Positions 1 through 64,000 of a DNA stretch of 64,000 nucleotides are shown here, piece by piece. The translations under genes and the position numbers were made by a program. Below the pieces are notes generated by a model. That model saw nothing but the letters and a program-made list of their open reading frames with translations. It made no database searches and was not told the origin of the DNA. Position 1 is the first letter of the stretch. Each line of letters opens with the position of its first letter. Origin of the DNA: Haloarcula halobia (lineage in GTDB: Archaea; Halobacteriota; Halobacteria; Halobacteriales; Haloarculaceae); NCBI RefSeq assembly GCF_029338255.1, contig NZ_CP119787.1:496001-560000 (forward strand). Reading direction: 5' to 3'.

Positions 1-457
1 CGTCGACGTCGTCGCGGGTCGGGAAGCCAAGCTGGGCGATGGTGTCCTGGCTCATCTCGTCGGCCTGCTGTTGCATCTCCATCATGGACTCGACCAGCTG
101 GCCGTTGGCCGCGGCGAACGCGGACGTGCTCATCACGTGCTTGAACGCCTCGTTGGCCGACTGGAGCCAGATGTCCCGGAACTCCGCGGGGTCGACGTCC
201 TGGCCCTGGGCCGCGTCGGCCGAGCGCTCGACCATCCGGTCGGCGGCGTCGAGCCACTCCTCGTAGGCCCGGTTGTAGCCCTGCAGCCCCTCGCTCAGCT
301 CGTCCTGCTGGGGCATGCTGTCCTCGACGGCGTCGGCCCAGGATTCGACGAACGCGGCCTGTGCCTTCATGTTCTGTTCCATCGAGTCGACGACCGCGTC
401 GTTCATCTCCTCGACCATCTCGGTCCACTCGTCCTGCATCTGGTTTGTATCACTCAT
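1..457 (-). CDS. phaE: PHA synthase subunit PhaE (3' part beyond window)
   Basis: PhaE is the small subunit of the class III polyhydroxyalkanoate synthase and works with PhaC on the surface of PHA granules. The visible 152 residues start MSDTNQMQDEWTEM and are acidic, Met/Gln-rich and helical, as in haloarchaeal PhaE. The C-terminus runs off the left edge of the window, so phaC, which normally follows, is not seen. The gene lies 46 bp downstream of phaP and 3' of phaR on the same strand, which is the known haloarchaeal order phaR-phaP-phaE-phaC. The family call rests on both sequence character and this order. Confidence 0.85.
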   Translation of the reverse strand, partial: MSDTNQMQDEWTEMVEEMNDAVVDSMEQNMKAQAAFVESWADAVEDSMPQQDELSEGLQGYNRAYEEWLDAADRMVERSADAAQGQDVDPAEFRDIWLQSANEAFKHVMSTSAFAAANGQLVESMMEMQQQADEMSQDTIAQLGFPTRDDVD

Positions 458-503
458 TTGTTGTAATTGGCGGGTACGCGCACAAAAAACGGCTGGTTCG
501 TTG

Positions 504-1067
504 TTACGCCTCGACGTCGACGTCGACGGCGTCGGCGGCCTGGGCCTGGACTTCTTCGACCTGGGCCTGGATCTCCTCGACCTGCTCCTGGACCTCTTCG
601 AGCTGGTCGCCGAACTGCTCGGCGGCCTCGACGGACTGGGCCTCCAGTTCCTCGTGGGCGTCGACGAGCATCTCGACCTGCTCGCTGACGGCGTCCAGGT
701 ACTCCTGGGTCATCTCGTCGTAGGCGTCGACGCCCTCGACCATCTCGCTTTCGACGTTGTCGAAGAGCTCGGCGTGGTTCTCGAGCAGGAAGTCGTACTG
801 CTCGTCGACGGCGCTGCGCATCTCCTTGACGGTACCGGCGACGCCGGGGACGGTCGACTCGATGGCGTCGAGGTAGCTGTGGAAGGCGGTCTTCGAGAGC
901 TCGACGCCGCGGCGCTGGGCCGACTCCTGGGTGTCGAGGCTGTCGATGAGCGCCTCGTTGACGTTCTGCTGGAACGCGACGCTCTGCTCGAGGGCCTTCT
1001 GGCTCTGGGTGATCGTCGCACGCTGCATCTCGAACGCTGTCGTGACGGGGGTGGTGTAGTCTACCAT
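504..1067 (-). CDS. phaP: PHA granule-associated phasin PhaP
   Basis: Phasins coat intracellular PHA granules and control their number and size. The 187-aa product is almost wholly helical, with a Gln/Glu/Val heptad-like C-terminal third (about residues 140-180), fitting an amphipathic coiled-coil coat protein. It has no signal peptide or membrane segment. The start MVDYTTPVTTAF lies only 7 bp after the phaR stop, so the two are almost certainly co-transcribed. The neighbours phaR and phaE support the name. The halophilic bias makes helix composition alone weak evidence, so the call depends on the cluster. Confidence 0.85.
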   Translation of the reverse strand: MVDYTTPVTTAFEMQRATITQSQKALEQSVAFQQNVNEALIDSLDTQESAQRRGVELSKTAFHSYLDAIESTVPGVAGTVKEMRSAVDEQYDFLLENHAELFDNVESEMVEGVDAYDEMTQEYLDAVSEQVEMLVDAHEELEAQSVEAAEQFGDQLEEVQEQVEEIQAQVEEVQAQAADAVDVDVEA

Positions 1068-1074
1068 TGGTGTA

Positions 1075-1374
1075 TTACTCCTGTGAGGTTCGCTTGACCG
1101 GAAGGACGACTGCTTGGACGATGTCCCCTTCTTCGATGTCGAGCGCCTCGCGCTCGGCGTCGGGGATGCTGATGCGACCGCCGCTCTGCACGCGGGTCTT
1201 GAAGGTCGCCATCTGACTCATCGCGCCGAGCTGGTTCATATCCATGCTCGGCATCCCACCGCCAGCGAACAACTGCTTCATCATCTCCTGCTGTTGTTCC
1301 AACGCTTGTTCGCTGGCCTGCTGCATCCCCCGGAACATCGGGGGCCACATCAGACTGTCGTCCTCGTCGGCCAT
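1075..1374 (-). CDS. phaR: AbrB/SpoVT-type regulator PhaR
   Basis: PhaR is the AbrB-like regulator of the haloarchaeal PHA cluster, known to control phaR and phaP transcription. The 99-aa protein has a Met/Gln-rich N-terminal half and a C-terminal swapped-hairpin AbrB domain (about residues 55-90: a GGRISIPDAEREALDIEEGD stretch). I chose ATG 1374 because a TATA-like element (TTTTAAGT on this strand) lies 27-34 nt upstream, fitting a leaderless transcript; longer upstream frames lack a promoter. Three 10-bp-phased TACCAT repeats sit just upstream of the TATA element and are candidate binding sites, so autoregulation is plausible. Confidence 0.88.
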   Translation of the reverse strand: MADEDDSLMWPPMFRGMQQASEQALEQQQEMMKQLFAGGGMPSMDMNQLGAMSQMATFKTRVQSGGRISIPDAEREALDIEEGDIVQAVVLPVKRTSQE

Positions 1375-1399
1375 CGTGATACCACCTACACCCTTCAAC

Positions 1400-1449
1400 G
1401 ACTTAAAACTTCCGCTGAATACCATCTGATACCATTCGTTACCATCAGT
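1400..1449 (-). promoter_or_regulatory. phaR promoter with three phased TACCAT repeats
   Basis: On the minus strand a TATA-like box occupies 1401-1408, about 27 nt from the phaR ATG. Immediately upstream of it, the plus strand reads TACCAT at 1420, 1430 and 1440, that is three direct copies exactly 10 bp apart, one helical turn each. That spacing fits a dimeric or cooperative regulator on one face of the DNA. PhaR itself is the obvious candidate, but this is inference. Confidence 0.55.
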
Positions 1450-1588
1450 TGGTTTGAGATAGGATACTCCTGATTTCCACCGCTCGGCCGGGTGAACACC
1501 GATTTCTGTCAATCCGGGACAGAGTAAACCGGCGTTTCTGCAGGGTAGACGGCTTCTATCAGTCGAGAACGATGAACCATCACCAAGG

Positions 1589-1595
1589 TTTAATA
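1589..1595 (+). promoter_or_regulatory. TATA box of the MaoC gene
   Basis: TTTAATA at 1589-1595 lies about 28 nt before the ATG at 1620, the usual geometry of a leaderless haloarchaeal mRNA. It is divergent from the phaR promoter across a 245-bp spacer. Confidence 0.65.
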
Positions 1596-1619
1596 GGCCG
1601 ACCGCTAACGTACGGGGCA

Positions 1620-2222
1620 ATGAGTTCTGAATCTCATCGGAACCCGCTGTTGGACACCTGGACGGAGACGTCTTCACACATGTTCAACAGCGTCGTGGCT
1701 GCAAACCGGGCGGCCTTCGCCGCGTTCGGTGTCCAGCACGATGGGGAGGACGTAGCGCCCGCCGACCGAATCGAACCGGACGAGGACCTCCCGGAGTGGC
1801 ACGTCTCGCTGTCGGCGGACCACCCGGACCACCTCGGCGTGGGCGACCGCGCGGAGTTCACGAAGACCATCTCTGAGAACGACATCCAGCAGTTCGCCGC
1901 CGCGAGCGGGGACACGAACCCGCTGCACCTAGACGAGGAGTTCGCCGCGGAGACCCGCTTCCGCGGGCGCATCGCCCACGGGACGCTGGTCGGCAGCCTC
2001 ATCAGCGCCGCACTGGCGCGACTGCCCGGCCTCACCATCTACCTCTCGCAGGACCTCGAGTTCCACAACCCGGTCCGCATCGGCGACCGGCTCACCGCCG
2101 AGTGCGAGATCGTCGAGGACCTCGGCGACGACCAGTACCGCCTGACGACCCGCGTCCTCAAGGAGGAGACCGTCGTCATCGACGGGGAGGCCGTCGTCCT
2201 CATCGACGACCTGCCGAACTAG
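1620..2222 (+). CDS. maoC: MaoC-family (R)-enoyl-CoA hydratase of the pha cluster
   Basis: MaoC/PhaJ enzymes hydrate trans-2-enoyl-CoA to (R)-3-hydroxyacyl-CoA, feeding beta-oxidation intermediates into PHA synthesis. The 200-aa protein has a 60-residue leader and then a hot-dog domain: TISENDIQQFAAASGDTNPL, followed by RIAHGTLVGSL, with the Asp and His of the hydratase-2 signature in place. It is divergent from phaR, as in known haloarchaeal pha loci. The start ATG 1620 is set by the TATA box. Its stop codon shares the palindrome CTAG with the stop of the convergent hydrolase gene. Confidence 0.87.
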   Translation: MSSESHRNPLLDTWTETSSHMFNSVVAANRAAFAAFGVQHDGEDVAPADRIEPDEDLPEWHVSLSADHPDHLGVGDRAEFTKTISENDIQQFAAASGDTNPLHLDEEFAAETRFRGRIAHGTLVGSLISAALARLPGLTIYLSQDLEFHNPVRIGDRLTAECEIVEDLGDDQYRLTTRVLKEETVVIDGEAVVLIDDLPN

Positions 2223-3061
2223 CAGAACGACCGGACCGCCCGGTTGAACCGCTCGGGGCGCTCGCGTGGGGGACAGTGCCCGCAGTTCTCGAATATCTCT
2301 ACCCGACCCTCGTCGAGCGACTCGCCCGCCCGTCGCGACCAGCTGGCGGGCAACAGCGGGTCCGCGCGGCCGTGGACCACCAGCGTCGGGACCCCGATCT
2401 CCGCCAGGCGGTCCGAGTAGTCCGTCCTGAACCCGTTTCGCTGGAACTCGTGGCGCTGCCAGCGCCGCATGGCCCGCACCGTCCGGTAGTCGACGACCGC
2501 GTCGACGTCCTCGACCAGTTGCTGTGGCGGTTCGGTCGCGCCCATGCTCCGGAGGCTCGCCCGGATCGCCGGTTTCGAGGCGCTCACGCCCTGCCAGAGC
2601 ATGTTCCCCAGCACCGGCGTCTGGAGGACGCCCGTCGCTGCCTGGCGCCAGTAGGCGTCCGACCCGAGGCCGTAACTGCCGACGAGCACGAGGCGTTCGA
2701 CCGGGCCGCCGTCGAGCGCGTGGCCCAGCGCGAGCGCACCGCCCATCGAGAGGCCCGCCAGCGCGGGTTCCGCGACGTCGACGCCCGCTAAGAACGCCGC
2801 GACCGTCTCGAGGTAGTAGTCGGTCGTGTACGCGCGGTCGGGCTTGTCGCTCTCGCCGTGGCCCGGCAGATCGGGCGCGTAGACGGTCCGGTCGGTCGCG
2901 AGCGCCGGGAGCGCGTGGCGCCAGGAGACCGTGGCGGCGTCGAGGCCGATGCCGTGGAGGAAGACCAGCGGCGGGCCCTCGCCGCCGGTTCGGTAGTGGA
3001 TGTCGACCTCCTCGCCGTCGACGGTCACCGTGACCCGTTCCGACCGTATCTCGCCTGTCAT
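2219..3061 (-). CDS. Alpha/beta-fold hydrolase
   Basis: A 280-aa single-domain alpha/beta hydrolase, probably cytoplasmic. Visible elements are the oxyanion-region HGIG (near residue 38), the nucleophile elbow GLSMGG (Ser near residue 104), the acid in HGRADPLLP and the catalytic His in NCGHCPPRERPE close to the C-terminus. The overall pattern resembles esterases, C-C hydrolases and related enzymes; the substrate cannot be told. The start MTGEIRSERVTV (3061) is preferred to an upstream ATG because the latter adds only basic residues. It is convergent with maoC. Confidence 0.8.
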   Translation of the reverse strand: MTGEIRSERVTVTVDGEEVDIHYRTGGEGPPLVFLHGIGLDAATVSWRHALPALATDRTVYAPDLPGHGESDKPDRAYTTDYYLETVAAFLAGVDVAEPALAGLSMGGALALGHALDGGPVERLVLVGSYGLGSDAYWRQAATGVLQTPVLGNMLWQGVSASKPAIRASLRSMGATEPPQQLVEDVDAVVDYRTVRAMRRWQRHEFQRNGFRTDYSDRLAEIGVPTLVVHGRADPLLPASWSRRAGESLDEGRVEIFENCGHCPPRERPERFNRAVRSFC

Positions 3062-3173
3062 TCTCCGACGCTCGGTGGCGGAGGGCAATCAGCCTTTCTC
3101 TCACGCATCCGACCGGTGAATTACCGTGTCGGTAGGCCAACGTTTCCCCCCCGCCGGGGTGTGTGTCGCTGTC

Positions 3174-4484
3174 TCAGTCGCGCCTCTCTCGCTCGTAGGC
3201 ACCATCCCGTTCGAGGCGTGCCTTCGCCCGGACGACCGAGGGGGTCCGGCACCGCCCCGGTTCGCCGGCCACCTGCGGGACGGTGCAGTTGTTGCAGCTC
3301 GCACAGAGGGCGTCGTGGCCCTCGAGCAGCCGGGCCCCGAGTCGCGGTTCGGCGTAGAACGGCCGTGCCATCCCCACCATGTCCGCCGCGGGTGGCCGCT
3401 TGCCCGCGCCCAGGAACCGGTCGCAGTCCGCCCGCGTCCGCACGCCCCCCTCCAGCAACACCGGGACGTCGACGCGCTCGCGGACCGCACGACAGAACGG
3501 GGCGTTCCACCCCGGCTCCGGTCCGAAGCGGTGCGCCTGCCACCGGTTCAACAGCTCGACCACCCGCGCACGGACGGGCCCGCCGAACGCGGCGGCGTAG
3601 TCGTCCTGCAGGTCGCTGGCCGCCCACGCCCGGTCCGGGAACGCGCCGCGGACGATGCTCATGTCCCAGAACGTCGAGACCTCCACCGGGACCAGCGCGT
3701 CGTAGCCGATCGCCGCCAGGCGCTCGGCGACGTCGACGGCCTCGGCCCGGGAGATGTACCGGCGGACGAACGCCGGCGCGACGGTCTCTGCCGGCACCTT
3801 CGTCACCAGCGGCACGTCCCCGGCGTGGTCCCGGACGGCGTCGTGGACCGCCTCGAGGAACCGCACGCCGTCCGCGAACTCGTCGTCGCGCCGGTTGTAG
3901 AACGGCGAGAGGAACTGCTGGACGAGGCTCATGTTCGCCGCCGAGAGGTGGATGCCGTCGTAGCCGGCGTCGGCGGCGTAGCCCGCTACGCGGCCGAACT
4001 GCTCGGCCAGGTCCCAGACGTCGGTCGTCGAGAGCACCTCGGGGCGCAGCGAGACGATGCCCGCCCGGTCCAGCGCCCGAAGCTGCCAGGGCGGGTCGGA
4101 GACGGCCAGCTGGCGCTGGTCGGGGTGGCGCTCGCGGTACCCGGCGTGCCAGGTGCTCATGCTCCGGAGGCCGCCGTGGGCCAGCTGGACGAAGATGGTC
4201 CCGCCCGCGTCGTGGACGGCGTCGGTCAGGCGCTCCAGTCGCGCCACGAACGCCGGGTCGTGCACGCGAGTCATGTTCGGCGCGGCACACCCGCCCCTGT
4301 CGGTGACGATGCTCGCACCCTGGAAGACGAGGCCGACTCCCGAATCGGCCGTCGGGACGAGCTCGTCGACGAGCGTCTCGACGGCGTCGGGACCGTTGCC
4401 CGCACACTCCAGAACGGGCGCGCGGTACAGGCGGTTCGGGAGCGACAGGCCGCCGACGCTCACGGGGTCCGTGAGTGCCGTCAC
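3174..4484 (-). CDS. Old-yellow-enzyme family NADH:flavin oxidoreductase
   Basis: FMN-dependent TIM-barrel oxidoreductase of the 2,4-dienoyl-CoA reductase / old yellow enzyme group, 436 aa. Family features are LSLPNRLYRAPV at the N-terminus, the FVQLAHGG substrate loop, the HLSAANMSLVQQFLSP helix and a C-terminal LCASCNNC cluster with a further Cys about 12 residues on, which resembles the iron-sulfur site of dienoyl-CoA reductase-type members, although the spacing (CxxCxxC) is slightly shorter. The C-terminal Rossmann domains of full-length FadH are absent. The only start that fits is GTG 4484 (VTALTDPVSVGG). Confidence 0.8.
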   Translation of the reverse strand: MTALTDPVSVGGLSLPNRLYRAPVLECAGNGPDAVETLVDELVPTADSGVGLVFQGASIVTDRGGCAAPNMTRVHDPAFVARLERLTDAVHDAGGTIFVQLAHGGLRSMSTWHAGYRERHPDQRQLAVSDPPWQLRALDRAGIVSLRPEVLSTTDVWDLAEQFGRVAGYAADAGYDGIHLSAANMSLVQQFLSPFYNRRDDEFADGVRFLEAVHDAVRDHAGDVPLVTKVPAETVAPAFVRRYISRAEAVDVAERLAAIGYDALVPVEVSTFWDMSIVRGAFPDRAWAASDLQDDYAAAFGGPVRARVVELLNRWQAHRFGPEPGWNAPFCRAVRERVDVPVLLEGGVRTRADCDRFLGAGKRPPAADMVGMARPFYAEPRLGARLLEGHDALCASCNNCTVPQVAGEPGRCRTPSVVRAKARLERDGAYERERRD

Positions 4485-4634
4485 GGCACACCGCCCGGAC
4501 CGTGGCCCGACTCGAGTCCCGTCATGTGTAGACGTACCGTCCCGGCGAGGCAAAACTCTCTCGCCCGCCCCCCGTCGCCGGCGTCGGGCGCACACGGCTC
4601 CGTCGCTCGAATCCCGTCCGACGCAGTAGACGCG

Positions 4635-4690
4635 TTTATCAACAGCGGGTTCGTTGGCCTGCACAGATGGAGGGAACACGTGGCTGGTAG
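4635..4690 (+). promoter_or_regulatory. Promoter and 7-codon upstream ORF over the antiporter start
   Basis: TTTATC at 4635-4640 is a TATA-like box 27 nt before ATG 4667, so a leaderless RNA would begin with that AUG. The AUG opens a frame of seven codons ending at TAG 4688-4690, overlapping the antiporter GTG at 4680 in the +1 frame. GGAGG at 4669-4673 lies 6 nt before the GTG and is a good Shine-Dalgarno sequence. The main ORF therefore seems to start by ribosome binding inside the mini-ORF. Confidence 0.5.
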
Positions 4691-6617
4691 CACGCAACTG
4701 CTCATCCCGCTGGTCGCGGGTATCATCGGGCTGGGGGTGCTCGCACAGGTACTTGCCGCCAGGCTCAGGATGCCGAGTATCATCTTCTACCTCCTCGTGG
4801 GGGTCCTCATCGGCCAGCCGGGGCTGGGCATCGTCAACTCCGAGACGTTCGGCGGGGCGCTGTCGGCCATCGTCGGCCTGGCGGTCGCCATCATCGTCTT
4901 CGAGGGGGCCTACCACCTCCGCTTCGAGCGCATCCGCGAGGCGCCGGCCGCGACCTTCCGCCTGGTGACGCTGGGGGCGGCCATCGCGCTCGTTGGCACC
5001 GCAGTTGCCGTCAAGTTCGCGTTCGGCGTCGGGTGGAACCTCTCCGTTCTCATCGGCGCCCTGCTGGTCGCCACCGGCCCGACGGTCATCACGCCGATCC
5101 TGAACGTGGTGCCGGTCCGGGACCGCGTCGCGACGGCCCTGGAGACGGAGGGCATCGTCAACGACGTCACCGCGGCCATCATCGCTGTCGTCGTCTTCGA
5201 GACGGTCAACCCCACCACGTCGAGCGAGGGCCTGCTCCAGGCGTTCGCGCTGCGGCTCGGAACCGGCCTGTTCGTCGGCCTCGTCGTCGCGGGCCTCCTC
5301 TACTACCTGCTTCAGTACGTCGACCTCTCGCCGGGCGACGCCCCGCGGAACGCTCGCCTGCTGGTACTCGCCGGGGCGCTCGTCGCGTACGCGGCGGCCA
5401 ACACCATCGCGACGGAGGCCGGCGTCGCCGCCGCCGCGACGGCCGGGATCGCGCTGGGGAACATGGACCATCCCTACGAGGCGGACGTCGAGTCGTTCAA
5501 GGGCGACATCACGCTGCTGGTGCTCTCGTTCGTCTTCATCGCACTGGCGGCCCAGCTCGACCTGGCGGCGCTGTTGCGCGTCGGTATCCCCGGCCTCACC
5601 GTCGTCTTCGCCGTCGCGCTCGTCATCCGTCCGCTCCTGGTGTTCATCTCGACGGCCGGCGACCGGTTTACGACAAACGAGAAGCTCTTCATCAGTTTCG
5701 TCGGCCCGCGGGGCATCATCCCCGCGTCCGTCGCGACGCTCTTTGCCGTGGAGCTGAACAACGTCGCGGCAGAGCTGCGGACGGAAGCGGCGAACGCCAG
5801 CGGGGAGGAGGCCACGCGACTCGCCGCCGAAGCCGCGGCGCTGAGCACGCAGGCAGAGATTCTGCTGGGCACCGTCTTTCTGGTCATCTTCGCGACCGCG
5901 CTCTTCGAGGGCGGTCTCGCGCGATTCCTCGCGGAAAAACTACACGTCATACCAATGCGTCTGATAATCGTCGGCGGCGGTGAGGTGGGCCGAGCGCTCG
6001 CCGAGCGCCTCGAAGACCGGGGCGAGAACGTCGTCATCATCGAACAGGACGAACAGATCGTCGAACGAGGGCGAAACGAGGGACACACCGTCGAGATCGG
6101 GGACGGCACCGACACGGACGTGCTGCGTTCTGCCGGGGCCGACAACGCCAAGACCGTCATCGCCGCGACCGGCGACGACGACGTGAACCTGCTGGTCTCG
6201 CAACTGGCCAGCTCCAAGTTCGACGTCGACCGGATCATCGCCCGCGCGAACAACCCCGACAACGTCGAGGCCTTCGAGGACCTGGGCGTGCGGACCATCT
6301 CCTCGGCGATGGCGACGGCCTGGGCCATCGACAACCAGATCGAACGCCCGGCCATCGCCCACTGGATGACCGACATCGGCCGCGTCGGCGACGTCCAGGA
6401 GGTAGCGGTGACGAACGATGATATCATCGGGAAGTCGGTCCGCGAAGTCGGGCCGATGCTCCCCGAGGCCTGTCTCATCGCCCTGGTCAGCGGCGACCAG
6501 CACGGCGACGCGGAGGTTCCGACGGCGGACTACGTCATCCAGGAGGGCGACATGGTGACCCTGCTGGGGCGACGCGAATCGGTCCGGGACGGGATGGAAC
6601 TCGTCGGCAGCGCCTGA
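4680..6617 (+). CDS. Monovalent cation:proton antiporter (CPA family) fused to RCK/TrkA domains
   Basis: Membrane antiporter exchanging Na+ or K+ for protons, important for ion homeostasis in salt. The 645-aa protein has about 12 hydrophobic segments in residues 1-420 (Na_H_Exchanger fold; TGPTVITPIL and FISFVGPRGIIPASV helices). It continues into a TrkA-N Rossmann domain beginning at residue 426 (IIVGGGEVGRALAERL) and a TrkA-C domain from about 570. The RCK part probably binds NAD(H) or a nucleotide and gates transport. GTG 4680 is chosen for its GGAGG ribosome-binding site; longer upstream reading is antisense to the OYE gene and is not protein-like. Confidence 0.85.
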   Translation: MAGSTQLLIPLVAGIIGLGVLAQVLAARLRMPSIIFYLLVGVLIGQPGLGIVNSETFGGALSAIVGLAVAIIVFEGAYHLRFERIREAPAATFRLVTLGAAIALVGTAVAVKFAFGVGWNLSVLIGALLVATGPTVITPILNVVPVRDRVATALETEGIVNDVTAAIIAVVVFETVNPTTSSEGLLQAFALRLGTGLFVGLVVAGLLYYLLQYVDLSPGDAPRNARLLVLAGALVAYAAANTIATEAGVAAAATAGIALGNMDHPYEADVESFKGDITLLVLSFVFIALAAQLDLAALLRVGIPGLTVVFAVALVIRPLLVFISTAGDRFTTNEKLFISFVGPRGIIPASVATLFAVELNNVAAELRTEAANASGEEATRLAAEAAALSTQAEILLGTVFLVIFATALFEGGLARFLAEKLHVIPMRLIIVGGGEVGRALAERLEDRGENVVIIEQDEQIVERGRNEGHTVEIGDGTDTDVLRSAGADNAKTVIAATGDDDVNLLVSQLASSKFDVDRIIARANNPDNVEAFEDLGVRTISSAMATAWAIDNQIERPAIAHWMTDIGRVGDVQEVAVTNDDIIGKSVREVGPMLPEACLIALVSGDQHGDAEVPTADYVIQEGDMVTLLGRRESVRDGMELVGSA

Positions 6618-6688
6618 GCAGGCTCGTCGGACGGCGACACTCACGTCCCCGTAGAGGCTGGACCTGGCGGGACGCCGGACCGGGCGAC

Positions 6689-7141
6689 TCAGTCGTTCCG
6701 GAGCGTCTCGATGGCCGCCTCGTCGACGCCGTCGGTCCACGGCGATCCGTCGCCCTCGCCGTCTGTCTTGTACGTCCCGCGAGCGCTGGCTACGTGGTGC
6801 CCGTCGGCGTCGTACACCTCGACGTCGACGACGGCGACGCTGCCGCCGTTCCTGACCACGTCGGCCTCGGCCCGGAGGTCGGCCGTCGCCGGCGCGAGGT
6901 AGTCCATCCGCATGTCGACCGTCGGCGAGATGGTCCCCGACAGCGAGACGACGGCCGCCCCGCCGGCGGTGTCGGCGAGCGAGTAGGTGACCCCGCCGTG
7001 GGCGATTCGGGTGGCTGGGTTCGAGGAGTGTTCCTCGCGCAGGGGGAGTTCGGCCTCGGCGTGACCGTCCGCCGCGGCCGTCATCTCCATCCCGAGTTCC
7101 TCGACGAACGGAATCGCGTTGAAGGTCGCTGTGACGCTCAT
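6689..7141 (-). CDS. PaaI-type hot-dog thioesterase
   Basis: A 150-aa single hot-dog domain protein that probably hydrolyses acyl- or aryl-CoA thioesters. Family signatures are NPATRIAHGGVTYSLADTAGGAA (active-site His-Gly-Gly followed by the Asp helix) and the TVDMRMDYLAPA beta strand. No membrane segment. It is a stand-alone gene between the antiporter and the glycosidase, and nothing in the context fixes the substrate. Confidence 0.8.
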   Translation of the reverse strand: MSVTATFNAIPFVEELGMEMTAAADGHAEAELPLREEHSSNPATRIAHGGVTYSLADTAGGAAVVSLSGTISPTVDMRMDYLAPATADLRAEADVVRNGGSVAVVDVEVYDADGHHVASARGTYKTDGEGDGSPWTDGVDEAAIETLRND

Positions 7142-7206
7142 TGGACGGTCCTTGCGCTCGTGGCGTATAAGTCCACGAGAACTGCGAGCAACGGGCCCGC
7201 CGTGGT

Positions 7207-10200
7207 CTACTCGACGGTGAACTCGTCGAACTCGGCGATGCCCATCGAGTTGGTGTGCGAGCAGGTGAACACGGCCGCGTCCTGGCGCGCCGCGGCCTCC
7301 GGCAGGTCGGCGCTCCCCACCTCGGTCCAGTCCTCGCCGTCCTTGCTGTAGGCCCCGGTGAACGTCTCGCCGTCGCGCTCGATGCGGAGCCAGAGCGGGG
7401 CGTAGGTCTCCGTGTCGCGCTCGTCGCTGTCGAGGTGGCCGTCGCCGTCGGCGTCCCAGGCGAACTGGAGGCCGTTGAACGGCGTCACCGCGAGCACGAC
7501 GTAGCCCGCCGACTCGCCGGCCGCGGTCGCGTCGTCGCGGACCATGATGCCCGACTTCGCCCAGTCGTGGCTGTCCTCCTGGCCGAGCACCCGGGCGACG
7601 ACCGTCCCGCCGTCCGCGAGGCTCCGGGCGTCGACGACGGCGCCGTACTCGTCGGCGTCGGTCCAGACGTCCCGCCCGGCGGCGTTGACGTGGAGCGTCT
7701 CGCCGTTCTGGTCGAGTCCGAACTCCGCGTCCCCGGTGGCGAACGTCGTCAGTCCCTCGGGAATCGGCTGTGTCATCGGGATGCGGTCGTCGATGCGGAC
7801 GTCGTCGAACGTCGCCCGCCCGCCTTCCGTCGTGCTGGCGCTGTGGACGAGCGCGGCGTCCTGTCGCTCGGCGGCCGACGGGACGGTGCAGGTCCCGACC
7901 GACTCCCAGGTCGTGCCGCCGTCGGTGCTGACGAGTCCCTCGAACGTCGATCCGTCGCGCTCTAGGCGCAGGCGGACCGGCGTCGACCCGAAGGCCCCGA
8001 CCGCGCGGTCGACGTAGCCGTCGTCGTCGCCGTCCCACTGGAGGTGGACCCCGAGGTTGGGCGTCACGACCAGCGCGACGTAGCCCAGCGACTCGCCGGG
8101 CGCGGTGACGTCGTTCCGCAGGACGATGCCCGAGCGAGCGGTGGGGTCGGTGCCGGCCTGGGACGTGACCGCGGCCTCGACGCACCCCTCGGACCCGACG
8201 GCGTCGGGTTCGTAGACGGCGGTGTAGTCGTCGGTGCCGCCCCACATCCCCTCGCCGGCCGTCTCGATGGTGAACTCCGCGGCGTCGTAGGCGACGTCGT
8301 GCTCGGGGGCCGACGCGAACGTCTCGTAGTGGCCCGGAACCGGGTCCAGGTCGCCCGTCGCTGGCGTCAGGTGGACCGCCTGGCCGCCGCCGTGGGGCAG
8401 GGGCGCCCACAGCGTGTCCCCGCCCTCGATCTCGAAGTGCTGGACGTCGACGGCCGACTCGTAGCCGTAGGTCGTCGCCTTGTAGCCGTCCTGGTAGACG
8501 TGGGCGTCGTAGGTGCCAGCGAGGAAGTCCAGTTCGATGGGGACCCACTCGGGGTCGGCGACGGCGGTCCCGAGCCACCAGTCCTCACCCTTGCGGCGGG
8601 CGACGGTGACGTGCTGGCCGATGTCGCCGTTCAGGACCCGGGTCTCGTCCCAGTCGACGGGGACGTCCGTGACGAACTGGAAGGCCTCCCGATCGAAGTC
8701 GTAGTTGACCGGTCGATCGGTCACCATCTGGAGGCCGCTGTGGAAGATGACCAGCTGGGCGAGTTCCCGGGCCCGGGTGTTGTTGACCCGCGTCCCGGTG
8801 TACTCCCGGTAGGTGAGGTTGAAGATGCCGGTGTTGTAGTCGACGGGGCCGGCGAGCATCCGGGTAAAGGCCAGGCTCGGCGTGTGGCTCGGCGGGTTCC
8901 CGCCGCCCCGGAAGTTCTGGTACTCCATCCCGGAGACGCCCTCGCGGGTCATGAAGTTCGGGTAGGTCCGGCGCTTGCCCGTGGGCTTGACCGGCTCGTG
9001 GTTGTTGATCAGCAGGCGGTACTTCGCGGCGGTCCGGACGACGTGGTCGTAGTGGTTGATGACCGGCTGGGAGTGGTGGTGGTACCTGACCCCCGAGTCG
9101 TCCATGTAGACGCCGTCCTCGTTGACGTAGCCGGTCTTGACCGCGCGGACGCCGTTCTCGGCGTACCACTCGAAGGCCTCCTCCAGCTGGCCCTCGTAGG
9201 AAAAGCGGTCGAGGCCGGCGACGTTGGACCCCGTCTCGTTGTGGGCCATGAAGGAAACGCCCTTCCGGTCGGCGTAGTCGGTGACCTCGTCGAAGTCGAA
9301 CCGGTCGTGGGTCTCGGTAAAGAGCATGTCCTCCCAGCCGAAGGGGCCGTCGTCGGGCTTGTTGTCGCCGTGGCCCCACCCGGAGTTCCACCCCTCGGCG
9401 AAGACGTTCTCGATGCCGTGCTCGGCGGCGAAGTCGATGTACTCCTTGACGTTCTCGGTGGTCGCGCCGACGTCCGGGCCGGGTTCCCAGGTGGTCTTGC
9501 CGATGTGGATCTCCCACCAGACCCCGCAGTACTTCTGTGGCTCGATCCAGTCGGTGTCCTCGTAGGCAGAGGGCTCGTTGAGGTTCAGGGTCAACGTCGA
9601 CTCGAGCAGGTCCGCGGGCTCGCTGCCGAAGATGAACGTCCGCCACGGCGAGGCGTGGGGCGCGACGCCGACGACCCGCCGGACGTAGTCGGGGTACGGG
9701 ACCAGGTCGGCCTCGAACCGCGTCGGCCGGTCGTGGTAGCGTGCGAGCGTCATCTCGGCCCAGTCGGAGAGCGCCGCCTCGTGGATGGCCATGTAGCAGT
9801 CCTCGGTGACGCGCATCGTCACCGGCGTGTTCATGCCGTCGACGTCGGAGGTCTTGTCGTGGTTGCCGTAGTCGTAGCCGGCCTCCGAGAGCGGCGTGTT
9901 CTGGTAGACGTACTCGTAGTTGTTCCAGTTGTTCGGGATCCACCAGGCGCTGAAGTCGTCGGTGAACTCGAAGCCGGTGCGCTCGGCGGTCAGCGTGAAC
10001 TCGTCGATCCCGTCGTCGGACGGGATGGTGTAGCGAAACGCCACGCCGTCGTCGTAGGCCCGGAACGTGAGGTTGAGGTGGTGGCCGGAGTCGTGTGCCA
10101 GGCAGACGGTGAGCTCGTTGTAGTGGTCGCGGACGGACTCGTGTTCGCCCCACACCGGCTCCCAGGTGGTGTCCGCGGTGGTCCGGTCGGACCCGACGAC

Positions 10201-10512
10201 CTCGAAGTCCTCGAGGAGGTCCGGCTGGTGGGCGAACTCGAACCCGAGCGTGGAGGGCGCGATGGGTGTGACGCCCCGGTAGGAGACGCTGTAGAAGGGA
10301 CGCCCGTCGACGAGTTCGAACGTGATGGTGGCGTCACCGCTCGGCGACGAGACGGACTGCTCGCTGGCCGTCGACCCATCGACGACGAGCTCGGTGGCCG
10401 CGCTCGCTGGGACAGGGGTGGACGCTCGCTGTGACGGCGGCTGGTGGCGGCTCGACCCGTCTGTCGACGGGCTCGAACCGATGTCAGCGCCACCCGTGTC
10501 AGGATTGGGCAT
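7207..10512 (-). CDS. Glycoside hydrolase family 97 with two C-terminal lectin-like modules
   Basis: A 1101-aa protein with GH97 architecture: beta-sandwich N-domain (about 45-320), (beta/alpha)8 barrel (about 330-600, starting KYCGVWWEIHIGKTTWEPG and containing FAEGWNSGWGHGD and NNHEPVKPTGKRRTYPNF) and a C-terminal sheet. GH97 enzymes hydrolyse alpha-glucosides or alpha-galactosides. At the position where retaining members carry a nucleophile Asp this protein reads VKTGYV, with Gly, as in the inverting alpha-glucosidase branch (recalled, not searched). Residues about 730-905 and 915-1101 are two homologous DUF1349/concanavalin-like modules sharing SGIxxRxDxTAxGESxGYVxL and AAxRQDAAxxxxS; normal GH97 enzymes lack them. 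No clear signal peptide is visible, so location is uncertain. Confidence 0.85.
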   Translation of the reverse strand: MPNPDTGGADIGSSPSTDGSSRHQPPSQRASTPVPASAATELVVDGSTASEQSVSSPSGDATITFELVDGRPFYSVSYRGVTPIAPSTLGFEFAHQPDLLEDFEVVGSDRTTADTTWEPVWGEHESVRDHYNELTVCLAHDSGHHLNLTFRAYDDGVAFRYTIPSDDGIDEFTLTAERTGFEFTDDFSAWWIPNNWNNYEYVYQNTPLSEAGYDYGNHDKTSDVDGMNTPVTMRVTEDCYMAIHEAALSDWAEMTLARYHDRPTRFEADLVPYPDYVRRVVGVAPHASPWRTFIFGSEPADLLESTLTLNLNEPSAYEDTDWIEPQKYCGVWWEIHIGKTTWEPGPDVGATTENVKEYIDFAAEHGIENVFAEGWNSGWGHGDNKPDDGPFGWEDMLFTETHDRFDFDEVTDYADRKGVSFMAHNETGSNVAGLDRFSYEGQLEEAFEWYAENGVRAVKTGYVNEDGVYMDDSGVRYHHHSQPVINHYDHVVRTAAKYRLLINNHEPVKPTGKRRTYPNFMTREGVSGMEYQNFRGGGNPPSHTPSLAFTRMLAGPVDYNTGIFNLTYREYTGTRVNNTRARELAQLVIFHSGLQMVTDRPVNYDFDREAFQFVTDVPVDWDETRVLNGDIGQHVTVARRKGEDWWLGTAVADPEWVPIELDFLAGTYDAHVYQDGYKATTYGYESAVDVQHFEIEGGDTLWAPLPHGGGQAVHLTPATGDLDPVPGHYETFASAPEHDVAYDAAEFTIETAGEGMWGGTDDYTAVYEPDAVGSEGCVEAAVTSQAGTDPTARSGIVLRNDVTAPGESLGYVALVVTPNLGVHLQWDGDDDGYVDRAVGAFGSTPVRLRLERDGSTFEGLVSTDGGTTWESVGTCTVPSAAERQDAALVHSASTTEGGRATFDDVRIDDRIPMTQPIPEGLTTFATGDAEFGLDQNGETLHVNAAGRDVWTDADEYGAVVDARSLADGGTVVARVLGQEDSHDWAKSGIMVRDDATAAGESAGYVVLAVTPFNGLQFAWDADGDGHLDSDERDTETYAPLWLRIERDGETFTGAYSKDGEDWTEVGSADLPEAAARQDAAVFTCSHTNSMGIAEFDEFTVE

Positions 10513-10546
10513 GCTCTATATTTCCAACGGGTGTTGTTAATTCTGT

Positions 10547-10555
10547 CCTTTTATA
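10547..10555 (-). promoter_or_regulatory. TATA box of the GH97 gene
   Basis: On the minus strand TATAAAAGG occurs 35-43 nt upstream of the GH97 ATG, implying a short leader of about 10 nt. A second AT-rich run (ATATAG) directly next to the ATG is too close to serve as TATA box. Confidence 0.5.
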
Positions 10556-10840
10556 CCGTCCACTCGCCGAGCGGTCGCCGCGCGGCTGTCGAGCAGTGCT
10601 TCCGCCCGGTCCTGTCCGTGGATTCGTACGTGTCGTAATCACTTTGCTACGAGCGCGCGCTCGACTACAGGCGGCGCCGCACGCCCGAACGCGCGCCGTG
10701 TCGCCCGCCGCCGCTCGCGTCGCCGGCGTCTCTCCGCCCTCGGTTTCCCCTCGAGATGCTCTGTAATGTGCCGGTTATCGCGGTAAGTGGTAACAAATCT
10801 TTCGGGCGCGGCCCCGCGCCCGCCTGTCCGCCGGCCCCGC
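10556..10840. other. Intergenic region, nothing recognisable
   Basis: Spacer between the GH97 promoter and the tiaS stop codon, about 285 bp. I see GC-rich low-complexity sequence and no convincing reading frame, RNA gene or repeat. Both flanking genes point left, so it holds the tiaS 3' end signal at most. Confidence 0.5.
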
Positions 10841-12106
10841 TCACCGCTCCGGGTGTGTCGGCGCGTCGAACCCGCCGCGGACGAGCGGTTTGGCGATGTG
10901 CCGGCGGGCCACCGGTGGCACCTCGTACCACCCTCGCTCCAGGTCCCGGGTCAGCGTACGCTCTGCTTTCACGTCGGCGTGGGTCGAACAGTCCCGGCAG
11001 CGGTAGCCCTGGTCGCGCCCGGCCGAGGACATCGACCGGCCACACGACGGGCAGTCGGGGGTCACCAGCTCGGTCCGCACCAGGTCGCGGACGGCGAACT
11101 TCTCCAGCTTCAGCGTCCCGTCGCTGACCTCGCCACAGGCGGTGACCCGGTCGCCGACCCGGAGCGCCCGGACCAGGCCGCGGAACCGCTTGGTCGGTTC
11201 GAACGCCGCACAGGGCAGTCGCGCGCCGTCGGCCGCCAGATCGACGAAGACGTGGCCCCCCTCGCGCGTCTCGGGGGCGGTCGCCACCTCGCCGGTGACC
11301 CGGAACGCCCGGTCGTCGGCGACGTCGTCCAGCGCGGCGTCCTGCAGGTGGCCGTCGGTGCCCTGGTTGGTGACGAACGTCGTCGCCGTCGCGACGGGTT
11401 CGCTCTCGATGGCCGCGGCGACCTCCCGGCACGCGTCGGGGTCGTCGCCGCGGATGCCATAGAGGACCGGACAGGGCGTCCGGGGGACACAGACGGGGTA
11501 GCCCGACGCCCGGTCGACGGTGTCCCAGACCGACGGGTAGTAGTCGTCGGCCGCCGCGAAGACGCTCTCTGTGTCGACGTCTCGCTCGGTCCCCCAGCGC
11601 CCGCGCTCGCGGTAGGCGATGTGTTCGTAGGTCCACTCGTCGAAGGCCGCCCAGGCTCCGGCGGCCGCGAGCGCGCCCACCAGGCCACGGCCGGTGCCCC
11701 GCTCGATGCGGGCGAACCCGACCGCGTCGGCGAGCGTCTTCGCGGCCGCCGGGTCCTGAATCGTCCGGACGGCGCCGACGGCGAAGTCGGCCACCGCGTC
11801 GGGGACGGCCCCGGGCGCACAGTCGGCGACGACGGCGCCCGGGTTCGTGCGGGGGTCGTCCGTCTCGGCCATCTCGAGGACGTCGGCGAGCAGGCGGCGC
11901 GCCCGGTCGGCCGCCAGGTCCGTGTGGACCGCCAGGGCGGCGTTCCCCCGGGTCTTGTGCTCGACGGCGGGGTTCAGGCGCACGAGCAGCACGCGCTCGA
12001 CGCGCCCGCCCGCGTCGCGAATCGCGTCGGCCAGTCGGCTGGCGGCGTAGGTGGTACACATCCCGCGCTCGCGGGAGTCCGTGTCGTCGATGCCGACCAG
12101 CGTCAC
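10841..12106 (-). CDS. tiaS: tRNA(Ile2) 2-agmatinylcytidine synthetase TiaS
   Basis: TiaS attaches agmatine to C34 of tRNA-Ile(CAU), giving the agmatidine that lets archaea read AUA. The 421-aa length is typical. The N-terminus VTLVGIDDTDSRERGMCTTY carries the signature GIDDTD and the Thr-rich kinase-like domain; the middle has FVTNQGTDGH; an OB-fold follows and then a C-terminal zinc ribbon, CPSCGRSMSSAGRDQGYRC plus RDC. The GTG start at 12106 begins exactly at the conserved N-terminus. It sits 40 bp downstream of a small zinc protein gene on the same strand and is probably co-transcribed with it. Confidence 0.92.
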   Translation of the reverse strand: MTLVGIDDTDSRERGMCTTYAASRLADAIRDAGGRVERVLLVRLNPAVEHKTRGNAALAVHTDLAADRARRLLADVLEMAETDDPRTNPGAVVADCAPGAVPDAVADFAVGAVRTIQDPAAAKTLADAVGFARIERGTGRGLVGALAAAGAWAAFDEWTYEHIAYRERGRWGTERDVDTESVFAAADDYYPSVWDTVDRASGYPVCVPRTPCPVLYGIRGDDPDACREVAAAIESEPVATATTFVTNQGTDGHLQDAALDDVADDRAFRVTGEVATAPETREGGHVFVDLAADGARLPCAAFEPTKRFRGLVRALRVGDRVTACGEVSDGTLKLEKFAVRDLVRTELVTPDCPSCGRSMSSAGRDQGYRCRDCSTHADVKAERTLTRDLERGWYEVPPVARRHIAKPLVRGGFDAPTHPER

Positions 12107-12146
12107 GGGCGCGCCTAGCCGACTGGGGCCCAAACCGGTTTCTATC

Positions 12147-12362
12147 TCATTCGACGCCCGTGAGGTCGGCCACGTCGGCCTCGGTGACCTCGCGGTCGTC
12201 GGGCAGTCGGTCGATGCAGTCGTAACAGAGGAAGTGCTCGGTGCCGTCGGCCAGCTCCAGGATGATGCCCTCGGTGGGGTCGTTGGTGAGCGACCAGAGG
12301 TTGGCGATGCCGCCGCCGATGGACACAGACGTCCCGCACCCGTCACAGGGCTGTGTGGCCAT
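12147..12362 (-). CDS. Small zinc-finger-like protein (71 aa)
   Basis: A conserved-looking haloarchaeal miniprotein with two cysteine pairs, CDGCGTS near the N-terminus and CYDC near residue 47, that could bind one zinc. The rest is acidic. Function unknown. It lies directly upstream of tiaS and divergent from the cysteine-cluster gene at 12429. Confidence 0.75.
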   Translation of the reverse strand: MATQPCDGCGTSVSIGGGIANLWSLTNDPTEGIILELADGTEHFLCYDCIDRLPDDREVTEADVADLTGVE

Positions 12363-12428
12363 GGGCTTTCTAGGGCCGACCGCCGCTAAGACCTTTCCTT
12401 TTTGTCATACGGTATCGACTACCACGAC

Positions 12429-13289
12429 ATGGAGGTCGACTGCGAGGGCTGTGCCGGCTGTTGCATCGACTGGCGCTCGCTCACCGACGCCGACATCGAT
12501 CACGAGCGCCGCGGCCCGTTCGAACCGCTCGACGACACCTACAACCTGGCCCCGCTGACGCGCGACGAGGTGCGCGAGTTCGTCGCCGCGGGCTACGGCG
12601 ATGCGCTCTGCCCCCGCCTCTGGAAGGCTACCGACGACCGGAGCGTCACCATCGGCGACGTCGACGTGGCCGCCATCCAGGGGCGCCCGGTCTTCTTCGT
12701 CGGCTTGCGAAAGCCACCCAAACCCGTCGCCCCGTTCGACGGCGACTCGACCTGGCTGCACGCCTGTGTCTTCCTCGACCCGACGACCCTCCAGTGTCGC
12801 ATCCACGGCGACGACCTGTATCCAGAGACCTGCGCCCGGTACCCCGCCGAGAACCTCCGTCTCGACGTCGAGACGGAGTGTGAGCGCGTCGAGCGCGTCC
12901 ACGGCGGCACTCGGCTCCTCGACGACACCGCGCCCGACGTCGACCCGCTCTTTGGCCCGGCCGCCGTCGGGAGCAAGGTGTTCGCCCATCCCGCGCCCGA
13001 CCGGGTGACAGACAGCGTCGCGCGGTTTCGCGACGGCGAACCGACCGCCGCCGACCGCGCGGAGTTCGTCGGCGTTGCGGCGGCCGCCAGCCCGGGCACC
13101 CTGCTGGTCAACGACGCCCGCTACGAGGCGGCCCGCGATGCCGTCATCGAGGCGGACTCCTGGGCCGGGCGTGCCATCGACGCGTGGGGCGCCGACGCAG
13201 GCGCCGTCGGGAGCGCTGGGCCGCCGCCGGCCGTCGCCCGCGACGTCGAAGACGTGGCCGGCGCGCCACCGACGCCCGGGTGGGAGTGA
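12429..13289 (+). CDS. YkgJ-family cysteine cluster protein
   Basis: A 286-aa protein whose start, MEVDCEGCAGCC, holds the CxxCxxCC cluster of the YkgJ/UPF0153 family; further Cys lie in HACVFLDPTTLQCRIHG and PETCARYP, so a metal site (zinc or Fe-S) is likely. The biochemical role of the family is not established. ATG 12429 is preferred over a TTG nine codons upstream because the cysteine motif starts there. It is divergent from the 71-aa gene and is followed by a dehydrogenase-like gene with its own promoter. Confidence 0.8.
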   Translation: MEVDCEGCAGCCIDWRSLTDADIDHERRGPFEPLDDTYNLAPLTRDEVREFVAAGYGDALCPRLWKATDDRSVTIGDVDVAAIQGRPVFFVGLRKPPKPVAPFDGDSTWLHACVFLDPTTLQCRIHGDDLYPETCARYPAENLRLDVETECERVERVHGGTRLLDDTAPDVDPLFGPAAVGSKVFAHPAPDRVTDSVARFRDGEPTAADRAEFVGVAAAASPGTLLVNDARYEAARDAVIEADSWAGRAIDAWGADAGAVGSAGPPPAVARDVEDVAGAPPTPGWE

Positions 13290-13359
13290 CCGGCGTCCGT
13301 CCGCCGGCCACGCCCGCGAGGGGGAGTCTTTTAGCGCCTGGCCCCCGTCCATCGCAGGT

Positions 13360-14298
13360 ATGCACGTGCTGGTCACCGGTGCGACGGGGTTCGTCGGGAG
13401 CCACCTCGTCTCTGCCCTCCGCGCCGCGGACCACGACGTCCGCGCCCTCGTGCGCGACCCGGCGGGGTACGACCCCGCGCCGGGCGTCGAGGTAGCGACG
13501 GGTGACCTGCTCGAACCCGGCAGCTTCGACGCGGCCCTCGAGGGCGTCGACGCTGCCGTCTACCTCGTCCACTCGATGGGGGCCGGCGACGACTACGAGG
13601 ATCGCGACCGCCGCGCGGCCCAAAACTTCCGGGCGGCGGCCACCGAGGCGGGCGTCGACCGGGTCGTCTACCTGGGCGGCCTGGGCGGCGACGACGCCCC
13701 GCTCTCGAGGCACTTGCGCTCGCGGCGCACCGTCGAGCACCTCCTTGCGGCCGGGACCTACGACCTGACCACGCTCCGGGCGGCCATCATCGTCGGGGCC
13801 GGCAGCGCCAGCTTCCAGCTGATCTGTGAGCTGGCCGCCCGGTTCCCGCTGCTCGTCACCCCGCGGGCCGTCGCGACGGACTGTCACCCCATCGCCATCG
13901 CCGACGTCGTCGAGTACCTCGTCGGCGTCCTCGAGACCCCGGCGACGGCCGGCGGGACCTACGAGATCGGCGGCCCGGAGGTGATGAGCTACGCGGAGGT
14001 CCTCCGGCGGACGGGCGCCCGGGCCGGGTCGGGTGTCCCACGGATCGTCTCGCTCCCGGTGCTCTCGCCCGGCCTCTCCTCGTACTGGGTCGGGTTCCTG
14101 ACCGACGTCCCGGCGAGCGTCGCGCGGCCGCTGGTCGCCGGCCTCGACACCCCCGTGGTCGCCGACGACGCCCCGATTCGCGACCTGGTCCCGGTCGACC
14201 TGACCCCGTTCGAGACGGCCGTCGACCGCGCGAAAGCCCAGCTGCGCGACGACCACGCGCCGCGGCCGACGGCCACCGACGGCGGGGCGGGCCGATGA
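13360..14298 (+). CDS. NAD(P)H-binding atypical SDR protein
   Basis: A 312-aa Rossmann-fold protein starting MHVLVTGATGFVGSHLVSAL, the glycine-rich NAD(P) motif of NmrA-like/complex-I-subunit-like SDRs. The usual YxxxK is not evident, which fits atypical SDRs. Middle and C-terminal parts (DVVEYLVGVLETP, GGTYEIGGPEVMSY) resemble the DUF2867/YwnB-like group. A TATA-like TTTTAGC about 27 nt before the ATG suggests a leaderless start. Its stop overlaps the next ATG (ATGA), so the two genes are translationally coupled. Confidence 0.8.
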   Translation: MHVLVTGATGFVGSHLVSALRAADHDVRALVRDPAGYDPAPGVEVATGDLLEPGSFDAALEGVDAAVYLVHSMGAGDDYEDRDRRAAQNFRAAATEAGVDRVVYLGGLGGDDAPLSRHLRSRRTVEHLLAAGTYDLTTLRAAIIVGAGSASFQLICELAARFPLLVTPRAVATDCHPIAIADVVEYLVGVLETPATAGGTYEIGGPEVMSYAEVLRRTGARAGSGVPRIVSLPVLSPGLSSYWVGFLTDVPASVARPLVAGLDTPVVADDAPIRDLVPVDLTPFETAVDRAKAQLRDDHAPRPTATDGGAGR

Positions 14299-15029
14299 GC
14301 GGCGACTCGCCACGCCCCGAGTACGGCGAGACGTGGGTGTACGAGAGCATCGTCGGCGCGCTGCCGGGCATCCGGTTGCCGACGTGGGCGGCCATCGCCA
14401 TCCAGCTGCTCATCTTCGAGACCGCCATCGTCGCGCTGTCGTGGTACTACGACACCTGGAACGCCGCCATCGCGGCGACGGCGGTGGTCTTCGTCGCCAC
14501 CGTCGGGAGCGTCGAGATGCTGCGCATCAGCACTCTCATCCGGCGCATCGACGTCCCACAGCCCTACCGGGCGCTGCTCTTCTCGTCGAACATGGAGGTG
14601 GTGCTCTCGGTGCTCGCCTACGTCGCCATCCTCTCGCACCTGTTCGTCTTCGACCCCCAGACCAGCAGCAGGCCGCTGGTGACCACGCTGTTCGGCGAGG
14701 AACCGCCGGTGCTCGTCGTCTACCTCCTCCTGCTGGTGCTGTGGGACGTCAGCTACCGCATCGGCACCGGGTGGTGGGCCACCGTCACCGGTCTGTGGCG
14801 TTCCGCGCGGTACCGCTTTGACCCCGAGACGGCACGGGTCTTCCAGCGCGCCGACGTAGAGACCTGGGGCTTCGGCGTCCTGCAACTGGTCCTGGTGCCG
14901 TTCGTGCTGGACCAGCCGGTCCTGCTCGCGTCGCTCCTTGCCCACGTCACCGCCGTGACGGTCGTGACGGCCGTCTCCGTGGCGCTGTTGCGAATCAGGG
15001 CGAGAAAGCCGGCTACTGCTCCGAGTTGA
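14295..15029 (+). CDS. Conserved haloarchaeal membrane protein
   Basis: A 244-aa protein with about six hydrophobic segments (residues 30-50, 57-75, 100-118, 133-155, and two in the last 50). A short soluble N-terminus reads MSGDSPRPEYGETWVYESIV. No enzymatic motif is recognisable; I believe it belongs to a DUF75xx-type haloarchaeal family. It overlaps the SDR gene by 4 bp and its 3' end overlaps the antisense small gene at 15013 by 17 bp. Confidence 0.75.
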   Translation: MSGDSPRPEYGETWVYESIVGALPGIRLPTWAAIAIQLLIFETAIVALSWYYDTWNAAIAATAVVFVATVGSVEMLRISTLIRRIDVPQPYRALLFSSNMEVVLSVLAYVAILSHLFVFDPQTSSRPLVTTLFGEEPPVLVVYLLLLVLWDVSYRIGTGWWATVTGLWRSARYRFDPETARVFQRADVETWGFGVLQLVLVPFVLDQPVLLASLLAHVTAVTVVTAVSVALLRIRARKPATAPS

Positions 15030-15189
15030 TCTGCTTGAACTGGTCCAGCAGCTCCTCGGTGGACTCGTCGCCGTCGTAGGTCACGGTCCCGTGATACGCT
15101 GTCCGGTCGTCGTCCTCCGAGAGGTCGACTTCGGTGTTCTTGCGCTCACGGCGTTCGTGTTCGTCGTCGTCGTACGCTCCCATCGACAT
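15013..15189 (-). CDS. DUF5786-like small acidic protein (58 aa)
   Basis: The 58-codon frame starts MSMGAYDDDEHERRERKN and ends ELLDQFKQINSEQ. This matches a very common haloarchaeal miniprotein that I recall as DUF5786; it is highly charged with no membrane segment. Function unknown. It is convergent with the membrane-protein gene and overlaps its last 17 bp. Confidence 0.8.
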   Translation of the reverse strand: MSMGAYDDDEHERRERKNTEVDLSEDDDRTAYHGTVTYDGDESTEELLDQFKQINSEQ

Positions 15190-15413
15190 AGGTTACCACA
15201 TGACAACTAGCGTGGTAGCGCCTATCAATGTAACGGTCGTTCCAATAGTTTCGGCAACAGCTGTTTTCGCAACGGTCGTCCGTACCCGCGTGGTCCGGCG
15301 GTCGCCGGATCGAGGCGGCGCCCCTCGCGCCGGCCCGCCTGGTACCGGCCACCGTGTCCACCGCTGACACGTCGTTCGGAACGCATTAGAGCGCTGACCG
15401 ACTACGATCTACC

Positions 15414-16388
15414 GTGGCTGGTCCCTTACGATTTCGACACTCGACCGACCGCTGGAGCGAAGACCGCATCCGGCGCGACCTCCTCGAACCCCTCCAGGAC
15501 CGTTTCGGCGCGACGCTGAACGGCCCGTGGTTCGCCCCGCCCGAGGGGTGGGCCGCCCGGCGCCTGGAGATGGACAACGGCGACCTCGCGCTGTTCGTCT
15601 GGAACGGCCAGGAGGCCTACTGGATGGGCAACACCGAGACGCCCGAGACGCTGTGGCGCACCGACAAGTACACGTTCGACGAGGTGGCCGACCCCATCGC
15701 CGAGTGGGGCGAGCGCGAACTGCTCGCCCAGCTCGAGGTCGAGGACCCGTGGCTCGCCGACTACGAGCACGTCGCCCACTTCTTCCTGCCCGTCTTCCTC
15801 TCGAAGGACGGCCGCGAGTCGACCCGCACGTTCTTCCGGGACCACGCCGGGGGGTTCCCAGACGCGACGCGCGAGGCGGGCCTGCGGTTCTACGACGACT
15901 TCCTCGCGACGGGCGTCTTGGACGACTACCGCTACACCATGGCGAGCAAGCTCGGGACCAGCCAGGGCTTTGACCTCTCGCGGATGCAGGCGACGATGGG
16001 CGAGTTCAACGTCGCCAAACTGCTCGTCGAGGCCGGCAACGACTTCGAACCCGAGGTCGAACTCGGGTCGGGCCACGCCATCGACTTCCGCGTCGGCGAC
16101 ACGCTCGTCGAGGTGACGCGCCCGCGCCCCCCGTCGCGCCGGCAGGTCAACACCGGCGTCGCGGCGGTCAAGGCCTCCGGCGACGCCAAGACCCGCGACC
16201 AGCTGGCCGCGCACCCCGGCGCCGTGCTGGTCGTCGACGCCACGTCCTTCGCCGACGACGAGTGGCGCCGCGTCCTCGGCGAGCGCCCCGACGTGGGCTA
16301 CCAGCCGCTGGTCGTCTTCCGCTATCGCCCCGACGGCACCGTCGAGGGCTACTCCCACGGGTCGATTCCGTTCCCGCTGCCCTTCTAG
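15414..16388 (+). CDS. DUF5784-like haloarchaeal protein, possibly nuclease-fold
   Basis: A 324-aa soluble protein starting at GTG 15414 ([14 protein letters not shown]), with an AT-rich element about 27 nt upstream. I recall it as a conserved haloarchaeal family of unknown function. The C-terminal third carries [20 protein letters not shown] followed by [11 protein letters not shown]. An E...D...E-V-T pattern on predicted beta strands like this is reminiscent of the PD-(D/E)XK fold. That is a suggestion only; the Lys is replaced by Thr/Arg. The stop codon shares CTAG with that of leuS. Confidence 0.75.
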
Positions 16389-19045
16389 GAGATGTGAATC
16401 GCGGGTTTGTTCGGCCGGGCCTTCGTCGCTAGGTCGTCGCCCTCGCTCGCCCGGCGCACGGACACTTCGGCCCCGAACTCCTCGGTGAACAGCCAGGCGG
16501 CCTGCTCTAAGACCTGGAGCTCGCGCTCGCCGTCGACGATCGGTTCGAGGCCCGCCCCGTTCGCGGCGAGTTCGCCCGCGTACTCGGCGACCGCGTCGCC
16601 GTGGGCCGCGACACTCTCGTCGGCCATTATCTCGCCGACGATGGCGTCGTCGGGGTCGGCCGCGCGGGCGATCTCGTAAGCCCGGTACTTCCAGTCCTCG
16701 GCGACGACGACTTCGATCTCGTCGGGGTCCTCGATGTCGACCACGTCGGTGATGTCCCGGACGTCGCCCAGCGTCCGGCGGACGAGCTCGCGCTCGATGC
16801 GGTACTCCGAGACGTCCCGCAGCGCCTCGGGCCAGCGCGCCGTCGACACCAGTCCCTCCTCGTCGAGCAGGTGCCACAGCTCCTCGCCAAGGTAGGGGGC
16901 GATGGGCGCGACCAGCGCGGAAAGCGTCCGCAGGCCGCGGCTGTAGGCGAACCGGTAGGGCGTGTCGTAGCTCGCGTAGCGGCGCAGGAGGCTGGCAAAG
17001 CGCTGGAGCTCGCCGACGACGCGGTGGAACCGGAACCGCTCGTACTCGTCGGTGACGGCGGCGATGGTGCGGTCGATCTCCCGCTCGAGGTACGCGTCGT
17101 GGGGCTCGCTCTCGGTGCGGGCGTCGATGCCGTCGGCGTACTCGCTCACCAGCCGGTACAGCGTCTGCTGGAAGTCGTAGACGGCCGAGACGTCCTTGAC
17201 GGTCCACTCGAAGTCCTGGTTGGGGTGGGCCGCCGAGAGGACGAACAGCCGCGTCGTCTCCGCGCCGTACTCGTGGGGGGCGATGTCGTTGCCCTTCGAC
17301 TTTGACATCTTCTCGCCGCTGTGGAGCACCGTCCCCTGGTTGATGAGTCGCTCGACGGGCTCGCGCCGCTCGAGCAGGCCGATGTCGGCCAGCGCCCGCG
17401 TGAAAAAGCGGATGTACAGCAGGTGGAGGACGGCGTGTTCCTCGCCGCCGACGTAGACGTCCACCGGGAGCCACTCGTCGGCGGTCTCCTGGTCGAACGG
17501 GGCGTCCTCGAACTGCGGCGAGAGGTACCGCAGGAAGTACCACGAGGAGTCGACGAAGGTGTCCATCGTGTCCGTCTCGCGTTCCGCCGGCGCGCCGCAG
17601 TCGGGGCACTCGGTCCGCTTCCACTCTTCTGCCGCGTCAAGCGGGTTCCCGGTCGTCTGGACGTACTCGGGCAACTCGACGGGCAGGTCTTCGTCGGGCA
17701 CCGGCACGTGGCCACAGTCGTCACAGTGGACGACGGGGATGGGCGTGCCCCAGTAGCGCTGCCGGGAGATGAGCCAGTCCCGCAGGCGGTAGGTCGTCGC
17801 GGCGGTGGCAGCCTCGTGGTCCAGCAACCGGTCGCGGGCGGCGGTGCTCGCCAGGCCGTCGTACTCGCCGCTCGCGGTCAACATTCCGTCCTCGGTGAAC
17901 GGGGCGTCCGGCAGGGCCGTCCCGCTGCCGTCGACGGGTTCGACCACCTGCTCGACGGGCAGGCCCTGCTCCGTGGCGAAGGCGTGGTCACGCTCGTTGT
18001 GCGCGGGGACGCCCATGACCGCGCCCGTGCCCACGTCGTCTAGCACGTAGGCGGCGACGTACACCGGCAGTTCCTCGCCGGTGAACGGGTGGGTCGCGGT
18101 GAGTCCCGTCTCGACGCCGCTCAGGCCCGCGTCGTCGGTGGCGGCGACCGACTCGACGTACTCTGCAACCGCGTCGTCGCGGTCGGCCACCTCGCGAGCG
18201 ACGTCGTGGCCCGGCGAGAGCGCCAGGTAGGTCGCGCCGTAGACCGTATCCAGGCGCGTCGTGAACGCCTCGACGGTCGTCTCGACGCCCTCGCCCGCCA
18301 GCTCGAAGGCGACGCGGGCCCCCTCCGTCCGCCCGATCCAGTTGCGCTGGCTGTCGCGAACCCCCTCTGGCCACCCATCCAGGTCGTCGAGACCGTCGTA
18401 CAGCGCCTCGGCGTAGTCGGTGATGGTGAAGAACCACTGGTCGAGATCGCGCTGCTCGACGTCGGTCCCACAGCGCCAGCAGACCCCCTGGACGTGGGCG
18501 TGTGAGTGGTCGTGGTCGGCGTCGGCGGGCGTCTCGACCTGTGCGTCGGCCAGCACCGTCTCGCAGTCCGGACACCAGTTGACCGTCGCCGCGCCGTACT
18601 CGACGAGCCCCTCGTCGTAAAAGCGGGTAAAGAGCCACTGGTTCCACCGGTAGTACTCCGGGTCGCAGGTGGTTATCTCGCGGGACCAGTCGTATCCAAA
18701 GCCCATCTCCCGGAGGTCCGCGCGCATCCGGCTGATGCAGCTGCGGGTCCACGACTCGGGGTCGGTGTCGCGCTCGTAGGCCGCGTTCTCGGCCGGGAGG
18801 CCGAAGGCGTCCCACCCCATCGGATGGAGCACGTCGTCGCCGGCCATCCGCCGATAGCGGGCGTAGGCGTCCGTGATGGCGTAGTTGCGGATGTGACCCA
18901 TGTGCAGCGACCCCGACGTGTAGGGGAACATCCCCAGGACGTAGGTGGGGTCCTCGGCGTCGTCGGGGCACTCGTAGACGCCCTCTCGCTCCCAGACGTG
19001 TTGCCAGTACTCCTGGACCTGCGCGTGGTCGTACCGTCGGGACAT
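16385..19045 (-). CDS. leuS: Leucyl-tRNA synthetase
   Basis: Charges tRNA-Leu with leucine. The 886-aa class I synthetase has HMGH at residues 48-51 (HIGH motif) and KMSKSKGND near 578 (KMSKS), a zinc-finger-like WCPDCETV...CWRCG insertion, a CP1 editing domain (about 230-420) and an HCDDCGHV...CPDCGAP second zinc region. The catalytic body is of the bacterial LeuRS type ([14 protein letters not shown]). I recall that haloarchaeal LeuRS combine a bacterial body with an archaeal-like C-terminal tRNA-binding domain. ATG 19045 is the conserved start [14 protein letters not shown]. Convergent with the DUF5784-like gene. Confidence 0.95.
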
Positions 19046-19123
19046 TCGATACCTCGGTGTGGGTCGGGGTGACACATGAGTGTTCGGCTACGGCGCCCCC
19101 ACCCGGCCTCCGCTCGCGAACCC

Positions 19124-19187
19124 TTATGCCTGCCGGGCGTGAACCGCCCTGGCAATGACCGAATACGGACCGCGCCGGGGTGACTGA
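19124..19187 (+). promoter_or_regulatory. Promoter and 10-codon upstream ORF over the PiT start
   Basis: TTATGC at 19124-19129 lies 26 nt before ATG 19155, so a leaderless transcript would start there. That ATG opens a 10-codon frame ending in TGA 19185-19187, which overlaps the GTG 19180 of the transporter in the +1 frame. This is the same arrangement as at the antiporter gene (4667/4680). Confidence 0.45.
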
Positions 19188-20400
19188 CGCCGTGGTCGAT
19201 GTCGTCTTCTGGGTGCTGGTCGCCCTCGCGACGGTGACCGGCCTCGTGACCGCCTGGGCGCTCGGCGCCAACAGCAACTCGCCGCCCTTCGCTCCCGCTA
19301 TCGGCGCGAACGCCATCTCGACGATGCGGGCCGCCTTCCTCATCGGCATCCTCGCGGCCGCCGGGGCACTCACGCAGGGCGGCAGCATCTCCGAGACCGT
19401 CGGTGCGGGGCTCATCGGCGACGCCTCGATCACCTCGCTGGCGGCGACGGCCGGCCTGCTGACCGCGACGCTGTTCATGGCCTTCGGCGTCTACACCGGC
19501 TACCCGGTCCCGGCGGCGTTCGCGACGACGGGCGCGATGGTCGGCGTCGGCCTCTCGCTGGGGGGTACGCCGGTCTTCGACACCTACCGGCGCATCGGCC
19601 TGTTCTGGGTACTGGTGCCCCCCGTCTCGGGTGGCCTGGCCTACCTCACGGCGACGCTCCTGCGCCGCGACGACATCCCCGAGACGGTGGGCGTGCCGCT
19701 GCTCGCGGCCGTCGTCGGCGGCATCGTCGCCAACGTCGAACTGAGCGTGATTCCCGCGCCGCCCGGCGCCACGCAGAACTCGCTGGCCGGCGCCCTGGCG
19801 ATGGCCGTGCCAGCACCCGCCGTCGGGGGCGTCGACCCCGTCGTCGTCGCGGCGACGCTCCTGCTCGCGGCGGTCAGCTTCGCCTTCATCCGCCGGCGCA
19901 CCCGGCAGTCCGTCGACCGCGGCATCAAGACGTTCCTGGTCGTGTTGGGCAGCGTCGTCGCCTTCTCCAGTGGCGGGAGCCAGGTCGGCCTGGCCACGGG
20001 GCCACTGGAGAACCTCTACCGGGCCGAACTGGGCGCGCCGGCGCTCGTCCTGCTGGGCATCGGCGCCACCGGCATCCTCGGCGGGGCGTGGATGGGCGCG
20101 CCGCGACTGCTCCAGGCGACCTCCCGCGAGTACGCTCAGCTGGGGGTCAGACGCTCCATCGCGGCGCTCGTCCCCGGCTTCATCATCGCCCAGCTGGCCA
20201 TCGCGCTGGGCATCCCCATCTCGTTCAACAACATCATCATCTCGGGGGTCATCGGCGGCGGCCTCGCCGGCGGCTCCGCCGGCGTCTCGCGGCGCAAGAT
20301 CGGCGTGACAATCGGCTTCTGGCTCGTCACGCTCGTGACGTCGGTCGTCGTCGGATTCGGTCTCTACCGCGTGTTCTCGACGGTGCTGGGCATCTCCTGA
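19180..20400 (+). CDS. PiT-family inorganic phosphate transporter (first copy)
   Basis: A 406-aa inner-membrane carrier of the PHO4/PiT family, taking up phosphate with a cation. The PiT signatures appear twice, as expected from its internal duplication: WALGANSNSPPFAPAIGANA at residues 24-43 and VAFSSGGSQVGLATGPLENL in the second half. About ten hydrophobic segments, with a short cytoplasmic loop RRRTRQSVDRG. GTG 19180 is the only start preserving the first helix. A second, diverged PiT gene lies at 43397 in this window. Confidence 0.85.
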   Translation: MTDAVVDVVFWVLVALATVTGLVTAWALGANSNSPPFAPAIGANAISTMRAAFLIGILAAAGALTQGGSISETVGAGLIGDASITSLAATAGLLTATLFMAFGVYTGYPVPAAFATTGAMVGVGLSLGGTPVFDTYRRIGLFWVLVPPVSGGLAYLTATLLRRDDIPETVGVPLLAAVVGGIVANVELSVIPAPPGATQNSLAGALAMAVPAPAVGGVDPVVVAATLLLAAVSFAFIRRRTRQSVDRGIKTFLVVLGSVVAFSSGGSQVGLATGPLENLYRAELGAPALVLLGIGATGILGGAWMGAPRLLQATSREYAQLGVRRSIAALVPGFIIAQLAIALGIPISFNNIIISGVIGGGLAGGSAGVSRRKIGVTIGFWLVTLVTSVVVGFGLYRVFSTVLGIS

Positions 20401-20417
20401 GGCTCCCTGTCCCGTGA

Positions 20418-20849
20418 CTACCGGACGACCGTCACCGTCACGGGCGCCTCGCTGACGACGCTGGTCGCCACCGTCCCGAGCAACCGCCGGGCGATCTCGT
20501 GGCGCTCGCCGCCGTGGCCGCCCATCACCACCTGGTCGACGTCGTTGTCCTCGACGAACGAGAGGATGGTCTCGGCGGGGTCGCCCGTCTCGACGGCCGT
20601 CTCGACGGTCCGGTCGGCGTCGGCCGCACGGCGCTGTGCACGCTCGACGAGTCGCTCGGCACGCTGGCGGGCGTTCGTCTCCCGCTCCGTGCCCGCTCCG
20701 AGGACGCCGCCCTCACTCATCCCCTCGTCCAGCGGCGTGACCACGTTCAGCACCGTCACCCGGCAGTCGAAGGTGTCCAGCGCGTGGACGAGCGCCTCGT
20801 CGGCCAGCGGCGAGCCGTCCAGCGGGACCAGTACGTGCGATGGGGCCAT
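20418..20849 (-). CDS. UspA universal stress protein
   Basis: A 143-aa Usp domain protein. MSEQ-like start HVLVPLDGSPLADEAL and the C-terminal ATP-binding pattern VMGGHGGERHEIARRLLGTV followed by SVVSEAPVTVTVVR show the G-2x-G-9x-G(S/T) region. Probably a nucleotide-binding stress protein; the target is unknown. Convergent with the PiT gene and separated from hisI by a repeat element. Confidence 0.88.
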   Translation of the reverse strand: MAPSHVLVPLDGSPLADEALVHALDTFDCRVTVLNVVTPLDEGMSEGGVLGAGTERETNARQRAERLVERAQRRAADADRTVETAVETGDPAETILSFVEDNDVDQVVMGGHGGERHEIARRLLGTVATSVVSEAPVTVTVVR

Positions 20850-20928
20850 ACTCGAACTGGTGGACGGAGGTACAAGTAGCCATGCCCCTAGCAGTGGTTT
20901 CTGGTTACGCGGAGTAGAACGCTGACAG

Positions 20929-21082
20929 CCAGAAAGCCCCCTCGTTCTCAACTCCCGCGGCTCGCTGCGCGCGCTTCGCGTGCCTGCTTCGCCGGGGTTC
21001 GTTGAGAACTCGTCCCCTTTCACTCCCGCCCATGCCGGCTGATAATCCGGCGTCGGGTGGGACTGAGCGCGGGGGCTTTCTG
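20929..21082 (-). repeat. Structured dispersed repeat, copy 1
   Basis: A 154-bp unit bounded by perfect 12-bp inverted ends CAGAAAGCCCCC (20930-20941) and GGGGGCTTTCTG (21071-21082). Inside are a 9-bp inverted repeat GTTCTCAAC (20944-20952) / GTTGAGAAC (21001-21009) and a short GCCGG/CCGGC hairpin (21034-21051). Read on the minus strand it contains GGGCGGGAGTGAAAGGGG, then the stem, then GGGGGCTTTCTGG, the same order of boxes as the copy at 41964-42135. It fills most of the gap between uspA and hisI. It could be a transposon-derived miniature element or a structured RNA. Confidence 0.6.
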
Positions 21083-21167
21083 ACTGTTCATATCCAAACC
21101 AACTGAATCACGCACCACTCCTAGCCCTGTCACAAGACCTATCTTCCGGACGGGCCTCCGACCGAGT

Positions 21168-21530
21168 ATGACCGACGTGGACCTCGCGTTCGACGGGCAG
21201 GCGTACATTCCCGCCGTCGCCCAGGACGCCGAGACCGGCGAAGTACTCATGCTCGCCTACGTCACCGAGGCGGCGCTGGAACGGACCCGCGAGACCGGCT
21301 ACGCCCACTACTACTCCCGGAGCCGCGACGAGCTCTGGAAGAAAGGCGCCACCAGCGGCCACACCCAGGCAATCGAGGAGGTCCGCGTCGACTGCGACGG
21401 CGACGCCCTGCTCTATCTCGTCGACCAGACCGGCGGCGCCTGCCACACCGGCTACGAGTCGTGTTTCTACCGGACCGTCGACGGCGATGAGGTCGGCGAA
21501 CAGGTGTTCGATCCCGACGACGTCTACTGA
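21168..21530 (+). CDS. hisI: Phosphoribosyl-AMP cyclohydrolase HisI
   Basis: Third step of histidine synthesis, opening the adenine ring of phosphoribosyl-AMP. The 120-aa protein has all family marks: [46 protein letters not shown] and the zinc-binding [12 protein letters not shown] with the upstream Cys. A TATA-like CCTATCTT about 26 nt before the ATG points to leaderless transcription. The next gene starts 4 bp after the stop and probably shares the transcript. Confidence 0.95.
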
Positions 21531-21534
21531 ATCG

Positions 21535-22653
21535 ATGGCCGACTCCGACGCCGTCAGAGAGCTAGAGGCCGCCGCCCGCGAGTACGAGACCGCAAGCGAA
21601 CGCGTCGAGGACGTCGGCCGGGAGCGCCTGGCGACCTGCCGGGAGATATACCGGGAGTTCCGCGACCTGCTGGACCGCTACGAGGAGACGGCGACGGGCA
21701 GCGGGAACTTCCAGGCGTTCACCGAGTTCCAGGGCGCCGTCGCGTCGCTGACCGCCGATCTGGACGACGACCTCCCGGAGCGCGAGACCTTCGAGGCCGT
21801 CGACGAGGCCCTCCAGAAGCGACGGCTCACCGAGGCCGACTTCGAGCGGGCCCGCCGTGACCTCGAACCCGTCGCTGACCTCGTCGCGCGTCTCGACGAC
21901 CTCGAGGCGGCCCGGGAGGCCTCCCGCAAGGCGCGCCGGGACGCGCGGCGTCGCCTCGACGACCTCGAGTCCCGCATCGCGGACCTCGAGCGCCTCCAGC
22001 GCCTGGGCGAGGCGGATCTGGACGCCCCGGTCGAGGCGCTGCGCGACCCCATCGAGGCCTACAACGAGTCCGTCCGCGAGGCGTTCCGGGCGTTCCGTAG
22101 CGAGCAGTCGGCCCGCGAGGTGCTGGAGACGGTGGCGCGGGCCGACGCCTATCCGCTGGTATCGTTCCGGCCCCCGCCCGAGGACCTGCTCGAGTACGTC
22201 CGGACCCACGAGGCCGGCGCGGAACCCGTCCCGAGGCTGCTCGAGTACGCCGACTATTCGACCTCGAAGCTCGACCACTACGTCGACGACACGGCCGCGC
22301 TCAAGCGCGCCGTCGCGACCCGGCAGACGTACCTCGAGCGCCTCGACGCGGGGCCGGTGACCGTCGACTGGCCGCCCCCGCCCGCCGACCACCTGGTCTG
22401 GGTCACCCGTGCCTACCAGTCGGTCGTCGTCCGTTTCGCCGACGAACCGGTCGTGGCCCGCCTCCGCGAGGTCCGGGCGCTCTCCCGCCGGGACGACTAC
22501 GCGCGGCTCCGGGACAGCGCGCTCGCCCGGGACCAGCTCACCGAGGCCGAGCGGGCCCGACTCGAGAGCGGGGCCGTCGAGCGCGACCTGGCGGCCGCCC
22601 GCGAGGAGCGTGACGCCATCGAGGCGGCCCTGGAGCAATACGACTCGCTGTGA
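21535..22653 (+). CDS. Conserved haloarchaeal coiled-coil protein
   Basis: A 372-aa, strongly charged protein with long heptad-like helices (residues 1-150 and 320-372, rich in Arg/Glu/Leu/Ala), no signal and no membrane segment. A more globular middle contains YPLVSFRPPPEDLLEYV. I recall such proteins as DUF7118 in haloarchaea; function unknown. ATG 21535 (MADSDAVREL) begins 4 bp after hisI, so it is likely in the hisI operon. Confidence 0.75.
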   Translation: MADSDAVRELEAAAREYETASERVEDVGRERLATCREIYREFRDLLDRYEETATGSGNFQAFTEFQGAVASLTADLDDDLPERETFEAVDEALQKRRLTEADFERARRDLEPVADLVARLDDLEAAREASRKARRDARRRLDDLESRIADLERLQRLGEADLDAPVEALRDPIEAYNESVREAFRAFRSEQSAREVLETVARADAYPLVSFRPPPEDLLEYVRTHEAGAEPVPRLLEYADYSTSKLDHYVDDTAALKRAVATRQTYLERLDAGPVTVDWPPPPADHLVWVTRAYQSVVVRFADEPVVARLREVRALSRRDDYARLRDSALARDQLTEAERARLESGAVERDLAAAREERDAIEAALEQYDSL

Positions 22654-22687
22654 CTGCCGGCGACCCACTGCCCCGACCGCACCGGCG

Positions 22688-24055
22688 CTACGACCGGGCG
22701 ACGTCCACGAGTTCGTCCGCGAGCGACCGGGCCCGGTCGACGTCCCGGGCCTCGGCGTACACCCGGACGACGGGTTCGGTCCCCGAGGGGCGGGCCAGCA
22801 CCCAGGCGTCGCCGTAGTCGAGTCGCCAGCCGTCGGTCGTATCGAGATCCGCGGCGGCGTCGGTGGCGTGGGCCTCGATGCAGTCGAGCATCGCCTCGCG
22901 CTCGGCCTCGTCCTCGTACTCGAGGGCGCGCCTGACGGTGTGGTAGTCGCTGTACGGCTCGACCAGTTCGCTGGCCGGCCGCTCCGCGACCAGTTCGCAG
23001 AACCGCGCGGCCGTGTACGCGCCGTCCCGGGCGATGCGATAGCGCGGGAAGAAGAGCCCGCCGTTGCCCTCGCCCGCGATGGGGACCGACTCGCCGGCCG
23101 CCGTCAGGTCACGGATGCGACTGACGATGTTCGTCGACCCGATGGGCGACAGCGAGAGGGCCGCGCCGGCGTCCTCGACGACGTCGACGAGGCGCTGTGA
23201 GGCGTTGACCGCCGAGACGACGGTGTCGCCGGCGTCGAGTTCCGCCGCCGCGAGCGCCGCGAGCGAGCTCTCGCCGGGGACGTGGCGACCCCGCTCGTCG
23301 ACGAATATCGCGCGGTCGGCGTCCCCGTCGTGGGCGACGCCCAGGTCGGCACCCGTCGACTCGACGTACGCCCGCAGGTCCCCCAGGGTCTCCGCGACGG
23401 GTTCGGGGTTCCGGCCGGGGAAGTGGCCGTCAGGCTGGGCGTGGACGGTGTGGACCGTACAGCCCAGTTCGCGAAAGAGGTCCGGGCTGACCAGCGATCC
23501 TGCACCGTGGCCGGGGTCGACGACGACGGTGAGGTCGGCGGCGGCGATCCGCTCGGCGTCGACGGCCGCGACGACCGCCTCGCGGTAGGTCCGCCGGGCC
23601 GACTCGACCCGGCGAGCCGTCCCGGTCTCCGCCCAGCCCACGTGTGTCACCGCGTCTTCGGCGAGCGTCGTCTCGATGCGGTTCAGCGCGTCACGCGTGA
23701 GGCCAACGCCGTCGGCGCCGACGACCTTGACGCCGTTGTAGGCGGGCGGGTTGTGGCTGGCGGTCACCATCAGCCCCGGCACCCCCGTCCGCTCGCAGTA
23801 GGCCTGCAGGGCGGGCGTGGGGACGATTCCGAGCCGGTCGACGTCGAGCCCGAGGCTCGTCAGGCCGCTGGTGGCGGCGTCGGCGAAGGTCTGGCCGGTC
23901 GTCCGGGTGTCCCGGCCGACGGTGACCCGGTCGTGGTCGTCGGCCCAGGCGCTCCCGGCCGCCTGTGCGATCTGCATGACGAACCGGGGTGTCAGGTCCG
24001 CCCCCGCGACCCCCCGGACGCCGCTCGAGCCGAAGACGTGCATTCGAACGGTCAT
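22688..24055 (-). CDS. glmM: Phosphoglucosamine mutase-like phosphohexomutase
   Basis: Alpha-D-phosphohexomutase, probably interconverting glucosamine-6-P and glucosamine-1-P for UDP-GlcNAc synthesis. The 455-aa protein has the four expected domains: substrate start FGSSGVRGVAG, phosphoserine loop MVTASHNPPAYNG (Ser near residue 97), metal loop AHDGDADRAIFVD and sugar loop GEGNGGLFFP, with the C-terminal phosphate loop RPSGTEPVVRVYAEA. The paralogue identity (glmM versus pmm/pgm) cannot be fixed by eye. ATG 24055 or 24043 are both possible starts. Confidence 0.85.
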   Translation of the reverse strand: MTVRMHVFGSSGVRGVAGADLTPRFVMQIAQAAGSAWADDHDRVTVGRDTRTTGQTFADAATSGLTSLGLDVDRLGIVPTPALQAYCERTGVPGLMVTASHNPPAYNGVKVVGADGVGLTRDALNRIETTLAEDAVTHVGWAETGTARRVESARRTYREAVVAAVDAERIAAADLTVVVDPGHGAGSLVSPDLFRELGCTVHTVHAQPDGHFPGRNPEPVAETLGDLRAYVESTGADLGVAHDGDADRAIFVDERGRHVPGESSLAALAAAELDAGDTVVSAVNASQRLVDVVEDAGAALSLSPIGSTNIVSRIRDLTAAGESVPIAGEGNGGLFFPRYRIARDGAYTAARFCELVAERPASELVEPYSDYHTVRRALEYEDEAEREAMLDCIEAHATDAAADLDTTDGWRLDYGDAWVLARPSGTEPVVRVYAEARDVDRARSLADELVDVARS

Positions 24056-24166
24056 CTGTGCCCGACTGGCTTAGAAATGTCGACGTTTCACCCCTCGTGT
24101 CAGCGGTCCAGCAGGCGCCGGACCGATTCCAATGGGTATTAGCCGCGGCGTCGACGAGAGTGGCGT

Positions 24167-24712
24167 ATGGCCACCGACGCACTCATCGAGGCGCTTCGCG
24201 ACGCCGACGCGGTGAAGTTCGGCGAGTTCGAGCTCTCCCACGGCGGCACCTCGAACTACTACGTCGACAAGTACGTCTTCGAGACGAACCCCCGCTGTCT
24301 CGAACTCATCGCCGCGGCCTTCGCCGAGCGACTCGACGGGACGAAACTCGCGGGCGTCGCCCTGGGCGCGGTCCCGCTCGTGGCGGTCACCAGCGTCGAG
24401 ACGGGCCTCCCCTACGTCATCGCGCGCAAGCAGGCCAAGGCGTACGGCACCGGCAACCGCATCGAGGGCGACCTGCAGGAGGGCGAGGCGGTCGTCATCA
24501 TCGAGGACATCGCCACCACCGGCCAGAGCGCTGTCGACGCCGCCGAGGCCCTGCGCGAGGCCGGCGCCGTCGTCGAGCGCGTCCTGGTCGTCGTCGACCG
24601 GGAGGAGGGCGCCCGCGAGAACCTCGCCGAGCACGGCCTCGAACTCGAATCGCTCGTGACCGCCTCCGACCTGCTCGCGGACGCGCCGGCCGACGTCGAC
24701 GTCGACGCGTAA
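24167..24712 (+). CDS. pyrE: Orotate phosphoribosyltransferase
   Basis: Makes orotidine-5'-phosphate from orotate and PRPP in pyrimidine synthesis. The 181-aa protein carries the PRPP loop [14 protein letters not shown], the flexible [19 protein letters not shown] catalytic loop (Lys residues) and [19 protein letters not shown]. This is the haloarchaeal PyrE2-like form. It is upstream of a purine permease gene on the same strand, 100 bp apart with its own promoter. Confidence 0.93.
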
Positions 24713-24812
24713 CTGACAGACGGCACCGGCGAGGTTCCGGAACAGTCGCTGAAACGACTATTTTCGAGCGGTCTCGCCACGTTTATGCCCCGTTACCGTG
24801 AGTTTCGCACAA

Positions 24813-26249
24813 ATGGCGAGCACACTGGAGCAGTTGTTCAACATAGACGAGCACGACACCGACGTCAGGACCGAGGTCCTGGCGGGGGTGACGACGTTCC
24901 TGACGATGAGCTACATCGTCTTCCTCAACCCGGTCATCCTGACGGCGTTCCCCGACGACAACACCCCGGGCGGCATCGCCATCGACGGCTTCTCTCCCCC
25001 GGAGGTCCTGCAGATGCTTGCGGTCGTCACCATCCTCTCGTCGGTGGTGGCGATGCTGGTGATGGCCTTCTACGCCAACCGGCCCTTTGGCCTCGCGCCA
25101 GGCCTGGGCCTGAACGCCTTCTTTGCCATCACGGTCATCGGCGTGCTGGGCGTCCCGTGGCAGACGGCGCTGGCCGCCATCGTCGTCGAAGGGATCCTCT
25201 TCGTCGCGCTGACCGCTGTCGGCGCCCGCGAGTACGTCATCCAGCTGTTCCCCGAACCGGTGAAGTTCGCCGTCGGGACCGGTATCGGACTGTTCCTTGC
25301 CATCATCGGCCTGGACGCGATGGGCATCGTCGTCGACGACCCGGCGACGCTCGTGGGCCTGGGCAGCATCGCCAGCGACCCCGTCGCCATCCTCTCGGTG
25401 CTCGGCCTGTTCCTGACTTTCGTCCTCTACGCCGCGGGTATCCGGGGCTCTATCGTCGCCGGCATCTTGCTGACGACGGTGCTGGGCGCCGTCGTGACGT
25501 TCCTCGGGATGGCCGAACCCGGCGTGCTGGCGACCGATGCCGTCCGCAACGGCGGCTTCGACGCATCGCGACTCGCCTCGGCGCAGTACGACATCACGCC
25601 GCTCGCCGGCGCGTTCGTCGCCGGCTTCGGCCAGGTCGAGGCGTTCTCCTTTGCCCTCATCGTCTTCACGTTCTTCTTCGTCGACTTCTTCGACACCGCG
25701 GGCACGCTGGTCGGCGTCGGCCAGGCAGGCGGCTTCCTCGACGAGGACGGTGACTTCCCGGACATCGACAAGCCCCTGATGGCCGACGCCGTCGGCACCA
25801 CCGTCGGCGGGATGCTCGGCACCTCGACGGTGACGACGTACATCGAGTCCGCGACCGGTGTCGAGGAGGGCGGCCGCACCGGACTCACCGCCCTCGTCGT
25901 CGCTGGGCTCTTTCTGGCCTCGCTGGCCGTCGTCCCGCTGGCGACGGCGATCCCGCTCTATGCCTCCCACATCGCGCTGGTCGTCGTCGCCGTCCTGCTG
26001 ATGCGCAACATCGTCGACATCCAGTGGGACGACTTCGCCCACGCCGTCCCGGCCGGCCTGACCATCATGGTGATGCCGTTCACCTACTCCATCGCCTACG
26101 GTATCGCCGCCGGCATCGTCTCCTATCCCATCGTCAAGACCGCCCAGGGCGAGTTCGACGACGTGCTGGTCGGCCAGTGGGTGCTGGCCGCGGCCTTCGT
26201 CGTCTACTTCGTCGTCCGCACCGGCGGTGTCCTCCAGACGGCGGTCTGA
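24813..26249 (+). CDS. AzgA/PbuG-type purine permease (NCS2-like)
   Basis: A 478-aa polytopic membrane protein of the COG2252 guanine/hypoxanthine/adenine permease group. Motifs are VLAGVTTFLTMSYIVFLNP near the start, NRPFGLAPGLGLNAFF (substrate-site region) and FDTAGTLVGVG in the second half, with about 13 hydrophobic segments. A TATA box TTTATG at 24781-24786 lies 29 nt before ATG 24813, so that start is preferred to GTG 24798. Being next to pyrE, it fits nucleobase salvage. Confidence 0.88.
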   Translation: MASTLEQLFNIDEHDTDVRTEVLAGVTTFLTMSYIVFLNPVILTAFPDDNTPGGIAIDGFSPPEVLQMLAVVTILSSVVAMLVMAFYANRPFGLAPGLGLNAFFAITVIGVLGVPWQTALAAIVVEGILFVALTAVGAREYVIQLFPEPVKFAVGTGIGLFLAIIGLDAMGIVVDDPATLVGLGSIASDPVAILSVLGLFLTFVLYAAGIRGSIVAGILLTTVLGAVVTFLGMAEPGVLATDAVRNGGFDASRLASAQYDITPLAGAFVAGFGQVEAFSFALIVFTFFFVDFFDTAGTLVGVGQAGGFLDEDGDFPDIDKPLMADAVGTTVGGMLGTSTVTTYIESATGVEEGGRTGLTALVVAGLFLASLAVVPLATAIPLYASHIALVVVAVLLMRNIVDIQWDDFAHAVPAGLTIMVMPFTYSIAYGIAAGIVSYPIVKTAQGEFDDVLVGQWVLAAAFVVYFVVRTGGVLQTAV

Positions 26250-26314
26250 CGGCGCTGCACACACCGGACACAGCACCGACGCGCTTTTTCCGCTGGCAGG
26301 ACTAGACACGGCCG

Positions 26315-26572
26315 ATGACGAACCTCGAACTCTACGAACTGTCGGGCTGTCCCTACTGCGCGAAAGTCAAGCAGAAACTCGACGAGCTGGGCCTCGAGTA
26401 CGAGTCCCACATGGTCCCGCGCTCGCACGGCGACCGCACCGAAGTCGAGGAGATCTCCGGACAGACCGGCGTCCCCGTCCTGGTCGACCCCGACCACGGC
26501 ATCGAGGGGATGCCCGAGTCCGACGACATCGTCGAGTACCTGGAAGAGACGTACGGCAGCGGCGCGGCGTAA
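26315..26572 (+). CDS. Glutaredoxin-like thioredoxin-fold protein
   Basis: An 85-aa soluble protein with the active-site CPYC (residues 12-15, SGCPYCAKVKQKL), the cis-Pro loop TGVPVLVDP and a C-terminal SDDIVEYLEETYG as in glutaredoxins and GST N-domains. It probably reduces disulphides using a small thiol such as gamma-glutamylcysteine in haloarchaea. The last 48 bp of the gene plus 28 bp of its 3' tail are duplicated 146 bp downstream. Confidence 0.9.
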   Translation: MTNLELYELSGCPYCAKVKQKLDELGLEYESHMVPRSHGDRTEVEEISGQTGVPVLVDPDHGIEGMPESDDIVEYLEETYGSGAA

Positions 26573-26746
26573 GCAGGACGCGAGCGTAGCGAGCGGTTTT
26601 TTCGTCGACGTTTTTCAACGAGCGGTGAGCGAACGAAGTGAGGTCACCCGAGGCAGAAAAAGGTCGGACTGACATCGTCGAGTACCTGGAAGAGACGTAC
26701 GGCAGCGGCGCGGCGTAAGCAGGACGCGAGCGTAGCGAGCGGTTTT
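26525..26746 (+). repeat. 76-bp direct duplication of the glutaredoxin 3' end
   Basis: 26525-26600 and 26671-26746 are identical over 76 bp. The unit holds the last 15 codons (DIVEYLEETYGSGAA), the TAA and a tail with GCGAGCGTAGCGAGCGGTTTT, a terminator-like inverted repeat and T-run. The spacer has a second repeat of that kind, GAGCGAACGAAGTGAG. The downstream copy has no start codon and is a gene-end remnant. Confidence 0.85.
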
Positions 26747-26857
26747 CCGTCGACAGTTTTCGCGTCGAGCAGTGCGACCGCCGATTCCCAGCCCGCAGGA
26801 ATCGGTGGCCCGTCTTATGTCGTCGGTCCGTGACACTCTAGGTAGGGTCGAGACACG

Positions 26858-27052
26858 ATGCCACTCACCGACGCGCACCCCGACGAGGCTGTGTCGCCCG
26901 CCGAACGCGCGTCCGTCGACCTCGTCAGCGCCGTCGACGACGAGGCCGACCCGACGCAGCTGACGGTCTACTCCGACCGTGACGACGAGATAACGACCCA
27001 CTGGATTACCGTCGACCTCGACCACGCCGTCGACCTGGCGGAGATGCTCTGA
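26858..27052 (+). CDS. Small haloarchaeal protein (64 aa)
   Basis: A 64-aa acidic protein, MPLTDAHPDEAVSPAERASV..., ending WITVDLDHAVDLAEML. The C-terminal half (LTVYSDRDDEITTHWITVD) looks like a small beta/alpha domain seen in short haloarchaeal proteins (DUF7511-like, from memory). No function can be given. It stands alone between the glutaredoxin and the convergent regulator gene. Confidence 0.65.
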   Translation: MPLTDAHPDEAVSPAERASVDLVSAVDDEADPTQLTVYSDRDDEITTHWITVDLDHAVDLAEML

Positions 27053-27088
27053 CCGCTCGGTGACGGCTCGCAGTCCCGCAAACCCGCG

Positions 27089-28057
27089 TCAGGCCACTTC
27101 TTCGGGTTCCTCGCCGCGTTCCATGATGAGGTCCCGGAGGTCGTCGGCGTCCCGGATCTCTTCCATCTCCTCCTCGGCGATGAGCGCCGTGCCGTCGACG
27201 GACTCGCGGGTGAGCTCGTCGACGACGTACACCGAGCGCGTCCGGGTGACCTCCCCGACCGAGGACATGATGCGGGCGCGCTTCTCGGCGGTCTCGGTGA
27301 GCGCGGAGTGGCCGGTCAGCACCTGTTCGCGGCGCTGGGCGTTCTCGCTGACCGTCTTGAACGGCGCGCGGTCGGTGGGGTGGACGGTGAAGCCGATGCG
27401 GGTAAAGACCGTCGCGATGGGTTCGTCCTCGGGGGCGACGTCGGGGTCCTCCGGCGTCGGCTCGTCGTCGCGGATGTCCTCGGTGCCCTCGAGGACGTCC
27501 ACCGGCGAGGTCAGCGGCGCGTCGAACAGCTCCTCGAGCTGGGCCGCCACCTCGACGGAGGCGTCCATGCCGTCCTCGTACTTCGAGACGGTCCGTCGGG
27601 AGACGCCCAGCTCCTTCGCGAGGCGCCCGAGCGACCACTCGCGGTCCTCCCGGGCGTCGGCCAGCACCTCGGAGTCGATGTTGACGTACAGGCCCCCCGG
27701 CGCGGCGTAGATGAGCGGCGGCACCTCCTCGACGAACAGGTCGACCGCGGTGTCCGGCGAGAGCACCGGGACGCCGTGGCGGAAGTACACCACGCCCGGA
27801 TTGAGTTCCTCGTCGCGGGTCCGAAGACCGAGGACGATGGGCGTCGCGTTCAGGTAGGTTCCGAGGCGGCGCATCTCGGCGCCGGTGTAGGCGTCGAAGG
27901 CGTCGATGTTCCCCAGAATCTTCACGAGCAGCACGTCCTCGCCGCGCCGCGCCGCGACGTCGAAGCTCTTGGGCCGGATGGCACAGCGTTCGCTCACCAG
28001 GAAGCCGGCGTCCTCGAGCATCGCCGTGACGTTGCCGACGAGTGCTGATCGTGACAT
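27089..28057 (-). CDS. Archaeal HTH regulator (COG1395 type)
   Basis: A 322-aa protein in two parts. Residues 1-120 form a nuclease/Mrr-like alpha-beta domain ([21 protein letters not shown]). From about 130 there is a Cro-type helix-turn-helix, [22 protein letters not shown], and then an acidic C-terminal half. Members of this archaeal family are annotated as putative HTH regulators; targets are unknown. ATG 28057 lies at the conserved [19 protein letters not shown]. It is divergent from the helicase gene, with a TATATGC element in the shared spacer. Confidence 0.85.
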
Positions 28058-28224
28058 AGTGCTACGTTCCTCTACGGAGAGTAAACCATTCACCGCATAT
28101 ATGCGTTGTGCTGGTTAGTGGGGCGCTCTATCCCGCGTTCGATCCGCCAGCGGCCGCCACGGCCGGTCGCGCCGGGTCAGGGCGACAGGAAAGGTTTACC
28201 CCCCGCCGTCCGTCACTCCAGAGC

Positions 28225-29943
28225 GTGTACCCGGCGCGGATTCACGACGAGTTCCCGGCGCCCGCCTACCGCGGGAACCAAAAGCAGGCCCTCTCTGACA
28301 TCCGGTCGGCGTTCGAGGACGGGAACGACGTTGTCCTGGTGCGGGCCCCCACCGGCAGTGGCAAGTCCCTGCTGGCCAGAGCCATCGCCGGCTGTGCCCG
28401 GACCGCCGGCGAGGCCGCCCCCGAACAGGTCGTCGACGCCTACTACACGACGCCGCAGGTCTCCCAGCTGGACGACGTGGCCAGCGACGACCTGTTAGAC
28501 GACCTCTCGGTCATCCGCGGGAAGAACAACTACGACTGCATCCTCCCCGGCGAGACGGACACGCCGGTCAACCAGGCGCCCTGCGTGCGCGAACGCGAGT
28601 TCGACTGCCAGGTCAAACACCGGTGTCCGTACTTCTCGGACCGCGCCATCGCCTCGAACCGACGCATCGCCGCCATGACGCTGGCCTATTTCATGCAGAC
28701 CGCCGGCAGCGACGTGTTCGGGAAACGCGACGTCGTGGTCGTCGACGAGGCCCACGGCCTGGGCGAGTGGGCCGAGATGTACGCGACCATCGACCTCTCG
28801 CCCGAGACCATCCCGATGTGGTCGGACCTCGAGGTGCCCGACATCGACGGCGTAGACGACGCGGTACAGTTCACCGAGCGGGTCGAACACCTCGCCGAGC
28901 GCCGCGTCAAGGAGTTGCGGGGCAACGCCGAACTCACGGGCGAGGAGGTGGCCGAGCGCGACTCGCTGAACCAGCTGCGGGGCGACCTGCAGTGGTTCCG
29001 CGAGGACTACACCGACGCCGAGAGCGCCACAACCTGGGTCGTCGACCAGACGGAGTCGGCGGTGACGGTCAAGCCGATGAACCCCGAACGCTACTTGAAC
29101 CACACCGTCTGGGAGCGGGGGAACCGCTTTGCCCTGCTGTCGGCGACCATCCTGAACAAGGCGGCGTTCTGTGCCAACGTCGGCCTCGACCCGGACAGCG
29201 TCGCACTGGTCGAGGTCGGTCACACCTTCCCCGTCGAGAACCGCCCGCTGTACGACGTCACACAGGGGAAGATGACCTACGAGCACCGCGAGGAGACGCT
29301 GCCGACCATCGCCCGGACGCTCGTGCGCATCATGGCCCGCCACCCCGACGAGAAGGGGCTGGTCCACTGTCACTCCTACGCGATTAAAGAGCGGTTACGG
29401 GATCTGCTCGAGGAGTTCGGCGTCGGCTCGCGGGTACGGGACCACGACCGGGAGGGGCGCGACGCCGCGCTGGCCGCCTGGAAGCGCAGCGACAATCCCG
29501 ACGTCTTTCTCTCGGTGAAGATGGAGGAGGCGCTGGACCTGGAGGGCGACCTGTGTCGCTGGCAGGTCATCTGCAAGGCGCCGTACCCGAACACGCGGGA
29601 CTCGCGGGTCGCCCGCCGCCTCGAGGACGGTCAGTGGGGCTGGTACTACCGCACCGCACTCCGGACGGTCATCCAGGCCTGTGGCCGCGTGGTCCGCGCG
29701 CCCGACGACTACGGCGCGACCTACCTCGCGGACTCGTCGCTGCTGGACCTCTTCGAGCGTGCGAGTCACGACACGCCCGACTGGTTCGGTGCGCAGGTGC
29801 GCCGCCTGTCCGACCCGGACCTCCCGCAGTTCTCGCCGGACCGTGCGCTGACCGGCGTCAGCGCACGGACCCGCCGCCAGCGCGACCGGTCGCGGTCCCG
29901 GTCCGGCAGCGACACCCACCCCCTCTCTGACGTCTGGGACTAG
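28225..29943 (+). CDS. XPD/Rad3-like superfamily 2 DNA helicase
   Basis: A 572-aa ATP-dependent helicase. Walker A is VRAPTGSGKSLLARAI (near residue 49), Walker B VVVDEAHGLGEW; four cysteines between them (YDCIL, APCVR, FDCQV, HRCPY) match the Fe-S cluster of XPD-like helicases. Motifs V/VI are in FLSVKMEEALDLEGD and RTVIQACGRVVRAPDDYG. Probable role in nucleotide-excision repair or related DNA processing. GTG 28225 is preferred to an earlier ATG, because TTTACC lies about 29 nt upstream and the extra N-terminus is not conserved-looking. The stop shares CTAG with the antisense miniprotein gene. Confidence 0.85.
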   Translation: MYPARIHDEFPAPAYRGNQKQALSDIRSAFEDGNDVVLVRAPTGSGKSLLARAIAGCARTAGEAAPEQVVDAYYTTPQVSQLDDVASDDLLDDLSVIRGKNNYDCILPGETDTPVNQAPCVREREFDCQVKHRCPYFSDRAIASNRRIAAMTLAYFMQTAGSDVFGKRDVVVVDEAHGLGEWAEMYATIDLSPETIPMWSDLEVPDIDGVDDAVQFTERVEHLAERRVKELRGNAELTGEEVAERDSLNQLRGDLQWFREDYTDAESATTWVVDQTESAVTVKPMNPERYLNHTVWERGNRFALLSATILNKAAFCANVGLDPDSVALVEVGHTFPVENRPLYDVTQGKMTYEHREETLPTIARTLVRIMARHPDEKGLVHCHSYAIKERLRDLLEEFGVGSRVRDHDREGRDAALAAWKRSDNPDVFLSVKMEEALDLEGDLCRWQVICKAPYPNTRDSRVARRLEDGQWGWYYRTALRTVIQACGRVVRAPDDYGATYLADSSLLDLFERASHDTPDWFGAQVRRLSDPDLPQFSPDRALTGVSARTRRQRDRSRSRSGSDTHPLSDVWD

Positions 29944-30029
29944 AAGATGACGAAAGAGAGCCCGTAGACGATTCCCGACCCGACCATCAACAGCGTGAGG
30001 AAGATGGCCAGGATCTGCTGTCTGTTCAT
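29940..30029 (-). CDS. 29-aa single-pass membrane miniprotein
   Basis: A 30-codon frame, MNRQQILAIFLTLLMVGSGI followed by VYGLSFVIF. It is one hydrophobic helix with a short positively charged N-terminus (MNRQQ). I recall very similar tiny proteins next to this helicase or elsewhere in other haloarchaea, but cannot search. It is convergent with the helicase gene, their stops sharing one CTAG. Function unknown; a membrane-complex accessory peptide is possible. Confidence 0.65.
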   Translation of the reverse strand: MNRQQILAIFLTLLMVGSGIVYGLSFVIF

Positions 30030-30196
30030 GGGAATCCTTGGCCAGACGGCCTGTTAGATGTTACGCCCCCGTAGGGCCCCCGGGGACCGATTCGGCGTCC
30101 TGGCCCGCCGCGTCGGGCCCCGACACCGTCGGATACGGCCGCCGTCCGGGAGGTAGGTCGGCGATAACAATGCCGGCACGGTTACTGCTCTGTCAC

Positions 30197-31177
30197 ATGT
30201 CACCGGAACCGTCTATCGACGACGTCACCGACCACTGCACGACCGTCCTCGACGACGTCGGCGACGCGGTCATCGCCGAGCGCGAGACGCTCGAGACCGT
30301 CCTGACGGGCTTTCTCGCCCGCGGGCACGTCCTCTTAGAGGACGTCCCCGGGACGGGCAAGACGCTGACGGCCCGCTCGCTCGCCGGCGCGCTGGGGCTG
30401 TCTTTCACGCGCATCCAGTTTACCCCCGACTTGCTCCCCGCCGACGTCACCGGGAGCTACGTGTTCAACGAGAAGGCCCAGGAGTTCGAGTTCAGGCCCG
30501 GCCCCATCTTCGGGAACGTCGTCCTGGCCGACGAGATAAACCGCGCCTCGCCGAAGACCCAGGCCGCGCTGCTGGAGGCGATGGCCGAAGGCCAGGTCAG
30601 CATCGACGGGACCACCCACGAACTGCCAGAGCCCTTCTTCGTCATCGCCACCCAGAACCCCATCGAGCAGGAGGGGACCTTCCCGCTCCCCGAGGCGCAG
30701 GTCGACCGCTTTATCGTCAAGACCAGCTTCGGGTACCCCTCTGCCGGCGGCGAACTGGAGATCCTCAACCGCCGGGCGGCCCGGACCGACCGGACGCCGG
30801 CGGTCAGCTCGCGGCTCTCGCTCCCGCCCGCGGCGCTGCGGACCGCTCCGGAGTCGGTCCACGTCGACGAGGAGGTCCGGGAGTACATCGTCTCGCTCTC
30901 GCGGGCCAGCCGCGAGGACCCGCGCGTCAAGACGGGTGTCTCCCCGCGGGGCACCCAGCGGCTCTTCGAGGCCGCCAGGGCCTACGCGGCGCTCCGGGGT
31001 CGCTCGTACGTCACGCCCGACCACGTCTCGCGCATCGCGCCAGCCGTCATGGCCCACCGGCTCGTCCTGACGCCCGACGCGCGGGTCGACAACGTCGACA
31101 AGCGCGCCGTCGTCGCGGACGTCCTCGACTCGGTGCCCGTGCCGACGGTCACCTACGCGAGCCAGCCGTCCGACTGA
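30197..31177 (+). CDS. MoxR-type AAA+ ATPase
   Basis: A 326-aa chaperone-like ATPase of the MoxR group, which acts on DUF58/vWA partner proteins. Walker A is GHVLLEDVPGTGKTLTARSL (residues 43-62), Walker B VVLADEINRASPKTQAALLEAM, sensor-1 FVIATQNPIEQEGTFPLPEA and an arginine-rich C-terminal lid. It converges on a four-gene operon that contains a DUF58 protein (31196-34597), only 18 bp between stops. The partnership is supported by this clustering. Confidence 0.9.
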   Translation: MSPEPSIDDVTDHCTTVLDDVGDAVIAERETLETVLTGFLARGHVLLEDVPGTGKTLTARSLAGALGLSFTRIQFTPDLLPADVTGSYVFNEKAQEFEFRPGPIFGNVVLADEINRASPKTQAALLEAMAEGQVSIDGTTHELPEPFFVIATQNPIEQEGTFPLPEAQVDRFIVKTSFGYPSAGGELEILNRRAARTDRTPAVSSRLSLPPAALRTAPESVHVDEEVREYIVSLSRASREDPRVKTGVSPRGTQRLFEAARAYAALRGRSYVTPDHVSRIAPAVMAHRLVLTPDARVDNVDKRAVVADVLDSVPVPTVTYASQPSD

Positions 31178-31195
31178 AGACGCGTCCGCTTTCTC

Positions 31196-31930
31196 TTACC
31201 GGTACAGCGCCGCCATCGAGACGACGGCGGCGACGACCAGGCCCAGCAACACCACGAGCGGCAGCTCCGTCGCCCCGTTCTCGAAGAGCACCGTCGCCCC
31301 GAGCACGAGCAGGGCGCCGAAGCCGGCACTCGCCCCGGCGTGGAGGAGTTCGACCGAGGTGGTGTCGGCGTCGCTCCGCAGCTGCTCGCCGAGGCTGATG
31401 CCGTGTTCGGCGACGTCCCAGGCGATGATGGCGCCGGTGGCCGCCACGAGCAGCGTGCCCGGGTCGGCCCGCTCGAAGATGCCGACCAGGACGACGCCGA
31501 CGACCAGCGCGGCCAGTCCCGCCGAGACGAACCGCCGGGCGAGGTGGTCGCGGACCGGCCGCAGGCCCAGACCGAGGAGGACGATGCCGAGCACGCCGGG
31601 CCCCAGGCGGGCCCACCCGACGCCGCCGGCGAGCGTGAGGGCGCCGTGTAGCAGCGACAGGACGACGATGCCCGCTCCGATTGCGGTCACCTCGCTCGCG
31701 CCGATGCCCGCGGTCGGGACGGCCCGCTTCCTGACGGTCACTTCGTCGGGCATCGCCGCCGGCGCCGGGAGGCGGGCGGCCGTGACGACCACCGCGACGC
31801 CGACAGCCGTCCCGATGACGGCGAGGCGCTGGGTGGACGACCCCGCCAGCAGGAGGGCGACGCCAGCCGCCAGCACGAGCGCGAGCGCACTCGAGAGCGG
31901 CGTCGGGCGGTGGGAGACGGCGGTGCTCAT
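31196..31930 (-). CDS. Conserved membrane protein, last gene of the DUF58 operon
   Basis: A 244-aa protein with about seven hydrophobic segments and an internal ERADPGTLLVAATGAIIAWD loop with a charged helix (SLGEQLRSDADTTSVELLHA). I recall the haloarchaeal DUF7519 family next to DUF58 genes. It starts MSTAVSHRPT at 31930 and overlaps the DUF58 stop by 4 bp, so it is translationally coupled. Confidence 0.75.
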   Translation of the reverse strand: MSTAVSHRPTPLSSALALVLAAGVALLLAGSSTQRLAVIGTAVGVAVVVTAARLPAPAAMPDEVTVRKRAVPTAGIGASEVTAIGAGIVVLSLLHGALTLAGGVGWARLGPGVLGIVLLGLGLRPVRDHLARRFVSAGLAALVVGVVLVGIFERADPGTLLVAATGAIIAWDVAEHGISLGEQLRSDADTTSVELLHAGASAGFGALLVLGATVLFENGATELPLVVLLGLVVAAVVSMAALYR

Positions 31931-33198
31931 GCGGTCCTCCGTCGGCGCCCCTCGTTCAGCAGGACCGTCCCGAGCGCCGCCTGGGGGTCCCAGTCGACGA
32001 CCGGCACGTCGGTCTGGCGGAGCGCGTGGAGGCGGTTGGCCCGCTCTACGCGCGCCAGCCGCTGGCCGAGCGTCTCGCCCGCGGTGACGTCCGGACTGAT
32101 GACTGTCGTCGCGTTGCCGCCCGCCTCCAGGCGTCTGATGGTCTGGAGGATCCACTCGTCGGTCAGCGGCGAGAGGACCACGACCTGCGTCGAGGCGTCG
32201 AGGCGGGCGTACAGCTGCCTGCGCTGGTCCTCGAGGTCACCGTCCTCGTCCGGTTTCGAGGGTGTCGACGACAGCGTCGGGTGGGACGTGAGCAGGCGGC
32301 GCACGCGGGTCACGTGCTCGGTCCCGCTTCCCGGCCGCTCCCAGCAGAACTCGCGGCCGAACGCGGCCAGGCCGACCTGGTTCTGGGCGCCCTCGAGGGC
32401 GCCGAGCAGCTGCTCTGTGGCCGCGATGCTGTGGGCGACGGCGTTCGGGTCGGTGTCGCTCGCCGATCGGTAGGCCGGTTCGCGCGCGTCGACGAGCAAC
32501 AGGACCGAGCTGCGCCGCTCCTCGCGGAACTCGATGGTGGTCAGTTCGCCGGTCTTGGCCCACCGCTTGGAGTCGATGCGCCGGAGGGAGTCACCGCGGT
32601 TGTACTCCCGGACCGTGTGGAACTCGGTGCCGTTGCCGCCGCCGTCGGTGGTCAGCTGCCCGGCGAAGTTGTCGGTCTGTCGCCGCAGCGGGACCTCGGG
32701 GACCGTCTCGGTGCAGTGGAGTTCGCCTTCGGCGGAGACGGTCAGCTCTACCTCGTGGGCGCCAGTGACGTCGCGGACGATGACCGTCGCCGGGTCGAAC
32801 GTGTGGTGCCCGTGGTCGGCGTCCAGCGCGTAGGTGAACGTGGTGGTCTGTCCGGGCCGCAGGACCGCCGCGTGGCGGGGGTTCCCCGACGCGACAGTGA
32901 GCATCGGCGGGACACCGTCGACGAGGCGGACGTCCGCCAGCGTTCGTTCGCCGACGTTGGTGAGGTGGGCCGTCACGGTGACGTGCTCGCCACGCCTGGG
33001 GTGACGGTTGTCGAGCCGCCGCTCGAGTTCCAGCTCGACGGTCGGCGGGCCCGAGAGGCGGGGATACGCCGCAAAGCCCGCACCGACGATGCCAAGTAGC
33101 AGCACCGCCGGCCGGTCGAGCAGGATGCCGACGGCGACGGCGAGCAGGGCGACGGCGACGATGCCCCGCCAGCGTCCGGTGGTGCGAACCGTCGTCAC
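31927..33198 (-). CDS. DUF58 domain protein
   Basis: A 423-aa protein with two N-terminal membrane segments (residues 12-45), a beta-rich immunoglobulin-like stretch (50-170) and the DUF58 core near residue 200, TVREYNRGDSLRRIDSKRWA, followed by a vWA-like fold (SSVLLLVDAREPAYRSA). DUF58 proteins are the usual clients of MoxR ATPases and are thought to act in envelope or complex assembly. It overlaps both neighbours by 4 bp (ATGA-type). Confidence 0.87.
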   Translation of the reverse strand: MTTVRTTGRWRGIVAVALLAVAVGILLDRPAVLLLGIVGAGFAAYPRLSGPPTVELELERRLDNRHPRRGEHVTVTAHLTNVGERTLADVRLVDGVPPMLTVASGNPRHAAVLRPGQTTTFTYALDADHGHHTFDPATVIVRDVTGAHEVELTVSAEGELHCTETVPEVPLRRQTDNFAGQLTTDGGGNGTEFHTVREYNRGDSLRRIDSKRWAKTGELTTIEFREERRSSVLLLVDAREPAYRSASDTDPNAVAHSIAATEQLLGALEGAQNQVGLAAFGREFCWERPGSGTEHVTRVRRLLTSHPTLSSTPSKPDEDGDLEDQRRQLYARLDASTQVVVLSPLTDEWILQTIRRLEAGGNATTVISPDVTAGETLGQRLARVERANRLHALRQTDVPVVDWDPQAALGTVLLNEGRRRRTA

Positions 33199-33857
33199 CG
33201 GCGGTCACCCCCCGACTCCTGCTCGAACCGATCTACCACGGCGTTCGCGGCCTTCCGGACCTCGTGTTGCCCCCAGCGCTCGCCGCGGAGTGCAAGCGAC
33301 GCCTCCCGGTGGAGCATCGGCGTCGAGTGGCGCTCCTCGCCCAGGAAGGCCGCGACTACCTGGTCGTCGGTCCACTCGCCCGTCGCGACCCGTTCGCGGG
33401 CCACCTCGCGGGGGACCTGCTCCGTCCGGACCATGGCCTGTTGTGCCGCGGTGCTGAGTCGCTCGCGGAACGCGTCGCTGGACGCTCTGGGGTTCGAAAC
33501 CGCCAGCGAGCCGAGGTACGCGTCGAGTTCGTCGCCGGGCCGGCTGGCGTCTCGAATCGTCTCCGGGTCCGGCGGCGCGGCCTGACTGACCCGGCCGGCG
33601 GCCCGCCGGACGAGCATCACGACGACGATGCCCAGCGCGAGCGTCCCGAACGCCCCGAGCAGGAAGTAGTCGTTCCCCGCCAGGGCGACCAGGCCGTCGA
33701 CCGGGAGCGCCTCGGCGGCGCCCGAGACAGCGGCGGCGGCGACGACGGCGAAGACGACGAGACCGGCCCCCACGAGCAGGTACCAGCCCGCTCGCCGGAG
33801 GCCCCGGGTCTCGCTCACGGCGACCGACGCGAGCTCCCTGAGGTCGGCCGCGCTCAT
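33195..33857 (-). CDS. Membrane protein of the DUF58 operon (DUF7269-like)
   Basis: A 220-aa protein with two transmembrane helices (about residues 24-44 and 66-85) and a soluble C-terminal half of helices (PGDELDAYLGSLAVSNPRAS...). Haloarchaeal operons with DUF4129, this protein and DUF58 are common; the DUF number is from memory. Overlaps both neighbouring genes by 4 bp. Confidence 0.75.
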   Translation of the reverse strand: MSAADLRELASVAVSETRGLRRAGWYLLVGAGLVVFAVVAAAAVSGAAEALPVDGLVALAGNDYFLLGAFGTLALGIVVVMLVRRAAGRVSQAAPPDPETIRDASRPGDELDAYLGSLAVSNPRASSDAFRERLSTAAQQAMVRTEQVPREVARERVATGEWTDDQVVAAFLGEERHSTPMLHREASLALRGERWGQHEVRKAANAVVDRFEQESGGDRR

Positions 33858-34597
33858 CGCACCCCTCCGTCGAGCCGCTCTAGCATTTCCCTGGCGCGCT
33901 GTTCGTGGGTCTCGAGCGACGAGACGGCGCCGTACTGGACGTCCTCGAAGAGCCGCCGGAGCCGCTCGACGGTGTCGGTATCGTAGCCGTGCTCGATGGC
34001 CAACCGGGCGCAGATCCGGGGGGTGTATCGTTGTGGCTCGTCGATGCCGGCCCGACTCAGCAGTTCTGCCCAGGCCCGCTGGACGTCGTTCTCGGGCATC
34101 GCGACGGCTCCGTGGTCGCCCTCGTCGTCGACGTCGACGTAGGCGCCACTCAGTGCGGCGAGCAGCGGGTCGAGCCGCCGCCGGTACCGGTAGACGACGA
34201 CGGCGCTCGCGACCCACAGCAGGGCGGCGACGAGCAGCGACACGACGTCTATCCCGGGGTCGGTCGGGGTGGTACCGGTCCCCTGGGGCCCGCCGGAGTC
34301 CGGTGCCTCGCCGCCGGACGTGACGGCCGCGTTCACGCCGCTATCGCTCGCGGCCATCTCCGGCTGCTGGCTCGTCGCGCCGGTCTCCGGCGGGTCAGTG
34401 TACTGGTCGTGGAGGCGCTGGGTGGCCGACTGTATCTGCTCGCCCCGCTCGGCGCCCAGCGGGAAACCCTCGTTGTCGAGGTCGATGGCGTCTTCCGGTT
34501 CCGTCGTCATCGACGACTCGAGCGCCGAGGCCGAGAACCCGATGGCGAGGACGACCACGCCGACGACGAGCAGCGAGACGATGCGTTCGGTGTTCAT
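33854..34597 (-). CDS. DUF4129 domain protein, first gene of the operon
   Basis: A 247-aa protein with an N-terminal signal or anchor helix (RIVSLLVVGVVVLAIGFSAS), an acidic/Pro/Gly/Thr-rich extracellular linker, a second helix (VVSLLVAALLWVASAVVVYR) and a C-terminal DUF4129-type domain: VQRAWAELLSRAGIDEPQRY and TPRICARLAIEHGY. DUF4129 is linked to transglutaminase-like and DUF58 systems. The start MNTERIVSLL at 34597 is the first gene of the operon. A GTAATG/CATTAC inverted repeat lies 63-78 bp upstream. Confidence 0.8.
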   Translation of the reverse strand: MNTERIVSLLVVGVVVLAIGFSASALESSMTTEPEDAIDLDNEGFPLGAERGEQIQSATQRLHDQYTDPPETGATSQQPEMAASDSGVNAAVTSGGEAPDSGGPQGTGTTPTDPGIDVVSLLVAALLWVASAVVVYRYRRRLDPLLAALSGAYVDVDDEGDHGAVAMPENDVQRAWAELLSRAGIDEPQRYTPRICARLAIEHGYDTDTVERLRRLFEDVQYGAVSSLETHEQRAREMLERLDGGVR

Positions 34598-34659
34598 GGT
34601 GCCTGCCTGTTGGCGAGAGCCATCAGCTACTGCCCGGGAGGACGGTGACGGCGGGCCTT

Positions 34660-34675
34660 GTAATGGAGTCATTAC
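34660..34675. promoter_or_regulatory. GTAATG-N4-CATTAC inverted repeat upstream of the DUF4129 operon
   Basis: A perfect 6-bp arm inverted repeat, GTAATGGAGTCATTAC, lies in the spacer upstream of the operon, 63-78 bp from the DUF4129 ATG. This is a size and spacing typical of a dimeric regulator site. No TATA box is obvious between it and the start. Confidence 0.4.
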
Positions 34676-34743
34676 GCCCGGGTAGGCAGCGGGGGACCGT
34701 CGCGGTCGCTCCCCCGTTCGGACAGTCCGGGCACGGGGCCTGA

Positions 34744-34772
34744 CAGGGCATTCCCGGCCCGGGAATGCCCTG
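34744..34772. promoter_or_regulatory. 29-bp perfect palindrome upstream of aglM
   Basis: Arms of 14 bp (CAGGGCATTCCCGG and its exact complement) surround a single central C at 34758. It lies 80 bp before the aglM ATG in the spacer between two divergent genes, so it could be an operator, or a stem in RNA from either side. It is too symmetrical to be chance at this length. Confidence 0.6.
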
Positions 34773-34852
34773 CTAGACACTCGTTACCGCCAGGTTCGGC
34801 GCCGGGAGTAGGACCCGAATTCTCAAGGGCGCCGCTCGCAAAGCCACGGCCG

Positions 34853-36154
34853 ATGAACGTCAGCATCGTCGGCAGCGGGTACGTCGGTACCACTGTCGCA
34901 GCGTGTCTCGCCGACCTCGGCCATCACGTCACGACCATCGACGTCGACGAGGACGTCGTCGCGGCCGTCAACGCCGGCGAGTCCCCCATCCACGAACCCG
35001 GCCTGGACGAACTGGTCGCCGAACACGGTGGCGGGCGCCTCCGGGCGACCACCGACTACGCCGTCGTCCCCGAGACGGACCTGACGATGCTGGCCCTGCC
35101 GACACCCTCCAACGAAGACGGAAGCATCGACCTCCAGTACATGGAGGCCGGGGCGGCCTCGGTCGGGGAGGCCCTGGCCGCCGTCGACCGCGACGGCCCG
35201 CACCTGGTGGTCACGAAGTCGACCGTCGTCCCGACGACCACCGACGACGTCCTCGCGGCCCGCATCGCCGAGGCCGGCCTCGAACGCGGCCGGGACTTCC
35301 TCGTGGCCTCGAACCCCGAGTTCCAGCGGGAGGGGACCGCCGTCGCCGACTTCCTGAACCCCGACAAACTCGTCTTCGGGACCGACGACGACCGGGCGCT
35401 CGCCACCCTCCACGAACTGTACGCCCCGCTCCGCGAGGCCGCTGATGGCGAGGTGCCCGTCGTCGAGACCGGCATCGCCGAGGCCGAGATGATAAAGTAC
35501 GCCAACAACACCTTCCTCGCCGCGAAGGTGAGCCTCATCAACGACATCGGGAACATCTGCAAGGAGCTCGGCGTCGACGCCTACGCGGTGGCAGACGCCA
35601 TCGGCCTGGACGACCGCATCGGCGAGCAGTTCCTCCGGAGTGGGGTCGGCTGGGGGGGAAGTTGTTTTCCGAAAGACACAGATGCAATAATATCTGCCGC
35701 CCGCGAGCGCGGGTACGACCCGAAGATGCTCTCGGCGGCCGTCGAACTCAACGACGCCCAGCCCGAACGCCTGCTCTCCCTGCTGGACGAACACGTCGAC
35801 GTCAGCGACAAGCGCGTCGCGGTACTGGGCCTGGCGTTCAAGCCGGGGACCGACGACATCCGCAACACCCGCGCGGTGCCGGTCATCGAGGGGTTACAGG
35901 CCCGCAGTGCGGCGGTCGTCGCCTACGACCCCGTCGCCACCGAGAACATGCGCGAGCAGTACCCCGCCATCGAGTACGCGGACTCGGCCGCCGCCGCGCT
36001 GGAGGAGGCGTCCGGTGCGGTGGTCGTCACCGACTGGGACGAGTTCGCGGCCCTGGACGACGAGTTCGACGCGATGGCAGACCCCGTCGTGGTCGACGGC
36101 CGCCGCATCGTCGAGCGCCGCGAGGGCATCACCTACGAGGGACTGACGTGGTAG
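34853..36154 (+). CDS. aglM: UDP-glucose 6-dehydrogenase AglM
   Basis: Oxidises UDP-glucose to UDP-glucuronate, needed for haloarchaeal N-glycan sugars. The 433-aa protein has NAD motif [13 protein letters not shown] at the N-terminus, the [14 protein letters not shown] substrate region, [17 protein letters not shown], and the catalytic Cys in [10 protein letters not shown] (about residue 268), plus a C-terminal UDP-binding domain ([18 protein letters not shown]). Codon use is GC-rich except for 35651-35697, which encodes the catalytic Cys region and is AT-rich (Phe TTT, Lys AAA, Asp GAT, Ile ATA twice). No clear TATA box is seen before ATG 34853. Confidence 0.92.
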
Positions 36155-36220
36155 CGCCCGTCGCCCCGGTACGGGCACTGTGACCCGGTAACGAGTGCTT
36201 ACCGGGCCACTCCCCGCCCC

Positions 36221-37255
36221 TCAGGTGATTCTGGCGTCCACGACGACGTGGGCGACCCCCTCGCTGTACCCTTTCACCTCGCGCGTCGCCAGCACCTCGA
36301 CCGACCGGTCGGCGTCGGCCGCGGCCGTCTCGAGTCGCTTGACGGGCCGGTCGAAGACCAGCGCCTCGGGCGTGGCCTCGTGCATGTGGACGACGCCGCC
36401 GGATCGCAACGCCGCGAGCGCCGAATCGAGGTACTCGTGGGCCTCGTAGTAGCCCATCATCACGCGGTCGACCGTCTCCGTCTCGCCCAGGCCGGCGACG
36501 ACCGCTCTGCAATCGGCCCGGTACGGTTGCACCCGGTCGTCGACGCCGTTTCGCACCAGGTTCTCGATCAGGTAGCGGAAGGCCGTCGGGTTGCGCTCGA
36601 CGGCCGTGACCTGCGCGCCGGCCCTGGCCATCGGCAGCGTGAAGTAGCCGATGCCGGCGAACATGTCCAGCACGCGCTCGCCCTCGCTGACCACCTCGCC
36701 CATCCGCGCCCGCTCGGCCTTGTTGCCCGGCGAGAACATCACCTCGGCCAGATCCAGCCCGTACTGGGTCCCGTGTTCGGTGTGGACCGTCTCGGTGTCG
36801 CCCTCGCCGGCGACGACCTCGACGTCGGGTTCGCGGTGGGCCCCCGAGATGCCGCCCCGCGCGAGCACGGTGTCGGCCTCGCCGTGTAGCGCCAGCAGCG
36901 CCTGCCCGAGCTCCTCGGGTCGCGGGGCGTCGCCCACGTCGACGAGGACGACGCTCCCGACGACGGCCCACGACGAGGGGGCCCGGTCGAGTTCACCTTC
37001 GGTCCAGCCGCGCTGGCGGAGGTGGTCCTCGAGGGTTCGTAGTCGCGGTTCGCCCACTTGCTGGACGACCTCGCGGACCTCGACCGAGGACGGCGAGTCG
37101 GTCACCGGAACGGCGACGCTGTCGGTGTCCCACGAGCGGACGCTCCGGTCGGCGTCGTAGACGCCCTCCGCGTCGAGTGCGTCGATGACCGACTGGGCAC
37201 GGGGCTTGCCCACCACGACGGCGAGCCGCCGGTCGCTGGTTGCTTCCTCAGACAT
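36221..37255 (-). CDS. Trm5/Tyw2-family tRNA-modifying enzyme
   Basis: A class I SAM-dependent enzyme, 344 aa. The C-terminal Rossmann domain shows VLDMFAGIGYFTLPMARAGA (SAM motif I), TAVERNPTAFRYLIENLVRNG and, at motif IV, RVMMGYYEAHEYLDSAL. Trm5 has Asn-Leu-Pro at that point, so the Met-Gly-Tyr resembles Tyw2/Taw2, which transfers an aminocarboxypropyl group to the 4-demethylwyosine at position 37 of tRNA-Phe. The N-terminal 130 residues are the usual D1 domain. It overlaps the NMD3-like gene by 8 bp. Confidence 0.8.
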   Translation of the reverse strand: MSEEATSDRRLAVVVGKPRAQSVIDALDAEGVYDADRSVRSWDTDSVAVPVTDSPSSVEVREVVQQVGEPRLRTLEDHLRQRGWTEGELDRAPSSWAVVGSVVLVDVGDAPRPEELGQALLALHGEADTVLARGGISGAHREPDVEVVAGEGDTETVHTEHGTQYGLDLAEVMFSPGNKAERARMGEVVSEGERVLDMFAGIGYFTLPMARAGAQVTAVERNPTAFRYLIENLVRNGVDDRVQPYRADCRAVVAGLGETETVDRVMMGYYEAHEYLDSALAALRSGGVVHMHEATPEALVFDRPVKRLETAAADADRSVEVLATREVKGYSEGVAHVVVDARIT

Positions 37256-38384
37256 CCTCGTCGTCGGCTCCGTTCGCTGGCAGCACGTGCAGGCCCGCCC
37301 GGCTCTTCAGCACGGGGACCGCCTCGGCGTCGGTGTCGAGGTACTCGGGGCGTGGAACCGTCACGCTCTCGAACGTCTCGGGGTCGAGCACCTGGACGGC
37401 GTTGGCGTCCTCGACGGCGACGAGCGTCGTCGGCTGGCCGTCCTCGCGAAAGCCCAGGCGCTCGGCGTCCGGGGCGTCCTCGTCCTCGAAACTGGCCTCG
37501 AAGTGATCGCCGGTCGCCAGCCGGACGCCCTTGAGGTTCCCCTGGACCGACCGGACCAGCACCGGGCCGTCGCCGTCCTCGGGGTCGATGACCTCGCCCT
37601 GCCGGTAACGCGGCAGGCGGACCGCGTAGGTCATCCGGTAGACCGGCTGCCCGTCCTCGTCTTCGGTGATGAGGCGCTTCGAGTCCGAATAGGAGCCACC
37701 CAGCTGGGCCGTGATGCGTTTCGCGATGCCGTGGCCCATCTGGGTCGTCGAGATCTTCATGTTCAGCCCCTCGGGAATCTCCTTCGTCTCGGTGATGAAG
37801 GCGTTGCGGTCGCCGGTGGCCTCGCGCTCGGCGACGTACGCCTCGGCGATGGATTTTGCTCGCGCTACCTCCCGGTCGGTGGGGTCGCGCTCGTCGGCCC
37901 TGACCTGGACGATGCTGGCGAACGACCCGCCGGCGATCTTCCCGCAGCGCTCGCAGGTCCCACGCGAGATGCTGACCGGCACCACCACCTCCTCGGTGAC
38001 CGGCGTCTCGCGGACGACGCCGGAGAACTCGGCGTGCATCCGGATGTTGTTCTCGTCCAGGTGCTCGGGGGCGACCTGCCAGGCGATTGACTGGGCGTCG
38101 ACGTGGACGCCCAGCGCCTCGCTGACCTGTTCGACGGCGACGTCGGTGTAGTCGTCGGCGCCGACGTCCACCCAGCGGTTCCCCTTGTGGACCGCCCCGC
38201 AGTGGGCACAGACCTGGACCTGGATCTCCTCGGGCGCGTCGACGAGCTCGAACGCCTCGAAGTAACAGGCGTCACACAGCACCCGCTCTGAGTCCCGGCG
38301 CGCGCCCGGCAGGTCCGGTCGGTCGTCGGGCACGCCCGACATCTCGTCGCCACACTGCGGGCAGAAGGCTCCGGACCGGCTCAT
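37248..38384 (-). CDS. NMD3-family ribosome-associated zinc protein
   Basis: A 378-aa archaeal homologue of the 60S export adaptor NMD3; in archaea the function is presumed to be in large-subunit maturation. The N-terminal half holds four Cys pairs for zinc: FCPQCGDEM, LCDACYFEA, CAHCGAVHKG and CERCGKIAGG. Then come a helical/OB region (MKISTTQMGHGIAKRITAQL) and an SH3-like tail. It starts MSRSGAFCPQCGDEM and is followed by the Trm5/Tyw2-type gene with overlapping frames, so both RNA genes are one operon. Confidence 0.87.
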   Translation of the reverse strand: MSRSGAFCPQCGDEMSGVPDDRPDLPGARRDSERVLCDACYFEAFELVDAPEEIQVQVCAHCGAVHKGNRWVDVGADDYTDVAVEQVSEALGVHVDAQSIAWQVAPEHLDENNIRMHAEFSGVVRETPVTEEVVVPVSISRGTCERCGKIAGGSFASIVQVRADERDPTDREVARAKSIAEAYVAEREATGDRNAFITETKEIPEGLNMKISTTQMGHGIAKRITAQLGGSYSDSKRLITEDEDGQPVYRMTYAVRLPRYRQGEVIDPEDGDGPVLVRSVQGNLKGVRLATGDHFEASFEDEDAPDAERLGFREDGQPTTLVAVEDANAVQVLDPETFESVTVPRPEYLDTDAEAVPVLKSRAGLHVLPANGADDEDV

Positions 38385-38439
38385 TGTCCCGTCGTACTGG
38401 ACTCAGCCGGTTACGTATTGCGTTTGCTCGCCGCCGGCG

Positions 38440-39336
38440 TCACTCGTCGAGCAGACTCGGTTCGGGAATCGTCTCCTCGGAAGCCTCGCGCCACGAGTGG
38501 GCCGGCTCCCACTCCAGCAGCCCCTGTGCCTTCGCCGTCGAGAGCGCCGACTGGTCGCGCTCGAGCTCGCACTCTGCGGGCAGTTCGCCCCAGAACGCCT
38601 CGACGAGGTCGGCGGTCGGCCGGCCGACGTAGTTGTCGGCCGCGGCGACGTGGAACGCCTCGTGGCCGTCGAGGTCTGCCTCGAGCGCGGCCGCGACGAT
38701 GGTGGTGACGTCCCGGACGTCGACGTACGACCAGCAGTTGCCTGCGCCGCCGTCGATGTCCCCCTCGACCACGTCCAGGCAGTTGTACTCGCCGGGGTAC
38801 TGGATCCACGAGGGGCGAATCGAGGCCACGTCGACGCCGTCCCGGCGGACGACCATCTTCGCGATCTCCTCGCCGGCCACCTTCGAGGTGCCGTAGGGGT
38901 CCTCGGGGGCCATCGGGTGGGCCTCGTCCATCGGGAGGTAGGCCGGCAGCGGCGTCTCCTCGGCGAACGCGAGGCCGTAGGCGCTCTCCGACGAGGCCCA
39001 CACGACGTCCGCACCCGCTCGACCGGCGGCGTCTAAGACGTTGTAGGTCGCCGAGACGTTGGTGTCGAAGACGCGCGTGCCGGCGTGACGCTCGGGGGCC
39101 GGAATCGCCGCCCAGTGGACGACGGCGTCGGGCGCAATCTCGCTGACGAGGTCCCGGACCTCCGCGCCGTCGGTCACGTCGACGGCCTTGAACTCGACGC
39201 GCTCGCGGACGGGGACCTCCCAGCCAGGGTGGTCCAAGTCGACGCAGACGACGTGGTACCCCTCGCTCGCGAGGTGGTCGCAGATCCAGCGCCCGGAGCG
39301 GCCGCGGCCGCCGGTGACGATGACAGTCTCGGTCAT
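38440..39336 (-). CDS. NAD-dependent nucleotide-sugar epimerase/dehydratase-like SDR
   Basis: A 298-aa extended SDR: VIVTGGRGRSGRWICDHL gives a GGxGxxG NAD site, SSESAYGL and YGTSKVAGEEIAK (Tyr-x-x-x-Lys) the active site. Members act on UDP-sugars or similar substrates. The exact substrate is not visible. ATG 39336 (MTETVIVTGGRG) is preferred to an earlier in-frame ATG because the fold begins right there. It is divergent from htpX and upstream of the NMD3-like operon on the same strand. Confidence 0.85.
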   Translation of the reverse strand: MTETVIVTGGRGRSGRWICDHLASEGYHVVCVDLDHPGWEVPVRERVEFKAVDVTDGAEVRDLVSEIAPDAVVHWAAIPAPERHAGTRVFDTNVSATYNVLDAAGRAGADVVWASSESAYGLAFAEETPLPAYLPMDEAHPMAPEDPYGTSKVAGEEIAKMVVRRDGVDVASIRPSWIQYPGEYNCLDVVEGDIDGGAGNCWSYVDVRDVTTIVAAALEADLDGHEAFHVAAADNYVGRPTADLVEAFWGELPAECELERDQSALSTAKAQGLLEWEPAHSWREASEETIPEPSLLDE

Positions 39337-39443
39337 AGCCGTCGTTGGTCCCGACCGCATAAAGACCCGGGGACACCGTTGGCATCGCGCCCGTCCGACA
39401 CGCGATGACGAGGTTTTAGAGGCTCCGTCTCCTACCCCGGCCC

Positions 39444-40325
39444 ATGGAGTGGCAAACCGACTGGGGGCTCCGTGGGCGGATGGCGCTCACCATGTTCCTC
39501 CTGTTCGCCCTGTATATCGTCTTCCTCGGTGCGCTGACGCTGTACTTCCAGAACCTGGCGCTCATCGCCGTCGTGATGGGCGGGTTCCTGTTCGTGCAGT
39601 TCTTCTTCAGTGATAAGATCGCCCTGTACTCGATGGGGGCCAAAGAGGTCAGCGAGTCGGAGTATCCGGAACTCCACCGCACGATCGACCGGCTCTCCCA
39701 GCAGGCCGACCTCCCCAAACCGACGGTGGCCGTCGCCGACTCGCGGGTACCCAACGCCTTCGCGACCGGCCGCTCGAAGAAGAACTCGGCGGTCTGTGTC
39801 ACGACGGGCATCATGAACACCCTCGACCAGGAGGAACTGGAAGGGGTCATCGCCCACGAACTGGCCCACATCAAGAACCGCGACGTGGCGGTGATGACCA
39901 TCGCCTCGTTCCTCTCGACGATCGCCTTCCTCATCGTCCGCTGGGGCTGGCTGTTCTCCGGCGGGCGCAACCGCGGCGGCCAGCAACAGGTCCCCGTCTT
40001 CGTCGCCATCCTGGTCTCGCTTGTGGTCTGGATCGTCTCGTTCCTGCTCATCCGGGCGCTCAGCCGCTACCGCGAGTTCGCCGCCGACCGCGGCGGGGCG
40101 GTCATCACGGGCAAACCGGCCGCGCTGGCCAACGCCCTGATGAAGATCGACGGCCGGATGGACAAGGTCCCCAAGGAGGACCTGCGCTCGGAGGCGGAGA
40201 TGAACGCCTTCTTCATCATCCCCATCAAGTCGGGGTGGCTGGGCCGCCTGTTCAGCACCCATCCCTCGACCGAGAAGCGCGTCGACCGCCTGCGTGACCT
40301 GGAACGCGAGCTGGAAGGCTTCTAA
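39444..40325 (+). CDS. htpX: HtpX-type membrane zinc metalloprotease (M48)
   Basis: Membrane quality-control protease, 293 aa, with four hydrophobic segments: two near the N-terminus and two after the active site. The zinc motif HELAHIKNRD lies near residue 138 and the third ligand Glu in YREFAADRGGAV. The catalytic face is cytoplasmic. A T-run CTTTTT at 40331 a few bases after the stop is a plausible terminator. Confidence 0.92.
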   Translation: MEWQTDWGLRGRMALTMFLLFALYIVFLGALTLYFQNLALIAVVMGGFLFVQFFFSDKIALYSMGAKEVSESEYPELHRTIDRLSQQADLPKPTVAVADSRVPNAFATGRSKKNSAVCVTTGIMNTLDQEELEGVIAHELAHIKNRDVAVMTIASFLSTIAFLIVRWGWLFSGGRNRGGQQQVPVFVAILVSLVVWIVSFLLIRALSRYREFAADRGGAVITGKPAALANALMKIDGRMDKVPKEDLRSEAEMNAFFIIPIKSGWLGRLFSTHPSTEKRVDRLRDLERELEGF

Positions 40326-40476
40326 AGTACCTTTTTCGGCCTCGGGTTTCCTCGCTCCCTTCGCTCGCTGCGGGAACCGCGATCAGCGGATCAGCCAACG
40401 ATCCATCTCGGTTTTCGACCGCTCCGGTCACCTAAGTACTCTATAACTACACCCGTCCGAGTGAACCTGTACTCAG

Positions 40477-40497
40477 CCGCCGGCAACGCGCCGGCGG
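40477..40497 (+). promoter_or_regulatory. GC hairpin in the leader of the AI-2E gene
   Basis: CCGCCGGC (40477-40484) and GCCGGCGG (40490-40497) form an 8-bp perfect stem with loop AACGC. A TATA-like CTATAAC at 40441-40447 would start the RNA around 40470, so the hairpin sits in the leader and ends 6 nt before the ATG 40504. It could affect ribosome access. Confidence 0.45.
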
Positions 40498-40503
40498 AAA
40501 TCC

Positions 40504-41733
40504 ATGTTCGGATCGGGTGACTACTCTCGTCTCGTCTGGATGGGGCTGGCTTTCGTCCTCGCGGGAGTCTTGCTTTTCGTGCTCTATTCGTTCGTCGGAA
40601 CGTTCGTTCTCGGCCTGTTTCTTTACTACGCGACCCGCCCAATCTACGCCCGTCTGCGGCGACGAATCCGGCCGCCGAGTCTGGCGGCAGCGGTGGCCCT
40701 GTTTGTACTCGTACTGCCCGTCGTCTTGTTGTTCTGGTACACGGCCGCGCTTGGTCTCGGGGAACTCCGGTCGCTCGCCGCATTGGACCTGTCTGGCTAC
40801 GGAGAGCTTCTCGGCCCATACACCGACTTCGCCGGTCTGACAGCGGAACTCCAAACGGTGCTCCAGACGCTCGTATCCGATCCTGGACAGCTCCTGGCGG
40901 AATCGCGTCTCCGAGGCATCCTAACGGATACCGCCACAGCGATGACGGAGTACCTCGGAGTCGTTCTCACGGGACTGCTCCACCTGTTTGTCGCGCTGGC
41001 GCTCGCGTTCTACCTGCTTCGAGACGGCGACCGCTTGGTCGCGTGGACCCACAACAACTTCGCCGACGAAACGCTGGTCACCTACGGACGTGCGGTGGAT
41101 TCCGACCTCAAGACTGTCTTCTTCGGGAACATTCTGAACGCACTGCTTATCGGGACCGTCGGCGCGATCGTGTTTTCGATCCTCGCGGCGATCGCGCCGC
41201 CGGCCGTTCCAGTTCCGGTCCCGATCCTGCTCGGTCTGCTCGCCGGTGCCGGCAGTCTCATTCCTGTCGTTGGAATGAAGATCGTCTACGTCCCGGTCTC
41301 ACTCTATCTCGCCGGCCTGGCCGCGATCTCTGATCCCCAACTACTCTGGTTTCCGCTCGTTTTCTTCGCCGTCACGTTCGTCGTCGTGGACACGATCCCG
41401 GACTTGGTGATCCGTCCGTACGTCTCGGGGCGAAACCTCCACGTCGGTGCGGTAATGTTCGCATACATCTTCGGCCCGCTATTGTTCGGGTGGTACGGGC
41501 TCTTTCTCGGACCCCTGATTCTCGTCGTCATCACGGACTTCGCACGCGTGGTCGTTCCAGATCTAGTCGGATCGGGTGCGGACACGCGGCCGACCTCGCC
41601 GACCGGCGAATGGGTTGCTGGAGGGGCAGACGTAACTACGGCTGACGGTGATACTCGTGACCCCGATATCGCGGCCGGGACCGACGAATCCGGACAAGCC
41701 GACGATTCCGAGGAGAACCCTGACTCGACGTGA
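40504..41733 (+). CDS. AI-2E family transporter
   Basis: A 409-aa membrane protein of the TqsA/AI-2E (UPF0118) exporter family, whose members move signalling molecules or ions including Na+. About eight hydrophobic segments with typical patterns VGTFVLGLFLYYATRPIYARL and PGRVLIPVVGMKIVYVPVSLY; the tail after residue 350 is Asp/Glu-rich and hydrophilic. Codon use is less GC-extreme than its neighbours (more Ser/Leu with A/T third bases), and it is flanked on the right by the dispersed repeat, so it may be acquired. Confidence 0.82.
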   Translation: MFGSGDYSRLVWMGLAFVLAGVLLFVLYSFVGTFVLGLFLYYATRPIYARLRRRIRPPSLAAAVALFVLVLPVVLLFWYTAALGLGELRSLAALDLSGYGELLGPYTDFAGLTAELQTVLQTLVSDPGQLLAESRLRGILTDTATAMTEYLGVVLTGLLHLFVALALAFYLLRDGDRLVAWTHNNFADETLVTYGRAVDSDLKTVFFGNILNALLIGTVGAIVFSILAAIAPPAVPVPVPILLGLLAGAGSLIPVVGMKIVYVPVSLYLAGLAAISDPQLLWFPLVFFAVTFVVVDTIPDLVIRPYVSGRNLHVGAVMFAYIFGPLLFGWYGLFLGPLILVVITDFARVVVPDLVGSGADTRPTSPTGEWVAGGADVTTADGDTRDPDIAAGTDESGQADDSEENPDST

Positions 41734-41963
41734 ACGTGTCCACTCGCGGTAACTCTACGTCTCCGATGTACCGTCGTTTTCAGACCGTTCGGCCATGCAA
41801 GACTTGCGCTCTGTATGCAGCACGACTACTGAAACCTGTCTCCGACCGGCGAGGTTCAACAGACTGGTGACACGCTCGGAACTCGTCTGTCTCCTCGATA
41901 GTTCGTTGTCCGGCAATCTATGACACGAAGGCCATCTCGAGTGTCGGCCTCAGACCGACCCTC
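41734..41963. other. Intergenic region before the dispersed repeat
   Basis: About 230 bp after the AI-2E stop. Lower GC than neighbouring genes, with no plausible frame; I see no tRNA or promoter that I can support. It leads into the structured repeat at 41964. Confidence 0.4.
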
Positions 41964-42135
41964 GGGCGGGACTGAAAGGGGCGGCACGCTGGACGAAGGC
42001 GGACGACGCAAGCACCGAATCGAAGCGAGGAGCGCAGCGAGGTCGTTCGGAAGACCTCCGGTCTTCCGTGATGACGAAAGACGGTAACGCCGTCTTTCGA
42101 ACCACCCCCGAGTCCAGCGTGTCGGGGCTTTCTGG
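41964..42135 (+). repeat. Structured dispersed repeat, copy 2
   Basis: A 172-bp unit beginning GGGCGGGACTGAAAGGGG (41964-41981) and ending GGGGCTTTCTGG (42124-42135). Between them CACGCTGGAC (41985-41994) pairs perfectly with GTCCAGCGTG (42112-42121). Two further perfect hairpins are inside: CGGAAGACC/GGTCTTCCG with a 3-nt loop (42048-42068) and CGAAAGACGG/CCGTCTTTCG with loop TAACG (42075-42099). The boxes match those of the copy at 20929-21082 read on its minus strand, while the stem has a wholly different sequence. A non-coding structured RNA or miniature mobile element is likely. Confidence 0.65.
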
Positions 42136-42218
42136 TTCTTGATACCGGCCACTGCTGACGTGTATTCTCGTCACGCTAGGAGCGAAACCACTTGAGGGTC
42201 GCCTCCCTTCACACCTGT

Positions 42219-42836
42219 ATGGGACTGCTGGACGGACTCAAGAGCGCCCTCGGCATGAAAGCCGAGGCCGACGCCACCCGGGATGCCGACCCGGACGACC
42301 TCTTTGGCATGAGCACCGCCTACATCACGATGGAGGCGGAACTGGGCTACGAACCGACCGGCGAGGCGGCCCTCTGTTTCGCCGACGTGGACAACACCGA
42401 TTTCCGGGACGCCATGGAGGAGGTCGAGTCCATCCTCGAGGCCGGGAAGGTCGAGACCGGCACGGAGGCGACCTTCGAGACGGACGACCACGGCTACCAG
42501 TGGATCGTCTTCGAGGACCCGGACTTCGAGGACCTGCTGACCGCGATTCACTTCGCGGCCGACACGCTCGTGGAGCGGCGCTACGGATCGCGCCTGCTCG
42601 CGGCGCTCTTTTCGTTCGAGCGCGAGCACGACGGTCAGCCGGCCTACTGGGTCTACTCCTTCCGGCGGGGCGCCTACTACCCGTTCGCGCCCGACACACG
42701 CGAGAGCCACGAGCGGGACTCGACGGCGGAGTTCAAACTGGAGAGCAACCTCGACGGCGAGATAACCCTCGAGCAGGAGAAAGAGTACTGGTACCCGCTG
42801 TGGCCCGACAAGCCCGGGTGGCACCCGTGGGAGTGA
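42219..42836 (+). CDS. PspAB-like PspA-associated protein
   Basis: A 205-aa soluble protein starting MGLLDGLKSALGMKAEADAT, with an alpha/beta body (LFGMSTAYITMEAELGY, CFADVDNTDFRDAMEEVESIL) and a Trp-rich end (KEYWYPLWPDKPGWHPWE). I recall it as the haloarchaeal PspAB family linked with PspA membrane-stress proteins; no PspA gene is in this window. The start is the ATG at 42219. The next gene overlaps its stop (GTGA), so the two are coupled. Confidence 0.7.
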   Translation: MGLLDGLKSALGMKAEADATRDADPDDLFGMSTAYITMEAELGYEPTGEAALCFADVDNTDFRDAMEEVESILEAGKVETGTEATFETDDHGYQWIVFEDPDFEDLLTAIHFAADTLVERRYGSRLLAALFSFEREHDGQPAYWVYSFRRGAYYPFAPDTRESHERDSTAEFKLESNLDGEITLEQEKEYWYPLWPDKPGWHPWE

Positions 42837-43315
42837 GCGAGAACAGTCCGACGGTGGGCGACGACGGGCCGGCGGTAGGGGCCCATCTGCGCGCGGCCGG
42901 CGACGACGGGCCGGCGGCCCCCCTCGCGGCCGGCGTCTACCGCGTCGTCGGCACTACGGAGACGACGGTGACGCTCATCGAGGTCGGCGACGGCGACGGC
43001 GAGCGCGTCCACACTGGGCGGGTCGTCACCGTCGACCGGGACGGGCTCTCGGCGCTCGAAACGGTATCGAACCCGGACGACGACCGCTCGCTTCGGGCCC
43101 GCTTCGACGGCGGCATCGAGGGGCTGCGCCTGTCGGCGGGGCAGTTCTGGCGCTCGCTTGCGGCCCGGCCGCTCCCGAGCGCGGCGGCATTCGCCCTCTT
43201 TGCCACGGGCGAGGTCGGCAGTCGGGTCCTGACGGGCTACGACGTCGTCTTCGGGGTGCTGATACTCGTCGGCGGCCTCAGCCTGGTCTACCTCGGCAGT
43301 CTCGGGATGGACTGA
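42833..43315 (+). CDS. Hypothetical protein with C-terminal membrane helices
   Basis: A 160-aa protein starting at a GTG that overlaps the preceding TGA. The N-terminal 100 residues are acidic and soluble (AAGVYRVVGTTETTVTLIEVGDG); the C-terminal 50 hold two hydrophobic helices (LPSAAAFALFATGEVGSR and VVFGVLILVGGLSLVYLGSL). I do not recognise a family. Being coupled to the PspAB-like gene, it may take part in the same membrane process. Confidence 0.7.
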   Translation: MSENSPTVGDDGPAVGAHLRAAGDDGPAAPLAAGVYRVVGTTETTVTLIEVGDGDGERVHTGRVVTVDRDGLSALETVSNPDDDRSLRARFDGGIEGLRLSAGQFWRSLAARPLPSAAAFALFATGEVGSRVLTGYDVVFGVLILVGGLSLVYLGSLGMD

Positions 43316-43396
43316 CCGAACCACGGCTCGTGTCAGCCAGGACCACGAGCGGTCGTGTTCGGTACCCTTTAGCCGGCGGCCCCTCTGACACCGGAT

Positions 43397-44587
43397 ATGG
43401 TCGAGGTTCTCTTCGCTATCGGTATCATAGTGGCTATCTTCGTCGGGTTCAACATCGGCGGCTCCTCGACCGGTGTCGCCTTCGGTCCGGCCGTCGGGAG
43501 CAACACCCTCTCGAAGCTATCGGCGGCGGCACTGATGACCGTCTTCGCCCTCGCCGGCGGCCTCATCGTCGGTCCGGCCGTCGTCCGGAGTCTCGGGAGC
43601 GACCTCGTCGCCACCTCGTTCTCGCCGCTGATCAGCATCGTCGTCCTCTTTTTCATCGGCTTTGCCCTCTTCCTCTCGAACGTCGCCGGCGTCCCGGCCT
43701 CGACGTCGATGACCGCGGTGGGCGCCATCGCCGGTCTCGGCCTCGCCCGGGGGACGCTCAACGCCGGCCTGATGCTCGAGATCGTCTCCTGGTGGCTCGT
43801 CTCGCCAATCATCGCCTTCTGGGTCAGCGGCGTCATCGGTCGGTACTTCTACCCGCGGCTGGTCGAACTCTTTGCCATCTCCCAGAGCGAGGGCTCGCTG
43901 GTCGACGTCGACCGGTCGGGGGCGATACCGACGGTCACGCTCGGCGAGAACACCACACCCCGGGAGTTCGTCGGCACGACGGTCGTCATCGGCATCGGGT
44001 GTTACATGGGCTTCTCGGCGGGGGCGTCGAACGTCGCCAACGCCGTCGCGCCGCTGGTCGGGAACGGTTCGCTGGCCATGACGCCGGCCATCCTGCTCGG
44101 CGGTGGCGCCATCGGCCTGGGTGCGTTCACCATCGCCCGGCGGACGATGGACACGGTGGGAAACGACCTCACGGACCTCCCGCTGGTCGCGGCCATCGTC
44201 GTCGCCGCCGTCGCCTCGACGATCGTCACCTTCCTCTCGGCGCTGGGCATCCCCGCGAGCTTCGTCATCATCGCGACGATGAGCATCGTCGGCCTCGGGT
44301 GGGGGCGGGCGACCCGGACGACGCGCCTGACCGACACGGTGAAAGGCGAGGTGCCGGTCGCCTCCGTCGGGTCGCTGACGGCCGACGACGCGCCGACCGT
44401 CGGCGACCGGACCGAGACGCCGAAACACCCCGAACCCATCGGCGAGGAGTCCCGCGACGACATCCCGAAGGCGTCGGACCTCTTCGAACCCGGGACCACG
44501 GCGCGGGTCATCTTCCTCCAGAACATCGTCCCCTCAATCGCGACGGTGGCCGCCTACCTCGTCTTCCGGTTTCTGCCGGTCGCCTGA
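43397..44587 (+). CDS. PiT-family inorganic phosphate transporter (second copy)
   Basis: A 396-aa phosphate permease paralogous to the one at 19180. PHO4 signatures are FVGFNIGGSSTGVAFGPAVG near the start and MGFSAGASNVANAVAPLVGN in the second half; about ten hydrophobic helices, with an acidic/Pro-rich loop (TVGDRTETPKHPEPIGEE) before the last one. A TTTAGC element about 27 nt before the ATG suggests a leaderless start. Two PiT genes in one window suggest different affinities or cations. Confidence 0.87.
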   Translation: MVEVLFAIGIIVAIFVGFNIGGSSTGVAFGPAVGSNTLSKLSAAALMTVFALAGGLIVGPAVVRSLGSDLVATSFSPLISIVVLFFIGFALFLSNVAGVPASTSMTAVGAIAGLGLARGTLNAGLMLEIVSWWLVSPIIAFWVSGVIGRYFYPRLVELFAISQSEGSLVDVDRSGAIPTVTLGENTTPREFVGTTVVIGIGCYMGFSAGASNVANAVAPLVGNGSLAMTPAILLGGGAIGLGAFTIARRTMDTVGNDLTDLPLVAAIVVAAVASTIVTFLSALGIPASFVIIATMSIVGLGWGRATRTTRLTDTVKGEVPVASVGSLTADDAPTVGDRTETPKHPEPIGEESRDDIPKASDLFEPGTTARVIFLQNIVPSIATVAAYLVFRFLPVA

Positions 44588-44656
44588 CCGGATTCCCCCC
44601 ACGAAGTCGGCCTGAAGGGCAAAGTCTAACAAGTCGGGGTCCGAACCTCGCAGGTG

Positions 44657-45046
44657 ATGCCAACCGTTGAGTACCTTAACTACGAAGTAGTGGACGACCA
44701 GGGCTGGGACCTGTACGCCGACGACCTCTTCGAGAAGGCCGGCGACGCCGGCCTCGACGCAGAGGACCACGGAACGATCGAGGTCAACGAGGGCGAGTAC
44801 ATCCTCGAGGCCGCGGAGGCACAGGGCTACGACTGGCCCTTCTCGTGTCGCGCCGGTGCCTGTGCGAACTGTGCCGCAATCGTCCTCGAGGGCGATATCG
44901 ACATGGACATGCAGCAGATCCTCTCCGACGAGGAGGTCGAAGAGAAGAACGTCCGCCTGACCTGCATCGGCAGCCCCGACGCCGACGAGGTCAAGATCGT
45001 CTACAACGCGAAGCACCTCGACTACCTGCAGAACCGCGTCATCTAA
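44657..45046 (+). CDS. fer: Halophilic plant-type 2Fe-2S ferredoxin
   Basis: A 129-aa electron carrier that serves pyruvate and 2-oxoglutarate oxidoreductases in haloarchaea. The cluster ligands are in [15 protein letters not shown] and in RLTCIG. The protein has the extra acidic N-terminal region ([20 protein letters not shown]) that is typical of halophilic ferredoxins. ATG 44657 is used, one codon after a GTG. It marks the right end of the GC-rich backbone; the AT-rich island begins just beyond. Confidence 0.95.
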
Positions 45047-45200
45047 AACAGTAGCGGGCCACACTGTGGTCACAAAGCACTGAGATACGGTCTACCATCG
45101 CAGGTAGTCCGCCCCAAATATGACGTTTTTAGCCGCTGCATCCCGGTGTAACACGTATTACGAGTGACTTCCATCAGATTATTCTAACGGAAGTGTGGGG

Positions 45201-45413
45201 TCACCCGTCTCGCACATCGCTTGGCCCATCCTCCATTCGCTGTATCTCCTCGTTCGCAAAGTAGAACAGCATCGCGCTCACCGCCACGACGATACCGCCG
45301 ACCGACTCCAGCACTGACACGACCTGATACTGGCCGAGCTGTAAATTCACCACAATCAGCACGTCCAACCACACGATGATGCCCCGTGTTATGTCAGTCT
45401 TGATGGGTTTCAA
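45201..45413 (-). CDS. Small membrane protein near a possible IS6-type end
   Basis: A 70-aa protein with two hydrophobic helices (TRGIIVWLDVLIVVNLQLG and ESVGGIVVAVSAMLFYFA) and a charged tail. It resembles small haloarchaeal membrane proteins but I know no function. The only start is TTG 45413, which lies inside the sequence GGGTTTCAACAGAGCC (45405-45420), the complement of GGCTCTGTTGAAACCC, a pattern I recall from haloarchaeal IS6-family termini. The gene may thus be truncated or rely on the IS end. Confidence 0.5.
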   Translation of the reverse strand: MKPIKTDITRGIIVWLDVLIVVNLQLGQYQVVSVLESVGGIVVAVSAMLFYFANEEIQRMEDGPSDVRDG

Positions 45414-45420
45414 CAGAGCC
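45405..45420 (-). repeat. IS6-like terminal sequence (right end)
   Basis: The complement reads GGCTCTGTTGAAACCC, matching the GGCTCTGTTGAAA starts that I recall for haloarchaeal IS6-family elements (ISH14/15 group). A second copy, GGCTCTGTTGAAATC, is at 48196-48210 facing the other way. No transposase lies between or beside them, so these would be remnants. Confidence 0.4.
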
Positions 45421-45467
45421 AGTTATTGGCATATGCGAGAACAAAGTACGTACTGAATTTCGGGATT

Positions 45468-46379
45468 CTAGCTGAATTGCGTGACGTATTGTTCGATTAT
45501 GGGGGTGGACTCGTGCGTGGCAACTTCGTTGCTATCGTATTCTTCTTTGACTTCTAACGGAACAGGTTCTGGGTCGCCACGACTGCCACCTTCTTGGAGT
45601 GTATTTCCAGTCGTAAGTCCAACAACATTTCCGTCTAAATCCACCAGTGGACTGCCACTGTTCCCAGAGACGTTAGGGACTGAGGAGAGTATCCCACCAC
45701 CATAACTTTCTTCTAGATATCGTCCGAGAGCAACTACCCATTCACCGACTGAAAATGGGTGACCGACTTGAACAACGGGTTGTCCCTTCGTGAGAGTGTC
45801 ACTATTTCCAAGGGAAAGTGTTGTTTGTGGTGAGAAATCAGTGTCAAGAACAGCCACATCGTGATAGGGCGAGTTATTGTGATCTGATTTACCAGTTAAA
45901 CTTGGTGAAAATTTTTCACCGTTTATTGTCCAGCATTCAAAACTGTCGCTGTCACCAACAACGTGACTGTTCGTTACAAGAGTATCGTCATCAATGAACC
46001 ACGCTGTCCCACCACCTCCGGTGCCGGCCTTTAATACTACAACAGCTTGTCGTACTGTCTCTCCGATGGAAAGTGCTTGGGAGCGGACTTCGTCTGAGAA
46101 ATCGGAATCTCTATTCGATTGGGATTCAAGTTCCTCAATTCGTTGTTCTTTTTCTTCAAGTTCTTGCTCTAATTCACGTATTCGTTCTTGCGATCTCTGG
46201 TCTGCGGGAGTTGAACTGGGAGTTCTCGTGGAAGTTGAACTGGGAGTTCTCGTGGAATTATTGGTTTCTCTTGAGGAGCCTGTTCCACCTCCTAGGTCAC
46301 TTGTGCAGCCTGCAAGGAGTCCTGAGGCGGCAACAGATGCTGAGAGGAGGAATTGTCGTCTTGAATTAGTATCGGACAT
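45468..46379 (-). CDS. Tat-exported trypsin-like serine protease lipoprotein
   Basis: A 303-aa protein with a twin-arginine signal (SRRQFLLSASVAASGLLAGC, lipobox LAGC), a Ser/Thr-rich linker, a short coiled coil (QERIRELEQELEEKEQRIEE) and an S1-type protease domain. The catalytic triad is His in TNSHVVG, Asp in HDVAVLDTD and Ser in GNSGSPLVDLDG. It is likely lipid-anchored outside the membrane, degrading misfolded or foreign proteins. Its lower GC marks it as the first large gene of the accessory island. Confidence 0.87.
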   Translation of the reverse strand: MSDTNSRRQFLLSASVAASGLLAGCTSDLGGGTGSSRETNNSTRTPSSTSTRTPSSTPADQRSQERIRELEQELEEKEQRIEELESQSNRDSDFSDEVRSQALSIGETVRQAVVVLKAGTGGGGTAWFIDDDTLVTNSHVVGDSDSFECWTINGEKFSPSLTGKSDHNNSPYHDVAVLDTDFSPQTTLSLGNSDTLTKGQPVVQVGHPFSVGEWVVALGRYLEESYGGGILSSVPNVSGNSGSPLVDLDGNVVGLTTGNTLQEGGSRGDPEPVPLEVKEEYDSNEVATHESTPIIEQYVTQFS

Positions 46380-46523
46380 TATACGTATGAGAGAAGTCTG
46401 TTATTTATATTCTCTTATGTGCAGTCCAATAGATCCAATTGACATCGCCGAGGCCGCTACCTCCTGCTATGTGTGGCCTTTATTGTTAGGTAAATCGTCA
46501 TTCGCTAGGACATACCAAAATAT

Positions 46524-47858
46524 TCACACAGAGTTCCCGGATACGTATACTGTGTCATTCAAGATGCGATCCATCTCTGATTGAGAAAGGCTTCCGTTCA
46601 TAAATACTGCCTCACACAGACTCTCTATCAGATCGTACGAACCACCAGAGAATTCAGCATTACTCAATCCTTCAATCAACCTCAGAAGCTCAACTCCGAG
46701 CCCATACTTGTTATAGCTTCCCCCGTCTACCTCTTGGCGACCGTTGTTGGTGTGGGATCTGCTCAAGAGACCCCGTTCGGTAAGGCTCCGCAGATGCTCT
46801 TGGATGTGACGTGTTGAATAATCGCATCCAAACATACTGCTCAATGCTCCCTGTACCTCTGACGTTCTAAGTGGTGTCTTCCCTTGGGCCGCTGCGCTGC
46901 CAATGATATACAGTATTCTGCAATGGTTGTCACCCAGATTCTGAATAGCAGTACTGACCCATGCAGGAACTATTTCTTTCTCCGCTTTCTCAACATCCTC
47001 CTCAGTGATTTCTCGCGGTTCTGAGTTCGACTGCTCTTCAGCTTCGATACGCATACGGGCGATATCGCCAGCGTGCGACAACAATTCCAGTCCATCACGA
47101 ACATCTCCACCCATTCGACTACACTTTGCTGCACTCAGTTCGATGATTTTCTTCGAGAGCACCCCGTCGCAGAATCCGATCTCTCCATGTTTCCTCAGTA
47201 TCTCTCGTAGTTCACTGGTGGTGAAAGAAGCAAATACGAGCTCCTTGAATTGCAGTGTTGATCGGGTAGCTGGCTTTAGTTCATCGAGAACATGGCCATC
47301 GTTTGCGATACCAATGATGCCGATATCCAGGTTGGAAAGACCAGCCCTCTCATGGATTCGGGACAGGTCATTGAAGAACTTGTCCGGCTCGCAGATGTCA
47401 TCAGCTTCATCAATAACAACGTACAGAACACCGGTTAGCCGAGCCAGTTGATTATCCAGTTCAGATTTCACTTTGTCATAGGAGTTGCCGGTCTTAGGGA
47501 GTTGCTCTTCGTCTTCGTCACCATATTTGGCTCGTAGCTCGTTAACGACCTTGATGAGCATCTGGTAGGATTTACTTCCCTGAGATGAGGTCACGCTCAC
47601 TGTGGACAATGTCCGATCTGCACCAGCTAGTTCCTTTTCAAGCAGATCAAGGACGTATTTTGTCGTAGATGTCTTTCCAGTTCCACGCTCACCGCTCACG
47701 AAGATATTCGGTGGAGAGCGATTTCTCAGTATTGGCTGGAGCAAGCGAATGTAGTTGTCAACAATCTCGTCACGCTCAACGAAGAGGTCTTCACGATATT
47801 CGTCACGAAAGGCCTCTTCGGAGCTGAAGATGGTGGATTCGGTTTTGAAACGCGACAT
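46524..47858 (-). CDS. Orc1/Cdc6 replication initiator
   Basis: A 444-aa AAA+ initiator. Walker A is FVSGERGTGKTSTTKYVLDL (near residue 56), Walker B VVIDEADDIC, sensor/Arg-finger region GIIGIANDGHVLDELKPAT, and a C-terminal winged-helix region (LRTSEVQGALSSMFG, HIQEHLRSLTERGLLSRS). It would bind origin boxes and load MCM. ATG 47858 is the start (MSRFKTESTIF). Just upstream, in the spacer, are inverted ORB-like repeats flanking an AT-rich stretch. The low-GC context suggests a plasmid or virus-derived initiator, now in an integrated element. Confidence 0.87.
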   Translation of the reverse strand: MSRFKTESTIFSSEEAFRDEYREDLFVERDEIVDNYIRLLQPILRNRSPPNIFVSGERGTGKTSTTKYVLDLLEKELAGADRTLSTVSVTSSQGSKSYQMLIKVVNELRAKYGDEDEEQLPKTGNSYDKVKSELDNQLARLTGVLYVVIDEADDICEPDKFFNDLSRIHERAGLSNLDIGIIGIANDGHVLDELKPATRSTLQFKELVFASFTTSELREILRKHGEIGFCDGVLSKKIIELSAAKCSRMGGDVRDGLELLSHAGDIARMRIEAEEQSNSEPREITEEDVEKAEKEIVPAWVSTAIQNLGDNHCRILYIIGSAAAQGKTPLRTSEVQGALSSMFGCDYSTRHIQEHLRSLTERGLLSRSHTNNGRQEVDGGSYNKYGLGVELLRLIEGLSNAEFSGGSYDLIESLCEAVFMNGSLSQSEMDRILNDTVYVSGNSV

Positions 47859-47931
47859 GGTGACTAAGCACATTTCTGACTTATAAGGGTTCGCCAAAGT
47901 TCGGTCAAACCGTCACTGGGATTGGCGGCAG

Positions 47932-48154
47932 ACACCCACACCAGATTTCCGGAGAAGTGTTCATCGAGAAGGGGTCGGCCACTCAACCACCACTACGCAC
48001 AGCACCCAGAGAGATACTGCATTTGTTCCCAGTACGGAATTGTTAACACTACCCACATATATAACTTACTCAAATAATATACAAATAATTCTATTCTTTC
48101 CCCCACCCCCATAGATGATTGGATAACTCCGGAAATTTGGTGTGTGGGTGTGGG
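47932..48154. promoter_or_regulatory. Origin-like region with inverted ORB-type repeats
   Basis: Two long, near-identical sequences face each other. One, at 47932-47954, reads on the minus strand CTCCGGAAATCTGGTGTGGG then TGT; the other, at 48127-48154, reads on the plus strand CTCCGGAAATTTGGTGTGTG then GGTGTGGG. Between them is an AT-rich stretch (about 48030-48100) with CATATATAAC and AATAATATAC, which would melt easily, followed by a C/G-run (CCCCCACCCCC). Inverted boxes around an AT-rich core next to an orc1/cdc6 gene are the normal make-up of a haloarchaeal origin. Confidence 0.7.
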
Positions 48155-48195
48155 ATGGTCGAATACGCCGGCGGTTTTACCATTTAGCAAAACAC

Positions 48196-48210
48196 GGCTC
48201 TGTTGAAATC
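48196..48210 (+). repeat. IS6-like terminal sequence (left end)
   Basis: GGCTCTGTTGAAATC, an inverted partner of the motif at 45405-45420, 2.8 kb apart and pointing outward. The flanking bases show no shared 8-bp target duplication, and no transposase follows in this window. Confidence 0.35.
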
Positions 48211-48351
48211 CTATTTTTCGGACATAATATAGCGTGCAACAGCCGGTCAGTGCGGGTGCGTATCACTCAGCTTTAGCTACAAGTACAGAGACATTTGAGA
48301 GATTTGTGCTAAACGACAATATCACTCCCCCCTCAAATTCAGTTATTTGCC

Positions 48352-48498
48352 ATGAACTGCACTCATTGTGGTCGTGAAACTCGAAAAAGCATTCGAATGT
48401 TTAGATTTGAACGCGCTGACAAAGAACTACAGCTTCGTCTCTGTGAGGACTGTATCGATGAGTTGCTGTCTGACGAAAACGTGGAGTTAGCACATTAG
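48352..48498 (+). CDS. Small zinc-finger protein (48 aa)
   Basis: A 48-aa protein: MNCTHCGRETRKSIRMFRFE then RADKELQLRLCEDCIDELLS. Two CxxC pairs (residues 3-6 and 31-34) form one zinc knuckle. Small single-zinc proteins of this kind are frequent in haloarchaeal plasmids and islands; they may bind DNA, RNA or protein. It lies to the right of the origin-like region and is preceded by an AT-rich stretch. Confidence 0.7.
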   Translation: MNCTHCGRETRKSIRMFRFERADKELQLRLCEDCIDELLSDENVELAH

Positions 48499-48639
48499 TA
48501 GTACGTGCACAGTCTGTATTGACCAAAGCTAGGCCAGACTGTGTCACCTGCTGAGGATTTCAGCAGAGTCCAAAACACGTTTTTCGTTTTGTCCTGTTGG
48601 AAAACAGAACCAACCTGAAATAATCCTCCCGAATGGGCT

Positions 48640-48945
48640 TCACCCGTCGAACATTATTCTCGCAAAAACCGGGCGATCGACGTTTTGCTTCAAGTAATCG
48701 GCTAAAGACTGTGGAATGGTGAGACTCGGTGAGACAATCTCTCTAATGTTCTCTCGGACAACAATAGTTTGCCTCTCGGTCAATTCTTGGGAGATCGTTA
48801 CCCAGCAGCAGTTCTTCCACGTCAAAATCCAGCACGAGGTATTGGTCATAGACTTTGATTTCGTCATCGTCCCTCCCGTAGAGCTCCCCGACCCCCTCGA
48901 ATGCGATTTCAGCTTCGATTCTGATACCAATCTCGAACAGTCTCT
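48640..48945 (-). other. Decayed or frameshifted coding remnant
   Basis: On the minus strand two overlapping frames look protein-like over different parts. One (about 48945-48760, no start codon) reads RDDDEIKVYDQYLVLDFDVE then ELLLGNDLPRIDRE; the other, covering 48640-48780, ends SLADYLKQNVDRPVFARIMF. Joining them needs a frame change near 48780. The remnant follows directly on the stop of the gene at 48909-49508, whose last codons it overlaps in the +1 frame. Confidence 0.35.
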
Positions 48946-49508
48946 ACTTGGCCATCTGAAAGTCGCTCAACGGGCGTTTTTCCAGCGCGCATATCTCGTT
49001 GACGCTGGTCTCCGATAGCGCGACGAATCCCATCTACAGGGACATCTGGGTGCTCAAAAGACCAGCTTTTCCCGAAATCTTTTATCACGAGTTGTGCTCT
49101 GTGTGGTTGGTATGATTGGTCGGTAATCTGGGCAACAAAGTAGTATGTCTGCTGGTCTATCGTCGTCTTGGCAAGGGAATAGGTTGTCTGATGGCCGATT
49201 GCGTTCGTTTTTGCTTCAACTAATGACTTGGAAGCCCCATTAGAGACGTGTTTTCCGATTGTCTCGGCTAATTTGGTTCGCTGGAGACTAGCAGAATCTT
49301 CTCGCTCCGTCTCGGTGGCTTGTGAGGTGCTTGGCTCGGGGTTCGATGCTGGAGCTTGCTGCTTGACTTCCACGGTTTCTGTTGGTGTCTGTTCGGGCTC
49401 GTCACGTTCTCGAAGGCTAGTTTTAAGCAATCCCTCGAAGGTCATCTCTGTCTCAGTACTGTACTTACCGTCGTTTTCATCGGCGCTATCGTTTGCGTAG
49501 TCAGTCAT
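48909..49508 (-). CDS. Hypothetical protein of the island (199 aa)
   Basis: A soluble 199-aa protein. The N-terminal 75 residues are low-complexity acidic/Glu/Thr/Ser; the C-terminal part is globular (TIGKHVSNGASKSLVEAKTN, TYYFVAQITDQSYQPHRAQL, KSWSFEHPDVPVDGIRRAIG) and may fold as an alpha/beta domain. I do not recognise the family. It runs on the same strand as 49519-50547, 10 bp downstream, likely co-transcribed. Confidence 0.7.
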   Translation of the reverse strand: MTDYANDSADENDGKYSTETEMTFEGLLKTSLRERDEPEQTPTETVEVKQQAPASNPEPSTSQATETEREDSASLQRTKLAETIGKHVSNGASKSLVEAKTNAIGHQTTYSLAKTTIDQQTYYFVAQITDQSYQPHRAQLVIKDFGKSWSFEHPDVPVDGIRRAIGDQRQRDMRAGKTPVERLSDGQVETVRDWYQNRS

Positions 49509-49518
49509 AGATGAGTGT

Positions 49519-50547
49519 CTATTTGAGAGTGAGTTCTTGGAAGACGTCTGGGCGGCGGGTTTGCGCCATTGCTCGGATGTTATCCGCGGTGGTCACTGAA
49601 GTGATGATTGGGCTTTGAAGCGATGGAACCGACCCTGATGGAGCATCGAAAACCCGTTCGAGTCGCTCCATTGCATTTGTGGTGCTGAGATCTGGAGCAT
49701 CCCATCCGGGATGTCCGTCGGGTAACTCGATCGATCCATCTCGGACGAACGTAGAGAGCAATCTGTTGACGTCTTGTTTTCGGTATACGACCCAATCGCT
49801 GTCCCCTGGGAGAATTGCATGTAGACGCGCATCGTCAGTAATGTGTGATCGGTTATTTGGCCGCATTTCGACCTCACACGTTGCAGCGACTGTTCCATCA
49901 TCACCGTAGGCGACAATATCGTACACTTTGTCGTCCAGTTCCGGGGATACATCGGCGACATCGGCGGCCCTAATGTACGTTTTTACACGCTTGCCTGCTC
50001 CCGTATACGCGTGTTCGGTGAGACGAACTATGTATCGATGGGCAATGCCTTCGTTCGCATCAGATCTGAGGCTAGTGGATTTCTCATCGAAACCTCGTAC
50101 GGCCTGCATGTCCAGATATTCCTTTGCAGTGGGCCCCAAATCCCACAAGGTTCGTCGAGCGATTTTGCGTCGGGGAATCTTGTCCGATCCATTATACACT
50201 GTGGGGGGTTCTATTACGTCCAGTGCCTCTGCTCGTTCTAACGTTGTTGGTGATAGAAGTTGATTGATTTCACTGTGTCCCTGAGCTAGGTCAATAGTAG
50301 TGGTCGTGTTCTCTACTGTTGTGCAACCGCGCGCGAAGTGATCTGCGATACATTCAGCAAGAAGACAAATATTAATTGCTTCATCTGTTGTCTCTGTTTT
50401 TTCTGCGAGGGCATTGAGTAACCGTGCAAATCCATCGAAGTCTTGATGACTATCTCGCCAAAGATGGGGCTGACGGTCTTCTGTCGTTGTAATCGTAGAA
50501 AGTTCATTTGGTCGCTCGGGGGATGATGGTTTGGATGGGGTATTCAT
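49519..50547 (-). CDS. Island protein with possible nuclease-like domain (342 aa)
   Basis: A 342-aa soluble protein. Residues about 110-150 (PPTVYNGSDKIPRRKIARRT) may be a winged-helix-like segment. The central part, GIAHRYIVRLTEHAYTGAGK ... ELDDKVYDIVAYGDDGTVAA TCEVEM, has Asp followed by Glu-x-Glu on adjacent strands, the layout of a PD-(D/E)XK or related nuclease core; no Lys follows, so the similarity is weak. No known name. It forms a leftward gene pair with 48909-49508. Confidence 0.65.
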   Translation of the reverse strand: MNTPSKPSSPERPNELSTITTTEDRQPHLWRDSHQDFDGFARLLNALAEKTETTDEAINICLLAECIADHFARGCTTVENTTTTIDLAQGHSEINQLLSPTTLERAEALDVIEPPTVYNGSDKIPRRKIARRTLWDLGPTAKEYLDMQAVRGFDEKSTSLRSDANEGIAHRYIVRLTEHAYTGAGKRVKTYIRAADVADVSPELDDKVYDIVAYGDDGTVAATCEVEMRPNNRSHITDDARLHAILPGDSDWVVYRKQDVNRLLSTFVRDGSIELPDGHPGWDAPDLSTTNAMERLERVFDAPSGSVPSLQSPIITSVTTADNIRAMAQTRRPDVFQELTLK

Positions 50548-50964
50548 TGATATCTATTCAATATAATTTGTCTGAAAATAAAACACTTATCTATGCGTAC
50601 CAGTTGATCATTTTCACTCGATTATTTTCGCCTCTCAATTTTTCAGTACTGTATTCTGCTTTCGAACGGGTTAGAGCCAAATTGACGGGAAAAAACTCGC
50701 TTTTCAGTGTACCAAGAATAGTGGAGTATAGGGAGTAAAAAGAGATTGAATAGCTATCAGTTACTGTTGTTGCTGGCGAATGGCTATCGTCCTTCGGAGT
50801 CGAAATTGTAGACAGAAATTTTGTTGACAATGTCTGAGTTCCGTTCGATAATGGCTTTCCAGTTGTCCAAGCAGATACTATATGATATAGAGAGATTCGG
50901 AAAGGAAGAGATTATGCAGTCTTCCTTCACAGTGTGAATAGTTGTTGCAATACCTCGTTCTGAC
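50548..50964. other. AT-rich intergenic region
   Basis: About 420 bp between two leftward genes. AT-rich with only short frames that read as shadow ORFs. It probably holds the promoter of the 49519-50547 gene. I see no repeat or RNA gene. Confidence 0.4.
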
Positions 50965-51717
50965 TCATGGAGGGCCACGAACTGGTGAGACTCGTTCGAT
51001 CTTACCTTGTTGGACATCCTTGAGGAATTCATCGATATCCCAACCGGCACGTTTGGGAAGTGTCTGCTGGCCGTTTTCGAGGTGCCAACTTACGTACATC
51101 TGTCCACGACCGGGCTTTCGGTAGATTGTCACCCGATTGCCCTCGATCTTGAAATCGCCATGGTTGAAACAGTTGACATATCGATTATAGGTCGGGATAT
51201 ACAGTTCATGACGGCCAAGCCATGGTGTTGGTGGTGAGAATTCGTCCCAGCGAACCGGAGTCCCCAGAGAGAGTTCTCCGTCCGCAAGTGAGGCAACACC
51301 CAGTGATGGTTCTGAGGTAGTAAATTCTTCCAAAATATTCTCAGTTTCTCGCCGTTCTTCGTGAGCATCCACAGTGAATATCCAGCAAACGGAATAGCCA
51401 AATCGGAGATGGCCTATGGTAGCTCGCAGCCGATCTTTGTTTGATGCGGCAGTCTCGACTTCAATGACAAATCGCTGCGGCATATGGGATGGAGACTCGG
51501 AGAGTTGACAACGGATATCTCCAATCAAATCTGACGTTTTCTTCTCTGTTTCTATCGTACCTATGTAATCCGGGTCGGAGCGAAGTCGATCACAAATTGC
51601 TGCTTTGACAGCCCAGTGTTGCTCAGACTCGTTTTGCTGTTGAACCGACGAGTCCAAGGTTATCGCTGGGTGGACTGTAAAAGTGCGTGTCACATATGAA
51701 GAGTCGTTGTGACCCAT
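50965..51717 (-). CDS. Putative PD-(D/E)XK nuclease-like protein
   Basis: A 250-aa soluble protein. EQHWAVKAAICDRLRSDPDY is a helix like that preceding a nuclease core, followed by KTSDLIGDIRCQL and RFVIEVETAASNKDRLRATI. The D...E-V-E-T pattern with Lys/Arg in the next helix fits a PD-(D/E)XK active site, as in CoiA-like or restriction-type families. The C-terminal region (RKPGRGQMYVSWHLENGQQ) is a beta domain. Neighbouring genes at 49519 and 52851 are also nuclease-like, suggesting a defence role. Confidence 0.65.
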   Translation of the reverse strand: MGHNDSSYVTRTFTVHPAITLDSSVQQQNESEQHWAVKAAICDRLRSDPDYIGTIETEKKTSDLIGDIRCQLSESPSHMPQRFVIEVETAASNKDRLRATIGHLRFGYSVCWIFTVDAHEERRETENILEEFTTSEPSLGVASLADGELSLGTPVRWDEFSPPTPWLGRHELYIPTYNRYVNCFNHGDFKIEGNRVTIYRKPGRGQMYVSWHLENGQQTLPKRAGWDIDEFLKDVQQGKIERVSPVRGPP

Positions 51718-51797
51718 AATAACTAGACCTCAAATAAAATAGAGCCCTGTCATATTTAGGCCGTCATATAGAAAACACTCTGGGGCGACCTACAGAT

Positions 51798-51929
51798 ATG
51801 GTGGCATCTGACTCTGACGAACGAGCGATTAGAGATCCCGTGATGTGCCAGTATTGCGAACAGACTGCTGGTCAGCAATACCTCGAAACGCTCCTCAATA
51901 GCGACGACGCCAGCACTGTGGATGACTGA
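51798..51929 (+). CDS. Tiny CxxC protein (43 aa)
   Basis: A 43-aa frame, MVASDSDERAIRDPVMCQYC then EQTAGQQYLETLLNSDDAST. One CxxC pair is present and, if real, it would need dimerisation to bind zinc. TATA-like AT-rich sequence (CATATTTAG) lies about 43 nt upstream. It is the only sensible frame in the 51718-52079 gap, which is otherwise featureless. Confidence 0.4.
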   Translation: MVASDSDERAIRDPVMCQYCEQTAGQQYLETLLNSDDASTVDD

Positions 51930-52079
51930 ATTTACTCCGACTGCCAGTCCCAAGCATGATCTCGACCCGTCGGAAGGGTGTCTTCTCGGTTCTAATCAGG
52001 GGATTAGGATATTGTTAACCAGTTATATTCTAGATTTAGACCAATCGTATACATACATGCTGATAGACTAGCAATCCAC

Positions 52080-52409
52080 GTGACAACTTCCCCGACTTCT
52101 GCTGAACAAACGATGCTGGAGATTATCGCGTACCATGACCCCATTGACTACCATCGACTTCGTCGGCTAGTCGGAGAGAGATTGAACGGCCAATACAGCA
52201 CGGAACGTCACCGAGAAGCCTTGGAGAATCTGAAGGAATTGGACATGGTCATCAAGCCCGGCATGTCGCATGAATACCTTCATATCACGGATATTGGCTG
52301 GAGTCATTTGGGCGGAGACACTCCCCGGCACGCGGACAACATCGAAACTCAAGAGGCTCCTGTGTGCCCAGTGTGCGCGACAGATGATCTGGTCGAAACC
52401 GATTGGTAA
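52080..52409 (+). CDS. Winged-helix-like protein (109 aa)
   Basis: A 109-aa protein from GTG 52080. The region TMLEIIAYHDPIDYHRLRRL ... RHREALENLKELDMVIKPGM ... EYLHITDIGWSHLGGD is a wHTH domain of the type seen in haloarchaeal plasmid and virus regulators, and CPVCATDD at the end is half of a zinc site. Probably a DNA-binding repressor. Confidence 0.7.
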   Translation: MTTSPTSAEQTMLEIIAYHDPIDYHRLRRLVGERLNGQYSTERHREALENLKELDMVIKPGMSHEYLHITDIGWSHLGGDTPRHADNIETQEAPVCPVCATDDLVETDW

Positions 52410-52468
52410 GAGAGCTGGTCTTCGCTTTTATACTAGCAGCTGGCGCAGACTCGTTGTAGAGAGAACTG

Positions 52469-52837
52469 ATGAGTCTGCTTCAGAAACTGAAAGATACTGT
52501 ATCGCAACCAACCAACAGGCCGGTCAATACATCGATTACCCCGGACGATGCCTACAAAGCTGTCAGTAATGAACGCAGACGTCGTGTTCTCGGATTTCTC
52601 TCAGAGCACGATGTCGGCGAGACAGTTTCTGTATCTGATCTTGCCGACCGGTTATCCAACGGAGAAAACCGTACAGCCTGCTACGTTGCCCTAATCCAGA
52701 GCCATATGATTGTCCTATCGACAAAAGACGGTATTGGGGCTGTAGACTACGATACACAGGCGAAAACTGTGACTGTGCGTCCGGAGGTGTTTGTGCTGCA
52801 CCAAGCAGCCAAGGCGTTCGAAACCGAACTCAACTAA
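52469..52837 (+). CDS. DUF7344-type winged-helix regulator (122 aa)
   Basis: A 122-aa protein with the pattern DDAYKAVSNERRRRVLGFLS and SVSDLADRLSN, a wHTH seen in the haloarchaeal DUF7344-type domain family. The C-terminal half is less conserved. It starts MSLLQKLKDTVSQPTN and is tail to tail with the large restriction-modification gene (14 bp between stops). Confidence 0.75.
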   Translation: MSLLQKLKDTVSQPTNRPVNTSITPDDAYKAVSNERRRRVLGFLSEHDVGETVSVSDLADRLSNGENRTACYVALIQSHMIVLSTKDGIGAVDYDTQAKTVTVRPEVFVLHQAAKAFETELN

Positions 52838-52850
52838 ACGTGCTTTCTCG

Positions 52851-55800
52851 TCACCAGTTCAGTAACGTTCCCTCATGCGGTGGGGTATTCGACTCAAGAA
52901 CTTGTCGTTCCTCGTCGTTGAGCTTGTAGAGATCATAAACAGCGTCGTTGAGTTCCGAATATGCATCCAGAATCTGCTGTCGGTCTGAAGGCCCACAACT
53001 TTGGATTTGCTTCGTGCATTCCTCAATCGTTTCTATGAGATGCTCGTCATCCTGGGGAGGGGCCGGAAGACGTCCGAAATAGATCGGTGTCAAATCCATC
53101 GAACGGATCGCTCGATTGTAGATTCTCGTGTACGCATACCAAGCAAACAAGCTGGAATTCATCAGCCCACAAAGCAGTTCGACAGAGTGATTTTTGGGGA
53201 TTGCATGAATGGAGGTGTCTGGAATAGTCGCCCCATCATAATCTACGGCACACTGAATGACAATTCGGTCAGTCGGGTCGGTTATGTGTGCGAGAATACG
53301 CTGGAATACAACCTTTTCTTTGCCTTTCCCAGCTAAGTGGAAGTTCGAGCGTTTCTTGATATCCGAGTCAAGATAACTCTCACTCACGAATCGGAACTGG
53401 CCAATGTCGTCACCTCGATATGCCAGCAAATCGCTCGGGTCGCCCGTGAGGTACGATTTGAAGGCATCTATTCCCTTTGTTGCCTCTGCAAACTCGACAT
53501 CATCGAATGTATCGTACTCGCTGAGTTTTTTGAGAATATCCTCGTTCTCCTCGTCAACCCACATATAGAATCCATCTTCATCGAAGGCAGACTGCTGGTA
53601 CCCTTGCTCGAAGAACTCAGTGTTACTGCCGTTATCGTTGCGCCGACCGACGACAATATCATCATCTACGTCGGTGGACGAGAACATCAGAATGATTTGC
53701 TCTTGTTTGACACCGTCGAACGCTTCGCGGAGGTCAATCAGGTAGTCGAGGTCTGTTTCCAAGAGATGGTTGCGAGCGTCGGCCCACCGGTACGCGTACG
53801 TGAGTGCCTTCGGAACAACGAATGAGACTTGTCCACCACTGCGGGTGAGGTGTTCAGATCGTGAGGCGAACACCATGGATGAGTGGTTCTCGTCCGGGTA
53901 GTTACCCAGTGCAGATTCGGCCTCTGAAATATCGATGCCATATGGTGGGTTTCCAATGGCTACGTCGAACCCACCATCTTGGAACACTTCATAGAACTCC
54001 AGTGGCCAGTGAAGGTACTCCACGTCTTCTAAGTCCTCTTCGGTCAAATACCGGAAGATTTCGAATTCTTCGATATTCCCCTCAACCCTATCGAGTATCT
54101 GTTGAAGACGGCCCTCGGGGGTGCGGATGACGTACTTGTTGCTGAGCGTCATCGAGACGTAGCCATCTTTCCCCTTGTTGATTCGAAGGCCCTTCGCATC
54201 ACGGAACTCGTCGTCAAGTTCCTCTTTCCGACTATCACTTAATGCGTCCTCAAATTCTATCGAGATTTTTTCGATGGCTTTTCCCGGCAGATCCGGCGCT
54301 TCAACGGTATCCATCTCATGCTCGAACGACACATCAGCATTCCGTAGGTCATCAAGGAGTTTCTCGTTCAGTGTGGAGTTATATTCCGTATCCAGCTCTT
54401 GGATTTCGTCCTCGATGTCGTGTGCGTCCTCACCATACAGTTGTTTGTACTCGTTCACCAGCTCTTGTCGTTCCTCAACGAGTTCCTCAACAGACTTCTC
54501 TGTCCATTCGCTAAGTGGGGACTGCTGATGCTCGTCATTCTCATCCTCAATTTGCAAACGTTGGGTGTCAGTGTACCCAATCAATGAGTTCCCCTCCCGA
54601 ATGTTGAACGCCACGTTGGGTAGCGCGAGTTCACCCGGGTCTAAATCATCGAGATCGGTCTCAGAGAGATCAGCCATGATTGAAAGCCAAAGGCGTAATT
54701 TAGTGATCTCGACACCTGGCCCGACAATATCAACACCGTACAGGTTCGCAAGCACCGTTCGTTTCTTTAGAGTATGGTTAGCTGGGGAGTCACTGTGCTT
54801 CTCGTACAGAGAGCGACGAATCGCTACAATTTCATTCAGTACAGACGTCAAAAAGTGTCCACTCCCACATGCAGGGTCAAGAACACGGAAATCATCCACA
54901 GTTGCGATTAGAGAGTCAATCTGGTCTTCATTGGGTGACAGTGCATCGACCAGTTCGTGGATATCGTCATATCGAGCTATTTCGCCTTCGCGCCAACCCC
55001 AATCCTGTTGCAGCGTCTGTTTAAATTCAGTCAACAACCCCTCTTTTACCGACCTGTCTGCGGTATATCGGGTGATATTGTCTGGAGTGTAGTACGCCCC
55101 GAGATCCTTCTGAGCACCAGTTTCTCCGGCCAGATAATTTATTGTTTTCTCAAAAACTGTCCCGAGCACACTCGGATCAAGCTCGTCGGGCCCACCAGTA
55201 GTTGAGAACTCATAATCCTCCAGCAAATCAATAATATTGAGCAGGACAGCGTCCGAAACAGTGAATTTCTCTTCGTCCTCAATGTTAGCTCGGAATAAAC
55301 CACCGTTCAGATACGGGATATCTCGATACGTGGAACGCTCTTGGATTTTGTCGGGTCGCTTTCCTTTGGGTTTATTGAAAACGTCATACACTAACGGTTG
55401 AATAAATGTGGAATAGAAGTCACCAAGATGCTCGCCGTCTTCGTGTGCTTGTTTCACCTCATTCAACAGAGCATCATCAACAACACCAGTGTCCTCAAGG
55501 AATTTGATGAAAACCAGGCGGTTCATTAATTGAACAGAGAATAGTCTCCGTTCCTCTTCGCCCGCGCTTGCTGGTGAATCAAGCCCATCTGCTACGAGGC
55601 ATCTGTCGGTGTCGCGTCCGTCGCTGTCTTCATCGGTGATTCCGAAGACAATCTCAATATATCCGTCATAGAAAGACTCAGTGATCTCCTTCTTTTTCCG
55701 GCGGATTATCGACTGAACACCAGATGCGATGTTGGTGAAATTGTCAAAATAGAACGTACGATAGAACTCTTCAAGCGTTTGAAGGTGTTCCTCAGAAAGG

Positions 55801-56423
55801 ACATCCTCAGCGTCCGATTTATTCGTTGCCTGGTCTTCAAATAGCGCGATAAATACGGGAGTGAGGTCTATACTACTGATTTTATTAATCGTGTGCGTGT
55901 CGGGGTCTTTTTTCAGGAGAATCCACCGCAGACCGTCCGTCACCATGCCGAAGTCACTCTCGAATGGTTCGTGATGGAGCCATCCCTTCACTTGACCAAT
56001 CCCGTGTTTTTGTTGGTCGAGGCGCTTGTTGATGGGTTCTGCTTCGATCAGAAGCTGGGTGGAGTCTATGTTTGGGTAGTCGTCAAGCGGAACGCTGTAG
56101 TCTACCCATTGGTCTTCATCTTCTGCTGGGGTATTGACTTCCTGATGTGCGTACGGGAAGTTGAGCTCCTCGAACAGCTGTTCGATAATGACATTTTTTG
56201 TGAACTCCTCTGGGGCCTGGCCTTTCTGATCGTGGGCCGAGGTGAGGAGAGTCCCATTTTTGAGTATATCTTTCAGGTCGTCGCCATCGATGCGTTGGCG
56301 TAGTTTAGCGACAATGTCCTGGATTTTGTTTCCGAGCTGGAGGGGTATATCGTCGGGGACAGATGTTTGGAGGTCTTGGAGCGTGAATTCTGTCGGTGTA
56401 GATCGAGACCGCCGAGAACTCAT
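52851..56423 (-). CDS. Type IIG (Eco57I-like) restriction-modification enzyme
   Basis: A single-chain restriction endonuclease and N6-adenine methyltransferase, 1190 aa. An N-terminal nuclease-like region holds STQLLIEAEPINKRLDQQKH (about residues 125-145, Glu-x-Glu pattern). SAM motif I DPACGSGHFLTSVLNEIVAI is near residue 517; catalytic motif IV DVAIGNPPYGIDIS near residue 825; a target-recognition region follows (about 940-1120). The long central helices are Asp/Glu-rich. It would modify and cut foreign DNA at one site, so host methylation is expected. A small coiled-coil gene lies directly upstream. Confidence 0.88.
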   Translation of the reverse strand: MSSRRSRSTPTEFTLQDLQTSVPDDIPLQLGNKIQDIVAKLRQRIDGDDLKDILKNGTLLTSAHDQKGQAPEEFTKNVIIEQLFEELNFPYAHQEVNTPAEDEDQWVDYSVPLDDYPNIDSTQLLIEAEPINKRLDQQKHGIGQVKGWLHHEPFESDFGMVTDGLRWILLKKDPDTHTINKISSIDLTPVFIALFEDQATNKSDAEDVLSEEHLQTLEEFYRTFYFDNFTNIASGVQSIIRRKKKEITESFYDGYIEIVFGITDEDSDGRDTDRCLVADGLDSPASAGEEERRLFSVQLMNRLVFIKFLEDTGVVDDALLNEVKQAHEDGEHLGDFYSTFIQPLVYDVFNKPKGKRPDKIQERSTYRDIPYLNGGLFRANIEDEEKFTVSDAVLLNIIDLLEDYEFSTTGGPDELDPSVLGTVFEKTINYLAGETGAQKDLGAYYTPDNITRYTADRSVKEGLLTEFKQTLQQDWGWREGEIARYDDIHELVDALSPNEDQIDSLIATVDDFRVLDPACGSGHFLTSVLNEIVAIRRSLYEKHSDSPANHTLKKRTVLANLYGVDIVGPGVEITKLRLWLSIMADLSETDLDDLDPGELALPNVAFNIREGNSLIGYTDTQRLQIEDENDEHQQSPLSEWTEKSVEELVEERQELVNEYKQLYGEDAHDIEDEIQELDTEYNSTLNEKLLDDLRNADVSFEHEMDTVEAPDLPGKAIEKISIEFEDALSDSRKEELDDEFRDAKGLRINKGKDGYVSMTLSNKYVIRTPEGRLQQILDRVEGNIEEFEIFRYLTEEDLEDVEYLHWPLEFYEVFQDGGFDVAIGNPPYGIDISEAESALGNYPDENHSSMVFASRSEHLTRSGGQVSFVVPKALTYAYRWADARNHLLETDLDYLIDLREAFDGVKQEQIILMFSSTDVDDDIVVGRRNDNGSNTEFFEQGYQQSAFDEDGFYMWVDEENEDILKKLSEYDTFDDVEFAEATKGIDAFKSYLTGDPSDLLAYRGDDIGQFRFVSESYLDSDIKKRSNFHLAGKGKEKVVFQRILAHITDPTDRIVIQCAVDYDGATIPDTSIHAIPKNHSVELLCGLMNSSLFAWYAYTRIYNRAIRSMDLTPIYFGRLPAPPQDDEHLIETIEECTKQIQSCGPSDRQQILDAYSELNDAVYDLYKLNDEERQVLESNTPPHEGTLLNW

Positions 56424-56466
56424 GATACTTTACAATCTAATTATGATGTCTTCATACTTTCCCTGT

Positions 56467-56748
56467 CTATGTGTTGTGTTCCTCTTTCAGTTCTTGTATG
56501 TCTGCTTGGATGTCGTCAAGGACTTCGTGCATCTTCTCCTGCTGTGAACCCTCGCAAATCTTCTCTCGTAGTTGGTCAGCAATTCCTGGTTCGTGTTCGT
56601 CGAGTAGTGAGAGGTCTTCTTCGATTCGCTCCAGTCGTTTGCGGACGCGTGCTCGGGTATTGGCTTGGTATTTTTTCGGGTGTTCTACGTCTTCTGCTTC
56701 GCCGGCTATGATTTCTCGTTCGCGGTCAGTCAGTAGTGCTCGTGACAT
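56467..56748 (-). CDS. Small coiled-coil protein upstream of the RM gene (93 aa)
   Basis: A 93-aa helical protein, MSRALLTDREREIIAGEAED ... YQANTRARVRKRLERIEEDL ... QADIQELKEEHNT. It has a common haloarchaeal start (LTDREREIIAGE) and a coiled coil that resembles small regulatory or accessory proteins. It is 43 bp upstream of the RM gene on the same strand, so it is presumably co-transcribed; it may act as a control or assembly partner. Confidence 0.7.
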   Translation of the reverse strand: MSRALLTDREREIIAGEAEDVEHPKKYQANTRARVRKRLERIEEDLSLLDEHEPGIADQLREKICEGSQQEKMHEVLDDIQADIQELKEEHNT

Positions 56749-56863
56749 TTTGCGTGTTATTGTGTATGCATCGCGCCCATTTAAAATACACGAGTAGGTG
56801 AGTATACTATATCGGCATTTGCATTACCATTTTATACCTCTGGTGTTTACTATCACATACTAT

Positions 56864-57019
56864 ATGAATAACTCAAACAAACAAAATCCTGAAATTACCG
56901 TTTCAGAATCTGACGACTGCATCCACATTGACTACACAGACGACCGTCCAACCCTCGAAGAATCTCTCCAAGGAACGGATATCCGGGTTGCTGGCGACAC
57001 CACGCGGGGTGACGAATAA
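56864..57019 (+). CDS. Hypothetical small acidic protein (51 aa)
   Basis: A 51-aa protein: MNNSNKQNPEITVSESDDCI ... RPTLEESLQGTDIRVAGDTT. The TTTATA box at 56831-56836 is about 28 nt before the ATG, pointing to a leaderless start of a rightward operon. Its stop TAA overlaps the next ATG by one base. No domain recognised; acidic and probably soluble. Confidence 0.6.
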   Translation: MNNSNKQNPEITVSESDDCIHIDYTDDRPTLEESLQGTDIRVAGDTTRGDE

Positions 57020-57435
57020 TGTCACGCTGGGATTCTCTCATCCCACTCACAGACACGTGGGAACTTCAAACGAAAACGGCAGAAAAGCGTGTGTACGAAC
57101 ACGCTGAACGCGTTGCTCGCATCGAGCTGATGATGGACGATGACCTGGTAACGCAAGCAAGTCTCTACGGGCGACGCGACGGGGAATGGTCACAGTCCGC
57201 GCATATTCCGAGCCGGGAATACGTCAATGCGGAATCGGACGACCACAAAAACGAGCTCGTGATTCACCTCGGACACTCGCTATCCAATAGTATCAGCGAT
57301 TACCCACTTAGAGAGTCTGAAACACCCGAGAACACCGACGGAAAGGACGTTGGAGTCGTCGAATCTGACGATGCAGTGGTTATCGACAACACAGAATCCA
57401 CGCAAGCAACGCTTGACGAGATCCTGGCGGACTAG
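57019..57435 (+). CDS. Hypothetical protein (138 aa)
   Basis: A 138-aa protein starting MSRWDSLIPLTDTWELQTKT. It is soluble, helical at the start and acidic towards the end; the tail TESTQATLDEILAD resembles the tail region (PTLEESL) of the preceding 51-aa protein. No family recognised. Second gene of the small-protein operon. Confidence 0.65.
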   Translation: MSRWDSLIPLTDTWELQTKTAEKRVYEHAERVARIELMMDDDLVTQASLYGRRDGEWSQSAHIPSREYVNAESDDHKNELVIHLGHSLSNSISDYPLRESETPENTDGKDVGVVESDDAVVIDNTESTQATLDEILAD

Positions 57436-57456
57436 CCGACAGATTGCGGTACAGTA

Positions 57457-57498
57457 GCCCTCCTGGCGGTGACGTGGGGTTCGATTCCTCATAAGGGC
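57457..57498 (+). other. tRNA-like T-arm fragment
   Basis: The T-arm TGGGG-TTCGATT-CCTCA (57475-57491) has a consensus T-loop and five paired bases. GCCCT (57457-57461) and AGGGC (57494-57498) can pair as a 5-bp acceptor stem, leaving only 13 nt before the T-stem, too short for D and anticodon arms. Just downstream GGCGAAGCG and CGCTTCGTC (57503-57527) form a 9-bp hairpin. It is not a functional tRNA; it may be a leftover of a tRNA gene or an attachment site. Confidence 0.4.
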
Positions 57499-57630
57499 AT
57501 ACGGCGAAGCGTGTCCCCGCTTCGTCACCCTCCCTCCAATATGAGTAGAACACTAGAGCGTGTCATAGACCTCTTCACATACTATAGTCAGTTTGAATAC
57601 TATTATAGCGGGTTATTAGATTAGAACTAC

Positions 57631-57645
57631 GTGCACTAAGTGCAC
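57631..57645. promoter_or_regulatory. Perfect RHH operator candidate
   Basis: GTGCACTAAGTGCAC is a 7-bp arm palindrome with a single central A. It lies downstream of the RHH stop, inside the element, and next to AT-rich sequence with TTATTAGATTAG on its left. A near-copy sits at 57885-57899 upstream of the RHH gene. Confidence 0.6.
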
Positions 57646-57660
57646 ACAGTTCAAAATTAG

Positions 57661-57861
57661 TTAGAGAGTACCCTTTCGTTTCCGAATAATGATTTCTCGT
57701 ACCCGTTTAACGTGATTCGTCTCGGATTGAACGAACGCTGTGAGGATGGCTTCGACGATCTCGGAGCGGCTGGCTCCGAGATCGTCACACTCAGCGACCA
57801 GTTCATCCACTTCTCGCACGATTTCCTCGTCAACAGCGACGCCGAACTTATCTTTCGCCAT
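57661..57861 (-). CDS. Ribbon-helix-helix regulator within the mobile element
   Basis: A 66-aa MetJ/Arc/CopG-type regulator: MAKDKFGVAVDEEIVREVDE (beta strand, helix A) and DDLGASRSEIVEAILTAFVQ (turn, helix B), then a basic tail NHVKRVREIIIRKRKGTL for DNA contact. RHH proteins bind as dimers to palindromes. The palindrome at 57885-57899 lies between its AT-rich promoter (AATAATATC on this strand) and its ATG, fitting autorepression. A perfect 14-bp inverted repeat with 5-nt loop (57754-57786) is part of the coding sequence for the turn between the helices. It is the sole gene of the 405-bp element. Confidence 0.85.
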   Translation of the reverse strand: MAKDKFGVAVDEEIVREVDELVAECDDLGASRSEIVEAILTAFVQSETNHVKRVREIIIRKRKGTL

Positions 57862-57884
57862 AGCTAAAACAAGCTGAGAACAGC

Positions 57885-57899
57885 GTGCACCAAGTGTAC
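57885..57899. promoter_or_regulatory. Imperfect RHH operator candidate over the RHH start region
   Basis: GTGCACCAAGTGTAC matches the palindrome at 57631-57645 in 13 of 15 positions. It falls between the promoter-like AT-rich run (57903-57912) and the RHH start 57861, where a repressor would block initiation. Confidence 0.6.
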
Positions 57900-58135
57900 G
57901 GCGATATTATTTCGTTAGAGCCGACTCAGCAAGCTATGAGAACTATTCTATGACACGCTCCACTAAACAACAAAACAGAACAGAACCTGAATAGACTACG
58001 CAGAACCGGCTTCTGTGCCGCCTGCAACAAATACAAACACGACTGCAAGCAACGTGTCGAAATTCGCGAAACACGCTGGCTTTGCAGCAATTGTGACCAA
58101 ACCACCATCGGCGACTTCCTCAAAGGAGACGACCG

Positions 58136-58483
58136 ATGACGGTCGTTACCATCGAATCCTACAGCGACCTCGAGTCCTGCTATGAAATCAGCAGCAAGGG
58201 AGCGGACGCGATTGCAGAGTTGATGTCGGAAGGCATCGAAACCATCGTGTTCGTCCCGGGCTGGATGGCCGACGGCACTTCCCTAGAATCGATTGCTGGT
58301 GGGAAGACGTTGTTCGTCGCGGAAGTGGAAGATTACAGCTCGAAATCGTGGCTGGTGACTCAGCCAGACGGTCAGTCTGAATTTCTTGCTAAAAGCCAAG
58401 TCGTGGTTTTCGAAAGTGCGTCCGAGACTATCGACTCTCCACAGACGGGACTCGACAAATTCGCTAAAGGTGAGTCTCGATGA
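58136..58483 (+). CDS. Hypothetical protein (115 aa)
   Basis: A 115-aa soluble protein, MTVVTIESYSDLESCYEISS ... ELMSEGIETIVFVPGWMADG ... GKTLFVAEVEDYSSKSWLVT. An alpha/beta pattern is visible but no family is recognised. It overlaps by 4 bp both the (split) zinc-finger gene before and the zinc gene after, so it belongs to the same translationally coupled operon. Confidence 0.7.
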   Translation: MTVVTIESYSDLESCYEISSKGADAIAELMSEGIETIVFVPGWMADGTSLESIAGGKTLFVAEVEDYSSKSWLVTQPDGQSEFLAKSQVVVFESASETIDSPQTGLDKFAKGESR

Positions 58484-58713
58484 GTCGAGGAACAGTCAGC
58501 GACCACACGTGTGAACGGTGTGAGTCGCTCACCCTCCAACGGCCATACCGTGGCTTCGTCGAATATTGATGCTCCGACTGCCATCACAGCGAAAAGGACT
58601 GGCGTAGTGCGACGTTCCCTAGCCCTCTGGGGTCTCTGTTGCTGCTTCCGTTCTGGGTGCTTTCCGTCGTCTCCAGGGTTATTCTCGACTCCTTCGCAGG
58701 TGATTCTCGATGA
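58480..58713 (+). pseudogene. Zinc-knuckle membrane gene with in-frame TGA
   Basis: The frame starts MSRGTVSDHTCERCESLTLQ, reaches TGA at codon 30 (58567-58569), and continues in the same frame, CSDCHHSEKDWRSATFPSPL ... LLPFWVLSVVSRVILDSFAG, to TGA at 58711-58713, which overlaps the next gene's ATG. CxxC pairs on both sides of the stop (CERC, CSDC) would form one zinc site, and the second half has a hydrophobic helix. A typical sequence would have Trp (TGG) at that codon, so TGG to TGA is the simplest explanation. Recoding is not excluded. Confidence 0.75.
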
Positions 58714-58952
58714 GTGATATTTTGTCCATCGCCGTAGGGGTCGCTGCTGGTGTCATTTTCGCCACAGTGGTCTTTCCACTGCTGCTGATCGGCGGTTTGT
58801 ACCTCTTTGTTGAAACGACGGAGCGTGTCGTGGCTTGGTGGCATCGCAACAGCACGATGGTCTACGAGATCGACTCCGTGACCGGCACTGTAGATACCTA
58901 TCGGGGTTCAGATGAAGCGCTTGAAGACCTCGAGGTGACCAACGATGAGTAG
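58710..58952 (+). CDS. Small membrane protein of the operon (80 aa)
   Basis: An 80-aa protein with one long hydrophobic stretch (AVGVAAGVIFATVVFPLLLI then GGLYLFVETTERVV, maybe two helices) and an acidic, soluble tail EIDSVTGTVDTYRGSDEALE. No family recognised. Its ATG overlaps the TGA of the preceding gene by 4 bp and its 3' end overlaps the next start by 8 bp. Confidence 0.7.
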   Translation: MSDILSIAVGVAAGVIFATVVFPLLLIGGLYLFVETTERVVAWWHRNSTMVYEIDSVTGTVDTYRGSDEALEDLEVTNDE

Positions 58953-59247
58953 TGTCCCTCGCAGTGTGCGGATGGAGTCGGAACTGGCCGACCGTTCGAC
59001 TCTGTTCAACGCTGGTCAACGGAAGGCAGTGAGGCAGGCTATCAACTACTGTTCTGTCGTCTCCCCACAAATTGCTGACTTAGAATCGCTCCTCCAGAAA
59101 GTCGAGAAGGGACAGGTACTGACGAAGAAGGATCGACGTCGATTGCAAGACGTACTGAACAAACACGGCAAGCAACACCTCGACACCAACGAACGCCGAT
59201 TGAATTCATGGGCCAAATCGGAACTGTGGAACGCAAACCGCCCATAG
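58945..59247 (+). CDS. Hypothetical protein, last of the small-gene operon (100 aa)
   Basis: A 100-aa soluble helical protein: MSSVPRSVRMESELADRSTL ... YCSVVSPQIADLESLLQKVE ... LTKKDRRRLQDVLNKHGKQH. Basic in the middle, which is unusual for a halophile and might signal nucleic-acid binding. No family recognised. Confidence 0.65.
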   Translation: MSSVPRSVRMESELADRSTLFNAGQRKAVRQAINYCSVVSPQIADLESLLQKVEKGQVLTKKDRRRLQDVLNKHGKQHLDTNERRLNSWAKSELWNANRP

Positions 59248-59372
59248 CTCACAACCAGTTTATAAGCGTATTAACCATACACAGTAGAAGACTCACAATA
59301 GCCAAATATATGCCATTCAACTAGCTAGGACATCCCTACTACTAAATAGATACAATCGAATAAACATCTAAC

Positions 59373-61627
59373 ATGGCTGATGTCCGCCAAACTAAATTAG
59401 GAGAACTCTTTTCCAGTTCAGTTTTTAAAATCCCTAAATATCAAAGGGGGTACGCTTGGGACAAGAAGGAAGTCCGCGATCTTCTCGAAGACATCGAGTA
59501 CTCTTACGAAGAACGCACAACCGAAGAGGGAAGCAACTTCTCCCACTACTTTGGTACTATCGTGATGCTTGATAAGGGCATCCAAGAATCTGAAACAAAC
59601 GATTTTGAAGCCTACGACATCATCGACGGACAACAGAGAATGACAACAGTGTCCGTCCTGATGAACTGTATCAACGAACAGCTCAAATCACTTGATGAAG
59701 AGAAAGTGAGTTCAGATGCACTTCCAGCTGAACTCGCTAAAAAGAACCGAGAAACATTCGTTATCTCGTACGACACCGAACGAATCGAACTCGACAGCAT
59801 CAATGACCGTGTTTTTGCATCTCTTGTTGTCCATAACGAAGAACTAGAAAATATCCGATCAGAAACAATCTCGCAACGCCGACTGATTAACGCAAAACGG
59901 GAGATTCGCAGTTGGTTGGAAGGAAAGCGAGAAAAACATGTTTCCGAGGACTCACATGACGAGTATTACGACTTCCTGAAAGAAGTGCAAAAAATCGTCA
60001 AGACCGGTCTTGAAGTGACGCAATACACCGTCGAGGACGAAACAGAGTCTGGCCGTCTCTTCGAGGTTATCAACGATAGAGGAAAGGAACTGACGAATCT
60101 GGACAAAATCAAAAGCTACCTTGTCTACTGCTCTGCTAGATTCGATGACAACGAACTATCGTTAGACATCTACCGGAATATTGGAGAGGTACTTGAAAAC
60201 ATCACTAAATATGGTGGTGAAGATAGTGATATTGAAACATTCGTCAGATATCACTGGATGCTCTTCTCGGGAGAACTCGTCCTTGCCAGACAGACAAACT
60301 CGGAATATACCACCGTCCATCGGCGCATCAAGCACCTCGAAAAGCACGCATCACTCAACCAACCCGAAAATGATGTCCGAGACTGGATTAACTCGTATTT
60401 AGACAGCTTTACTTCGCTGTTCTGTCGCGTACTTACAAATAAAATATCCCGATGAGATCAGCTCAGACTATGAGCGGACTGAGGAAATTGTGGAAGACTT
60501 GGATGGTCTGAATCGCCTCTCAGTATCAAACAACTTTTTGCCACTCCTGATGGCAACACACCATCAATACGGCATCGGGGACGAATTCCGTCGGATGGCC
60601 AGTTTATGCGAGAAAGCTCTCGTTCCGTGTATATAACGTAGCCGGACGCCGAACTGATGCTGGACGTGCTGCGTTGCAACGGCATGGGTATTGGATCGAG
60701 TGGGCTGGTCGATCTGACCATGCAAACAAGATATTCGACGGTCAACAGTCTGCACTGAAATTCAACACGCTGAATGAGGCTGCCCCGAAAACGTGCAAGC
60801 GTATTGAGTCAGAAATCGGGGACAATTGTCCGGATACCTACTTTATGGATTGTCTCCTCCGTGAGGATATTTTCGATGGAACAGACCGCAATGACGGGTG
60901 GACAGGGGTTCGTGATAACGAAGTAATTCGGTATCTTTTGTACAAGTACGAGGCACACCTGCGCGGGAAGGGTAGTCGTGATGACCTCTCGCAGTTGCCG
61001 CAGTTCTCGCAATGGAAGTCGGAAGGTATCACTATCGAACATATCCATCCGCAGTCTGCCGAAGATGATAGCACCGACCTTGCAGAGACAATAGATACGT
61101 TGGGGAACCTTGTGCTGCTGGGCCCTCGAGACAATGCTGGTGCGAGCAATATGCAGTATGAAGAAAAGTACGAAGATACGTACAGTGAGTCGAAAATGGA
61201 GATGATAAACGAACTTCCTGATCCAGAGGACGGCTGGTCTCGGGAGAAGGCGAACGATCGGGCGTTGCAGATCGTACGGTTCGCGCTGCAAGAGTGGGGT
61301 GGGATGAGTACTGCTCATGTTCACGTCCAAGAGATGCCTGACGATGTGAAGATCACCCCTACGATTCTTCGAGATATTGCTCACGAAGTCCGGAACTATC
61401 ACCAAGAGAGAGATGATGATGGTTTCACTATTCCATCAGTGCGGTTTCAGCAGGAGAGGGCCACAGGTAGTGGGTGGGTGACGATGAATAATTGTCCGAG
61501 GTGTGATGCCACTGTGGTGGATTTGCATTCGTTGGAAGGTTGGGAGGCTGAATGCAGTGGGTGTGAAACGAATCTGAAAGATCCAGTATACAAGTTCCGT
61601 CAGAGTGAGTATCTGAACGCGATATAG
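59373..61627 (+). pseudogene. DUF262/DUF1524 (GmrSD-type) restriction gene with two frameshifts
   Basis: GmrSD-type proteins cut modified foreign DNA. Frame 1 (59373-60455) has the DUF262 marks FKIPKYQRGYAWDKKEVRDL and YDIIDGQQRMTTVSVLMNCI. After a first +1 shift near 60400-60445 the sequence continues as KYPDEISSDYERTEEIVEDL (about 60442-60620). A second +1 shift near 60615-60636 leads to the last frame (LSFRVYNVAGRRTDAGRAAL), which ends at 61627. The third part holds the DUF1524 nuclease motif GITIEHIHPQSAED and TLGNLVLLGPRDNAGASNMQ, then a zinc-ribbon tail (CPRCDATV, CSGCETNL). The whole is collinear with an intact protein of about 750 aa. Confidence 0.8.
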
Positions 61628-61724
61628 ACAACTAACGCTTCTTCTCCTGTAGTTTTCCAACGTTCACTACAGACTGGTAGAGACAGAACGGCTTTAATAC
61701 CGACATAGGTGACTATGAACAAGA

Positions 61725-62117
61725 ATGAACCTCGTGAGCGTAATTACTGAGGCAATAACCGGTCTGGTTGTTCTTCTGGTTTCTGTTCAGGCTGGGTATT
61801 CGACACACGAGACAATCCACTACCGCGCCACTCGCCGATGGACAAACACGCAGAGATTAAAATTCAGGTTCATAACACCGACGTTCACGAACTTCGACCC
61901 CAGCAAGGTTCCGAATAAGGGTATTCAACTATCAGCCATCGCACCGACACTCCTCTTCGTACCTGTGCTTATTTTTCTCCTCATCACAGTCGGTCTACCA
62001 CCACTCCTCAATATGGAACTTCAGGACTATGCTCACCTCGGATTCTTCCTCACATTGACTCTCGCAGCTTGGCCAAGCCGAGGCGATATCCGCGCATTGA
62101 TCAATCCAGAACAGTAG
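61725..62117 (+). CDS. Small membrane protein (130 aa)
   Basis: A 130-aa protein with three hydrophobic segments (AITGLVVLLVSVQAGYS, LLFVPVLIFLLITVGLPPLL, LGFFLTLTLAAWPS). The HETIHYRATRRW stretch after the first helix is reminiscent of small membrane metalloprotease-like proteins (DUF3267-type), but the match is weak. TTTAATA at 61693-61699 is about 29 nt before ATG 61725, so the start is leaderless. It lies next to the integrase (convergent, 3 bp apart). Confidence 0.65.
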   Translation: MNLVSVITEAITGLVVLLVSVQAGYSTHETIHYRATRRWTNTQRLKFRFITPTFTNFDPSKVPNKGIQLSAIAPTLLFVPVLIFLLITVGLPPLLNMELQDYAHLGFFLTLTLAAWPSRGDIRALINPEQ

Positions 62118-62120
62118 CCG

Positions 62121-62720
62121 TTACCGCAGTCCGGCTTCGTCCATCATCTCGACGGCCAAGTGATCCGGTTCTTTCCCCAAATAATTCTCTCTGAACGTCT
62201 CCCCATTTTGCCATCCGCCCCACTGAAGAATAACCTCCAAAGCGTATGGTGAAGAGAGAGAATAGTACGTGCTGGTGGCCCACGTCCTTCTACAGTCATG
62301 TGCTGAGACGTGCACCCAGTCGCTGTTGTCTGTCTCTTCGGCTAGTTCGTCGGTAGCGTTCGATACCCAGCGTTGCACTGTGCGCGGAGCGACGTCAATG
62401 AGGGAGTCTGTTTTGGTAAGACTGCGAGCGTTTTTCAGCATCACTGCTTTCTGCTTCGTCTCGTTACTCACGGGGCATTCTCGCCAGCCAGTTTTGCCCT
62501 CTCGCACTCGCAGCTTGTGGGCGGTATCATCGGAGTCAAGGCGTCGGAAGTCGCGTGTGGCGACTCTCGGGACTTCCTCTGAGCGGAGTCCGTCGAGCAT
62601 CAGTTCGATAGCCAGCTGCTTGCGTGGTTCCTTAGCGTAAAACTCAATCAACTGTTCTTGTTCCGAGGGAGAGAGCCAGCATCGGTATCCGTCTTTCTCA
62701 GGCATCGGCTCGATCTGCAT
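62121..62720 (-). CDS. Short tyrosine recombinase/integrase
   Basis: A 199-aa site-specific recombinase containing only the catalytic domain. Active-site residues seen: first Arg in LMLDGLRSEEVPRVATRDFR, HxxR in VHVSAHDCRRTWATSTYYSL, and Tyr in WQNGETFRENYLGKEPDHLA. The N-terminal core-binding domain of larger integrases is missing, as in small haloarchaeal integrases. It would insert or excise the island. ATG 62720 follows directly on the preceding gene's TAA (TAATG overlap). The att site is not identified. Confidence 0.82.
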   Translation of the reverse strand: MQIEPMPEKDGYRCWLSPSEQEQLIEFYAKEPRKQLAIELMLDGLRSEEVPRVATRDFRRLDSDDTAHKLRVREGKTGWRECPVSNETKQKAVMLKNARSLTKTDSLIDVAPRTVQRWVSNATDELAEETDNSDWVHVSAHDCRRTWATSTYYSLSSPYALEVILQWGGWQNGETFRENYLGKEPDHLAVEMMDEAGLR

Positions 62721-62965
62721 TAGAGGGTCACCCTTCGGAGGTTCCCGACTCGGCAGTGCGGGCAGTTGTCGTGTTGGCCGCGAACGCCACGGTTGCAATG
62801 TCGGCAGGTCTGGTATGTCCATTTGTATGTTGTATCTACAAGGAACACTCCCGTTGCGACTGCTGCTATAGTCTCCATCGAGAATACGGGGCTCGATAGA
62901 TTGTACCACGCAGCAGCTGTGAGGCCGAGTAGTGCTCCGGTCAGGAATCTGTGTTTCATTTTCAT
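62720..62965 (-). CDS. Small membrane protein with zinc ribbon, coupled to the integrase (81 aa)
   Basis: An 81-aa protein: MKMKHRFLTGALLGLTAAAW and a second hydrophobic segment (METIAAVATGVFLVDTTY), followed by CRHCNRGVRGQHDNCPHCRV, a two-CxxC zinc ribbon. Its stop codon overlaps the integrase ATG. A longer start 13 codons upstream is possible. Membrane-anchored zinc ribbons of this type are common in haloarchaeal mobile elements. Confidence 0.65.
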   Translation of the reverse strand: MKMKHRFLTGALLGLTAAAWYNLSSPVFSMETIAAVATGVFLVDTTYKWTYQTCRHCNRGVRGQHDNCPHCRVGNLRRVTL

Positions 62966-63161
62966 TGTGGAGGGCACGAACACCGATTCAGGACGGTGTC
63001 GCACTTACTCTATATCTAGTATTTTCTGACACTTAACGCTTCTCACCAGAAAAATAATTGTGCAAAAAATCATCGAACCCACCTATAGGACTCTCACAAC
63101 AGACTAGACGAGACCCATCGTCGCAGAAGGTGCCTTCTCCGACACCAACAACAAATAAGAG

Positions 63162-63491
63162 TCAGAACTCTTTGAGAAAACAAGACTGGTACATCTCCTC
63201 CGGTGCACCATCAATAAAATCGTGAATACCCGGGTTCTCCACCTTCCGGAATCCCAACTTCGAAAAGACGTGCCGGATAACGGGGGTAGTCGCAGGAGTC
63301 GTCGTAACACGATCAAAACCCCGAGACTCCACTATATCGAGATACTGGCGCAAAGCCTCCGTTGCATAGCCTTGATTCCGTTCCTCAGGAATCACCTCGA
63401 TCTTCTTTAGATGATTCTCCTCGCGGGTGAACTTCCCAACCTCGTCTCCATCAACTAGAATAACGCCATCACCCAGAGTAACCACAATCAA
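63162..63491 (-). CDS. GNAT-family N-acetyltransferase (109 aa)
   Basis: Acetyltransferase with the acetyl-CoA binding motif IEVIPEERNQGYATEALRQY (Q/R-x-x-G-x-G/A pattern) and GFDRVTTTPATTPVIRHVFSKLGF as in minimal GNAT folds. Substrate unknown. The start is TTG 63491 or GTG 63485; an AGGAGG that spans the stop codon of the preceding small gene lies just upstream, so translation is coupled. Confidence 0.75.
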   Translation of the reverse strand: MIVVTLGDGVILVDGDEVGKFTREENHLKKIEVIPEERNQGYATEALRQYLDIVESRGFDRVTTTPATTPVIRHVFSKLGFRKVENPGIHDFIDGAPEEMYQSCFLKEF

Positions 63492-63497
63492 TCCCTC

Positions 63498-63623
63498 CTA
63501 TTCCTCGCAATCTTGTTCTCGAAGTACTCTACCTGGAGGAATCTCCGCGAGCTTCAACTCCTCCTGCTTCTCCTCTTCACTCCACCCGCCATAGTGGTCA
63601 GGGTCGAGACCGAAGTAAGCCAT
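63498..63623 (-). CDS. Tiny protein coupled to the GNAT gene (41 aa)
   Basis: A 41-aa frame, MAYFGLDPDHYGGWSEEEKQ then EELKLAEIPPGRVLREQDCE. Acidic with a helical middle. Its last codons contain the Shine-Dalgarno-like AGGAGG for the GNAT gene, which starts 6 bp after its stop. Unknown function. Confidence 0.5.
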   Translation of the reverse strand: MAYFGLDPDHYGGWSEEEKQEELKLAEIPPGRVLREQDCEE

Positions 63624-63700
63624 TGACAGAGATTACATCGTCCTTCGACATAGAATCAGGGGTCTCCATCAATCATCGCTCGTCACCCACGGGACTTCTC

Positions 63701-64000
63701 CTAAGCACCTGTTGCACACTTTCCCTGATACCCACCGAGCTTCCTCTCACATTCAATGCACTCGCTCTCTTCCTCCCACATCTGAACAGGTCTAACCTCA
63801 CCCATCACATCTCCCGCGCCATCGAGGAACTCTGTGCGTTTCGCACCCACGCCGCTACCTAGCCACATTTGAAATTCCTCAACTTCGATCTCATCGGTGT
63901 AAGGCATCAATCCATCAAACAGGAATTTTTCTGCGAGACGTCTGTCCTCGAACAGCCTCCCTCCAAACGAAGTGGGCCGAGTCTCTCCATCTACGCTGGT
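63701..64000 (-). CDS. Hypothetical protein, 5' end beyond the window
   Basis: The frame runs to the window edge and so lacks a start: RPTSFGGRLFEDRRLAEKFL ... EIEVEEFQMWLGSGVGAKRT ... ECIECERKLGGYQGKCATGA. 99 codons are visible. It has a CxxC and a later Cys that may be half a zinc site. I do not recognise the family. Confidence 0.55.
   Translation of the reverse strand, partial: TSVDGETRPTSFGGRLFEDRRLAEKFLFDGLMPYTDEIEVEEFQMWLGSGVGAKRTEFLDGAGDVMGEVRPVQMWEEESECIECERKLGGYQGKCATGA

Follow-up and report, generated by a model that had tools for sequence, protein, structure and literature searches.

A probable orc1/cdc6 origin module on an integrative element at the 3' end of a ferredoxin gene in Haloarcula halobia

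The multiple replication origins of archaeal chromosomes are usually explained by the capture of extrachromosomal elements. The locus analysed here raises the question of whether such a capture can be recognized while the ends of the captured element are still intact, and whether that element could replicate on its own. PMC3528665 and PMC4441112 describe haloarchaeal origins made of an orc gene and ORB repeats, how they arrive with foreign DNA and how they are associated with integrases, and according to the former 42 of 102 predicted origins have integrases or transposases nearby (Wu et al. 2012). We analysed a stretch of 64,000 nucleotides, called here the window (C1:496001-560000), from the two-contig, 3.48-Mb genome of Haloarcula halobia. 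In our reading, to which we give a probability of about 0.75, a complete orc1/cdc6 origin module is carried there by a 26.2-kb element that a tyrosine recombinase inserted at the 3' end of a ferredoxin gene.

The orc1/cdc6 frame is intact (Table 1). Its product exceeds the TIGR02928 cut-off of 181 bits with a score of 230, contains the Pfam domains AAA_22 and Cdc6_lid, and aligns with PDB 2qby_A over residues 8-374 (E 1e-28), extending past the AAA+ part, and with PDB 2v1u_A over residues 7-367. The protein, well over 300 aa, is thus predicted to have both the AAA+ and the C-terminal winged-helix parts of an initiator. A mechanically called open reading frame begins at a TTG (47897), but the TATA-like CTTATAAG lies 22-29 nt before the ATG at 47858, which favours the ATG as the start codon.

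Directly upstream of this gene lies a 26-nt inverted repeat whose arms are complementary at 22 of 26 positions. The initial annotation had placed such a repeat at 47932-47954 and 48127-48154, around an AT-rich core of about 170 bp beside the orc gene, and had recognized in it the haloarchaeal origin pattern. The repeat is real and lies close to these places, and the 172 nt between the arms have a GC content of 41.9%, falling to 27.7% at 48040-48104, as compared to 48.5% for the island and 69% for its flanks. Each arm carries a G-rich end (GTGTGGGTGTCTG and GTGTGTGGGTGTG) facing outward from the AT-rich core, as in the other orc-linked pairs of this genome. At the level of sequence, the pattern of an orc gene with cognate outward-facing inverted ORBs and an AT-rich core is therefore present. 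Dinucleotide shuffles of the adjacent 496-bp intergenic stretch never reached 22/26 (0 of 300, largest 21), nor did those of a 1,050-bp stretch (0 of 150, largest 20). The 16-nt core CTCCGGAAATYTGGTG occurs without mismatch at exactly two sites in the genome, which are the two ORB arms; elsewhere, among the matches listed, there are 23 sites with 3 mismatches and none with 1 or 2. Within the window, two matches at 3 mismatches are unremarkable (22 of 100 shuffles), so that the strength of this evidence comes from the exactness of both matches.

Table 1. Features of the ferredoxin-site element and of its putative origin module (positions in the window).
Feature	Position	Strand	Basis or remark
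2Fe-2S ferredoxin gene, 130 aa, chromosomal	44654..45046	+	Pfam Fer2 2e-16
attL, 13-bp AGAACCGCGTCAT, 3' end of ferredoxin gene	45030..45042	+	exact repeat; single copy at the empty site of G023
Element, part inside the window	45043..64000		GC 48.5% vs 69%; runs on to C1:567265
orc1/cdc6 initiator gene, 444 aa	46524..47858	-	TIGR02928, Pfam, PDB alignment
TATA-like CTTATAAG	47880..47887	-	upstream of orc ATG; kept in G053 (upstream alignment)
Proximal ORB CTCCGGAAATCTGGTGTGGGTGTCTG	47929..47954	-	inverted repeat, genome-wide core search, G053 alignment, 32-region comparison
Spacer, 172 nt	47955..48126		most AT-rich part 48040-48104, putative unwinding element
Distal ORB CTCCGGAAATTTGGTGTGTGGGTGTG	48127..48152	+	same four bases of evidence as proximal ORB
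250-aa protein, no family assigned	50965..51717	-	homologs in G053 and G397
Two small backbone genes, 109 and 122 aa (second DUF7344)	52080..52837	+	colinear with G421 element
Second, smaller tyrosine-recombinase-like gene	62121..62909	-	not at insertion repeat

Among 392 genomes of the order, the nearest homolog of this Orc, with 39% identity, was found in a genome of another genus (G053). The region upstream of the G053 gene contains the motif in inverted orientation at L062:7597-7612 (minus strand) and 7791-7806 (plus strand), with 2 mismatches each and 178 nt between the 16-nt cores as against 172 here, whereas none of 2,000 shuffles of that region yielded an inverted pair at 3 mismatches. 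When the two upstream regions are aligned, both arms and the TATA-like element fall in register. We then compared 32 upstream regions: our own, that of G053, those of the 28 next Orcs fetched (30-34% identity, BLAST) and those of two plasmid paralogs from the same genome. Two of them, our own and that of G053, contain an inverted core pair in which neither arm has more than 2 mismatches, and L154 has one at 4 mismatches per arm. Inverted pairs scoring at least 16/20 are found in 28 of the 32 regions, mostly with other cores, the regions below this value being L151, L159, L160 and L019, which is G053 itself; the ORB pair of G053 is not its best ungapped 20-nt inverted repeat, and the region scores 14/20 by this ungapped measure. 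The comparison indicates that the layout is general and that the core tracks the Orc, so that the ORB core appears to be specific to the adjacent initiator.

Searches with the Orc protein gave no confirmed relative in collections of genome contigs and viral contigs and no match in phages, and its best plasmid match has 32% identity. Three viral contigs contain the ORB core, each with a single match and no pair, which we took as chance. In G053, the orc/ORB module is part of a low-GC island ending at a tRNA-Arg gene (L062, that is G053:C32, 11714-13637), and a weak integrase-like gene beside it shows only a SAM-like domain (E 0.0012). Since a search for another copy of the tRNA at the far end of the island found none, and since the domain match is weak, this island is only likely to be an integrated element.

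The island in H. halobia is better delimited. Its insertion site is the 3' end of the ferredoxin gene, which remains intact and is present in all 32 genomes searched within the genus. The low-GC region begins just past this gene, and a second copy of AGAACCGCGTCAT, corresponding to attR, lies outside the window at C1:567253-567265, 26,223 bp from attL; it is the only exact word of at least 13 nt common to the two boundary regions compared. In the congener G023, both flanks join at one copy of AGAACCGCGTCAT, as expected of an empty site. The element is absent from all 12 congeners fetched, in which the right-hand flank begins no more than about 125 bp (10 genomes) or about 1.1 kb (2 genomes) after the ferredoxin gene. 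The initial annotation, which spoke of an island with an integrase, is supported as regards a foreign island, but the integrase adjoining the repeat lies beyond the window, at C1:565566-566615, about 640 bp from attR, and is distinct from the smaller recombinase gene inside it (62121-62909). It is a 350-aa tyrosine recombinase (Phage_integrase 1e-20), and its companion gene has a weak likeness to the mobilisation protein NikA. Direct repeats, an adjoining integrase and an empty site together mark the island as a bounded integrative element of the tyrosine-recombinase type, and their identification strengthens the reading of the island as an integrated element. When a 17-kb stretch of the element was compared with plasmids, no record covered 80% of it, absence from a collection being weak evidence; the matches are short (about 2% coverage or less) and fall mostly on a small ribbon-helix-helix gene. 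The plasmid and phage comparisons revealed no free replicon, plasmid or virus, that has this Orc.

Homologs of the 350-aa integrase (45-71% identity) were found in 17 other genomes of the order, a patchy distribution of 18 in 392 with the present genome included. Thirteen of these have the ferredoxin gene on the integrase contig, on the opposite strand and about 9-44 kb away; the distance is 105 kb in G181, and the gene is on another contig in the remaining three. All 17 have a copy of the insertion repeat beyond the integrase, exact in 16 and with one mismatch in G086, and the companion gene is clustered in 15 of the 18 genomes. Orc was absent from the 13 joined elements by tblastn (E 1e-8), and among the matches listed for the 18 genomes all Orc family matches lie outside them. 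This absence derives mainly from tblastn; Pfam was applied to 150 of the 190 sister-element proteins of at least 150 aa lying within one stretch (8 more span two), the unscanned ones being mainly integrases, companions, ferredoxin-side frames and the near-duplicate element of G233, one protein of which was scanned, so that the sister elements may hold other replication genes. As none of the 13 joined elements has an Orc, replication from an orc origin does not characterise the family as a whole and may be specific to this member.

Among the Pfam families listed (25 of 58 and 25 of 70), the sister elements are rich in restriction-modification genes. In the window, the N- and C-terminal halves of GmrSD are encoded in two frames (59373-60455 and 60674-61627), which represent either a GmrSD-type restriction gene that is split or frameshifted, or an error in the sequence. 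The two smallest ferredoxin-site elements (10.8 and 11.4 kb) have in common a 446-475-aa protein with 48% identity and no Pfam match (L118:8992-10329 and L119:8008-9432), which is a candidate for a so far undescribed protein of replication or mobilisation.

Colinearity between our element and that of G421 extends across the two small genes at 52080-52837 (60% and 66% identity), those at 57019-57435 and 58136-58483, the second recombinase, and the integrase with its companion. The segment from attL to 52080 holds Orc and its ORBs here, whereas in G421 it codes for a protein of 842 aa that contains the domains D5_N and DUF5906; in G304, a D5_N protein is encoded in the middle of the element, and D5_N was found inside the element in 2 of the 13 joined ones. 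D5-like proteins are replication helicases. From this one colinear pair, Orc and its ORBs look like an exchangeable replication module. The second recombinase matches Pfam Phage_integrase below the cut-off (3e-4) and a PHROG integrase at 3e-9, and recurs in the elements of G421 (77%) and G304 (68%). The 250-aa protein encoded at 50965-51717 has homologs near the orc gene of G053 (38%) and downstream of the ferredoxin gene of G397 (36%). We tentatively propose, at somewhat less than even odds, that the ferredoxin-gene elements form one family of integrative replicons in which a constant integrase module is combined with swapped replication modules, Orc/ORB here and D5-like in G421 and G304, and whose insertion can deliver a ready-made second origin near oriC1.

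Elsewhere in the genome, outward-facing inverted pairs also adjoin the orc gene at C1:432 kb and the orc genes of contig C2; the orc gene at C1:635 kb has none among 5 of its 13 repeat pairs. The pair at C1:432 kb, which from its motif we take to be of oriC1 type, lies about 112 kb from the ORB module of the element. In about ten genomes compared by eye, the ferredoxin site is located about 27-140 kb from an orc gene with a partial family match (108 kb in the present genome). This gene is probably that of oriC1, and the distances suggest that ferredoxin-site elements tend to sit near oriC1. The first 20 kb of C2 (129 kb) are repeated at a distance of about 75.6 kb, with 99.4-99.8% identity and numerous small gaps (L013:1-20000 compared with L014 and L015), so that this contig probably represents a circular plasmid of about 75 kb whose assembly ran on beyond its starting point. 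Its orc gene is read in two frames at 10443-11610 and has an intact copy at 86035; if C2 was assembled in this way, the split gene would be a sequencing artefact.

Judging from the module and the ends, autonomous replication after excision is plausible. The integrase would drive excision at the 13-bp repeats; Orc would bind the outward-facing ORBs, the AT-rich spacer would melt and the host MCM helicase would be loaded there, and the excised circle would replicate from the ORB origin until reintegration. While integrated, the origin may be dormant, or the module may fire as an extra chromosomal origin close to oriC1.

Among the alternatives, a dormant or relic origin, complete in structure but no longer firing, on an element that has ceased to replicate itself, seems to us somewhat unlikely. 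Precedents exist in Haloarcula hispanica, where oriC4 and oriC5 are reported in PMC3528665 as structurally complete and without replication activity, and the sister elements manage without Orc. Nevertheless, no decay is seen in the present module, since the Orc frame and domains are intact and the ORBs are intact and mutually matched, and the integrase frame and the repeats are also preserved. Less likely again is a fixed element whose module does no more than provide a second origin near oriC1, with no autonomous phase. The distance to the oriC1-type pair would suit it, and PMC3528665 and PMC4441112 document that variable regions of haloarchaeal chromosomes can contain foreign origins; the intact 13-bp repeats and integrase, the presence in 18 of 392 genomes and the absence from congeners speak instead for a mobile element.

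The inverted pair might also serve as an operator for Orc autoregulation, since the TATA-like element of orc is immediately preceded by the proximal arm. We regard this as improbable as a substitute for an origin: the distal arm lies 198 nt further upstream with AT-rich DNA between, in the haloarchaeal origin layout, and autoregulation and origin function can coexist. Short inverted repeats are common, and the window contains another 26-nt inverted pair (81%, 46376-46401 and 46528-46553), but a chance repeat beside an orc gene is hardly credible given the shuffles (0 of 300), the genome-unique core and its conservation in the nearest homolog. The reading of a complete origin module on an inserted element remains the one we prefer.

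With the haloarchaeal origins set out in PMC3528665, this module shares G-rich ORBs inverted around an AT-rich stretch, an intergenic position beside orc, an ORB sequence tied to the Orc family and a location in acquired DNA. It differs from the origins as presented there in that its host element is fully bounded by repeats, with integrase and empty site, and its Orc has 39% identity to the nearest homolog found, whereas that paper required an identity of at least 80% within its families. Haloquadratum walsbyi has a genomic island 3 (DV11) that also bears integrase and Cdc6 genes, and its authors propose excision, recircularisation and replication by way of Cdc6; DV11 uses a tRNA gene, in contrast to the ferredoxin gene used here (PMC3119063). 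Like the present element, virus BJ1 has a tyrosine recombinase and a protein-coding target, in its case the HMG-CoA reductase gene (PMC8371274). A ferredoxin gene was not found named as an archaeal insertion site in our search of literature listings, though it may still be published, and the word "ferredoxin" is absent from the main text of the review PMC8371274. The element is a candidate origin capture with its ends intact, and a sister element carries another replication module in the matching segment. Origin capture thereby becomes directly testable through excision, replication of the circle and firing while integrated.

Finally, a terminal-repeat-like sequence, GGCTCTGTTGAAATCC, occurs in three copies (45405-45420, 48196-48211 and 48555-48570, with 0-2 mismatches), whereas none of 100 shuffles gave three. 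The last two copies delimit a 375-bp unit (48196-48570) beside the distal ORB, MITE-like in appearance, which contains a 48-aa zinc-ribbon-like frame.

Follow-up and report, generated by a model that had tools for sequence, protein, structure and literature searches.

A transposase-free element within a Haloarcula halobia zinc-finger gene carries an RHH gene between twin operator-like palindromes, a module that recurs with several sets of element ends

Within the window, as the 64,000-nucleotide stretch of DNA analysed here is termed, a small zinc-finger gene is interrupted by a transposase-free element of 405 bp (57556–57960), and the question raised by this locus is whether the DNA-binding protein that the element encodes serves the element itself, the host genome, or the expression of its own gene.

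Anatomy of the element and its empty site

The original prediction described a transposase-free unit with perfect 14-bp terminal inverted repeats (TIRs), a CACTA target duplication and a single 66-aa RHH gene, all of which was recovered as described (Table 1); beyond the 14 perfect bp, the TIRs have an imperfect 26-nt extension that is 81% complementary. Since 45 further elements are built in the same way and, but for one that was seen twice, lie at other sites, a chance origin, already judged very unlikely, can be excluded, and the anatomy and mobility of the element as described are regarded as practically certain.

Table 1. Coordinates of the element and of the interrupted gene in the window
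Feature	Position	Strand	Remarks
Zinc-finger gene, first five codons (ATGAGTAGAACACTA)	57541–57555	+	Rejoined frame
Left target-site duplication, CACTA	57551–57555		Read from flank; duplications in the family 5–12 bp
Left TIR (GAGCGTGTCATAGA)	57556–57569	+	Exact; degenerate extension to about 57581
Operator-like palindrome (CGTGCACTAAGTGCACA), downstream of RHH gene	57630–57646		C1:553630-553646; conserved in family, matches upstream operator in all end types
RHH (CopG-type) gene, 66 aa	57661–57861	−	Purifying selection in family
Perfect 14-bp inverted repeat with 5-bp loop, within RHH coding sequence	57754–57786		Loop flipped in some relatives
Operator-like palindrome (CGTGCACCAAGTGTACG, + strand), upstream of RHH start, promoter region	57884–57900		From family alignment
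Right TIR	57947–57960	−	Exact; degenerate extension from about 57935
Right target-site duplication, CACTA	57961–57965		Read from flank
Zinc-finger gene, rest	57966–58139	+	TGA overlaps ATG of next gene at 58136; uninterrupted syntenic homologue L252

Joining the two segments of the interrupted gene (57541–57555 and 57966–58139) yields a zinc-finger protein of 62 aa. The search for empty sites returned one uninterrupted syntenic homologue, in the haloarchaeal genome G356, which aligned without a gap at the junction over residues 1–62 (56%), and which lies between homologues of the same two neighbouring genes. The proposal that deletion of the element restores a 62-codon gene is thereby confirmed and, because this homologue is both gap-free and syntenic, an accidental continuity of the frame and an ancestral interruption can both be dismissed. 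The demonstrated effect of the window copy is the disruption of one gene. By eye, the surrounding operon of small genes is flanked on one side by a large DNA methylase-like gene (52851–56423, minus strand) and on the other by a DUF262-like gene (59373–60455, plus strand), and the region is possibly a defence or variable region.

Shared ends, a resident IS and the type-A family

A full-length IS that shares these ends, sought as initially proposed, was present in the host genome in the form of 1063-bp copies that have exactly the ends of the element, the outer 24–30 bp being common to both; 1069-bp relatives with GAGGGTG ends were also present, and reading of the flanks revealed variable duplications of 5–8 bp around several copies. 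The encoded transposase, a 330-aa protein that reached the Pfam cut-off for DDE_Tnp_1, was weakly IS1182- and IS5-like and scored below every family cut-off, and assignment of the IS to the IS1182 family (67.8 bits against a cut-off of 270) or to the IS5 family (30 bits against 140) with the relevant NCBIfam models was rejected. Such a transposase occurred in 15 of the 22 genomes with a type-A RHH gene, type A denoting the ends of the window element, as compared with 91 of 370 others (Fisher p = 4e-5, uncorrected for relatedness); the remaining 7 of the 22 had none at the threshold used. The 1063-bp IS is the likely donor of the transposase that would move the element in trans.

Further units with the same ends were recorded in the host genome. 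Two are transposase-free cassettes with unrelated cargo genes, outer 60 and 75 bp of which are 97–100% identical: E638 (G000:C1:230962-231599; 638 bp; duplication AATTCT) has a lipoprotein-like ORF, and E726 (G000:C1:2901077-2901802; 726 bp; duplication TAGGCCTTGA) a TrkA_N ORF. In combining one end set with different cargo they resemble eukaryotic Pack-type elements. A third unit, of 2843 bp (G000:C1:2656174-2659016; duplication TAACGA), contains a transposase-like ORF plus other ORFs.

RHH homologues were detected in 43 of the 392 genomes of the order. The search for paired ends confirmed that other copies exist: 46 type-A elements could be cut out with both ends, one of them occurring twice, through a genome and the corresponding plasmid record (L187, L245), and of these 33 were 405 bp, nine 395 bp and the rest 404–407 bp in length. 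Exact target duplications of 5–12 bp, mostly 6–8 bp, flanked 34 of the 46 at unrelated sites. When all genomes were scanned for exact matches to the 14-mer, most hits were isolated chance occurrences in unrelated bacteria; no viral carrier was found in phage records or IMG/VR. Homologues with at least about 77% identity, some of them truncated or at contig ends, were usually located, where the flanks were readable, 104 bp from one TIR and 75–85 bp from the other. Most genomes held few copies of the RHH gene, while genome G172 held 11, near-identical where read.

Six of the 46 type-A copies had no intact ORF by the filter applied, and the RHH gene is therefore dispensable for persistence. Three type-A derivatives of about 264 bp (L277:345-608, L278:323-586 and L282:397-659) contained a decayed RHH remnant and had kept an operator, with one mismatch in L282 and perfectly in the other two; the near-identical pair of such derivatives in G172 suggests recent mobility.

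The RHH gene and its twin operators

The RHH ORF passed the gathering cut-off of Pfam RHH_1 (PF01402) marginally (E = 3.8e-4; 20.7 bits against 20.5), a relative (L246) scoring 24.6 bits. A single-sequence AlphaFold model (mean pLDDT 79) exhibited the RHH order of helices, each at its expected place, and a fold search with that model returned no significant PDB match. The median dN/dS over 228 pairs drawn from 22 distinct genes was 0.13, indicative of purifying selection, and nearly all homologues resolvable in haloarchaea lay within transposon-like elements. In some relatives (L225, L199, L235), representing at least three module lineages, the loop of the coding hairpin is exactly inverted (CAGCC to GGCTG, CCTCTCG to CGAGAGG, CAAGCCG to CGGCTTG) at a conserved motif, which changes from SRSE to AGSE, RGSE or ACSE. 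Elsewhere, HQ_RS01075, which codes for a 72-aa CopG-like protein and is absent from strain C23, has been recorded as the top-expressed Haloquadratum gene in a natural population (PMC9684190).

Alignment of the type-A family located two 17-bp palindromes, one some 30 bp upstream of the start codon, directly after an AT-rich promoter-like stretch, and the other about 22 bp after the stop codon. Mean pairwise identities were 0.89 and 0.88 for these operators, 0.87 for the TIRs, 0.79 for third codon positions and 0.68 for other noncoding positions. The same layout was apparent in divergent homologues (46–70% identity) without type-A ends, with twin GTGCAC-NNN-GTGCAC or twin TTGCAGC-N-GCTGCAA palindromes, the latter in the clade of proteins starting MSNTEFGV or MSKTEFGV. 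The half-sites changed from GTGCAC to TTGCAG on both sides together, and with a change of K/R3 and K/R5 to N/K3 and E5 in the N-terminal strand, so that both operators change jointly with that strand of the RHH protein; the operator class switched only once on the RHH tree. Outside the haloarchaea, five loci with ~38% identity from another family of the phylum had TGTTACA palindromes, twin wherever both sides were readable, and no such palindromes were found beside the remaining distant RHH relatives from that phylum.

Spacing between the operators was 243–261 bp throughout, the position of the gene between them differing by about 20 bp between groups (about 31/22 as against 11.5/42 bp). In four of the eight arrangements of ends (C, D, F1 and F2, below) the operators were equidistant from the ends within 2 bp, at 67.5/67.5 to 78.5/80.5 and 80.5/81.5 bp, an equality reached by 74 of 20,000 shuffles with arrangements that are few and in several cases represented by one or two sequences; in A, B and E the two distances differed by 14–27 bp.

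The operator–RHH–operator module was found in haloarchaea with at least five end sets and different duplications: type A (GAGSGTGTCATAGAA; duplications 5–12 bp), type B (CATTCGTCTTTAGTTAAG; 521–522 bp; duplications 10–11 bp), type C (CTGTCCCGTTTCGAGTAT; 416–417 bp; duplication 8 bp), type D (CACTSGTTATCGCTTTAGC; 413 bp; duplication 9 bp) and type E (CATYSGTGTTCGGTTAAGA; 497 bp; duplication 10 bp). In distant genomes it was accompanied by end sets F1 and F2 and by an E-like set, and no convincing exact duplication was found for the elements concerned. The ends of B and E resemble each other, and these two types may therefore depend on a common transposase family. Each end type with at least two members formed one side of a supported branch in the RHH tree, which is based on 66 columns only. 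Occurrence of the same module in elements with different ends suggests that it is a portable means of controlling mobile DNA.

It had been proposed that such a cassette could rewire genes where it lands. Operator searches of the host genome lent this no support, and host rewiring was rejected: apart from the two operators of the element itself they returned a single weak, asymmetric site, a count equal to that of the control. The extra operator sites checked in G172 adjoin type-A ends. A role for the RHH protein as repressor of the donor IS was likewise rejected, no operator within three mismatches being present in the 1063- and 1069-bp IS. Since operators occur almost nowhere but in the elements, are missing from the donor IS, are kept in gene-less derivatives and can lie at equal distances from both ends, the RHH protein probably acts on the element rather than on the host.

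Candidate roles and known relatives

The account preferred here, and considered more probable than not, is that of a self-regulated DNA-binding module which serves the element by acting on its mobilisation by foreign transposases, the window copy being a type-A and probably MITEHsal2-like example. The DDE_Tnp_1 transposase of an IS that shares the outer 24–30 bp would move the element in trans, while the RHH protein would most likely bind both palindromes and, at the upstream operator, would probably repress its own gene. Because it would hold both subterminal sites near the two ends, the protein would act on the element, most likely by bridging those ends, and the bridged element could be a better or better-timed substrate for whichever transposase fits them. 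Other copies, and derivatives that have lost the gene, could likewise be targets of the same protein in trans. Mobility, IS-shared ends, purifying selection, twin matched operators, their joint change with the protein, near-constant spacing and the sharing of the module between end types all support an element-serving role; against it, the operators of A, B and E are unequally distant from the ends, six type-A copies persist with no intact ORF, the operator class switched only once, and the same palindromes would also be expected of a repressor that regulates its own gene and loops to a second site. Judged from sequence, bridging is the first choice of specific role and repression of transposition the second, the bridging version itself being put forward tentatively. 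Rather doubtful is the broader proposal of an end-independent accessory module, in which bridging would pair the ends of any host element, and which would have been taken up repeatedly across archaea by the ends of unrelated transposases to give better-moving transposase-free elements.

A copy-number or immunity repressor, which would block transposase synapsis from both subterminal operators such that copies limit each other's movement to the host's benefit, accords with twin sites near both ends, with trans-acting logic, with the small number of copies in most genomes and with a 66-aa DNA-binding protein, a typical repressor. It is nevertheless unlikely: the operators begin tens of bp inside the TIRs, from where direct occlusion is not obvious, a self-limiter brings the MITE copy that carries it little gain, and the 11 gene copies of G172 are hard to square with mutual restraint. 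No more probable is plain autoregulation with looping, whereby the operators would control RHH expression only and the module would persist because repression keeps the element harmless, with low read-through into neighbouring genes. The promoter-like stretch ahead of the upstream operator and a loop-compatible spacing of about 254 bp would fit this arrangement, which leaves unexplained the retention of the gene, the operator kept in the 264-bp derivatives, and the placing of the operators equally far from both ends in C, D, F1 and F2. That the gene is mere cargo, a host or plasmid regulator captured in a mobile insertion cassette and possibly useful to the host, has a precedent in the same-ended cassettes E638 and E726; the near-confinement of haloarchaeal homologues to transposon-like elements, the lack of convincing host targets for the operator and the association of the module with several unrelated end types make it distinctly improbable. 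Were the element-serving account correct, transposase-free elements would be more than passive substrates, since they would carry a conserved factor that acts on their own DNA irrespective of the mobilising transposase.

The initial statement that no named family has this make-up requires correction, given one probable relative, MITEHsal2, and a known ORF-bearing MITE, ISH2 (PMC10264941, PMC3119063). MITEHsal2 of Halobacterium salinarum 91-R6 is reported as 413 bp with an 8-bp and 411 bp with a 6-bp duplication (PMC10264941), which on subtraction gives 405 bp in both cases and, as in the type-A family, duplications of variable length. Plasmid pHSAL2 of that strain carries a 405-bp type-A RHH element (L242), and MITEHsal2, the chromosomal copies of which were compared by published length, is probably a named relative of the window element. 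No cargo, operator or wider family is given for it in the passages found in PMC10264941.

ISH2 of Halobacterium agrees with end type B in host, length and duplication (PMC10264941, PMC3119063), and it is described as mobilised by the ISH8 transposase (PMC10264941). Its ORF is expressed (PMC3119063), its protein has been detected by mass spectrometry (PMC10134880), and no stated function for that protein was found in the literature. The ISH2-matching 521-bp repeat of H. salinarum resembles the window element in its homologous RHH gene (about 59% identity) and twin GTGCAC palindromes, and differs in its CATTCGTCTTTAGTTAAG ends, 10–11-bp duplications and transposase; with other ends and a 5-bp duplication, the window element is not a member of ISH2, and has only the RHH module in common with it. 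Placing the ISH2 ORF in the RHH family, between matched and co-changing operators, suggests for it a specific function that is open to experiment. Short ORFs homologous to one another had already been noted in more than one element of Haloquadratum (PMC3119063). In a search that covered few subscription journals, no paper was found to identify these ORFs as RHH genes or to describe paired operators, operators that change together, or a module common to different end types, and an earlier description is possible.

ORF-bearing MITEs or cassettes are thus already known from archaea; what appears to be new is an RHH gene between twin copies of one palindrome, the joint change of operators and N-terminal strand, the near-constant spacing, and the presence of the module in at least five end types. 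The window element is short, bounded by TIRs and a target duplication and devoid of transposase, as are classical non-coding MITEs, in which these features likewise match a resident IS; unlike them, it and its family contain a conserved, selected protein-coding gene (dN/dS about 0.13). With IS ends, no transposase and one passenger gene it also has the make-up of mobile insertion cassettes, which are similarly mobilised in trans, and differs from these in that the passenger is a DNA-binding protein, likely with its own sites beside both ends, and is found with many end types.
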